Assembly: GCF_900182955.1 (NCBI RefSeq)
Contig: NZ_FXUL01000036.1
Span: forward strand, 1 to 35,072
From: Noviherbaspirillum suwonense
GTDB taxonomy: Bacteria; Pseudomonadota; Gammaproteobacteria; Burkholderiales; Burkholderiaceae_D
Length of the DNA: 35,072 bases
Direction of reading: 5' to 3'
The notes beneath the pieces were generated by a model. It was given only the letters and a program-made list of their open reading frames with translations. It searched no databases and was not told where the DNA came from. The position numbers and the translations under genes were made by a program. Shown here piece after piece: positions 1-35,072 of this stretch (the first letter of the stretch is position 1; each line of letters begins with the position of its first letter).

Positions 1-110
1 AAGCGCTCGGGGCGCACTGCCTGGCGCGCCAGCAGCATGGCCGGAATTTCGGTTTCCATCGTGGTGTTCGAGCTCGGCACGATCTGGCCGATGCGATACG
101 TTTTCTGCAT
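1..110 (-). CDS. Maleate cis-trans isomerase / Asp-Glu racemase superfamily, N-terminus only (cut by window edge)
   Basis: The minus-strand ATG at 108-110 opens a frame that runs off the left edge of the window after about 36 codons. It begins MQKTYRIGQIVPSSNTTMET, the characteristic opening of maleate isomerases and arylmalonate decarboxylase relatives, where the PSSNTTME stretch forms part of the substrate pocket. A strong Shine-Dalgarno (GGAGGAGA) lies at about 113-122. Only 17 bases separate it from the decarboxylase gene upstream, so the two are very probably co-transcribed. In nicotinate and picolinate catabolism a maleate isomerase (NicE/PicG) makes fumarate at the end of the pathway, which fits the neighbours. 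The catalytic cysteines are outside the window, so the exact activity is inferred from context. Confidence 0.8.
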   Translation of the reverse strand, partial: MQKTYRIGQIVPSSNTTMETEIPAMLLARQAVRPER

Positions 111-127
111 GATGTCTCCTCCTTCGT

Positions 128-1090
128 TCAAAGCTTGAAGATACGCTCGGCATTGCCGTGACAGACCAGCTTGCGGGTGGCCTCGTCCAGCGGCGCCTGC
201 TCGATGAAGCGGGCTGCCGCCTCGGTCGACTCGTATGGATAATCGACCGAAAACAGCACCGCTTCCGCACCCATTTCGCCAATGGCGCCGACCAGCGCAT
301 GCGGCGAGCAGACCCCTGACGTGGTAATCAGCAGGTTGGAGCCGAAATAGGCGGACGGAGCGCGCGCCAGCTTCACGCCATGCGGGTACACCGCGAAGCG
401 GCTGTCGAAGCGCCACCGCAGAAAAGGGAGGCCCTCGCCCATGTGGCCGACGATGACCTTGAGCGCCGGGAAGCGGTCGAACACGCCGCCGAACAGCAGC
501 CGCAGCGCATGCGTGCCGGTTTCCACGCCCCAGCCCCAGGTTGCGCCGGCCAGTTCGGGATGGCCCGTGATGCAATAGGGGTCGACCCATGCATTGGTGG
601 GGTGCAGGTACATCGGCACGTCGAGCGCCTGCATCTTTTCCCAGAACAGGTCATAGGCCGGGTCATCGAGGTAACGGCCGTTGGTATGGCCGTTGATCAG
701 CGAGCCCTTGAAACCGTACTCCTTCACGGTGCGTTCCAGTTCATAGGCGGCCGCCTGCGGATCCTGCATTGCAAGCATCGCGAAGCCGGCGTAGCGCGTC
801 GGGTGACGTGCAATCTGAGCGGCCAGGAAGTCATTGTTTTCCCGCGCGCGGGCGATCGCCAGCGCCGTATCGGTCTCAGCCTGCACCGCCGGACCTGACT
901 GGGAGAGAATCACCATGTCGATGCCGCCGCGATCCATTTCCGCAAGGCGAATGTCGTCGAAGTCGCCAAGCTTGCGCGCCAGCGCCGCCCGGCTCTCGGG
1001 ATCGATTTTATTCAGGAAAACCTTGGAATACTGCTCGAAACCTGGCGCCGAAAAATGTTCTTCCAGGGCGATCTTGCGGATGTGTGTCAT
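128..1090 (-). CDS. picC: PicC-like 3,6-dihydroxypicolinate decarboxylase (amidohydrolase_2 family)
   Basis: A 320-residue TIM-barrel metal-dependent decarboxylase of the gamma-resorcylate decarboxylase/ACMSD type. Visible metal and active-site residues are E10 and H12 (LEEH motif), H163 (YLHPTN), H216 (GHMGEG) and D283 (FSVDYPYE). From memory, H163 and H216 are also the numbers reported as essential in PicC of Alcaligenes faecalis JQ135, which non-oxidatively decarboxylates 3,6-dihydroxypicolinate to 2,5-dihydroxypyridine. The length and both numbers coincide here. The neighbours (molybdenum hydroxylase, Rieske oxygenase, MarR regulator, maleate isomerase) match a pic cluster. It starts its own operon behind a palindromic operator at 1123-1134. 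A decarboxylase for another hydroxy-aromatic acid (resorcylate type) is the main alternative. Confidence 0.82.
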   Translation of the reverse strand: MTHIRKIALEEHFSAPGFEQYSKVFLNKIDPESRAALARKLGDFDDIRLAEMDRGGIDMVILSQSGPAVQAETDTALAIARARENNDFLAAQIARHPTRYAGFAMLAMQDPQAAAYELERTVKEYGFKGSLINGHTNGRYLDDPAYDLFWEKMQALDVPMYLHPTNAWVDPYCITGHPELAGATWGWGVETGTHALRLLFGGVFDRFPALKVIVGHMGEGLPFLRWRFDSRFAVYPHGVKLARAPSAYFGSNLLITTSGVCSPHALVGAIGEMGAEAVLFSVDYPYESTEAAARFIEQAPLDEATRKLVCHGNAERIFKL

Positions 1091-1122
1091 CGGAGTTCCT
1101 TGTTATGATGCCGGGTTTATAT

Positions 1123-1134
1123 TCAGCATACTGA
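1123..1134 (-). promoter_or_regulatory. PicR-type operator upstream of the decarboxylase gene
   Basis: TCAGCATACTGA is a palindrome with 4-base arms around CATA, and it recurs in front of three other transcription units in this window. On the minus strand it is followed by AATATAAA, a possible -10, so the operator would lie between -35 and -10; no good -35 is visible. It lies 33 bases upstream of the picC start codon. Binding by the MarR protein encoded at 5861-6349 is inferred. Confidence 0.75.
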
Positions 1135-1150
1135 CTAAAAAGACTTTTAA

Positions 1151-1173
1151 AAGGCAGCGCGTTGCGCTGCCTT
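1151..1173 (-). terminator. Rho-independent terminator of the molybdenum hydroxylase operon
   Basis: A perfect 10-base-pair stem (AAGGCAGCGC / GCGCTGCCTT) with a GTT loop stands 5 bases past the stop codon at 1178. On the minus strand it is followed by TTTTAAAAGTCTTTTT. It separates the hydroxylase operon from the operator and promoter of the decarboxylase operon just downstream. Confidence 0.8.
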
Positions 1174-1177
1174 CGTC

Positions 1178-2383
1178 TCACTGTCGGCCGAACAGCCGCT
1201 TCAGCCGCGCCCAGAGTATCTGGAGCACGGCGCCGACCACGCTGACAGACTTTGCCGGAAGATCCGCCGCGCCGGCGCCGCCCATGCGGGCGGCGAGATT
1301 ACGTCCAAAGTCGGCAATCATGCGCGTCACGAAATCGCGCACCAGTCCCGAGCGGGAAAATTGCGCCAGCGCGCCTTGCAACATGTGATCCAGCGTGATA
1401 TCGACCCGGGTGCGCCGGTCATCAATGGCGACGATGCGGTAGCCGACGTCGCCTTTCGCGCGCGACTGGCTGATGCTGTCGGTGCCAGCGCCGCGCAGCA
1501 TGCCGCTGCGCGCGGCGTCGTCGCGTTCCAGCACCGCCGAGCCGTTGAAGGCGGCGGCGATCGGGCCGAACTTGATGGCGATCCGGCCCTTGACGCTGCG
1601 GCCGTCGTTCTCCAGCACTTCGGCGCCGGGCAGGCAGGACGCCAGCGCCTCGACATTGCCCATGAAGTCCCACACCTGCTGCGCCGGGAAGTCGACGGTG
1701 AAGCTGTCCTCGATATGGGACCAGCCCTTGCGGCTTTCCGTGGCCCCGGACGGCGCCTGCGCTGCCGGGACGGCAGCCGGCGCCTGGTTGACGGCAACGA
1801 ACGGGCGCATCGGCGCGGCGGCCTTCACTGGCGCCGGCGTCGGCGCCGCTGCCGGCGCGGGTTGCGCGACAGGTTCAGATTTCAGGTCCGCCAGCACCGA
1901 CTGGATGGCGCGAACAATGCCGACATAGCCGGTGCAGCGGCAGAGATTGCCGGACAGCTCGATACGGATGCGTTCCTCGTCGGCATCGGGCAAGCGCCTG
2001 ACGATATCGTAGGCCGTGGCCAGCATGCCCGGCGTGCAATAGCCGCATTGCAGCGCATGCTCCCGGCTGAAGGCCGCACGCAGCTTTGCCATCCACGGAT
2101 CGTCGCCATAGCCTTCGATGGTGCGCACGTCCTTCTGGTCGCAGGCCACGGCGAAGGTGATGCAGGAACGCACAGGCTGGTCGTCCACCAGCACCGTGCA
2201 TGCGCCGCAGACGCCGTGCTCGCAGCCCAGGTGCGTTCCAGTCAGTCCGCAATGGTCGCGCACAAAATCCCCGAGATGGGTTCGTGGCGTCGCATCGTGA
2301 CGCACCCAGGCGCCATTGAGGTGCAGCCTGATCGGCTGCGGCGCGGCCGTCAGTGTCGCGCCAAACTCTTCGTTCATCTTCAT
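1178..2383 (-). CDS. Molybdenum hydroxylase [2Fe-2S] subunit fused to a CoxG-type SRPBCC domain
   Basis: A 401-residue two-part protein. Residues 1-165 are the small subunit of xanthine dehydrogenase-family hydroxylases. Ligands for a plant-type [2Fe-2S] cluster are C54, C59, C62 and C74; those for the second cluster are C113, C116, C148 and C150. After an Ala/Pro-rich linker (about 172-225), residues 230-375 form a CoxG-like SRPBCC domain (SFTVDFPAQQVWDFMGNVEA), ending in a hydrophobic/basic helix (VVGAVLQILWARLKRLFGRQ) of the kind that ties CoxG to the membrane. Small subunits normally stop near 160-170 residues, so the fusion is unusual. The start codon overlaps the stop of the FAD subunit (ATGA). 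In a pic setting this would be one subunit of picolinate dehydrogenase (PicA); the substrate is inferred from neighbours. Confidence 0.88.
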   Translation of the reverse strand: MKMNEEFGATLTAAPQPIRLHLNGAWVRHDATPRTHLGDFVRDHCGLTGTHLGCEHGVCGACTVLVDDQPVRSCITFAVACDQKDVRTIEGYGDDPWMAKLRAAFSREHALQCGYCTPGMLATAYDIVRRLPDADEERIRIELSGNLCRCTGYVGIVRAIQSVLADLKSEPVAQPAPAAAPTPAPVKAAAPMRPFVAVNQAPAAVPAAQAPSGATESRKGWSHIEDSFTVDFPAQQVWDFMGNVEALASCLPGAEVLENDGRSVKGRIAIKFGPIAAAFNGSAVLERDDAARSGMLRGAGTDSISQSRAKGDVGYRIVAIDDRRTRVDITLDHMLQGALAQFSRSGLVRDFVTRMIADFGRNLAARMGGAGAADLPAKSVSVVGAVLQILWARLKRLFGRQ

Positions 2384-3261
2384 GCTGCCCCCGCAACCTT
2401 GTCCTGTTCATTCACGCCCAGCGCCTGCCGGACCGCACGCTTCACCGCGGCTTCGATCAGCCGGCGGTCGACCGCGTCCTTCGATTGGGCCGCCTGCGCC
2501 ACGGCGTCCCTCACTGCGGAATCGGTCAGCGCGTCCATGCCCTGGCCTGCGACTTGCGCCGCCAGGCCGGCCAGCGACGCCGGGGCGCCGTCCAGTGCGC
2601 CGATGACGATGCGGGCGACGCCACGCTGCGGGTCCAGCACCACCGCGCAGCTTGCTTCGGCGAACTCGCCGGTCTTGCGGCAAAACTTGTAATAGCCCCA
2701 GCGCATGTCGGCCGTATAAAGCGGCACCAGCACGCCAGCGAGCAGTTCACCGTCTGCGAGCGCGGTGGTGAATGCGCCAGACATGAATGCCGTGGCCGGC
2801 ACCCGCCGGGTGGCGCTGGATGACACGCACTGCAGCTGCGCATCGAGCGCCGCCATGGCCAGCACCCAGTCGGCTGCGGGATCCGCATGCGCGAGGCTGC
2901 CGGCCAGCGTGCCGCGGTTGCGCACCGCGCGGTAGGCGATGGTGCCGGCGACATGACGCAGCATTCGCGCCAGCGGCGCCGCCTCCTCGGCCAGCGCGGC
3001 GTCGAGCGCGCCGTCCTCGATTGCTGCATGGGTCAACGCGCCGCCGATGAACAGGCTGCCATCGCGCCGTTCCACCCGGGCCATGTCCTGCGCACCGGAA
3101 ATATCGACCAGCATGGCCGCCCGCACCAGGCGCATGTTCAGCATCGGCCCCAGGGACTGGCCGCCGCCGAGGACCTTGACGCCGGCGTCGGCATTGCTGC
3201 AGGCTTGAATCGCGTCGGCCAGCGAGCCGGCGCGTTGATAGGCAAAGGGCGCGGCTTTCAC
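2380..3261 (-). CDS. Molybdenum hydroxylase FAD-binding (CoxM-type) subunit
   Basis: A 293-residue medium subunit of a xanthine dehydrogenase/CO dehydrogenase-family enzyme, passing electrons from the [2Fe-2S] subunit to FAD and on to an acceptor. Visible FAD motifs are GGGQSLGP at 32-39 and RNRGTLAGSLAHADP at 114-128, and the length is normal for the family. The start is GTG at 3259-3261, supported by a GGCGGAGG ribosome site and by the typical opening MKAAPFAYQRAGSL. It overlaps the stop of the large subunit by four bases (GTGA), and its own stop overlaps the next start, so the three subunits are translationally coupled. Confidence 0.92.
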   Translation of the reverse strand: MKAAPFAYQRAGSLADAIQACSNADAGVKVLGGGQSLGPMLNMRLVRAAMLVDISGAQDMARVERRDGSLFIGGALTHAAIEDGALDAALAEEAAPLARMLRHVAGTIAYRAVRNRGTLAGSLAHADPAADWVLAMAALDAQLQCVSSSATRRVPATAFMSGAFTTALADGELLAGVLVPLYTADMRWGYYKFCRKTGEFAEASCAVVLDPQRGVARIVIGALDGAPASLAGLAAQVAGQGMDALTDSAVRDAVAQAAQSKDAVDRRLIEAAVKRAVRQALGVNEQDKVAGAA

Positions 3262-5666
3262 AGTGCCTCCGCCTGTTCGGGGATTGCGGCCGGCGTCACC
3301 GGCGCTATCGCTTCGGCCTGCGCGTTCGCCAGTGCGGCCAGCAGGCGGTGCGGCGTAAGCGGCGTTTCGGTCACTTCCGCACCGAGCGAGCGGATCGCGT
3401 CGTTTACCGCATTGAAGATTGCGGCCGGCGGCCCGATCGCGCCGCCCTCGCCCACGCCCTTGATGCCGAACTCGGTGTGGGGCGACAGCGTTTCCATATG
3501 CTCGATGCGAAACATCGGCAGCTCGGTCGGCCCCGGCAGGATGTAGTCGGCCAGCGTCGATGTCAATGGCTGCGCATTGTCGTCGTACAGCACTTCCTCA
3601 TACAGCGCAGTGCCGATGCCCTGCGCGGCGCCGCCGTATGCCTGGCCTTCGACCACCATCGGATTCACCATCCGGCCGCAGTCCTCGACGATCACGTAAT
3701 CCAGGATGTCCACCTTCCCTATCTCCGGGTCCACTGCGACCACGCAGGCATGGGTTGCATAACTGAAGGCGCCGGTGTCGACGCCGGGCTTGTAGCCGGC
3801 GGTTACTTCAAGGCCATTGGTATCCACGTTGGCCGGCAGGAGTTGCGGATTGACGTACCAGGCATTGGCGATCTTTGCGATGGTCACCCGCTCGGCCCCT
3901 GCCACCACGGCGCCGCCTTCCAGCCGCACGCTGTCTTCGGGCTGGCGCAGCAGGTGCGCGCCGATGCAGCGCAGCCGCGGCAACAGCATCTTGCAGGCCT
4001 TCGATACCGCGCCGCCCGACATCACGATGGAGCGCGATGCATAGGTGCCGGTGGAATACGGCGTGGCGCCGGTGTCGCCATGCACGACGCGGATGCGCGC
4101 CACCGGGATGCCCAGGATTTCGTTGGCGATTTGCGCCATCGTCGTTTCCATCCCCTGCCCATGCGAGTGGACGCCTACCCGCACTTCCAGCCCGCCGTCC
4201 GGCGTCAGCCTGACGGTCGCCTGGTCATGTCCCGGCACCACCGGCAGTCCCCATGCGGCAAACACCGAGGTGCCGTGCGCCGACTGTTCCGTGAAGGTCG
4301 CGAAGCCGACGCCAATCAGTTTGCCGCTGGCTTCCCCCTTCTGCTGCCGCGCGCGCACTGCCGCGACATTGATCATTTCCACCGCGCGCTTGAGGCTTGC
4401 CTGGTAGTCGCCGCTGTCGTAATGCTTGTTGGCGACGTTCTTGTACGGCATCGCGCTGGCCGGCACCAGGTTTTCGTAACGGACTTCCCATGGCTCCCGC
4501 CCGACTTCCCGGGCAATCGCATCCATCACCAGTTCGATGGCGAAGCAGACGCCGGTGCGGGCCACGCCGCGGTACGGCAGAAAACCCGGCTTGTTGGTGG
4601 CAACGCATTCGGTGCGGCAGCGGTACCCGCGAAAGTCGTAGGGGCCCGGCAGATTGCCGGCCGCCTGGCCAGGCTCCAGCGCGGTCGTGAATGGCCAGGC
4701 GGAGTAGGCGCCGCCGTCGATCGTGATGTGGGCGTCCAGCGCCAGCAGGCGGCCGGTCCGGTCTGCATAGGCGGTCAGCTCGTAATGATGCTGGCGCGAG
4801 TTCGCTCCGGCAATCAGGTGCTCACGCCTGTCCTCGACATAGCGGAATGGCTTCTTGTAGCGCAGCGCGAGCCAGGCAATGCAAAGTTCCTCTTGCTGCA
4901 GCACGCACTTGTAACCGAAGGCGCCGCCCACATCCGGGGAAATCACGCGGATCATGCCCTGGTCGATACCGAGATAGGTGGCAAGGCCGGTGCGGATCAG
5001 GTGCGGCACCTGCGTAGCGCTGTAGACGATCAACTGGTGGAACTGATGGTCCCAGTACGCCAGCACCGCCTTGCCTTCCATCGGCACCATGCACTGGCGG
5101 GCCAGATCCACGGTCCTGCGTATGACCACCGGCGCATTGGCCGCATGCTGCTCGAAGTCCTTGTCGATATCGATCGAGAGGAACAGGTTGTCGCTCCAGT
5201 GATCGTGGACGCGCACATCGGTGTTGCCGCGCGCGACGTCCGCGTTCGGTATAGGCGGGAGCTCGTCAAGGTCCAGCCCGATGGTCTCGATGATGTCTTC
5301 CGCCTCGGCGCGCGATGCCGCAAACGCCATTGCCACCGGCTCGCCGGCGAAGCGCACCTTTCCCGATGCCAGCGGCGGCTGCGCCGACGATTTGTAGCTG
5401 GGAAGCGTGCACTCCGGTTCGATGTCAAGGGCGCCCGCCATGTCGTCACGCACGATGACCTGGCCGGCGCACGCATCCGGCTTGTGGATTGCCGCAATGC
5501 GCGCATGCGCCAGCGGGCTGCGCAGGAAAGCCACTTCCTGTGTGCCCGGGATGACCAGGTCGGCGACGAAGCGGCCCAGCCCATGCAGGTGCCGCTCGTC
5601 TTCCTTGCGCTGGACCCGGGCGCCGATGCCGCCATCAGTCTGCGTTGCTCCGTGTGTGCTATCCAT
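3258..5666 (-). CDS. Molybdenum hydroxylase large subunit (xanthine dehydrogenase family; probable picolinate 6-hydroxylase)
   Basis: An 802-residue molybdopterin-cytosine-dinucleotide subunit. Hallmarks are GGAFG at 247-251, the active-site loop PYRGVAR at 364-370 and the catalytic glutamate E740 in GVGEGG. True form-I CO dehydrogenase carries AYXCSFR in that loop; this does not, so CO oxidation is unlikely and hydroxylation of an N-heteroaromatic ring next to the nitrogen is expected. It is the first gene of a coupled three-gene operon (large, FAD, FeS-CoxG), which is the reverse of the common medium-small-large order. A clear ribosome site (AAAGGGA) precedes the ATG at 5666. An operator lies 107 bases upstream in the region shared with the divergent marR gene. 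The picolinate assignment rests on context; nicotinate- or quinoline-type substrates remain possible. Confidence 0.88.
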   Translation of the reverse strand: MDSTHGATQTDGGIGARVQRKEDERHLHGLGRFVADLVIPGTQEVAFLRSPLAHARIAAIHKPDACAGQVIVRDDMAGALDIEPECTLPSYKSSAQPPLASGKVRFAGEPVAMAFAASRAEAEDIIETIGLDLDELPPIPNADVARGNTDVRVHDHWSDNLFLSIDIDKDFEQHAANAPVVIRRTVDLARQCMVPMEGKAVLAYWDHQFHQLIVYSATQVPHLIRTGLATYLGIDQGMIRVISPDVGGAFGYKCVLQQEELCIAWLALRYKKPFRYVEDRREHLIAGANSRQHHYELTAYADRTGRLLALDAHITIDGGAYSAWPFTTALEPGQAAGNLPGPYDFRGYRCRTECVATNKPGFLPYRGVARTGVCFAIELVMDAIAREVGREPWEVRYENLVPASAMPYKNVANKHYDSGDYQASLKRAVEMINVAAVRARQQKGEASGKLIGVGFATFTEQSAHGTSVFAAWGLPVVPGHDQATVRLTPDGGLEVRVGVHSHGQGMETTMAQIANEILGIPVARIRVVHGDTGATPYSTGTYASRSIVMSGGAVSKACKMLLPRLRCIGAHLLRQPEDSVRLEGGAVVAGAERVTIAKIANAWYVNPQLLPANVDTNGLEVTAGYKPGVDTGAFSYATHACVVAVDPEIGKVDILDYVIVEDCGRMVNPMVVEGQAYGGAAQGIGTALYEEVLYDDNAQPLTSTLADYILPGPTELPMFRIEHMETLSPHTEFGIKGVGEGGAIGPPAAIFNAVNDAIRSLGAEVTETPLTPHRLLAALANAQAEAIAPVTPAAIPEQAEAL

Positions 5667-5772
5667 ACTGTCCCTTTAGGTGGTCCGCGATCAGCGCTGA
5701 AAGCCACGGCAGGCATGCCAGGCCCCGAGCACCGCGGCAAACAACAATTGCCGCCAATTACGACCTAATTAA

Positions 5773-5784
5773 TCAGCATACTAA
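5773..5784. promoter_or_regulatory. PicR-type operator between the hydroxylase operon and the divergent marR gene
   Basis: TCAGCATACTAA differs from the other three sites by one base in the right arm. It stands in an AT-rich stretch (5765-5795) of the 194-base divergent region, so one site could control both the hydroxylase operon and the regulator itself. No strong promoter hexamers stand out on either strand, so the positions of -35 and -10 are not assigned. Confidence 0.7.
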
Positions 5785-5860
5785 CTAATTTTATTGCGCC
5801 GGGCTTGTGTTTTTCAGGCCGGACACGATAATCAATCCATCTCATCACAGACCCCTCGCC

Positions 5861-6349
5861 ATGCCAAGAAAAAAAACAGCCACACTGACGCAGCCCATCG
5901 TGCCGCTCACGTCGCGCCCCGGTTTCCTGATTCGCCGGCTCAACCAGATCCACTACGCGATCTTCTTCGAAGAATGCCGCGACTTCAACATCACCCCGGT
6001 GCAATACGGCATGCTGACCGCGCTCTCCGTCGCGCCGGGCCTGGACCAGAAGGCGCTGGGCCTGGCGGTAGGCCTGGACCGTACGAACACGGCTGACGTG
6101 CTCAAGCGGCTCGAGGAGCGCGGCCTGGTCACGCGCCAGCAAAGCGAAACGGACGGCCGCGTCAAGCATGCGTTCATCACCGCCGAGGGCCTGCAGATCA
6201 CCAACGCGATGTACGCCGCGATGATCTCCGCTCAGCAGCGCCTGCTGGCGCCGCTCTCCGAGGAAGACCGGGCCAAGTTTCTCGAACTGCTCCATGTCCT
6301 GGTCGATTCCAACAACGAGTTCGGGCGCGCCTCGATGAAGGCGCTTTGA
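5861..6349 (+). CDS. picR: MarR-family transcriptional regulator (PicR-like)
   Basis: A 162-residue MarR protein. It has a dimerising N-terminal helix region (about 22-45), a winged helix with recognition helix at about 73-86 (DRTNTADVLKRLEERG), a wing at about 91-108 (TRQQSETDGRVKHAF), and a C-terminal dimer helix. The ATG at 5861 is preferred over an upstream in-frame GTG at 5807 because MPRKKTATL gives a normal MarR length. It is divergent from the hydroxylase operon and convergent with the oxygenase operon (13-base gap). In A. faecalis JQ135 a MarR protein, PicR, represses pic genes and is released by 6-hydroxypicolinate (recalled). The four matching palindromes in this window make it the obvious regulator of this cluster. 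DNA binding and effector are inferred. Confidence 0.82.
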   Translation: MPRKKTATLTQPIVPLTSRPGFLIRRLNQIHYAIFFEECRDFNITPVQYGMLTALSVAPGLDQKALGLAVGLDRTNTADVLKRLEERGLVTRQQSETDGRVKHAFITAEGLQITNAMYAAMISAQQRLLAPLSEEDRAKFLELLHVLVDSNNEFGRASMKAL

Positions 6350-6362
6350 CCCTCCTGCATTC

Positions 6363-6878
6363 CTAGACCGGGTAGACCAGGTCAGTCGCAATCATGGTCG
6401 TGTCGTACACTGCCTGGCGCTCCCGCAGCAACAGCCTGTTTCCCTGCCGCACGAAGCGATCGAAGTAACGGCCGGCCAGGTGCAGCGTCGTCGGTCCATC
6501 CACCAGCGTCTGCAGCAGGATGAAGCTGGACTGGGCGCGAAACTCGCCGTCGTCCTGCTGCGCCAGCACCCGCACGTTGCCGGTGACATGCAGGTTGTAG
6601 CGCGGCGCAAACATCTGGGTCCGTGCAATCGACACCGCGCGGTCCTGCAGCATGCCCTTGCCTTCCGCATAGACCAGCCCGACCAGCATGCCGGCATCCG
6701 CATTTTCCCGCGCGGTGATGCGATAGATCGCGTCATCGGTAAAGAATTCCGGCCATTGCTCGACTTCGCCCGCATCGAGCACCGCGCAGTATTCGGCATT
6801 GAATTCCTCGACCGCGAAACGCAGTTCCCGTGCCGCGGCCGGGTCGATGGCCGGGGGTTCAAATCCTGTCAGCTTCAT
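6363..6878 (-). CDS. Rieske oxygenase small (beta) subunit
   Basis: A 171-residue aromatic-ring-hydroxylating oxygenase beta subunit with an NTF2/SnoaL-like fold. Typical features are an N-terminal acidic helix (AVEEFNAEYCAVLDAGEVEQ), the WPEFFTDDAIYRITARENAD strand-helix, and ARTQMFAPRYNLHVTGNVRV in the middle. It has no cofactor ligands; the subunit is structural in the alpha3beta3 hexamer. The ATG at 6878 is chosen because GCGGAG sits six bases before it. An upstream GTG at 6896, overlapping the stop of the alpha gene, would add six residues (MKAEPK) but has no ribosome site. It is the last gene of the ferredoxin-alpha-beta operon and runs convergently into marR with no terminator visible. 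Confidence 0.88.
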   Translation of the reverse strand: MKLTGFEPPAIDPAAARELRFAVEEFNAEYCAVLDAGEVEQWPEFFTDDAIYRITARENADAGMLVGLVYAEGKGMLQDRAVSIARTQMFAPRYNLHVTGNVRVLAQQDDGEFRAQSSFILLQTLVDGPTTLHLAGRYFDRFVRQGNRLLLRERQAVYDTTMIATDLVYPV

Positions 6879-6892
6879 TTTCGGCTCCGCCT

Positions 6893-8185
6893 TCACAAAT
6901 CCATGACTTCACGATAATGGCGATACATCGCGCGGATCGCCGCTTCGGAAATCAGTGAATCGGCAGTGCCGACATTGCCGGCGTCGAGCTTGATCACGCT
7001 CTGCTCCGTGGTCGACTTGCTGATGCCCTCCTGGGTGAAACGCAGCGCCTCGTTGTCTTCCAGGCCAAGGAAGCCGGATGGCCCCATCAGGTTGCCCTGG
7101 CGCAGCCGGTGGCGGGTCATTTCCTCGGTGTCATCCTCGTAGCCGAACATGGTCCACATCATCACGAAGCTGTTCGGGCCGTTCGGCACGATGTGGCGCA
7201 CGCCCAGGGTGTTCATCTCGCGCTGCACGATCAGGTTGGGCCAGATGGTCTGCATCGTCACCGACCACGGCGAGTCGAATTCCTTGATGTACTCAAGGAA
7301 ACGTTCGTCCTGCAGTTTCATGCCTTCGTGGAACGAACGCATTTCCTTCTTTGTGTCGTCGCTGACTTTTGCATACTTGTCTTCCTTTTTCGCCGACGCC
7401 ATCGTGCCGTGGATGCCGTACTTGCTGTCGGCAATCATCGCCGACTCGTTTCCCGCCACCATCAGGCCGAACACGACCAGGAAGGAATGCAGCAGGGTCG
7501 CGTGATAGGGATCCTTCAGGTTCTCGTGGTACATCTTCCAGTTGGCCGGCACTTCATTCTTGTAATAGCCGTGAAGGTGCAGCTTGCGGCCGTTGAAGAC
7601 GACGTCGAAGTCCTTCAGGATTTCCGGGGTCAGGTAGTCTTCCAGCGGCTCCATGTCATGGCAGAAGGATGCGAAAACGACGCCGTTCCGGGTTGTCACC
7701 GCCAGCTGCTTGAGACCATGATTTTCATTCCGGAAATCCTTGGGCATGCCGCCTGCCTTGTTCACGCCGCGCTTGAAGGGAATGCCCTGCAGGTTGCCCT
7801 TCAAATCATAGGACCACTGGTGATAGGGACAGACAAATTCCTTGTTGTTGCCGCGTGCGTTGCGGCAGAACTCGGCGCCGCGGTGCGCGCAGCGATTTTC
7901 GAACACATGGATGCTGCCGTCCTCAGCACGCGACACCACCACCGGCGTCGGGCCGACATAGGAGCGCTTGTAGTCGCCCACGTTCGGGACTTCCACTTCG
8001 AGCGCCACGTAATTCCACGTGCGACCGTGAAAGATGCGCTCGACTTCGCGCTCGTAGATCGCGTCGCTGGTATAGACCCAGTCGGGAATGCAGTCCAGGC
8101 CGTCGGCCGGCCAGACATGGTCGTCGATCTGTTCAGGATTTTTGGTGCCGGCCATGCGGCCCAGGATGGCTTGTGATTGAAACAT
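6893..8185 (-). CDS. Rieske non-heme iron oxygenase large (alpha) subunit, probable 6-hydroxypicolinate 3-monooxygenase component
   Basis: A 430-residue ring-hydroxylating oxygenase alpha subunit. The Rieske [2Fe-2S] ligands are C99, H101, C119 and H122 (CAH and CPYH). The bridging aspartate and mononuclear iron ligands are D225, H228 and H233 in NLKDPYHATLLH; the carboxylate iron ligand lies in the C-terminal third and was not pinned down. A GGAG ribosome site precedes the ATG. It lies between the ferredoxin gene (38 bases upstream) and the beta subunit gene. In the published pic pathway a four-component oxygenase (PicB) converts 6-hydroxypicolinate to 3,6-dihydroxypicolinate, the substrate of the decarboxylase at 128-1090. 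By sequence alone it could equally be an anthranilate- or salicylate-type oxygenase. Confidence 0.9.
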   Translation of the reverse strand: MFQSQAILGRMAGTKNPEQIDDHVWPADGLDCIPDWVYTSDAIYEREVERIFHGRTWNYVALEVEVPNVGDYKRSYVGPTPVVVSRAEDGSIHVFENRCAHRGAEFCRNARGNNKEFVCPYHQWSYDLKGNLQGIPFKRGVNKAGGMPKDFRNENHGLKQLAVTTRNGVVFASFCHDMEPLEDYLTPEILKDFDVVFNGRKLHLHGYYKNEVPANWKMYHENLKDPYHATLLHSFLVVFGLMVAGNESAMIADSKYGIHGTMASAKKEDKYAKVSDDTKKEMRSFHEGMKLQDERFLEYIKEFDSPWSVTMQTIWPNLIVQREMNTLGVRHIVPNGPNSFVMMWTMFGYEDDTEEMTRHRLRQGNLMGPSGFLGLEDNEALRFTQEGISKSTTEQSVIKLDAGNVGTADSLISEAAIRAMYRHYREVMDL

Positions 8186-8223
8186 CGTGCGCTCCGGTAA
8201 TGATCGGGTTTAAGCGGGCTGGT

Positions 8224-8529
8224 TCAAATGTCGGCAAGCAGGTCGTCGCCGTCCACGCGCACCGGATAGACCTTGATGTCTTCGGTCACGGGCGCGCACA
8301 TGGCCTTGCCGGTGCGGATGTCGAAGCTGCCCTGGTGCAATGGGCATTCGATGCAGCCGTCCTCGAAGTAACCGTCCGACAGCAGCGCGTACTGATGGGT
8401 GCAGACATTGCTGGTCGCAAAAAATGCGGCCTTGTCCCGGTACAGGGCAATCTGCTGCCCTGCCGCCGTAACGCCCACCACTTCGCCTTCAGCAACTTCG
8501 TTGGCCGCTGCAACCCTGGTCCACGCCAT
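8224..8529 (-). CDS. Rieske-type ferredoxin component of the ring-hydroxylating oxygenase
   Basis: A 101-residue soluble Rieske ferredoxin that carries electrons from a reductase to the oxygenase. Ligands are C43 and H45 (CTHQ) and C62 and H65 (CPLHQGSFD). The length is normal for the NdoA/BphF type. An AGGAGAG ribosome site lies 4-5 bases before the ATG. It is the first gene of the oxygenase operon, directly behind an operator (8553-8570) and a near-consensus promoter (8587-8615). No ferredoxin reductase gene is present anywhere in the window, so the fourth component must be encoded elsewhere. Confidence 0.92.
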   Translation of the reverse strand: MAWTRVAAANEVAEGEVVGVTAAGQQIALYRDKAAFFATSNVCTHQYALLSDGYFEDGCIECPLHQGSFDIRTGKAMCAPVTEDIKVYPVRVDGDDLLADI

Positions 8530-8552
8530 GTTTCTCTCCTGTGTCCGCTAAA

Positions 8553-8570
8553 TAGTCAGCATACTGACTA
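8553..8570 (-). promoter_or_regulatory. PicR-type operator of the Rieske oxygenase operon (best copy)
   Basis: TAGTCAGCATACTGACTA has perfect 7-base arms around CATA, the most complete version of the palindrome in the window. It begins about 17 bases downstream of the predicted -10 element, that is at about +10 to +27. A repressor bound there would block transcription start or early elongation. Confidence 0.8.
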
Positions 8571-8586
8571 AAATGTGATGCATGCA

Positions 8587-8615
8587 AATGTAGTGCCTGT
8601 GTTTAATCGTGTCAA
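8587..8615 (-). promoter_or_regulatory. Sigma-70 promoter of the Rieske oxygenase operon
   Basis: On the minus strand TTGACA (8610-8615) is followed after exactly 17 bases by TACATT (8587-8592). Both hexamers are near consensus and sit immediately before the operator and the ferredoxin gene. Confidence 0.7.
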
Positions 8616-8649
8616 TTGCTTTTTGCCTGAGAGCGGTAGCCAGCGTGAA

Positions 8650-9417
8650 TCAATCGCGGGGCCGCCGCCATGGCGTTGCCGCACGCTCCAGCCAGGCCAG
8701 CAGGCCGAACAGCGCAATGCCCATGATAACCAGCACGATGATGGCTGCAAAGACCCGCGGCGTATCGAAGGTGCCCTGCGCGCTCAGGATCACATAGCCC
8801 AGGCCGCGCTGCGATGCCACGAATTCGCCGACAATGGCACCGATCAGCGCGAGCGAGATCGCGACCTTCATCCCGGTCAGGATGGACGGCAGAGCACTCG
8901 GCAGCCGCACCTTGAAAAAGAAGTCGAGCGACGAACCCTTGAGCACCCGTCCGAGGTCCAGCACGTCGTTGGGCACCGAGCGCAGCCCGTGCACGGTGTC
9001 GACGATGATGGCGAAGACCGCGATCAGGAAGGCGATCGAGATCTTCGGTTCGGCGCCGGTTCCCAGCCAGATCACGAACAGAGGCGCGATGGCCACCTTG
9101 GGCACGCTGTTCATTGCGATGATCAATGGATAGACCGCGCTTTCGAACCAGCGCGAACTGACCAGCAGCACCGCGATGGCCACGCCGAATATGACCGCCA
9201 GCGCGAAGCCGGCCAGCGTGGTCAGCAACGTGTACCACGCATGGTCGAGATACCAGCCGCGCTCGGCCCACAATTCCACGAACACCGTGCTGGGCGGGGG
9301 CAGCATGATGGGCCGCACGTGCAGGAGCCGAACCAGGACTTCCCAGGCGAGAATGAACAAGGCAAGCGAGGCGACGGAAACCATGCCGTGCCCGCTACGC
9401 CGCAATAGTCCCTTCAT
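8650..9417 (-). CDS. ABC transporter permease, SsuC/TauC (nitrate-sulfonate-taurine) type
   Basis: A 255-residue inner-membrane permease of the importer family for nitrate, sulfonates, taurine, hydroxymethylpyrimidine and aromatic acids. About six hydrophobic segments are visible (about 12-35, 62-86, 96-118, 125-142, 185-205 and 222-242). The cytoplasmic EAA-like loop that docks on the ATPase lies at about 156-177 (GRVLKGSSLDFFFKV). Its ATG overlaps the stop of the ATPase gene (ATGA). It is the last gene of a binding protein-ATPase-permease operon headed by a PicR-type operator, so import of picolinate or a similar aromatic acid is inferred. The substrate cannot be read from the sequence. Confidence 0.9.
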   Translation of the reverse strand: MKGLLRRSGHGMVSVASLALFILAWEVLVRLLHVRPIMLPPPSTVFVELWAERGWYLDHAWYTLLTTLAGFALAVIFGVAIAVLLVSSRWFESAVYPLIIAMNSVPKVAIAPLFVIWLGTGAEPKISIAFLIAVFAIIVDTVHGLRSVPNDVLDLGRVLKGSSLDFFFKVRLPSALPSILTGMKVAISLALIGAIVGEFVASQRGLGYVILSAQGTFDTPRVFAAIIVLVIMGIALFGLLAWLERAATPWRRPRD

Positions 9418-10199
9418 GCGGCCTTCTCCTCGCTGATCAGTCCCATCTCCTGGAACAGCTCGCGGATCCGATTGCAGTAGCGGCCGAATTCGGGAGATTC
9501 GCGCACCGAAAGCTTGCGCGGCCGCGGCAGGTCGATGGTCAGCACCTCGGCGATGCGCCCCGGCCGGGGCGAGAAGACGACAACCCGGTCGCCCAGGAAC
9601 ACCGCTTCGGCAATGCCATGGGTGACGAACAGCACAGTGTTGCGCGTCTCCAGCCAGATGCGCTGCAGCTCGACATTCATCTGGTCACGGGTCAGCGCAT
9701 CGAGCGCCCCGAAAGGCTCGTCCATCAGCAGCAGCGCCGGGTCGTCGATCAAGGCGCGGCAGATCGCGGCGCGCTGGCGCATGCCGCCCGACAGTTCCTG
9801 CGGATAGCGGTTGCTGAAGTCCTGAAGACCGGTCAGCTTCAGCAGGTCCGCCATTTTTTGGCGATAGGCCGATGTCGCTTTCTTCTTGAATTCGATCGGC
9901 AGCAGGATATTGTTCTCGACGCTGCGCCATTCCAGAAGCGCATCCCGCTGAAACACCATTCCGATGTTGTCCGGCGGCCCGCTGACCTTCTTGCCCTGCA
10001 CCGCCAAATGGCCTTCGCTGATCGTTTCCAGCCCGGCGACGCAACGCAGGAAAGTGCTTTTCCCGCAGCCGCTCGGTCCCAGGATGCTGACGAATTCACC
10101 CGGACGGGTTTCAAGGGAAACCGAGTCGAGGGCCAGCACGCCCCGCTCGCCCGGATAAACCTTGCGCACATGGCGCGCCTCGACCGCCGGGACCGTCAT
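9414..10199 (-). CDS. ABC transporter ATP-binding protein, SsuB/TauB type
   Basis: A 261-residue nucleotide-binding subunit. The Walker A motif is GPSGCGKST at 41-49, the Q-loop glutamine is Q84, the signature is LSGGMRQR starting at 136, the Walker B is LLLMDEP ending near 162 and the switch histidine is H194 (FVTHG). All catalytic residues are present. The gene overlaps both neighbours by four bases, so it is translationally coupled to the binding protein upstream and the permease downstream. It energises the importer described for those genes. Confidence 0.93.
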   Translation of the reverse strand: MTVPAVEARHVRKVYPGERGVLALDSVSLETRPGEFVSILGPSGCGKSTFLRCVAGLETISEGHLAVQGKKVSGPPDNIGMVFQRDALLEWRSVENNILLPIEFKKKATSAYRQKMADLLKLTGLQDFSNRYPQELSGGMRQRAAICRALIDDPALLLMDEPFGALDALTRDQMNVELQRIWLETRNTVLFVTHGIAEAVFLGDRVVVFSPRPGRIAEVLTIDLPRPRKLSVRESPEFGRYCNRIRELFQEMGLISEEKAA

Positions 10200-11233
10200 T
10201 TAGCGACCACTTTGCTGAACAGCTCCGGCTTGATCATGTTGGGCTCGAAGTATTCGGCGGCGCTGTGGCTGTCCTTGATCAGCCCCGCGGCCGACAGGGT
10301 TTTTATCGCGACCGTCCATTCCGCGGCAACCGACACGCCCTCCGGCTGCCCCGCGGTTTGAGGACTGCTCATGAAATCCTTCAGGGCATCGATCTGGCCG
10401 CGCAATACCTTCTTGTCCAGTCTTGCCTGCGGACGCTGGGCGACGATGGCGTCGACGGCTTCATCCTGGTGGCCTTCATAGATATATTGCCACGCGCCGG
10501 CAGTGATCGACGCAAAGCGGCTGATGGCGTCTCCCTTGGCTTTCAATTTATCTTCGCTGGCGAAGATGCCGAAGCTGGGCATATTCAGCCCGTAGCTGGA
10601 AAAACGGATCGCGTCCGACGGCCTGCTCTGGGACACCGACGGCAGAACGAACGGGATGGTCGAGAAGACCGCGTCGGTGCGGCCCGCGACATAGGTGCCG
10701 ATCTTGCCGGACGCGTCCACGTTGATCAGGTCGACGTCGCTGCGTTTGAGGCCGCCGGCGCTCAGGAACGCGTCGATGAATGGCGCTTCAAGCGACCCGG
10801 CGGTATAGGCGACCTTCTTGCCCTTCAGATCCTTCGGGCCCTTGATGCCGGATTCCTTGGGAACGAGCAGGCCAATATCGCTCTGGTGCGCGAACACGGC
10901 CACGGCCTTGACCGGCAAACCCTTTTCCCGAGCGATCATCATCGAGGCCAATGCCGCATGACCGACGTCAAACTGGTCGCCCGAACCGACGATCTGGACC
11001 GTCGTGACCGACCCGTTGCCGTCCTCCAGGCTGACATCCAGCCCGGCTTGCTTGAACCAGCCCTTCTGCTGCGCCAGATGAAAGGGCGCCTGCACGCCCC
11101 ATGGCGTCCAGTCAAGACGCACTTTCAGCTTTTGCAGATCCTGCGCCAGCGATTGCGCAGACAATGTCAGTCCCGCTATGCAAAATGCCGCCGCAGCCCA
11201 CACCTTTGCATTGATGCCCTGATGCTTTTTCAT
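10196..11233 (-). CDS. ABC transporter periplasmic substrate-binding protein, SsuA/NMT1-THI5 type
   Basis: A 345-residue exported binding protein. Residues 1-30 form a signal peptide (basic MKKHQGINAK, hydrophobic core, SLA-QD cleavage site). The mature part opens with LKVRLDWTPWGVQAPFHLAQ and GWFKQAGLDVSLEDG, typical of NMT1/THI5-like proteins that bind small sulfonates, pyrimidines or aromatic carboxylates. AAAGGA precedes the ATG. It is the first gene of the importer operon, with a promoter at 11325-11352 and an operator at 11304-11315 shared in sequence with the pic operons. The ligand is inferred, from regulation alone, to be picolinate or a pathway-related acid. Confidence 0.9.
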   Translation of the reverse strand: MKKHQGINAKVWAAAAFCIAGLTLSAQSLAQDLQKLKVRLDWTPWGVQAPFHLAQQKGWFKQAGLDVSLEDGNGSVTTVQIVGSGDQFDVGHAALASMMIAREKGLPVKAVAVFAHQSDIGLLVPKESGIKGPKDLKGKKVAYTAGSLEAPFIDAFLSAGGLKRSDVDLINVDASGKIGTYVAGRTDAVFSTIPFVLPSVSQSRPSDAIRFSSYGLNMPSFGIFASEDKLKAKGDAISRFASITAGAWQYIYEGHQDEAVDAIVAQRPQARLDKKVLRGQIDALKDFMSSPQTAGQPEGVSVAAEWTVAIKTLSAAGLIKDSHSAAEYFEPNMIKPELFSKVVAK

Positions 11234-11303
11234 TCATAGTCCTTTGATGAGAAGACAGTTGAAATCGCCATCCACGACGCCGGCCGTTCCACAGCAGCCT
11301 TAC

Positions 11304-11315
11304 TCAGCATACTGA
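11304..11315 (-). promoter_or_regulatory. PicR-type operator of the ABC importer operon
   Basis: TCAGCATACTGA is identical to the core of the sites at 1123 and 8556. On the minus strand it starts just after the predicted transcription start, 71 bases before the binding-protein ATG. This puts the importer in the same regulon as the catabolic genes. Confidence 0.78.
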
Positions 11316-11324
11316 CTACTTGGC

Positions 11325-11352
11325 AGTATAGATCAAGCGTTTATGCTGTCAA
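11325..11352 (-). promoter_or_regulatory. Sigma-70 promoter of the ABC importer operon
   Basis: On the minus strand TTGACA (11347-11352) is followed after 16 bases by TATACT (11325-11330), only one mismatch from consensus in total. The operator lies immediately downstream, the same layout as at the oxygenase operon. Confidence 0.75.
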
Positions 11353-11602
11353 GACGGGGCCGGCGCTTTGGATTAGCTGCGTCACATTCATGTCGCGTAG
11401 GCAGCAATATTTATGCCCGATAACCGAGGACGCATTGCATTGCAGCAGAGCGTTACGCGACCCATTACGATGCACAGCGCTTCCCAGGCTTTGCCGCTAG
11501 CCTGCCGCTGCCCTGTCCTGGCGCGCAGTCGGGCGTCGCCCCGGGCGATGGTAAACTGGGCAGTAACGCTGGACTGCAGCGAACCTTTTAAACTTTAATG
11601 TC
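11353..11602. other. Intergenic region before a LysR gene, nothing further recognised
   Basis: About 250 bases between the importer promoter and the divergent LysR gene. A 61-codon plus-strand frame (11413-11598) shows no recognisable features. The LysR promoter must lie here, but no clear hexamers or ribosome site were found. Confidence 0.5.
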
Positions 11603-12532
11603 ATGCGCAGGAAAATCCCGAGCACCGGTGCACTCATCGCATTTGAAGCAGCTGCACGTTACCAAAGCTTTTCCCGCGCAGCGCAAGAGTTGACGCTGAC
11701 TGAAGGCGCCATCAGTCGCCAGATCGCGGTGCTGGAAGACTACCTGGGCGTGCAGCTCTTCCATCGCGTCAAGAAGCGCGTCACCCTGTCGGACATCGGC
11801 ACCGCCTACTTCATCAAGGTGAAGGAAGACCTGACCCGGCTTGAACGCAACACCCTGGGGGCGATGGCCTACCAGAATGGCCAGAAATTTCTGGAGCTTG
11901 CCGTCATTCCGACCTTCACCTCGAAGTGGCTTATTCCAAAGATTGCGGAATTCAGCAGACTGCACCCCGGCATCACGATCAATCTGAGCGAACGCGCCCT
12001 TCCCTTCCTGTTCGGGGACACCAATTTCTCTGCGGCCATCCATTACCGCCATCCTGCATGGGCCGGATGCGCGCAGGAAGAATTGTTCGACGAGGAGCTG
12101 GTGCCGGTCTGCAGCCCGGCCTTGCTGGGTGGGCGCAAGGTCAGCTCCGTGGTGGATTTGCTGAGCTTCCCGATGCTGCATAAAAATACGCGCGAAGATG
12201 CCTGGACGCGCTGGTTTGCCGCGGCCGGGCACGAGGAGCTGGCGCCGATGGCGGGGCCGAGATATGACCTGTTCTCGATGATCATCCAGGGCGCGTGCCA
12301 CGGCATCGGCATTGCGCTCGTGCCGCGTTTGTACGTGCAGGACGAACTGAAGAGCGGCACGCTGGTCATACCGGTCGACTTTTCCATTCGCGGCCTGAAG
12401 CAATACTGCGTGGTGTACCCGGAGCACAAGGAAGTGTCGCCGGCCGCGCGGCTCTTCCTGGACTGGCTGGTCGACGCCGCGGCGATGGAACGACAGCCGC
12501 GGGCGGCGCCGGCAATGACGAAGGCCGGCTAA
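11603..12532 (+). CDS. LysR-family regulator, GcvA-like
   Basis: A 309-residue LysR regulator. The N-terminal helix-turn-helix is at about 8-67, with FEAAARYQSFSRAAQELTLT and EGAISRQIAVLEDYLGVQLF typical of the GcvA/AmpR branch. The rest is a periplasmic-binding-like effector domain (about 92-300). It lies divergent from the importer operon, 370 bases away, and convergent with a second LysR gene. It could control the importer or a gene elsewhere; nothing in the sequence decides this. The last 15 or so residues are Ala/Pro-rich and probably disordered. Confidence 0.9.
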   Translation: MRRKIPSTGALIAFEAAARYQSFSRAAQELTLTEGAISRQIAVLEDYLGVQLFHRVKKRVTLSDIGTAYFIKVKEDLTRLERNTLGAMAYQNGQKFLELAVIPTFTSKWLIPKIAEFSRLHPGITINLSERALPFLFGDTNFSAAIHYRHPAWAGCAQEELFDEELVPVCSPALLGGRKVSSVVDLLSFPMLHKNTREDAWTRWFAAAGHEELAPMAGPRYDLFSMIIQGACHGIGIALVPRLYVQDELKSGTLVIPVDFSIRGLKQYCVVYPEHKEVSPAARLFLDWLVDAAAMERQPRAAPAMTKAG

Positions 12533-12605
12533 CGCTATCGGCGGCGTGAGCGGGAATGGCGTCTATGCGCCCGGACCGTATCGGTCCCTGGCAGGAAGCG
12601 GCCCG

Positions 12606-13508
12606 CTAGACGGCGTCGTTGCGGATGAAATCGACAAAGGCCCGCAACGGCGCGGGCAACAGCCGCCGTCCGGGATAGTAAAGAAACGGTCCGGAAAAAC
12701 GCGGCCACCAGGGCTCCAGCACGGGTTCGAGCAAGCCGCGGTCGATGTATGGACGCAGCCAGTCCTCGAACAGGTAGACGATCCCCGTGCCAGCCACCGC
12801 GACGTCGACGGCCAGGTCGATGGCGCCGCCGACCTGCACCAGCAACGGCCCGGACGGATCGATCATCACCGTCTCGCCGTCTCGCTCGAATACCCAGCGG
12901 ATCAGTGCGCCGCTCGCAAATCGCGCGCGCATGCAGGTGTGGTCGAGCAGGTCGCGCGGATGTGCCGGCTGACCATGCAGCGCGAGGTAAGACGGTGAGG
13001 CGGCCGCTGCCATGCGCTGGACCCGCGGCCCGATCGGCACCGCGAGCATGTCCTGCTCCAGCCTTTCCTCGTAGCGGATGCCGGCATCGCAGCCGGCTGC
13101 AAGCACGTCGACGAAGCTTTCTTCCGCGATGATCTCGAGCCGTATTTCCGGATACGCCGCGAGAAAGCGGGGCACGATCGCCGGCAGCACGAGCCGGGCC
13201 GCGCTTACCGGCACGTTCAGGCGCAGGGTGCCCGTCGGCGTGTCGCGAAAACCGTTGATGACGTCGAGCGCGCTGTCGACTTCGCTGAGCACGGGATCGA
13301 GCCGCGCAAGCAGGCTCAGGCCCGCTTCCGTCGGCACGACGCTGCGCGTGGTGCGGTTGAGGAGACGCACGCCGAGCTTGGCTTCGAGGCGCCGCACGGC
13401 TTCGCTCAGGCCCGATGCACTGCTGCTCGTGACGCGGGCGGCATCGCGAAATCCCCTGGCCCGCGCCACGGCGACGAAGGCGGACAAGTCGCCGAGATCG
13501 ACTTTCAT
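12606..13508 (-). CDS. LysR-family regulator divergent from the aldo-keto reductase
   Basis: A 300-residue LysR protein. The N-terminal winged helix (about 3-62) contains FVAVARARGFRDAARVTSSS and SGLSEAVRRLEAKLGVRLLN. The effector domain follows (RLNVPVSAARLVLPAIVPRF). The ATG at 13508 is chosen because AAAAGGAG lies 10 bases upstream; a start at 13517 would sit almost on top of that site. It is divergent from the aldo-keto reductase, 130 bases apart, the usual arrangement for a LysR regulator and its target. The effector is unknown. Confidence 0.9.
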   Translation of the reverse strand: MKVDLGDLSAFVAVARARGFRDAARVTSSSASGLSEAVRRLEAKLGVRLLNRTTRSVVPTEAGLSLLARLDPVLSEVDSALDVINGFRDTPTGTLRLNVPVSAARLVLPAIVPRFLAAYPEIRLEIIAEESFVDVLAAGCDAGIRYEERLEQDMLAVPIGPRVQRMAAAASPSYLALHGQPAHPRDLLDHTCMRARFASGALIRWVFERDGETVMIDPSGPLLVQVGGAIDLAVDVAVAGTGIVYLFEDWLRPYIDRGLLEPVLEPWWPRFSGPFLYYPGRRLLPAPLRAFVDFIRNDAV

Positions 13509-13638
13509 CGCCGGCATACTCCTTTTCAATGAATTGTTATTGTTCGTTTTTTCGTACAACCCGTCCAGACTATACCGGATTGTCTTGTGATCGGGACGGG
13601 CTTATCGTCCCTGCACAGTCAACCAATCGGAGAGTCAC

Positions 13639-14520
13639 ATGCTTAGCATCGATCGCGCAGGCACCTATCAACTTGGCGACCGCAACGTGCGGCGGCTCGG
13701 CTACGGCGCCATGCAACTGGCCGGCCCCGGCGTTTTCGGCGCGCCCCGCAACCCGGAAGCCGCACAGGCCGTGCTGCGCGACGCCATTTCGCTTGGCGTC
13801 AACCACATCGACACCTCGGACTTCTACGGCCCGCACACGACGAACCAGCTGATCCGCGCGGCGCTGCAGCCGTACGCAAGCGATCTCGTGCTGGTCACCA
13901 AGGTCGGCGCCCGCCGCGACGCGCAAGGCGCCTGGCTGCCGGCATTTTCAAGGGAGGAGCTGCGCCAGGCCGTGCAGGACAACCTGCGCCACCTGGGGTT
14001 GGATGTGCTCGAGGTGGTCAACCTGCGCAGCATGCTGGACGTCCATGGCCCGGCGGAAGGGTCGCTCGAGGCGCCGCTGACGGCCCTGGCGGAGCTGAGG
14101 GATGAGGGCCTCATCCGGCATATCGGATTGAGCAACGTGACGATGCGGCAGGTCAAAGACGCACGCCGCATCATGCCGATCGCATGCGTGCAGAACATGT
14201 ACAACCTTGTCCATCGTAATGACGATGCGATGATCGATATGCTGGCGCGCGACGGCATTCCCTATGTGCCGTTCTTCCCGCTGGGCGGGTTCTCGCCGCT
14301 GCAATCTGACGCGTTGTCTGCCGTCGCCGCGGACCTCGATGCGACGCCGATGCAGGTGGCCATCGCATGGCTGCTTCAGCGCTCGCCGAACGTGCTGCTG
14401 ATTCCGGGCACGTCGTCGACGGCGCACCTGCGCGAGAACCTCGCTGCAGCGGCACTGAGGCTGCCGGATGAGATCGTGGAACGGCTCGAGAAAATCGGGA
14501 ATGGCGCCGGCAATAGCTGA
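13639..14520 (+). CDS. pdxI: Aldo-keto reductase of the YdbC/PdxI (pyridoxal reductase) type
   Basis: A 293-residue NADPH-dependent aldo-keto reductase. Its opening (RLGYGAMQLAGPGVFGAPR) and blocks such as NHIDTSDFYGPHTTNQLIR, SNVTMRQVKDARRI and YVPFFPLGGFSPLQS closely resemble E. coli YdbC, described as pyridoxal reductase PdxI. Of the usual catalytic tetrad, D58, Y63 and K88 are present, but the histidine is replaced by asparagine (N128 in VVNLR), as in YdbC itself. A CGGAGAG ribosome site stands four bases before the ATG. It is monocistronic and divergent from a LysR gene. It may act on pyridoxal or on another small aldehyde; the proximity of pyridine catabolism is suggestive only. Confidence 0.88.
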   Translation: MLSIDRAGTYQLGDRNVRRLGYGAMQLAGPGVFGAPRNPEAAQAVLRDAISLGVNHIDTSDFYGPHTTNQLIRAALQPYASDLVLVTKVGARRDAQGAWLPAFSREELRQAVQDNLRHLGLDVLEVVNLRSMLDVHGPAEGSLEAPLTALAELRDEGLIRHIGLSNVTMRQVKDARRIMPIACVQNMYNLVHRNDDAMIDMLARDGIPYVPFFPLGGFSPLQSDALSAVAADLDATPMQVAIAWLLQRSPNVLLIPGTSSTAHLRENLAAAALRLPDEIVERLEKIGNGAGNS

Positions 14521-14637
14521 GCGGCGCCGGGGTTGGTTTCACCGCGCCTGTGACGTGAGCAAACGCTGCAGGCGCGAGTCATGCATCTGCCTCGCACCTG
14601 CAGCGACCGCCGCTTCACGTTCCTGCCCGGCCCGTAC

Positions 14638-15870
14638 TTATTTTTTGGTCAGGGCGCAGGTGCTTGCGGACAGCGGCGGGTAGGCGTCATTGCCGGGCAC
14701 GACCGCTTTCACATTGTAATAATCCCAGGGCCGCTTCGACTCGGACGGCTTCTTGACTTCCATCAGGTAGAAATCGTGGACCATCAGGCCGTCTTCGCGG
14801 ATCTGGCCGTTCTTCGCATAGAAGTCGTTGACCGGTGTTTCCTTCATTTTCTTGATGACCGCGTCGGAATTGTCGGTACCCGCGGCCTGAACGGCCTTGA
14901 GGTAATGCATCGTCGACGAATAATCGGCGGCCTGGATGGATGCCGGCATCTTTCCGGTCCGCTTGAAGTAGCGCTCCGACCAGGCACGCGTCTCGTCGTT
15001 CGTATTCCAGTAAAACGCCTCGGTCAGATACAAGCCTTGCGCAGTGCCCAAACCGAGCGAGTGGATATCGGTAATGAACAGCAGAAGGCCGGCCAGTTTT
15101 TGCTTGCCCGAATTTAATATCCCGAATTCGCGCGCCGCTTTAATGGAGTTGATCGTGTCCCCGCCCGCGTTGGCCAGTCCGATGATCTTGGCGCCGCTCG
15201 ACTGCGCTTGCAAAAGAAAGGACGAAAAATCCGACGCATTCAGCGGATGCTTGATTGCGCCCAGCACCTTGCCGCCATTGGCCTCGACGATTTTCGTCGC
15301 ATCCTGCTGCAGCGAGTGACCGAACGCATAGTCGGCGGTCAGGAAATACCAGGTGTCGCCTCCCTGCTTGACGATGTACTTGCCGGTGACATTCGATACG
15401 GCCTCGGTATTATGGTTGTAATGCACGCTGTACGCGTTGCAGTCTTCATTGGTGATGCGCGACGTACCCGCCCCGGTCACGATCGCAATCCGTTTTTTGT
15501 CGCCGGCCACGCGCAGCGTCGCCAGCGCGGTCGCCGAGCCCGTGTTGTCGGCCAGCATGTCGACGCGCTTCTCGTCGATCCAGGAACGCGCGGTGCCGGC
15601 GGCAATGTCCGCCTTCATCTGGTGATCGGCAAAGATCACCTCGATCGGCTTTCCAAGCACCTTTCCACCGAAGTCCTCCACGGCCATCTTGACGGCTTCA
15701 ACGGCGCCCTTCCCGGCAAAGTCCGAGTACAGCCCGCTCATGTCGGTCAGAACCCCGATGCGGACGACGCCGTCGGAAATCGGTTCCTGCGGCTGGGCGA
15801 ATGCCAGTGTCTGCACGGAAGCAAGGGTAGCTACCGTGGCGGCGATGCGGCATTTTTTTAGTACATTCAT
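14638..15870 (-). CDS. Leu/Ile/Val-type periplasmic substrate-binding protein (orphan, copy A)
   Basis: A 410-residue exported type-I periplasmic binding protein. The signal peptide spans about 1-25 (LAFA-QP cleavage). The mature protein starts with the LivK-like pattern VRIGVLTDMSGLYSDFAGKG and contains WYFLTADYAFGHSLQQDA and DFSSFLLQAQSSGA. A strong ribosome site (GGAGGAGA) precedes the ATG. It is clearly paralogous to the protein at 22749-23963. No permease or ATPase gene of the Liv type is in the window, so it must share membrane components encoded elsewhere. It is the last gene of the minus-strand catabolic set and converges on the aldo-keto reductase. The ligand is unknown but is presumably the substrate of that set. 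Confidence 0.9.
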   Translation of the reverse strand: MNVLKKCRIAATVATLASVQTLAFAQPQEPISDGVVRIGVLTDMSGLYSDFAGKGAVEAVKMAVEDFGGKVLGKPIEVIFADHQMKADIAAGTARSWIDEKRVDMLADNTGSATALATLRVAGDKKRIAIVTGAGTSRITNEDCNAYSVHYNHNTEAVSNVTGKYIVKQGGDTWYFLTADYAFGHSLQQDATKIVEANGGKVLGAIKHPLNASDFSSFLLQAQSSGAKIIGLANAGGDTINSIKAAREFGILNSGKQKLAGLLLFITDIHSLGLGTAQGLYLTEAFYWNTNDETRAWSERYFKRTGKMPASIQAADYSSTMHYLKAVQAAGTDNSDAVIKKMKETPVNDFYAKNGQIREDGLMVHDFYLMEVKKPSESKRPWDYYNVKAVVPGNDAYPPLSASTCALTKK

Positions 15871-15992
15871 GTCAGTCTCCTCCGTGTTGTGATTCTTCCG
15901 GACGGCAGCCCGGCCATGGCGCGGGCATTCGTGCTCGGGCTTGCAGTTGTAATGCCGTATGGATTAAAGCGGTTTGCTGCGGCTGAGAGCCC

Positions 15993-17450
15993 TTACCGCG
16001 TCAGCCCCGCTGCATGGGCGCCGGCTATCCGGCCGAACACGGCGCCGCGCAGCACGGATGTGGCGCCCGTATAGACCTGGTAATAGAGACCGGCGGCTTC
16101 GCCGACGGCATAAAGACCGGGTATGACGCGGCCATCGCCATCGATCACCTGCGCGCTGCTATTGGTCTTGACGCCCCCGTAGGTGAAGCAGACGCCGGAG
16201 ATGATGGGGTACGCATAGAACGGACCCTGGTTCAATGGCCGCGACCAGTTCGACTTCTCGGGCTCGATGCCCCGGGTCGCCAGGTCGTCCACCTCGAGCG
16301 GCTTGAAGATACCGTTCGGGCAGGCACGGTTGTATTCTTCCACGGTATCTCCCAGCGCCGTGGGACTGATGCCGCACTGGCGGGCGAGGTCGTCGATGGA
16401 ATCGGCCTTCAACGCCGGCTGGTCGGTGCGGATGCTGCGCTTCCAGTTCGGCACGTCGTCGATCTGGCTGTCAAAAATGACATAGGCAATGCCGTCAGGC
16501 TGTGCGCTGATGTCGCGGGCAATGTGATCGTAATGAATGTCCACCGGGCCCGGCGCCTCATCGACGAAGCGCTTGCCTTTTTTATTGACCAGGATCCCGT
16601 AGGGGAAATTCATGACCAGCGCTTCAGCCTGCGTCGAGCGGGGGTCGAGCGGTTCGGCATGGTAGGAATTGAAGTCGCCGGCAGGCGCGGCGCCGGCAGC
16701 AAGCGCCATCCGTATGCCCTCCCCCTTGTTGTAGTTGCCGCCGCGCGCGACCGGCCGCACATGCTTGGCGGTGCTGCCGAGATACTGGGTCAGCATCTCC
16801 GGGTTGCCCTCGAAGCCGCCGGATGCGACGATGACCGCGGCTGCCGTGAGACGCGATGTCAGCCCGTTGCTGTTCGCTACCAATACGCCCAGCTTGCCAT
16901 CGCCGCTGTCGCGGGTGAATTGCAGGGCGGTCGTTTCATACATGAACGTCACGCCCTGCCTGATGGCATGATCGCGCAGCGCTTCGATCATCGCCAGCCC
17001 ACCGCCGACAGGCATCAGGCGCGGAGCAGCCGCGGTGACGAAGTAAGTAGGAAGACTGTCGAAGCGGATACCGAAGGTCTTGAGCCACTGTACCGTTGGG
17101 CCCGCCTGCGAGGAAAGCGTCGATACCAGTTCCGGGTCGGGCATGCCATGCGACTTCACATAGGCGGGCCAGGACTCGTAAGGCGAAGCCAGGTGCTGCA
17201 CCACGTTCGGATCGATGTGATGCCCAGCGTTCGCGACCAGCAGTTCCTCGAAGTCATCGCTGACCTCGTTTTCATTTTTCATCCGGAAGTAGGACTCGGT
17301 CCAGCGCGTATTGCCGCCGAATTCCTCTTCCTGGGCGCGTTCCAGCACCAGCACCCGGGATCCCGCGCTGTTGGCGGAAACCGCAGAGGCCAGTCCGGAG
17401 ATTCCGCTGCCGATGACAATGACATCGAAGTGCTGGGTCGCATCGCTCAT
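15993..17450 (-). CDS. FAD-dependent dehydrogenase, TcuA / fumarate-reductase flavoprotein family
   Basis: A 485-residue flavoprotein. The FAD-binding Rossmann motif is GSGISGLA at 14-21, followed by VLVLERA and the EEFGGNTRW motif found in tricarballylate dehydrogenase (TcuA), CobZ and fumarate-reductase-like enzymes. The C-terminal FAD segment GRVIPGLYAVGEAAGLYYQ and the GATSVLRGAVFGRIAG end are intact. Such enzymes introduce or remove a double bond next to a carboxyl or ketone. There is no signal peptide and no heme domain, so the location is cytoplasmic. AAAGGTAG precedes the ATG. It lies between a binding-protein gene and an aldehyde dehydrogenase. The precise substrate is not determinable. 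Confidence 0.85.
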   Translation of the reverse strand: MSDATQHFDVIVIGSGISGLASAVSANSAGSRVLVLERAQEEEFGGNTRWTESYFRMKNENEVSDDFEELLVANAGHHIDPNVVQHLASPYESWPAYVKSHGMPDPELVSTLSSQAGPTVQWLKTFGIRFDSLPTYFVTAAAPRLMPVGGGLAMIEALRDHAIRQGVTFMYETTALQFTRDSGDGKLGVLVANSNGLTSRLTAAAVIVASGGFEGNPEMLTQYLGSTAKHVRPVARGGNYNKGEGIRMALAAGAAPAGDFNSYHAEPLDPRSTQAEALVMNFPYGILVNKKGKRFVDEAPGPVDIHYDHIARDISAQPDGIAYVIFDSQIDDVPNWKRSIRTDQPALKADSIDDLARQCGISPTALGDTVEEYNRACPNGIFKPLEVDDLATRGIEPEKSNWSRPLNQGPFYAYPIISGVCFTYGGVKTNSSAQVIDGDGRVIPGLYAVGEAAGLYYQVYTGATSVLRGAVFGRIAGAHAAGLTR

Positions 17451-17523
17451 GGCGTCTACCTTTCTTTGATTTCTCTGTAAAGCGGCGCAGGCCTACCGGT
17501 GCCGCGTGGACGCACCGCGCCAG

Positions 17524-19002
17524 TCAATATTTGCGAACGAAGGGGTCCGGCATGTCGAGATCGGTGGAAATCCAGACGCTCTTCACCTCGAGGAATTCCT
17601 TGACCGCTTCGATGCCGCCTTCGCGACCGAGGCCGCTATCCTTATAACCGCCGAACGGCGTGGTAAAGCTGGTGGACCGATAATTGTTGACCCAGACCGT
17701 ACCGGCCTTCAGGCGTTCAGACATGTACATCGCGCGGTGCAGGCTCCTGGTCCAGACGCCGGAAGCAAGGCCGAACCGGATGTCATTCGCGATGCGCAGC
17801 GCGTCATCCTCGTCCTTGAACTTCAGGACGGCCAGTACCGGTCCGAACACCTCTTCCTGCGCGATGCGCATGTCATTGGTGACGCCGGTAAAAATGGTCG
17901 GCTCGACGAACTGGCCGGCGCCAAAGCCCGGGCCTGTCCGCACGTTGCCGCCGAAGGCGCAGGTAGCTTCCGATTTTCCGATATCGACATAGCTGACCAC
18001 CTTGTCGAACTGCGGCTTGGTCGCGACCGGGCCGACCTGGACGTCCGACAGTTTCGGGTCGCCCAGCTTGGCCTTGCTGGTGATATCGATCAGGCGCTCG
18101 ACAAACTCGTCATGGATGCTTTCCTGCAGCAGCAGCCGGGAGCCTGCCATGCAGGTCTGCCCGCCCGCTGAAAAGATGCCCGTGATGACGCCATTGGCTG
18201 CGCGTGCCAGGTCGGCATCGTCAAAGACGATGTTGGGCGATTTCCCGCCCAGTTCCAGGGTGACGCGCTTGAGATGCTTGGCGGCGAGTTCGTTGACCTT
18301 GCGGCCACCCTCATCGCCGCCCGTGAAGGCCACGACCTTCACGAGCGGATGGGTGACGATCGCTTCGCCGCAGCCTTTGCCAAAGCCGGTGACCACATTG
18401 AACACGCCCGGCGGGAAGCCTGCTTCGACAAACAGCCTGGCCAGCACGAGCAGGGAAACCGGCGTGTGTTCGGAAGGCTTGGCGACGATCGTGTTGCCGG
18501 CGGCCAGCGCAGGCGCGACTTTCCACGCGGTCAGAAGCAGCGAGGAATTCCAGGGCGTGATCGTGCCGACCACGCCGACAGGCTCGTACCGCGTGTAGTT
18601 GAAAACCTTGGGTTTATCGATCGGGATCACCGCGCCCTGAATCTTGTCGGCAAGGCCGCCATAGTAATAAAAATACTTGGCGGTGTAACGGACCTGGCCG
18701 GCGACTTCGCTCTTGAGCTTTCCGTTGTCCATACTTTCGACTTCCGCCAGTTCATTGGCGTTGGCGTCGATGAGCGTGCCGAGTTTGTGGATCAGCATGC
18801 CCCGGTCCGTGGCCGACATCTTGCCCCACGGGCCGTCCATGGCGGCCGCTGCCGCTTGCACCGCGCAGTCGACGTCCTGCTCATTTGAAAGGGGCACCTG
18901 CGCCCAGGCTTCGCCGGAGAACGGGTCGAGCGAATCGAACCACTCCCCGGACTGCGCATCGACCCACTCGTTGTTGATGAACTGCTGATAGCGTTTGGAC
19001 AT
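17524..19002 (-). CDS. NAD(P)-dependent aldehyde dehydrogenase (A)
   Basis: A 492-residue aldehyde dehydrogenase. Catalytic residues are N152 (TPWNSS), E250 (LELGGKSP) and C284 (GGQTCMAGSR). The C-terminal PFGGYKDSGLGREGG motif is present. The ATG at 19002 is chosen because GGGA lies about eight bases upstream and MSKRYQQFINNEW is a standard ALDH opening; an in-frame extension up to 19152 overlaps a candidate regulatory dyad. It oxidises an aldehyde intermediate to an acid. Its nearest functional class (betaine-, aromatic- or terpenoid-aldehyde) cannot be decided by eye. It lies 73 bases upstream of the flavoprotein gene. Confidence 0.92.
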   Translation of the reverse strand: MSKRYQQFINNEWVDAQSGEWFDSLDPFSGEAWAQVPLSNEQDVDCAVQAAAAAMDGPWGKMSATDRGMLIHKLGTLIDANANELAEVESMDNGKLKSEVAGQVRYTAKYFYYYGGLADKIQGAVIPIDKPKVFNYTRYEPVGVVGTITPWNSSLLLTAWKVAPALAAGNTIVAKPSEHTPVSLLVLARLFVEAGFPPGVFNVVTGFGKGCGEAIVTHPLVKVVAFTGGDEGGRKVNELAAKHLKRVTLELGGKSPNIVFDDADLARAANGVITGIFSAGGQTCMAGSRLLLQESIHDEFVERLIDITSKAKLGDPKLSDVQVGPVATKPQFDKVVSYVDIGKSEATCAFGGNVRTGPGFGAGQFVEPTIFTGVTNDMRIAQEEVFGPVLAVLKFKDEDDALRIANDIRFGLASGVWTRSLHRAMYMSERLKAGTVWVNNYRSTSFTTPFGGYKDSGLGREGGIEAVKEFLEVKSVWISTDLDMPDPFVRKY

Positions 19003-19480
19003 GGTGATGTTCCCATTTCTGATGATTGCCGTGTGCATCAGGCCGGTAGCGGATGCAGCGCCTCGACCGCCTGTCTGGTGAGCATCGATTATTGGCTGGA
19101 CGACAAACGAGATCAAACGATAAGTTTTAATGAGTTTGTGAGGTTTTCTCATTAAGTATCTGTCCGACGCGCAAGCATGGCCCGGCGGCCATTCGCGGTT
19201 CGCTACAGAAGGCAGCTGACGTCAGAGGCACGTCATCTGGAAGCAGTCAGCCAGGCTGTGCCGGCTGGCGGGCACAACGCCGCTGGAGATGGGGATAAGG
19301 ATGGGGATGGTGCGGGTTCAGTCAAACCAACGGGATAGGCTGCCGCGTACTAATTAGCGCAAGATGAATACCCGTAGCATATCCCTTGCGGTCGCCGGTT
19401 GCGAGACGAGGTATCGCGGTCTAAGCCTCGTCAGCAAGCCGGCATTGCATTCAGGCGATCGGATCGTCCTTTCTTGTCGG
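19003..19480 (-). other. Long intergenic region inside the catabolic gene set
   Basis: 478 bases without a credible gene. It contains the dyad at 19127-19155 and, around 19100-19160, an AT-rich stretch. It probably holds a separate promoter for aldehyde dehydrogenase A and the genes after it. Nothing else recognisable. Confidence 0.6.
19127..19155. promoter_or_regulatory. Dyad TTAATGAG-N13-CTCATTAA, candidate operator
   Basis: Perfect 8-base inverted arms at 19127-19134 and 19148-19155 with a 13-base spacer, 125 bases upstream of aldehyde dehydrogenase A in the longest gap of this gene set. There is no U-run, so it is not a terminator. The regulator is unknown. Confidence 0.5.
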
Positions 19481-20917
19481 CTAAACGTTCATGATGGAAA
19501 CCGAGCGGACATTCAGGTATGCATCCAGTGCTTCCGGCCCGCCTTCCGACCCGTAGCCGGAATCCTTCAGTCCGCCGAATGGCATCTCCGGCCATGGCGC
19601 CGCTGGCTGGTTAATCCAGAGCATGCCCAGTTCAAGCCGCTGCGCCAGCAAATGCGCGCTGCGCAGCGACCCGGTGAATGCATAGCCAGCCAGCCCGTAA
19701 GGCAAACGGTTGGCTTCCGATATCGCCTCCTCCAGATGAGTGAACGTGCGGATCGCCGCCACCGGGCCGAAGGGCTCTTCATTGAACACCCTGGCGTTGA
19801 GCGGCACGTCCATCAGGACGGTAGGCGCGAAGAAGTTGCCAGCGTCGCTGATTCGTTCGCCGCCTGCGATGACTGAGGCGCCCTGTTCCACCGCGTCCTT
19901 CGTCAATTCGGCCATGGCTGCCAGCCTGCGGCTGTTCGCGAGCGGACCCATCTGGGTGCCTTCGGCGTTTCCGTGCCCGACTTTCAATCCTTGCGCATGG
20001 GTCGCCAGCGCCGTGGCGAATTCGTCGCGCAACGAATGATGGACCAGGAAGCGCGTTGGCGAAATGCAGACCTGTCCGGCGTTCCGGAACTTGGCGCCGC
20101 CGGCTGCGCGAATTGCGAGCGCGACATCGGCATCTTCGGCCACGATGACGGGAGCGTGGCCGCCCAGTTCCATGGTGACCCGCTTCATGTGCTTTCCGGC
20201 CAGGGCGGCCAGCTGCTTGCCAACCGGCGTCGATCCGGTGAACGTTACCTTGCGGATGATCGGATGCGCAATCAGATACGCGGAAATCTCCGTGGGATTG
20301 CCAAAAACCAGGCCAATCACGCCAGGCGGAAGACCTGCGTCGAGGAATGCCTGGACCAATGCCGCCGGCGCCGCCGGGGTCTCTTCCGGGGCCTTCACAA
20401 TAATCGAGCATCCGGTGGCAAGGGCTGCCGAGATCTTGCGCACGGCCTGGTTGATCGGAAAATTCCACGGCGTGAACGCGGCGACCGGCCCCACCGGATC
20501 CTTGACCACCAGCTGCCGCACGGCGAGACTGCGCGACGGGACGACACGTCCGTAGACACGCATGCCTTCATCGGCGAACCATTCAATGATGTCGGCTGCG
20601 GACATCGCTTCAATTCTGGCCTCGGCCAGGGGCTTGCCCTGCTCGGCAGTCAGCACGCTTGCGATGGCGTCGGCGCGCTCCCGCATCAGTGCAGCGGCCC
20701 GCCGCAGGATCCTTCCGCGCTCGACCGCAGGAATGTCCCGCCATGTTTCAAAGCCCTTCTGGGCGGCGGCAAGGGCCTGATCGAGGTCGGCAACGCCGGC
20801 ATGGGCGACACGTCCGATTTCCGCTCCGTTCGCAGGATTGTGCACGGCGATGGTCCGGCCGTCGGCAGCGTCCTGCCACTGGCCGGCAATCAATAGTTGG
20901 GTATGGGGATAAGTCAT
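19481..20917 (-). CDS. NAD(P)-dependent aldehyde dehydrogenase (B), succinate-semialdehyde dehydrogenase-like
   Basis: A 478-residue aldehyde dehydrogenase. Catalytic residues are N152 (TPWNFP), E250 (MELGGHAP) and C284 ([12 protein letters not shown]). The [11 protein letters not shown] opening and the [16 protein letters not shown] end resemble the GabD / glycolaldehyde-dehydrogenase branch. The ATG at 20917 is supported by AGGAA seven bases upstream; longer in-frame starts lack this. It lies 105 bases downstream of the SDR gene on the same strand. Together with aldehyde dehydrogenase A it implies two different aldehyde intermediates or a broad-range pair. The substrate is not identifiable. 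Confidence 0.92.
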
Positions 20918-21022
20918 GAGGCTTCCTGTCGGGTGGTGGTTGGACATTGCGTGGTCATGCATGGGCGGGAATGGCAAGCGTTCATACGCCGCAGTGGCGA
21001 TGGCGACGTTTCCTGCTGGCGA

Positions 21023-21760
21023 TCATGCAGCAAGATAGCCGCCATCGACCGGAACGACGGCGCCGGTCATGAAGGACGCGGCCGGCGTACATAAGAAGGC
21101 GACGACGTGGGCAACGTCTTCGGGCTTGCCCCAGCGGCCGAGAGGCGTGCGTTGCAGCAGCGCCCGGGAGCGCTCCTCGTCCTCCTGCAAGGCCTGTGTC
21201 AAAGGCGTCGCGATCCAGCCGGGCGCCACCGCGTTGACACGGATGCCTTCTGCCGCGTAGGCCAGCGCCAGCGAACGGGTCAGCTGCGCGATGCCTCCCT
21301 TGCTGGCGGCGTACGCAGGCACCAGTGCGCCACCAAAAAAACTCAGCATCGATGCGAGGTTGACGATGGCGCCACCATCCTGTCCCAGCAGGGCCCGCGC
21401 CGCCGAGCAAACCCGCATGGTGCCCGTCAGGTTGACCGCGATTACCTGTTCGAACACGTCGACTTCATGTTCCGCGCCGCGCCGTATGATCCCGGCACAA
21501 TTCACCAGAATATCCAGGCCGTCCAGTTCCGAAAATAGCCGGCTCACGCTGTGCGGATCGCTGACATCAAGTGCGGCCATCCGTATGCCGGTTTTGCCGA
21601 GGGGAAGGTCTTCCGTCCATCCTCCGGCGGGCGGCAGTCCCGCTGCAATGACCCGGGCGCCCATGCCAGCCAGCTGGCGCGCAACCGCTGCGCCTATGCC
21701 CTGGGTGCCGCCGGTGATCAGCGCTTTCTTGCCCTGTAAAACAGTCGAATCAAACGTCAT
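21023..21760 (-). CDS. Short-chain dehydrogenase/reductase (classical SDR)
   Basis: A 245-residue classical SDR. The cofactor motif TGGTQGIG is at 17-24, the NCAG motif at 87-90, and the catalytic set is N110, S137, Y150 and K154 (YAASK). The end PVDGGYLAA is standard. GGAG lies seven bases before the ATG. It probably interconverts a hydroxyl and a keto group on a pathway intermediate, using NAD(P). It stands in the same direction as the dehydrogenases downstream and the cupin upstream. SDR specificity cannot be predicted from these motifs. Confidence 0.92.
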   Translation of the reverse strand: MTFDSTVLQGKKALITGGTQGIGAAVARQLAGMGARVIAAGLPPAGGWTEDLPLGKTGIRMAALDVSDPHSVSRLFSELDGLDILVNCAGIIRRGAEHEVDVFEQVIAVNLTGTMRVCSAARALLGQDGGAIVNLASMLSFFGGALVPAYAASKGGIAQLTRSLALAYAAEGIRVNAVAPGWIATPLTQALQEDEERSRALLQRTPLGRWGKPEDVAHVVAFLCTPAASFMTGAVVPVDGGYLAA

Positions 21761-22094
21761 TCACAACTCCGCATGCAGTAGAAGAGGTTGGCACTGCATA
21801 TTGCTCGAATGGGAGCGCCTTCCCGGAATGGCCTGCCTTCTTGATGGGGACATCCACCTTGTCATGGCGCGATCAATTGTTCCAACGCGCGGAGCGGATC
21901 ATCCACGGCCGCGACGCCGACGATTTCTTGGCTATGACGAGGGTCTTCCCCTTCACCGTGCCCGATATGGCGACATGCGCGCAACAGGTCGCGACGAGGC
22001 CGGCACTCGCAGCCCCAGGTCTGCCGCATTCGCCCGTAAGAGCGTCCACACGGCCTGTGAAATCATCGTGGGCCAGCGCATATGCAGTGCCAGC
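21761..22094 (-). other. Intergenic region with a doubtful 55-codon ORF
   Basis: 334 bases between the SDR and cupin genes. A minus-strand frame at 21862-22029 could encode 55 residues ending VGVAAVDDPLRALEQLIAP, which looks like an ordinary protein C-terminus. It has no convincing ribosome site or family match and may be the decayed tail of a lost gene. Confidence 0.25.
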
Positions 22095-22622
22095 TCACCT
22101 GACAAACTGATCAACGTAGTCCGCGCCCAGTCCAACGGTCTCAAAATGCTTCCTGCACATATCGATCTTGGTAAAGACGTCTTCATACCCTTGACCATTG
22201 CCATACGGGTCGACGTAATACATGACCCCGGTGACATTGAAGAAGGTGATCATCTCTTCGACGTCCTCCGGCACATACAGCGTGTGGGTCTCGCCGGGCG
22301 GCTCGAACACGTAGCTGCCTTCCCCGGCAATCCAGTCATGCTCGAGATAGCGCCAGCGCCCCTTCAGGACGAATCCATGCACGGGCGCAGGATGACGATG
22401 CCTGCTCAGCACCCCCGCTTTACGCACCCGCAGCAGGTTGGTCCAGTAGCCCTGGGAAGCATTCAGGCAGAGCGGGCGAAACCACACGTTTTCAGCCTGG
22501 GGCACCCATAAGCGTTCATCCGTCGGAATGGCCGATTCAATGACGATTTCGGCGCGGGCTTCCGCGGGAAAGGGAAATTGATAAGGCATGAGCTTGTCGC
22601 TGCCGGGTTTGTCGTTGGACAT
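22095..22622 (-). CDS. Cupin dioxygenase, 2,4'-dihydroxyacetophenone dioxygenase family
   Basis: A 175-residue single-domain cupin. Metal ligands are likely H75 and H77 (SRHRHPAP) plus H113 (ETHTLYVP), the three-histidine arrangement of 2,4'-dihydroxyacetophenone dioxygenase and acetylacetone dioxygenase. The region ENVWFRPLCLNASQGYWTNLL is also typical of that family. Such enzymes split the C-C bond of an alpha-hydroxyketone, giving for example 4-hydroxybenzoate and formate. Its ribosome site is weak; ATG at 22589 (M12) is an alternative start. It sits between a binding-protein gene and an SDR gene on one strand, so a role in breaking down a ketone substrate of this gene set is inferred. Confidence 0.75.
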   Translation of the reverse strand: MSNDKPGSDKLMPYQFPFPAEARAEIVIESAIPTDERLWVPQAENVWFRPLCLNASQGYWTNLLRVRKAGVLSRHRHPAPVHGFVLKGRWRYLEHDWIAGEGSYVFEPPGETHTLYVPEDVEEMITFFNVTGVMYYVDPYGNGQGYEDVFTKIDMCRKHFETVGLGADYVDQFVR

Positions 22623-22748
22623 GCTTACTCGCTTTCAGTACTCGGGAAGTGCCAGTCGTATGGACATGCCGTCTCCGCATCGAACCGGTCGGATGACGAA
22701 GGCGGACAGCAGACGACTGGGGTTGTAACGAGCGCCCGCGTCGTCAGT

Positions 22749-23963
22749 TCATTTCCATAGCGCGCACGTGGACTCGGCTTTCGTCATGTATGCCTGCTCG
22801 CCCGGGATCGTCTGAATCAGTTTGTAGTAATCCCAGGGTCTCTTGGATTCGGCCGGTGTCTTCACCTGCATCAGGTACATGTCATGCACCATGCGCCCGT
22901 CCGGTCTAACGACCCCGTTCTTGGTGAAGAAATCGTTGATCTTCGTTTTCTTCAGGTAATCCATGACCTTGTCGGCGTCCGTGCCGCCAGTGGCCTTCAC
23001 CGCGTTGAGGTACTGTGTCGTCGCCGATGCGTCGGCCGCCTGAAACATCGACGGCATTTTCTTCATCTTTTCGAAATACCGGTTCGCCCACTTTCGCGTA
23101 TCGTCATTCATATCCCAGTACCAGCCGTCGGTCAGGTACATGCCCTGCGCCATCGGCAAGCCGAGCGCATGGATATCGTTGATGAACACGAGCAGGCTGG
23201 CCAGCTTCATGGTCTTGTCGATGCCAAACTCGTGCGCCGCCTTGATGGCGTTGACGACATCGCCGCCTGCATTGGCCAAGCCGAGAACCTGGGCCTTGGA
23301 CGCCTGCGCCTGCAGGAGGAACGACGAAAAATCGGACGCGGACAAGGGGTGCTTGACGCTGCCCAGGACCTTGCCGCCGTTTGCCTTGACCACGTCGCTG
23401 GTATCTTTTTCCAGGGAAGTGCCAAATGCATAGTCGACCGTCAGGAAATACCAGGTCTTGCCGCCCTGCTTGGTTAGCGCAGCGCCCGTGCCGCGGGCCA
23501 GCGCAGCCGTGTCGTACGCATACTGGATCGTATAGGGATTGCACTCTTCATTGGTCAGGCGGGTCGTGCCGGAGCCGGCCGATATGAACACCTTTTTCTT
23601 GTCCGCGGCCACCTTGGCCATCGCCAGATTGGCTGCCGAATTCGAGCCGCCAATCAGCATCTCGACGCCTTCCTTGTCGAACCATTCCCGCGCGCGGCTG
23701 GCTGCAATGTCGGCCTTGTTCTGATGGTCAATGGCCACCAGTTCGATTTTCTTCCCATTCACCGAGCCGCCGAAGTCCGCGATCGCCATCTTGATTGCTT
23801 CAACACCGCCCGGGCCGTCGAAATCGGCATACGGTCCCGACATATCCGTGATAAACCCGATCTTGATGACATTCTCGGCAGCGAGGCCGGGAGTCGATGC
23901 GATCAGCGCAGCTGCCAAGGCGCTGCCCAACATGGTACGTTTCAATATCTTCTTCAACTGCAT
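22749..23963 (-). CDS. Leu/Ile/Val-type periplasmic substrate-binding protein (orphan, copy B)
   Basis: A 404-residue exported type-I binding protein, paralogous throughout to copy A at 14638-15870 (compare IGFITDMSGPYADFDGPGG and WYFLTVDYAFGTSLEKDT). The signal peptide ends near LAA-EN (residue 29). The start is uncertain: the ATG at 23961-23963 directly abuts its CTGGAG ribosome site, whereas the TTG two codons later (23955-23957) has ideal six-base spacing and would give MKKILKRTML. No permease or ATPase is nearby. It is followed after 126 bases by the cupin gene and preceded by the alcohol dehydrogenase gene. The ligand is unknown. Confidence 0.9.
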   Translation of the reverse strand: MQLKKILKRTMLGSALAAALIASTPGLAAENVIKIGFITDMSGPYADFDGPGGVEAIKMAIADFGGSVNGKKIELVAIDHQNKADIAASRAREWFDKEGVEMLIGGSNSAANLAMAKVAADKKKVFISAGSGTTRLTNEECNPYTIQYAYDTAALARGTGAALTKQGGKTWYFLTVDYAFGTSLEKDTSDVVKANGGKVLGSVKHPLSASDFSSFLLQAQASKAQVLGLANAGGDVVNAIKAAHEFGIDKTMKLASLLVFINDIHALGLPMAQGMYLTDGWYWDMNDDTRKWANRYFEKMKKMPSMFQAADASATTQYLNAVKATGGTDADKVMDYLKKTKINDFFTKNGVVRPDGRMVHDMYLMQVKTPAESKRPWDYYKLIQTIPGEQAYMTKAESTCALWK

Positions 23964-24084
23964 CTCCAGTAAGGTTGTTTTAGCTTTTTTTAATTAAGGC
24001 GTGCGGAAGCGTTTTGGCGCGACGACCGGCCCGGGGATCGCTGATGCCCCGCAGCGCGGCCATGCCGGCGCCGACGGCGCGGTG

Positions 24085-25224
24085 TTACAGCGATGCCTCG
24101 AGGATCTGGAAGTAGTCCTGTTGAGAGGCAAGACGTGGATTGGTGTTGTGGCTGTGGTCGGCAAGTGCACCTTCGATGATTTTCGGGAACATGTCGCGAG
24201 TGATGCCGAGTGCACCCAAGCCTGTCGGCAGGCCAAGCCGCTCGGTCATTGCCTTCATCGCCGGCCCGACTTCGGCGGCGTCCGTCAGGCCCATCGCCTG
24301 CGCCATGCGCGCCAACTTGTTTTCCTTGAGCATGGAGTCGGCCGTCTTGTTGAATTCAATCACGGCCGGAAGGAAGATGGCATTCAAGGTGCCGTGGTGC
24401 AGACGGGGATTGTAGCCACCGAGGGAATGGCTGAGGCTGTGCACGCAACCGAGACCTTTCTGGAACGCCAGCGCGCCCTGCATCGATGCACTCATCATGT
24501 TCTTGCGCGCCTCCCGGTCCGCAGGCTCGCGGGTTGCCGTTTCGATGTTGCGCCATGCGCGCCAGAGACCATCGAGCGCAATGCCATCGGCGGGCGGGTT
24601 GAATGCCGGCGCCATGAAGGTTTCCATGCAATGGGCAATGGCGTCCATGCCGGTTGCCGCCGTCATCGCGGCAGGTAGCCCCAGCGTCAGTTCCGGGTCG
24701 CATATGGCGGATTTTGGCACCACGTAAGGCGACAGCACGCCGACCTTGCGACCGTCTTCAAGGATCAGCACCGCGCCACGGCCGACCTCGCTACCCGTTC
24801 CGGCGGTCGTCGGGATGGCGATCACCGGCGCCGTCGCCGAAGTGATGCGGGCAACCCCACCTTCGATTGCCGCGAAGCTCTTCAGCGGTCCGATATGGGT
24901 CGCGCACACCGCAACCCCCTTGGCAAGGTCGATGGATGAGCCGCCGCCTACGGCAATGATGCCGTCAAAGGCACCGTCCCGATACTGGTTGGCAGCCGCG
25001 AGGACGGCTGCCTCATTGGGATTCGGGGGTGTCTGGTCGAATACGGCAACCTGCGACGGATTGCGGAGATGGGCCAGTACCCGGTCGATCAGGCCTGCCG
25101 CGCGGACGCCGGCGTCCGTCACGATCATGGGCCGCTGGATTCCGACGCGGTCGCATTCCTGCTGCACCAGCGCCACGGCGCCAAAGTCGAACTGGATCTG
25201 GGTGATGTAATTAATGAGTGCCAT
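24085..25224 (-). CDS. Iron-containing (group III) alcohol dehydrogenase
   Basis: A 379-residue Fe-ADH. The nucleotide-binding motif GGGSSIDLAKG is at 93-103. Metal ligands by position are D194, H198 (GMDAIAHCMETF), H262 (GCVHSLSH) and H277 (LHHG), equivalent to those of E. coli FucO. The length is typical. The ribosome site is poor. It is the first gene of the minus-strand catabolic set, 170 bases from a divergent LysR regulator. It would oxidise an alcohol or reduce a keto/aldehyde group. Maleylacetate reductases belong to the same superfamily, but the DAIAHCMET pattern favours an ordinary alcohol dehydrogenase. Confidence 0.9.
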   Translation of the reverse strand: MALINYITQIQFDFGAVALVQQECDRVGIQRPMIVTDAGVRAAGLIDRVLAHLRNPSQVAVFDQTPPNPNEAAVLAAANQYRDGAFDGIIAVGGGSSIDLAKGVAVCATHIGPLKSFAAIEGGVARITSATAPVIAIPTTAGTGSEVGRGAVLILEDGRKVGVLSPYVVPKSAICDPELTLGLPAAMTAATGMDAIAHCMETFMAPAFNPPADGIALDGLWRAWRNIETATREPADREARKNMMSASMQGALAFQKGLGCVHSLSHSLGGYNPRLHHGTLNAIFLPAVIEFNKTADSMLKENKLARMAQAMGLTDAAEVGPAMKAMTERLGLPTGLGALGITRDMFPKIIEGALADHSHNTNPRLASQQDYFQILEASL

Positions 25225-25394
25225 GGGGTTGTCTGCCAGTTATAGAAATCGGTCAGGACGCACGGCGAACCAAGGACCCGGATCTGCGCGTCGGTGCCGC
25301 CGTTGACCGCTTGGAAGCGATAGCGGACTTTAAACTAAAATAAACGTCGCGAAACTGACAACTTTTTATACAGCTATTACTTATATTCATACCA

Positions 25395-26342
25395 ATGATC
25401 CCGCCACTCGCTTCAATACTCTCCCGGCTTCATTTCAAGCAATTGCGGTTATTGGTGGCCTTGGCCGACTGCGGCTCGCTCCTGCGGGCAGCCGAACAGG
25501 TCGGGCTGACCCAGCCGGGAGCGAGCAAGTCGCTGCGTGAAATCGAGTCGGCCTTGGGGACGGAGTTGTTCGTGCGGACCAACCGCGGGCTGGAGCCGAA
25601 CGACGTCGGTCATTGCGTGATCCGTTATGCGCGCCTGATACAGACGGACGTGGCGCACTTGCGCGAAGAGATGGCGGGCATCCTGCAAGGCCATGGCGGG
25701 CGGCTGTCGATCGGCACCATCATGGGAGCCGTTCCCTTGGTGACGGACGCGTTGTCGCGACTGCTGGAACGCAAACCGGCGCTCTCCGTCGAGATCGTTG
25801 AGGATACCAGCGCGCGGCTGCTCAACCTGCTCGACGAGGGACGGCTGGATCTGGCGGTATGCCGGACCAGCATCAGCCAGCGCCCCCACCTTTACGAGAG
25901 TATCGATATTCATCAGGAACAGCTGGCCGTGGTCGCCAATGCCCGGCACCCGCTTGCAGTCCGGAAGAAGCTGGAACTGTCGGACCTGGCGGCGTTTCGC
26001 TGGGTGGTGTACTCCGCCAATATGCCGATGCGGCTATTGCTCGAACGCGAATTCCACGAGGCGGGATTACGTTTTCCGCTCTATCTGATGGAAACCACGT
26101 CAGCGTTCACCACACTTTCGCTATTGCAGCGCAATCCGACCATGGTGGCGCTGTTGTCCACCGACGTCGCGGAATTTTGTACCCGCTTCGGCATGACCTG
26201 CATCCTTCCTCTCCAGTTGCAGTCGCGCAGCGAGCCTTACCAGCTGGTCATGCGCAGCAACAACGTGCTGTCACCCGTTGCGACGATGTTCACACAGGAG
26301 TTTTCCGGCCAGGCGGCGTCCCGAGGAGGGGTGACGCCATAG
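25395..26342 (+). CDS. LysR-family regulator, GbpR-like, of the adjacent catabolic set
   Basis: A 315-residue LysR protein. The N-terminal winged helix (about 12-70) has LVALADCGSLLRAAEQVGLT and ASKSLREIESALGTELFVR, followed by GLEPNDVGHCVIRYA. The effector domain begins RLSIGTIMGAVPLV, like the GbpR/CbbR-related group that responds to sugars or aromatic acids. It is divergently transcribed from the iron alcohol dehydrogenase gene, 170 bases apart, with an AT-rich promoter region at 25330-25394. Control of that gene set is inferred from the arrangement. No ribosome site is obvious before the ATG. Confidence 0.9.
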   Translation: MIPPLASILSRLHFKQLRLLVALADCGSLLRAAEQVGLTQPGASKSLREIESALGTELFVRTNRGLEPNDVGHCVIRYARLIQTDVAHLREEMAGILQGHGGRLSIGTIMGAVPLVTDALSRLLERKPALSVEIVEDTSARLLNLLDEGRLDLAVCRTSISQRPHLYESIDIHQEQLAVVANARHPLAVRKKLELSDLAAFRWVVYSANMPMRLLLEREFHEAGLRFPLYLMETTSAFTTLSLLQRNPTMVALLSTDVAEFCTRFGMTCILPLQLQSRSEPYQLVMRSNNVLSPVATMFTQEFSGQAASRGGVTP

Positions 26343-26663
26343 GCTCTGACTAAGCCGCGCTTCCGGCCATGCCGCAGGCAGCAAGGCGGGCGATCAGGGC
26401 GTGCGTACCGAATGTCCGGGACTGCACATGGTCCCTGTGATTAATGGCGTTGCATGCCATGGCAACGGGCGCTCGATCGTCAATGCTACAGCTGTGGCCT
26501 CAGAATCATTAATACGTTCCCTGCAAGTTGCCGGTTCCTTAGGGCACCTTCGCTGCCCCGAGGATTTGTTAACGAAGCGCCTGCCGCGGAAGGTTTCAGG
26601 ACTGCACCGCCGTGCCGGACTACCGCGTAATACGCAAATCGGCCGTCATAGGGCGCACGGCTC

Positions 26664-26681
26664 GATTTCAGCGCCGAAATC
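26664..26681. promoter_or_regulatory. parS-like centromere site 1
   Basis: GATTTCAGCGCCGAAATC shares the GATTTC and GAAATC arms of the three sites around parAB (33528, 34448, 34589). It differs from a full palindrome in one base pair. It stands 6.8 kb from the nearest of the others, just upstream of the recombinase. ParB binding is inferred. Confidence 0.6.
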
Positions 26682-26843
26682 CGCACGACTTGGCCGACGC
26701 ACAAGTCACGGGATTTCGACGGTCTGCTCTGGCCTTCTCGCAAGTGACAATTCGACACCATATCGGATCTGCGTCTTCACGATGCGTGAGGGACGCGCTG
26801 CAAGGCGCTGGCGGTGGACTAACTGTGGCCAATGGCCTCCGGC

Positions 26844-26873
26844 GCCGATGCCGATGCCGATGCCAATGCCGAA
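26844..26873. repeat. Short GCCGAT tandem run
   Basis: Five hexamers: three exact GCCGAT, then GCCAAT and GCCGAA. No function suggested. Confidence 0.6.
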
Positions 26874-27183
26874 TCGTTCGCCACTCGGTCACTCACCTGG
26901 TTCAAAGTAGATTCCCCGGTGCTGTCGATCACCGTTAGTCGGGTGTGGCTCGTAGTCGGCAGCGTCGTCAACCGCATTCGAACCTGCAGAACTCTCAGCC
27001 TATCCCCAGGCTTTTCCAAGCGTTACATTCGCCATTCCTAACCACGGCATTCACCATGTCGCTTCGCGTAACGCGACAGCGCTTTGACAGCCACGGTTGT
27101 TTGACCCGCTAGGCGCCGGACAACGATGAAGAAGAAAACTGCTACCGCCGATTCATCCAGCCCGCCTGGTTCCAGCCAATATC

Positions 27184-27213
27184 ATCCCTTGATAACTCTT
27201 ATTATCAAGGGAT
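27184..27213. other. dif-like recombination site: 12-base inverted arms, 6-base centre
   Basis: ATCCCTTGATAA, then CTCTTA, then TTATCAAGGGAT: perfect 12-base arms around six bases, 162 bases upstream of the tyrosine recombinase. The arms end ATAA and begin TTAT next to the centre, as in chromosomal dif, where XerC and XerD arms flank a 6-base spacer. There is no U-run on either strand, so it is not a terminator. An alternative is an operator for the recombinase gene. Confidence 0.55.
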
Positions 27214-27374
27214 GTAAAAATAGCGGTAAAATAATGGCCTCAACCATCGACGTCTGTTATTTCCATGCAAAATCAGGGGCTTACCCTCGCGCGCAGCGCT
27301 TACGCAGCGTCGCCATCTGCAGCCAATAAGCGGTTTTTCAGTTCGCGACTGCTGCTGCATTTCGCGGCCACCGA

Positions 27375-29438
27375 ATGACCTTCGGCTCGCCTTCCCCGTT
27401 TTCAGCCGTCGCCATCGCAACGGCCCCTGCCCCGGTCCGGCCGCGCAAGCTGCATCGGGGACATTTTGCGTTCATGCGCGCCCTGGTCCAGGGAGTGGAC
27501 ACGCGCGTCAGCTGGAACCAGTACCTGCGCATCGACGGCGAGCATGACGATACGCGGACGGTGCGCAAAACCATTGCCTGGCTCCGCGATGAATTTGCGG
27601 CCGCGGCGCGCCGCTGGCACCGCCATGGCGCCGCCCGGCTGGTCCTGGTCGACCTGGCAACCGTGACGGATGCAGGCGCGGAGATGCCCCGTCTCGACGA
27701 CTACATTGCCGACCGCGGCCTGGAAGACTTTTCCCAGGCCGAACAACTGGCTGCCTACGAGGCGGAATACGGCAACGCGACGCAACGCAAATCCCGCCGC
27801 GCACGCCTGCTTGCCCGGCAGCTGGAGACGCTGCGCTGGCTCGAGGAACTGGTGGCCGAACCGCCGCGCGCCGACGATGAGGTCGCCGCATGGTTGCATC
27901 CCGATTTGGCCGAGCGTCTCGGGCGCGCTGGCATCCGGACGCTGGGCGCGCTGATTGCGCGGATCAATGGGCTCGGGTCGGTCTGGTACCGGGATCTCGC
28001 AGGCATCGGCGCGACCAAGGCTGCCCGCATGGTCGACTGGCTCCGCGCGCACGAGGCGACCATCGGAGAGTCGGTCGGCTCGCACGCGCTGGTGCGCAAG
28101 GGAAGCCTGTCGGCTGCCCGGCTGCAGGCTGTCGTGCCGCGGGCCACCGGCATCGTGCCGCTGGACAAACTGATCGTTCCCGCGGCGCTTTCCGGCAGCG
28201 ACGGGCTTTATCGGCTGCCCCAGCAACTGTGCCTGATGGCGGCGTCCAACGATCACGAAGCCATCCTGGCCTGGATCCGCGCCAAGCGCGGGCCTGCTTC
28301 GCCATCGCGTTCGTCGACTGTCGACGCATCGATGGCGGCCGGTCTGGCGGGCGTTGGCACCCTCTCCCATACGCAACGTGCCTATCTGAAGGAGGCGGAG
28401 CGTTTTCTGCTGTGGGCCATCGTGCAGCGCCAGAAGCCGCTGTCGTCGATGACGCTGGAGGATTGCAGCGCGTACCGGGATTTTTTGATCGATCCGCAGC
28501 CAGCAGCGCTGTGGTGTGGCGCGCGGGCGCGGGCGCGCTGGAGCCCGATGTGGCGGCCGTTCGAGGGCCCGCTATCGGCAAGCGCGCAGCGCCGGGCAAT
28601 TGCGATCCTGAAAAGCCTGTATCGCTTCCTCACCGACCAGTGCTATTTACGCGGCAATCCCTTTGCCGCTGTCTCGCTGCCGCGGGGCAGCCAGGGTATG
28701 GATGTGGGACGCAGCTTCACCGAAGCGCAGTGGACATTTATCCGCGCCGAACTGGAGGCGCTCCCGGATCATTCTGCCCACCGGAGGCTGAAGTTCGCGC
28801 TTTCGCTGCTCTACGGGACAGGACTTCGGATTTCGGAGGCTGTCGCGGCGCGTGTAGCGGACCTGCGCTGGAAGACCTACGGTGACGCAAATGAAGGCAA
28901 GGTTGAAGTGTGGGAACTCAGTGTGGTTGGCAAAGGCGGGAAGGAACGCTATGTGCCGGTCTCGCCGGCCATCGTCGCCGAACTGCAGTCATACCTGGTG
29001 TCCCGCGGCTTCCCGGCCGAATTTGGCGGCGTTCCGGCGCGGGCGCATTTGCTCGGACGCGCAACCGATATGGCCGACCGGGCCGCTTGGTCCCCTGCTG
29101 CGCGCGCGCCGCTCGATCCGCTAGCTGGCATAGGCAAGGCCACGTTGCACGATCAGCTCAAGGTATTTTTCACCACATGTGCCGGGAAACTGCAGGCTAG
29201 CGATCCGACAGGCGCCGCGCGCCTGGCGAAGGCCAGCGCGCACTGGATGCGGCACACGCACGGGTCCCACGCGGTAGCGGCGGGCATGGACATCAAGGTC
29301 GTCCAGCAAAACCTGGGACATGCGTCGCTGGCGACGACTACCCGTTACACGACCAGCGAAGCGCGGCGGCGGGCGACGGAAACGGCAAAGCTGTGGGATG
29401 CGCAGCTGCCGGCCAGGGCAAAATCCTCAGGAAGATGA
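27375..29438 (+). CDS. Large tyrosine recombinase (DUF3701-type, replicon-borne)
   Basis: A 687-residue site-specific recombinase, about twice the size of XerC/D. The N-terminal half (about 25-300) is the DUF3701-like region and includes a helix-hairpin-helix at about 183-224 (RLGRAGIRTLGALIARINGL, then DLAGIGATKAARMVDWL). A SAM-like core-binding domain follows (about 330-425). The catalytic domain has R485 (GTGLRISEA), K520/K523 (GKGGKERYVPVS), H623 and R626 (HWMRHTHG), H649 (NLGHASLATTTRY) and the nucleophile Y658. All catalytic residues are intact. It lies between a dif-like palindrome and the iteron origin, so resolution of replicon dimers is more likely than phage or island integration. 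The ribosome site is weak; ATG codons further in are possible. Confidence 0.85.
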   Translation: MTFGSPSPFSAVAIATAPAPVRPRKLHRGHFAFMRALVQGVDTRVSWNQYLRIDGEHDDTRTVRKTIAWLRDEFAAAARRWHRHGAARLVLVDLATVTDAGAEMPRLDDYIADRGLEDFSQAEQLAAYEAEYGNATQRKSRRARLLARQLETLRWLEELVAEPPRADDEVAAWLHPDLAERLGRAGIRTLGALIARINGLGSVWYRDLAGIGATKAARMVDWLRAHEATIGESVGSHALVRKGSLSAARLQAVVPRATGIVPLDKLIVPAALSGSDGLYRLPQQLCLMAASNDHEAILAWIRAKRGPASPSRSSTVDASMAAGLAGVGTLSHTQRAYLKEAERFLLWAIVQRQKPLSSMTLEDCSAYRDFLIDPQPAALWCGARARARWSPMWRPFEGPLSASAQRRAIAILKSLYRFLTDQCYLRGNPFAAVSLPRGSQGMDVGRSFTEAQWTFIRAELEALPDHSAHRRLKFALSLLYGTGLRISEAVAARVADLRWKTYGDANEGKVEVWELSVVGKGGKERYVPVSPAIVAELQSYLVSRGFPAEFGGVPARAHLLGRATDMADRAAWSPAARAPLDPLAGIGKATLHDQLKVFFTTCAGKLQASDPTGAARLAKASAHWMRHTHGSHAVAAGMDIKVVQQNLGHASLATTTRYTTSEARRRATETAKLWDAQLPARAKSSGR

Positions 29439-29750
29439 CTGGCGAGCGTACTTACATTCGCTGAGATAAACGTCCGTAGCGAAGATACGAGCGTGTGGCT
29501 ATATCGCACAATCGATTTTCGGTGAGCGGATGACAGATTTGCTGACCTTCGGCGTGGAATGCTGCGTTCTAGGAGCTATGAAAATATCTCAAAGGAAGCA
29601 GCAGCGACCCGTTGCAAAATGCCGAAATTCGACATTCATGATTTCTATGGATTTAGTTTAGCTGCTGCTTTCAATATCTTTACCTTGTTTACTTGTTTAC
29701 TGTTTACACGTTGGAATTCCTTTTGCAAGCATGGGGTTACGTCATGAATG
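29439..29750 (+). other. Start of replication origin region, AT-rich
   Basis: Between the recombinase stop and the first iteron. The part from about 29560 to 29720 is markedly AT-rich compared with the rest of the window and is a good candidate for the DNA-unwinding element. A 62-codon frame here has no recognisable features. Confidence 0.6.
29686..29707 (+). repeat. Three TGTTTAC repeats, probable DNA-unwinding element
   Basis: TGTTTAC occurs at 29686, 29694 and 29701 in an AT-rich context, 44 bases before the first iteron. Short AT-rich repeats in this position are typical of the melted region of iteron origins. Confidence 0.55.
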
Positions 29751-30830
29751 GTGGAAGGATTTCCCCCTTTGGGTGGTTGAATTTACCCGGCACGGTGGAA
29801 GGATTTCCCCTCCTATGGTGGAAGGATTTCCCGTCGTATCGTGGAAGAATTTCGGGGATCGTGGAAGCATTTCCCCGGTCTTTGAGGAAACAATTCCCCC
29901 CTATCGTGGAAGAATCTCCCCTGTAGCTCATGGGCTCGGCCATCCAGGGCCAGAAAAGGCATGCTTTCTGCGGCATTCAATGGCAATTTGGAAATATTAA
30001 CCACACAAGAGTGGTTCATGCAGGGGATACAGCCGCTATTGTGGAAGTATTTACCCCCCTGTCGCCTTACCGCCCCCGACTTATCGTGGAAAGAATTACC
30101 CCCTGGTTCTTGCTTCAGCTCGGCTATGGTGGAAAGAATTACCCCCTCTTCTAGCCGATATAGCCCTTCATTTGGCCTTCTCGGCTCAGGTCGACCGTAC
30201 CGTCTCTCATTTCTGCGTCGCCTAGGGAAGGATGGTGGAAGAATTTCCCCTCCTTGATTCAGCGGCAGAGATGGCAATGGTGGAAGGATTTCCCCTGCTT
30301 TTATAGAGGCGAGGCTCTATCGTGGAAGAATTTACCCCCTTTGACAGTATGCATAGGACTTAGGTGGAAGGATTTCCCCCCATTTGCACAGCGGTACTTC
30401 ACACGCTTGCGGCAGATGCTGCATCCCCGCGCAATACGCATGAGCGGCAATAGCAGTAGCCGAACCTTATCCTGGCAATTGGAAAAATTTCCCAAGGCTA
30501 TACGCATGCGACGACCCATGGTGGAAGGATTTCCCCCCATCTGCCCTTGCCCAAGGCGTTTTTCGACTTCAATCAGTCATTGTCTGACCTTGTCCATGGT
30601 CTGGCCTTAAGGGCCTTCAGCGCGTCGCCACACGTTTTCCACCTGGTCCCCACCCGGTATAAGCGATGGGAGGATTCCAAGGCCTACAGCGCCGCTGTGG
30701 CCTCCTGCCGTCGTTTGCGCGGTGGTCTTGAAGGGCTTTAATGCCGAACGAGTCAGTTTTCGGTCCATCCGCGCGGAAGAATGCCCCGATGATTGGAAAT
30801 GGATGACGCTATCGTGGAAGAATTTCCCCC
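29751..30830 (+). repeat. Iteron array of the replication origin, about 15 direct copies
   Basis: Consensus GTGGAAGRATTTCCCC, usually preceded by ATG or ATC. Clear copies start at 29751, 29795, 29818, 29841, 29861, 29906, 30041, 30086, 30129, 30235, 30280, 30322, 30364, 30521 and 30814. Degenerate ones lie near 29884, 30479 and 30774. Each contains GGAA and TTCC arms, so it is an imperfect palindrome. Copies at 30086 and 30129 carry one extra A. Spacings are mostly 42-45 or 20-23 bases, or larger multiples. They are the expected binding sites of the initiator encoded just downstream. A DnaA-box-like TTAACCACA is at 29997-30005 (one mismatch). Confidence 0.9.
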
Positions 30831-30928
30831 TGTCCAATAGCCGGATGCCGAGGATCAAAGTCCTATGACTGGCGTCCAGACCTCGAAGGCTCCGGCACGG
30901 TGCCGCGGTATGGTGGAGGAAAATTGAA

Positions 30929-30957
30929 TTGCCTTCTTCCACTATTGTGCTTAATAT
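30929..30957 (+). promoter_or_regulatory. Probable promoter of the initiator gene, overlapping a half iteron
   Basis: TTGCCT (30929-30934), 17 bases, then TAATAT (30952-30957). The spacer contains CTTCTTCCAC (30933-30942), an inverted partial iteron, which would let the initiator repress its own gene. Confidence 0.5.
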
Positions 30958-31023
30958 AGCAGCGACCTGGCGTCGGGTGCGGCAGCCCCTGGTGTCGCCA
31001 GGAGGCACCAAGAGGCGCCGCGA

Positions 31024-31039
31024 GGGGAAATTCTTCCAC
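31024..31039 (-). promoter_or_regulatory. Inverted iteron in the initiator leader
   Basis: GGGGAAATTCTTCCAC is an exact iteron in the opposite orientation to the array, 30 bases before the initiator ATG. Inverted iterons at the rep promoter or leader commonly serve as autorepression sites in Rep_3 plasmids. Confidence 0.75.
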
Positions 31040-31068
31040 AATAGCTGTTGGATCACGGGCACGTGCGT

Positions 31069-32373
31069 ATGGTCAAGCCGAAGCAATCGAAGAACGAACT
31101 CAGTAGAAGCGACCTCATCAAGACGCCGCAGTCGTTGATCCATATTCGCCACAAGATCACCCTATCGCAGTACAAGTACTGGATCCTGATGCTGCGGGAG
31201 TTGCGGCGCCAATTCGATTCCGGCATACCGATGGACGAGAAGGGCTTTCGGTCGATGCCGCTGAAGCTGTTCGAGCAGGCGTTCGGGTATGAAATCAACC
31301 GGTCGATGCTTTGGAACGACATGCTCGCGTTGAAGAACGAGACGCTTTCCTATAATTTCCTCAGCAAGGACGGCGGCGCGGTCCAGTACGGCGCCGGCTT
31401 CATTTCGGAGTGGAAGGTCTTTGCCACCCGCCTGGAATTCAAGTTTCCGTCTGTCATTGAAGACGTGGTGCGCGGCCTGGACGAGCCGAAAGCCATTTTC
31501 CAGTTGCTGAACTGGGAGATATTCAATCACTTCTCCGGGAAGTACGAGGCGATCATCTACAAGCTCTGCCGCGATTACCGCGGCGTGAAAAAGACGCCCT
31601 ACTTCGATCTCGCCAAGTTCCGGGACTACATGGGCCTGAGCGACGGCGAATACAAGGAATTCCGGGACCTCAACAAATTCGTTATCTCCAATCCGGTGAA
31701 GGCGATCAATCGCAGCGAAGCGTCCGACATCCGGGTCGACGTCGAGCTGGAGCGCCAGGGCCGCAAAGTCATCGGCTTGCGTTTCCTGATTGAGCAGAAG
31801 GCGCAGACCGTGATCCCATTCCCGGAAACCGAGTTCACCGATGTCTTCCGGTTTGCCAAGGTCAATATCGAACCAGCGATGCAGAAGAAATACCTTGAAT
31901 TGCGCACGGATGTCGAGATCGAGATCTGCATCGAGCGTGCCAACGAGTACGGCGAACAGCAGGCAAAAAAGGGCAAGGAACCGAATTACGGCGCCCTCTA
32001 CAGGACAGCCATCACCGAAGGCTGGCACAGCCAAAAACTGGAGCAGAAGGCCAAGGAGGAAACCGCAGCGAAACGTCGCAAGGCGACGCAGGCGGTTATG
32101 GATACCCAGATCGAGGTCCAGGCGGCCCGCGACCGGGAAGAATCCAAACGGGTTTCCGGCATCCTGTCCGAATTCCACAAGCTGGATGAAGACGTGCAGG
32201 ACGAGATCCGGGAACAGTTTCGCACCACGCTCGCGATCCCGCTGCGCAAGAGCTTCGACAAGCAGGGCGAATCCGCGCCGATGGTTAAAAGCATCTTTGC
32301 CGCGTTCATCGAATCGCTGCAGGAGCAGTCGCTGCCGGTGTTCTCAGAAAGACCAAGCGATACGGCAGACTGA
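31069..32373 (+). CDS. Replication initiator protein, Rep_3 (iteron-binding) family
   Basis: A 434-residue initiator. Residues 1-240 show the two winged-helix domains of Rep_3 proteins: LSRSDLIKTPQSLIHIRHKI and QYKYWILMLRELR near the N-terminus, then YEAIIYKLCRDYRGVKKTPY and FDLAKFRDYMGLSDGEYKEF in the second domain. The C-terminal third (about 270-434) is a charged, probably coiled-coil extension (EQKAKEETAAKRRKATQAVM), longer than in small plasmids. Starts at TTG 31048, GTG 31063 and ATG 31069 are in frame; the ATG is preferred. It is flanked by the iteron array upstream and parAB downstream, convergent. It should bind the iterons and open the origin. Confidence 0.88.
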   Translation: MVKPKQSKNELSRSDLIKTPQSLIHIRHKITLSQYKYWILMLRELRRQFDSGIPMDEKGFRSMPLKLFEQAFGYEINRSMLWNDMLALKNETLSYNFLSKDGGAVQYGAGFISEWKVFATRLEFKFPSVIEDVVRGLDEPKAIFQLLNWEIFNHFSGKYEAIIYKLCRDYRGVKKTPYFDLAKFRDYMGLSDGEYKEFRDLNKFVISNPVKAINRSEASDIRVDVELERQGRKVIGLRFLIEQKAQTVIPFPETEFTDVFRFAKVNIEPAMQKKYLELRTDVEIEICIERANEYGEQQAKKGKEPNYGALYRTAITEGWHSQKLEQKAKEETAAKRRKATQAVMDTQIEVQAARDREESKRVSGILSEFHKLDEDVQDEIREQFRTTLAIPLRKSFDKQGESAPMVKSIFAAFIESLQEQSLPVFSERPSDTAD

Positions 32374-32693
32374 TGAGCTGGTCGGCTCGCCGCAGCAGCG
32401 CGCGATTTGGCCGCCGTATTGCAACCCGAATCAAATGGCACAGGCGCACGAGCCGGTTTGACGGCGGCGCCACTGCCGAATTGGGCAAGCATTGCACGTC
32501 CCAGCGCTTGCTAGGGCCGTCATTCACTTCCGTACGAGTGGCAGGTCGCCCTCCGCTGATGCACGAACCTGTCCTTACGATCCCAACTATCCAATACGCT
32601 TGCCTTGGAAAACATCACCCTTGTACCGATGCAAGGTCACGTGATGCCGTTGTGCGAATGATTGAATCAGGCTCAATGAAAATTACGTAGGCA
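32374..32693. other. Intergenic region between initiator and parB
   Basis: 320 bases where two convergent genes end. No hairpin with a U-run, no repeat and no credible gene seen. Confidence 0.5.
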
Positions 32694-33728
32694 TCATGCA
32701 AGATCGCCGATTTGGAAGCGCCGCTTGAGCTCTTCGACAAGCGCTTCGCGTTCCTTCGGGTCGGCCATATTGATATCCAGCGCAACCCGGCCCGAGTCCC
32801 ACTCCTTGATAAACCCGATCTGGGTTTTACCAACCTTGATGCGGTACTGGCGGCTGACTTCCTTCTTCTTGCGCGGCTTGGCATTTTCCAATTGACCCCG
32901 CAGGGATTCGAGCGCCCGGGAACTCAGATCCTCGTCTACGGTGCGCTGCATCAGTTCGAGCAACTCCTTCTCCGATAATAGCTTGGAGAGCTGATAAATC
33001 TCGTAGCCGACGGCAATCCCGAACTTGGCGGGCGTTTCGCGCAGCCGCGCCAGCGCTACCTCGGGGAGCTTCAGGAACGACATGGTTTTCGCAACCGCCG
33101 CCGTGGAGAGGCCGGTCAGTTCGGCAATCCCGGCGCCGTCGGCAATCTTTTGTTCGACGAGCAATTTCTGCCAGGCGAGTGCGTTGTCGAGCGGAGACTG
33201 CGCATTGCGCTCTTCGTTGATCAGGTAGGACATCCGATACATGTCCAGGTCGCTTCCGACTTCCTGCAACACGCATTCGATATCGGATTTTCCTGCGGCG
33301 AGCAATGCGCGCTTGCGGTAATGCCCGTCGATCAGCACGACGTGGCCGGACAGCGTCGGGTGACGTGCGGCGGGCGCGGGAACCAGTTGTCCCCTGGTGG
33401 CGATGGATGCCGCAAGCGCCTTGACCGCTTTGGGGTCGTAAATATGGCGAGCGTTCAATGGGTTGTCGTGCACCATTGACAATGGAATGCGCACGATAGC
33501 CTTGTCATTTCCCTGCGCTGCGGCTCCGATTTCCGCGCTGAAATCGCTCGCCGTTTTGGCCTTGGACACGGTTGGCCCGACCAGCCCGAGCGGACGGCCC
33601 GCGAGCGCGGTGTCGGCCGCGTCGTAGCGTTTGTCCACATTGGCGGGTTCATAGCGTTTCTCGACTGCCGCAGTTTCATTCCTGATCGAGCTGCGAAGCA
33701 ACGATTTTCTGTCTGGTTTTCCGCTCAT
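32694..33728 (-). CDS. parB: Partition protein ParB
   Basis: A 344-residue ParB. Residues 1-75 are a basic, disordered ParA-interaction region. The ParB/Srx CTPase-like domain runs from about 78 to 180 (IPLSMVHDNPLNARHIYDP, then DGHYRKRALLAAG in place of GERRxRA). The helix-turn-helix is at about 200-222 (IAELTGLSTAAVAKTMSFLK). The C-terminus has charged helices for dimerisation. The ATG overlaps the parA stop (ATGA). Residues 62-68 (DFSAEIG) are encoded by a parS-like palindrome (33528-33545), so the gene carries its own binding site. It binds parS and with ParA distributes replicon copies at cell division. Confidence 0.93.
   Translation of the reverse strand: MSGKPDRKSLLRSSIRNETAAVEKRYEPANVDKRYDAADTALAGRPLGLVGPTVSKAKTASDFSAEIGAAAQGNDKAIVRIPLSMVHDNPLNARHIYDPKAVKALAASIATRGQLVPAPAARHPTLSGHVVLIDGHYRKRALLAAGKSDIECVLQEVGSDLDMYRMSYLINEERNAQSPLDNALAWQKLLVEQKIADGAGIAELTGLSTAAVAKTMSFLKLPEVALARLRETPAKFGIAVGYEIYQLSKLLSEKELLELMQRTVDEDLSSRALESLRGQLENAKPRKKKEVSRQYRIKVGKTQIGFIKEWDSGRVALDINMADPKEREALVEELKRRFQIGDLA
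33528..33545. promoter_or_regulatory. parS-like centromere site 2, inside parB
   Basis: GATTTCCGCGCTGAAATC is identical to site 3 and is the exact reverse complement of site 4. It lies within parB codons 62-68. ParB binding is inferred from repetition and position. Confidence 0.72.
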
Positions 33729-34408
33729 TTCTTGGCTCTCCGTGCGGTGCTTATACCTAAAATTTGCAGGACTTCATCCGTTAGCTTGTCGACTTCTTTC
33801 GTCGCCGCGCTACTTTTGCCTAGCTTGTGGACCGTCGACCCGGTCAGCTGGCACTCCCGGAATGCAGAGCGGGAACCGATCCAGTTTTTCATCAACGGGA
33901 TGTCTTCGTCTTCGCCGAGAACTTCAAGCGTGTCTTTCGCCAGATTGGTATTTTTCTGAACCATGTTCGGGAGCATGCGAATCTGCAGTTGCTCGTTGGT
34001 GGCCTGCGCGGTAAGCGCCAGTTTTTTCGCGGCAACGGACGCCCACATGTCCGCCGGCGCTGGAACGATGGGGATGATAGCCAGGTCCGAGATCAGCATC
34101 GCGCTCGACGGCGCCGGCGATAGTGCGGCCGGGGGGCAATCGATAAAAATGAAGTCGTAATTCTCGAGATGGTTGCGAATCTCCCGGTGTACCTTGCCGC
34201 CCATTGCAGCGAGATTCATGGTCGCAGCTGCAAACGGTTCCTCGTCCGGCGCCTGGCTTGCCCAGCGGGTCGCGGTGCTTTGCTCATCCATGTCCACTAC
34301 CAGCGTCTTGAACCCTCGCAGGGCAATGGTTCCGGCCAGTTGTATCGTGATGGTTGTCTTGCCACAACCGCCTTTCTGGTTGAAAACCGTGACTACCTTT
34401 GCCGTCAT
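33725..34408 (-). CDS. parA: Partition ATPase ParA (short type, no N-terminal HTH)
   Basis: A 227-residue ParA/MinD ATPase. The deviant Walker A motif KGGCGKTT is at 12-19, switch-I aspartates D39 and D41 are in VVDMDEQ, and the Walker B is FIDCPP at 88-93. The ATG at 34408 is chosen because GGGAG lies upstream and because a consensus -10 at 34512-34517 falls inside the 40-codon in-frame extension. Without an N-terminal DNA-binding domain it resembles type Ib ParA, yet its partner ParB is the long HTH type, so autoregulation would fall to ParB at nearby parS sites. It forms an operon with parB by stop-start overlap. Confidence 0.93.
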   Translation of the reverse strand: MTAKVVTVFNQKGGCGKTTITIQLAGTIALRGFKTLVVDMDEQSTATRWASQAPDEEPFAAATMNLAAMGGKVHREIRNHLENYDFIFIDCPPAALSPAPSSAMLISDLAIIPIVPAPADMWASVAAKKLALTAQATNEQLQIRMLPNMVQKNTNLAKDTLEVLGEDEDIPLMKNWIGSRSAFRECQLTGSTVHKLGKSSAATKEVDKLTDEVLQILGISTARRAKK

Positions 34409-34447
34409 TTTTCTGCTCCCTGTATTTATGCCGTCGATCCTGACACC

Positions 34448-34465
34448 GATTTCCGCGCTGAAATC
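34448..34465. promoter_or_regulatory. parS-like centromere site 3, in the parA leader
   Basis: GATTTCCGCGCTGAAATC, identical to site 2. It lies between the predicted parA -10 (34512) and the parA start (34408), where bound ParB could repress the operon. Confidence 0.75.
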
Positions 34466-34511
34466 GGGTCGCTCTTCTGATTTCTCACGACAGTCCTGGC
34501 TTGAAGACAGC

Positions 34512-34550
34512 ATTATATAGACCATCAATAAATTACTTCACTTTTTGAAG
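34512..34550 (-). promoter_or_regulatory. Probable parAB promoter with a short dyad upstream
   Basis: On the minus strand a perfect TATAAT occurs at 34512-34517. The -35 region is poor but overlaps a dyad CTTCA-CTTTT-TGAAG (34536-34550), possibly an operator. Confidence 0.5.
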
Positions 34551-34588
34551 GAGTCGAACATTTCGCGTTGCGCTGCAGGCACGGCGCC

Positions 34589-34606
34589 GATTTCAGCGCG
34601 GAAATC
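34589..34606. promoter_or_regulatory. parS-like centromere site 4, upstream of the parAB promoter
   Basis: GATTTCAGCGCGGAAATC is the exact reverse complement of sites 2 and 3, about 75 bases upstream of the predicted -10. With site 3 it brackets the promoter in opposite orientation. Confidence 0.75.
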
Positions 34607-34988
34607 GCAGGCCTGCGCATTTGACGGTGAGCCGCTGTTCTTGACGGAGGTGGGCGCAGTTCCGCAGGGCGGGCTCGTGGGGTGCAGTGATGAAGTAACG
34701 GGACGATTCGTCACGACAGCGGGTCGCCGATCAGTCCTTCATTCGATTTAATGATGGTTTCACTAGTGAGCCGGAAACCATCGCCTGGCAGTTTTCCCGT
34801 TAGGAAATCCGTTGCGCCTCTTTTGGTTGTCAACCAAGGACCCATTCCGCATGATTGCTTAGGGAGCACACATAGACACTAACCAACCATATGCTTTTTT
34901 AGTTGAAAGCTGGCGCGATTTGATTCGAAGCATTCGCCCTATGCCATTCATGGGAAGCAGATTATTGCTCTCATGCTGTTTCGGGGTC
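34607..34988. other. Non-coding region after the partition locus
   Basis: About 380 bases with no credible gene. It contains the inverted repeat at 34753-34782 and a smaller dyad TTGGTT-GTC-AACCAA near 34823-34837. Nothing else recognised. Confidence 0.5.
34753..34782. repeat. Inverted repeat GATGGTTTC-N12-GAAACCATC
   Basis: Perfect 9-base arms at 34753-34761 and 34774-34782, with 12 bases between that begin with ACTAGT. There is no U-run on either side. Possibly a protein-binding site; function unknown. Confidence 0.5.
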
Positions 34989-35072
34989 GCCCAACGCCCA
35001 ACGCCCAACGCCCAACGCCCAACGCCCAACGCCCAACGCCCAACGCCCAACGCCCAACGCCCAACGCCCAAC
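34989..35072. repeat. Tandem heptamer array GCCCAAC, 12 perfect copies to the window edge
   Basis: 84 bases made of 12 exact 7-base units; it may continue beyond the window. On the minus strand it reads GTTGGGC. Because 7 is not a multiple of 3, an open frame through it encodes a 7-residue repeat (GVGRWAL), which is a by-product and not a gene. Confidence 0.95.

Follow-up and report, generated by a model that had tools for sequence, protein, structure and literature searches.

A palindrome, TCAG-N4-CTGA, stands in front of four units in the 35,072-nucleotide stretch of Noviherbaspirillum suwonense DNA analysed here (the window). Very probably they serve as operators for the product of the MarR-family gene at 5861-6349, which would act as a PicR-type repressor in a pathway for pyridine carboxylates of the picolinate type. 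The locus adds a well-supported case to the PicR-type, repressor-controlled regulons, a kind already known, and its putative operator is sharply defined. From sequence comparison we infer binding by the 5861-6349 protein, repression, the ligand and the substrate; the breakdown target is a pyridine acid, most likely picolinic acid.

Genes and operator sites of the locus

The genes of the locus are as follows.

3..110, minus strand: start of a gene cut off by the contig end, whose position suggests a maleate-isomerase-like (PicG-like) product; a racemase-family gene is found at that place in the relatives' locus L100
128..1090, minus strand: amidohydrolase-type decarboxylase (PicC-like); closest solved structure gamma-resorcylate decarboxylase
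1178..2383, minus strand: 2Fe-2S subunit with fused CoxG domain (hydroxylase small subunit)
2380..3261, minus strand: hydroxylase FAD subunit
3258..5666, minus strand: hydroxylase molybdopterin large subunit
5861..6349, plus strand: MarR-family regulator, proposed PicR-type repressor
6363..6896, minus strand: Rieske oxygenase beta subunit
6893..8185, minus strand: Rieske oxygenase alpha subunit; closest solved structure salicylate 5-hydroxylase
8224..8529, minus strand: Rieske ferredoxin
8650..9417, minus strand: ABC importer permease
9414..10199, minus strand: ABC importer ATPase
10196..11233, minus strand: importer substrate-binding protein, NMT1/SsuA-like
11603-12532, strand not given: GcvA-like LysR protein, adjoining the importer site

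All three parts of a molybdenum hydroxylase of the PicA class are present in the window, and the MarR-family gene lies among the pathway genes, inside the set as the initial annotation had placed it. The decarboxylase is assigned to the PicC class by family and structure match and by the relatives' orthologues. For the picDEFG lower pathway, the sequence shows no more than the ends of two lower-pathway-like genes, both at contig ends; the 36-residue fragment from 3..110 gave no match in a profile search, although the DNA at that place is conserved in relatives.

The putative operators, with their scores on the matrix described below, are these.

1123..1134, no strand: operator TCAGCATACTGA, 5' of the decarboxylase gene, score 33.4
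5773..5784, no strand: variant operator TCAGCATACTAA, between the divergently transcribed marR and molybdenum hydroxylase operon, score 30.5
8556..8567, no strand: operator, 5' of the ferredoxin/Rieske oxygenase operon, score 35.7
11304..11315, no strand: operator, 5' of the ABC importer operon, score 23.3

A pattern search of the window reproduced all four cores claimed at the outset: TCAGCATACTGA is exact at 1123-1134, 8556-8567, and 11304-11315, and TCAGCATACTAA at 5773-5784 differs from it by one base. Allowing up to two mismatches to the 12-mer gave nine window matches (palindrome partners counted), versus 1.43 ± 1.31 in 100 dinucleotide shuffles, where the largest count was 5. Apart from the four sites, matches fall at 10079 and 11952 only, both with two mismatches and within ORFs. 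A matrix built from 160 sites of relatives, with the window's own sites left out, recovers all four sites (35.7, 33.4, 30.5, and 23.3); the next best window score is 1.1, and the highest in 6.45 Mb of Markov sequence is 18.1. The earlier claim that the sites occur nowhere else in the window agrees with both searches.

Promoter-like sequences, TTGACA-17-TACATT and TTGACA-16-TATACT, lie directly 5' of the 8556 and 11304 sites, respectively, and the hydroxylase-unit site likewise abuts promoter-like sequence; that of the decarboxylase is poor. The operator near marR lies upstream of the best marR promoter-like sequence, and autorepression of marR is therefore doubtful. The ABC-importer site has the lowest matrix score of the four window sites.

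Specificity in the genome

The 6.45-Mb genome was scanned with patterns, and the relatives' matrix was applied to the window sequence and to individual sites. The exact 12-mer TCAGCATACTGA is found genome-wide at the three window sites only, and at one mismatch there are 15 rows, one of which is 5773. The 15-mer TCAGCATACTRACTA is matched exactly four times across the genome, each time within the window, and never with one mismatch; up to three mismatches the count is 34+48 versus 37+29 for the reversed control, which is so little above control that only the exact class is informative. The initial annotation had named many unrelated genomic hits at equal score as the outcome that would speak against a regulon. 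For the exact 15-mer no such hit lies outside the window, whereas at the level of the consensus C25:18942 comes as near as the 5773 site does, and 14 places elsewhere in the genome match the consensus as well as 11304.

The low-stringency count of the 15-mer is what a dispersed repeat or chance word would produce, a reading to which we give next to no credence, since the exact class is confined to the upstream regions of pathway units, there is a clear gap in matrix scores, and the palindrome is conserved 5' of the decarboxylase in relatives while the 255 other arms are not.

Outside the window, TCAGYRYRCTGA occurs at 15 places in the genome, 13 of them in mechanically called ORFs. The place at C6:213185 is intergenic; it was rejected as a regulon site, its score being low (14.3) and the downstream ORF having no family match, whereas C7:338 (below) was retained. 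C25:18942, one mismatch from the consensus and directly 5' of a LysR gene, was likewise set aside as a regulon member and put down, as an unproven reading, to that gene's own putative site.

Conservation of the operator in relatives

The relatives comprise 80 loci: 57 with an orthologous decarboxylase (49 beta/gammaproteobacterial and 8 alphaproteobacterial) and 23 with distant decarboxylases. The window decarboxylase is 65 to 75% identical to the orthologues of the 57. TCAG-N4-CTGA occurs no more than 200 bp 5' of the decarboxylase gene in 41 of the 49 beta/gamma loci, spanning 13 named genera, in none of the 8 alpha loci, and in 1 of the 23 with distant decarboxylases; among control arms, the 23 other permutations reach at most 2 of 57 and the best of 255 other tetramer arms 6 of 57. 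Within 300 bp of the ferredoxin gene a perfect YRYR site is present in 36 of 42 loci, with a one-mismatch site in 5 more, and the same distance from marR holds a perfect site in 19 of 35 relatives' loci and a one-mismatch site in 13 more. The hydroxylase large subunit has a perfect site within 300 bp in only 4 of 40 relatives (one-mismatch in 1), in part because this gene sits inside an operon in relatives. A MarR orthologue is present in 56 of the 57 (L115 fell outside the search), within the locus in 42 and elsewhere in the genome in 14; in 6 of these 14 the 400 bp preceding marR contain no site. This distribution, covering the decarboxylase, ferredoxin/oxygenase, and marR units, favors the single regulon with a MarR gene inside it that had been proposed, and the palindrome is, by comparative sequence evidence, a conserved putative operator. 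Both cluster and sites are also present in G098, a genome encountered among 399 sampled from the order.

The N4 spacer is mostly YRYR in relatives, and the flanks are AT-rich and partly specified. The one-base variant CTAA is found again before marR in relatives. Neighbouring operators in relatives are spaced 20 to 23 bp apart; there are 17 perfect operator pairs, which do not amount to 17 independent cases because 13 are from Cupriavidus-type loci. The recurrent CTAA site and the 20- to 23-bp pairing provide concrete hypotheses on autoregulation and cooperativity.

The eight alpha loci, with decarboxylases 66 to 72% identical and seven of them with MarR, have no perfect site 5' of the decarboxylase, and a de novo palindrome search in the alpha clusters yielded nothing with more than five occurrences; in the four Bradyrhizobium marR upstream regions examined, no more than a half site persists. 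A comparison of beta and alpha lineages for covariation between the MarR recognition helix and the operator gave no clear signal: the alpha loci without a site do not differ clearly in this helix, so no covariation of the two is visible, and the window protein even has N76 in common with the alpha group.

A regulator other than MarR might read the palindrome, for example, the GcvA-like LysR protein encoded at 11603-12532, whose gene adjoins the importer site, and the near-consensus C25:18942 also directly precedes a LysR gene. We regard this as very unlikely: the window LysR protein has no match of at least 40% identity in the 80 relatives' loci, compared with a MarR orthologue found for 56 of the 57 relatives, and MarR homologues outside pic clusters have an upstream TCAG-YRYR-CTGA (at most one mismatch) in 8 of 28 cases, other arm permutations reaching at most 1.

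A fifth promoter on contig C7

The genome scan led to C7:338, which scores 33.9 on the matrix and is equal in quality to the window sites; a weaker site (18.1) lies 21 bp beyond it. C7:338 stands 5' of a DctPQM TRAP importer and a ferredoxin reductase.

C7:3696-4931, strand not given: ferredoxin reductase, in the TRAP importer operon behind C7:338

Aligned from end to end, the DctP of C7 is 61 to 76% identical to a cluster-encoded DctP in 15 relatives, one of them G098, and the reductase is 36 to 48% identical to the reductase adjoining the oxygenase in relatives. Three of the four parts of a Rieske oxygenase of the PicB class are in the window and the reductase is on C7, where it presumably serves the window's oxygenase. 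Since the scan adds this promoter, the regulon has at least five. The initial annotation had taken the four units as one regulon: the shared regulation is supported by the comparative evidence, but the set extends beyond the window. The operator served as a search key, pointing to an operon elsewhere that encodes another importer and the reductase lacking in the window, and with the refined matrix pic regulons should become readable in other Burkholderiales genomes.

The MarR protein and its ligand

Residues R25 and H31 of the window MarR align with Arg26 and His32 of BpsR, which contact the carboxylate and the ring nitrogen, respectively (PMC6837509). The best PDB sequence match is PcaV (4fht), with which the window protein has the RR and His of helix 1 in common. 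PcaV is a protocatechuate sensor and so belongs to a different pathway from the one proposed here. MarR homologues stand beside other molybdenum hydroxylases in four of five cases with H31 versus none of 21 without it.

These last observations bear on whether the same operator and MarR mechanism might serve an N-heteroaromatic acid other than picolinate, in a PicR-like sister regulon. The enzymes are named by class only, with the substrate deduced from them, H31 homologues also adjoin other molybdenum hydroxylases, and PcaV, a protocatechuate sensor, has a His at the same place. We nevertheless judge another substrate unlikely. The combination of hydroxylase, Rieske oxygenase, and gamma-resorcylate-type decarboxylase fits the route given in PMC10142695, picolinate to 6-hydroxypicolinate to 3,6-dihydroxypicolinate to 2,5-dihydroxypyridine, and orthologous clusters (decarboxylase 69 to 70% identical) are found in Bordetella petrii and B. 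ansorpii, both listed there as pic carriers.

With PicR-type control of picolinate breakdown as the preferred reading, a MarR dimer would, without inducer, sit on WWWTNR-TCAG-YRYR-CTGA-YNAWWW at or just 3' of the core promoters and silence five units: in the window, the decarboxylase unit, which continues into lower-pathway genes, the molybdenum hydroxylase together with the divergently transcribed marR, the Rieske oxygenase, and the ABC importer, and on C7 the TRAP importer along with the oxygenase's presumed reductase. An intermediate of the pathway, e.g., 6-hydroxypicolinate, would lodge between the two halves of the dimer, close to R25 and H31, and spread the reading heads, so that all units would be released together.

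More tentatively, TCAG-YRYR-CTGA may be the ancestral operator of a whole PcaV/BpsR-like MarR branch, often occupied by a pair of dimers that share a face of the DNA and are spaced 20 to 23 bp apart, with residue 31 of helix 1 telling the ligand class and the marR-proximal site of the pic branch often one base weaker (CTAA), keeping repressor supply steady. The classes could be His beside molybdenum hydroxylases of N-heteroaromatics and Ala/Ser elsewhere. If this is true, operator and ligand class would both be readable from sequence.

Comparison with known systems

PicR of the Alcaligenes faecalis JQ135 pic cluster, the subject of work by Xu et al. (2022), reportedly recognizes TCAG-N4-CTNN and is said to have 6-hydroxypicolinate as its effector. 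The initial annotation's match to this reported pattern holds, in that the pattern stands before several units. The JQ135 regulon is reportedly also alike in that its cluster includes a MarR-family gene, control reaches several operons, and the pathway logic is the same. Here the N4 is largely YRYR and the flanks are specified, ABC and TRAP importers both belong to the set, and the reductase gene lies with the TRAP genes rather than beside the oxygenase; JQ135 may share these features. Literal text searches of a paper library for TCAGTATACTGA and TCAGCATACTGA gave no match, TCAG-N4-CTNN was in none of the four papers listed for it, and operator words sought in a nicotinate paper (PMC10269826) were not found.

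The BpsR-type MarR repressors of nicotinate breakdown (PMC6837509) share the MarR fold and the aligned Arg and His; they are distant in sequence, and the pocket differs in having F22 where BpsR has His23. The pic cluster of Bordetella bronchiseptica RB50, compared by its description in PMC10142695, differs in gene order and in its importer, picT, and is alike in its enzyme classes, in a lower-pathway gene behind the decarboxylase, and in a second, near-identical genomic copy of lower-pathway genes.

Operator sites in the window and in the genome

The initial annotation proposed that one palindrome, TCAG-CATA-CTGA, marks the following units as a single regulon.

Units proposed to be under the operator in the window
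Decarboxylase unit: Amidohydro_2 decarboxylase
Molybdenum hydroxylase unit: 2Fe-2S+CoxG, FAD and Mo subunits
MarR gene (5861-6349, + strand; product P0001): divergent from the molybdenum hydroxylase
Rieske oxygenase unit: alpha, beta and ferredoxin
ABC importer unit: with an NMT1-like binding protein

The sites in relatives bear the proposal out: the operator set is real and conserved, and very likely defines a PicR-type regulon for picolinate breakdown with at least five promoters. The regulon is of a known kind; its apparently new parts are the refined operator and the fifth promoter.

The palindrome is exact at 1123, 8556 and 11304 and has one base changed at 5773, as annotated; its absence from the rest of the window holds at the exact and one-mismatch levels, whereas two-mismatch places occur at 10079 and 11952, both within ORFs. 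A search of the whole genome (6.45 Mb in 78 contigs, the window being one entire contig, C36) gave no further copy of the exact 12-mer. Alignment of the four sites extended the core rightward to TCAGCATACTRACTA, whose four exact genome matches are the window sites; there are no one-mismatch matches, and at up to three mismatches there is little excess over the reversed control (82 versus 66). With a matrix built from 160 sites of relatives, own sites excluded, the window sites score 35.7, 33.4, 30.5 and 23.3, compared to 1.1 for the next best place in the window and a maximum of 18.1 on a genome-length Markov sequence.

Scanned with WWTNNTCAGYRYRCTGANNAWW, the genome shows three perfect places (1118, 8551 and, on another contig, C7:333) and two with one mismatch (5768 and C25:18942). 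Allowing up to three mismatches raises the count to 141 places per strand, versus 21 for the reversed control. The importer site (11304) falls in the two-mismatch class together with 14 other genome places, and so its case leans more on the exact 15-mer and on promoter position. The near-consensus palindrome on C25 (locus L168:4943-4964) lies a few bases ahead of a LysR-family gene outside the pathway.

Conservation of the operator in relatives

The decarboxylase served as query against a genome collection; the best 80 of 102 relatives found were kept as loci, and in 57 of them (49 beta/gamma and 8 alpha) decarboxylase identity reaches 60% or more. Among the 80, TCAG-N4-CTGA occurs up to 200 bp upstream of the decarboxylase in 41 of 49 beta/gamma loci, none of 8 alpha loci and 1 of the remaining 23, where the decarboxylase is less similar. 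In the same regions the other 23 arm permutations reach at most 2/57, and the top count for any other tetramer is 6/57. By record titles the 41 loci span 13 named genera and one Burkholderiaceae strain, but 11 are Caballeronia and 6 Cupriavidus, close kin, so the counts are not independent events. Of the eight exceptions among the beta/gamma loci, two (L127, Variovorax, and L137) carry a site with one mismatch ahead of the decarboxylase, and four further Variovorax loci (L092, L097, L102 and L116) have no decarboxylase site yet carry sites ahead of ferredoxin and marR. At L122 the decarboxylase lacks a site and marR is preceded by a one-mismatch one; L111 lacks sites ahead of decarboxylase, ferredoxin and marR alike, though it has one behind its decarboxylase.

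The spacer is usually YRYR (155 of 176 places in the 49 beta/gamma loci, 2/5 in alpha loci and 0/7 in distant loci). A strict count, requiring a YRYR-spacer site within 300 bp, gave 32 perfect and 2 one-mismatch sites for 49 decarboxylases, 36 and 5 for 42 ferredoxins, 19 and 13 for 35 marR genes, and 4 and 1 for 40 hydroxylase large subunits; nine of the 15 decarboxylases without a site are from Caballeronia with CCTA, TCTA or TCCA spacers. Where marR lies outside the fetched locus (14 relatives), a perfect site occurs within 400 bp upstream in two, a one-mismatch site in six and no site in six. In 21 loci the best site near marR has one mismatch, and in 11 of these, including the window and the related genome G098, it is the CTAA variant seen at 5773.

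The operators lie in AT-rich sequence, the third base before the core being T and the third one after it A at 74% (163 sites, three from the window). All 17 pairs of perfect sites less than 60 bp apart are spaced at 20-23 bp (13 from Cupriavidus-type loci), and all 15 perfect/one-mismatch pairs at 20-22 bp; this corresponds to two helical turns, as would be expected for two dimers on one DNA face.

Bradyrhizobium marR upstream regions (L130, L133, L135 and L136) share the half site GATGTATACTGAGTA in place of the full palindrome. Ten large plasmid records (Burkholderia, Caballeronia and Variovorax) carry decarboxylase orthologues, 63-74% identical.

The MarR regulator and promoter layout

A MarR orthologue is present in 42 of the 57 loci and in each of the 14 genomes searched among the remaining 15 (all but L115); this genome search was positive in 17/17, three of them already known to have one. 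The neighboring LysR is not conserved across the 80 loci. Upstream of MarR homologues outside pic clusters, near-matches occur in 8/28, compared to at most 1 for other arm permutations; two other tetramer arms reach 6, making these near-matches suggestive only.

P0001 can be aligned with both PcaV and BpsR. BpsR is reported to contact 6-hydroxynicotinate through Tyr15, His23, Arg26 and His32 (PMC6837509); P0001 has R25 and H31 at the positions of Arg26 and His32, and F22 at that of His23. H31 is conserved in all 44 aligned MarRs (window, G098 and 42 in-locus). Among 26 other homologues counted, with 4 further ones left out, a molybdenum hydroxylase lies in the fetched stretch for 4/5 with H31 versus 0/21 without (p = 0.0003, kinship uncorrected).

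Promoter-like sequences directly precede the ferredoxin (TTGACA-17-TACATT), importer (TTGACA-16-TATACT) and hydroxylase (TAAAAT) operators, and on C7 a TTGACA-17-TACGCT, read by eye and below the scan threshold, puts the -10 inside the operator. This layout fits a polymerase-blocking repressor, which, from family knowledge, a hydroxylated pyridine acid would release. For decarboxylase and marR the promoter scan gave no comparably clear layout.

A probable fifth promoter and the surrounding genes

The closest solved structures are gamma-resorcylate decarboxylase for the decarboxylase and salicylate 5-hydroxylase for the Rieske oxygenase, both of which would be chemically apt for hydroxylated picolinate. 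The hydroxylase 2Fe-2S subunit (1178-2383; 401 aa) also carries a fused CoxG domain. The listed window units include no reductase gene for the oxygenase. The operator at C7:338 (matrix score, 33.9; a weaker site 21 bp on scores 18.1) precedes genes for DctP, DctQ, DctM, a ferredoxin reductase and a CynX-like transporter, and the operator thus led to a candidate for the component missing from the window. The reductase has matches in 47 of 59 sequences searched (long matches, 36-48%), which sit between ferredoxin and oxygenase alpha in relatives having both. In 15 relatives, G098 among them, the cluster holds a DctP with 61-76% full-length identity, and a 16th has a piece of one.

C7 opens in the tail of an isochorismatase-family gene; the left end of the window is a gene start at the place of the relatives' racemase-family (maleate-isomerase-like) gene. 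Copies of both ends, 98% identical, lie at the ends of C8 and C39.

Contig ends sharing 98% identical copies pairwise, in lower-pathway-like genes
Window 1-125
C7:1-195
C8:200153-200347
C39:25951-26069

These ends suggest that a lower-pathway-like block may be present twice in the genome, which would explain the contig breaks. A report on RB50 describes a lower-pathway block in two copies (PMC10142695), resembling the doubling proposed here.

At 12606-25224 lies a second catabolic set, with a LysR regulator, two periplasmic binding proteins, an FAD oxidoreductase, two aldehyde dehydrogenases and an iron alcohol dehydrogenase; 12-mer search and matrix found no operator-like place in it. Beyond the catabolic genes on the right, 27375-29438 encodes a 687-aa protein that carries DUF3701 and Phage_integrase domains and possibly marks an island border.
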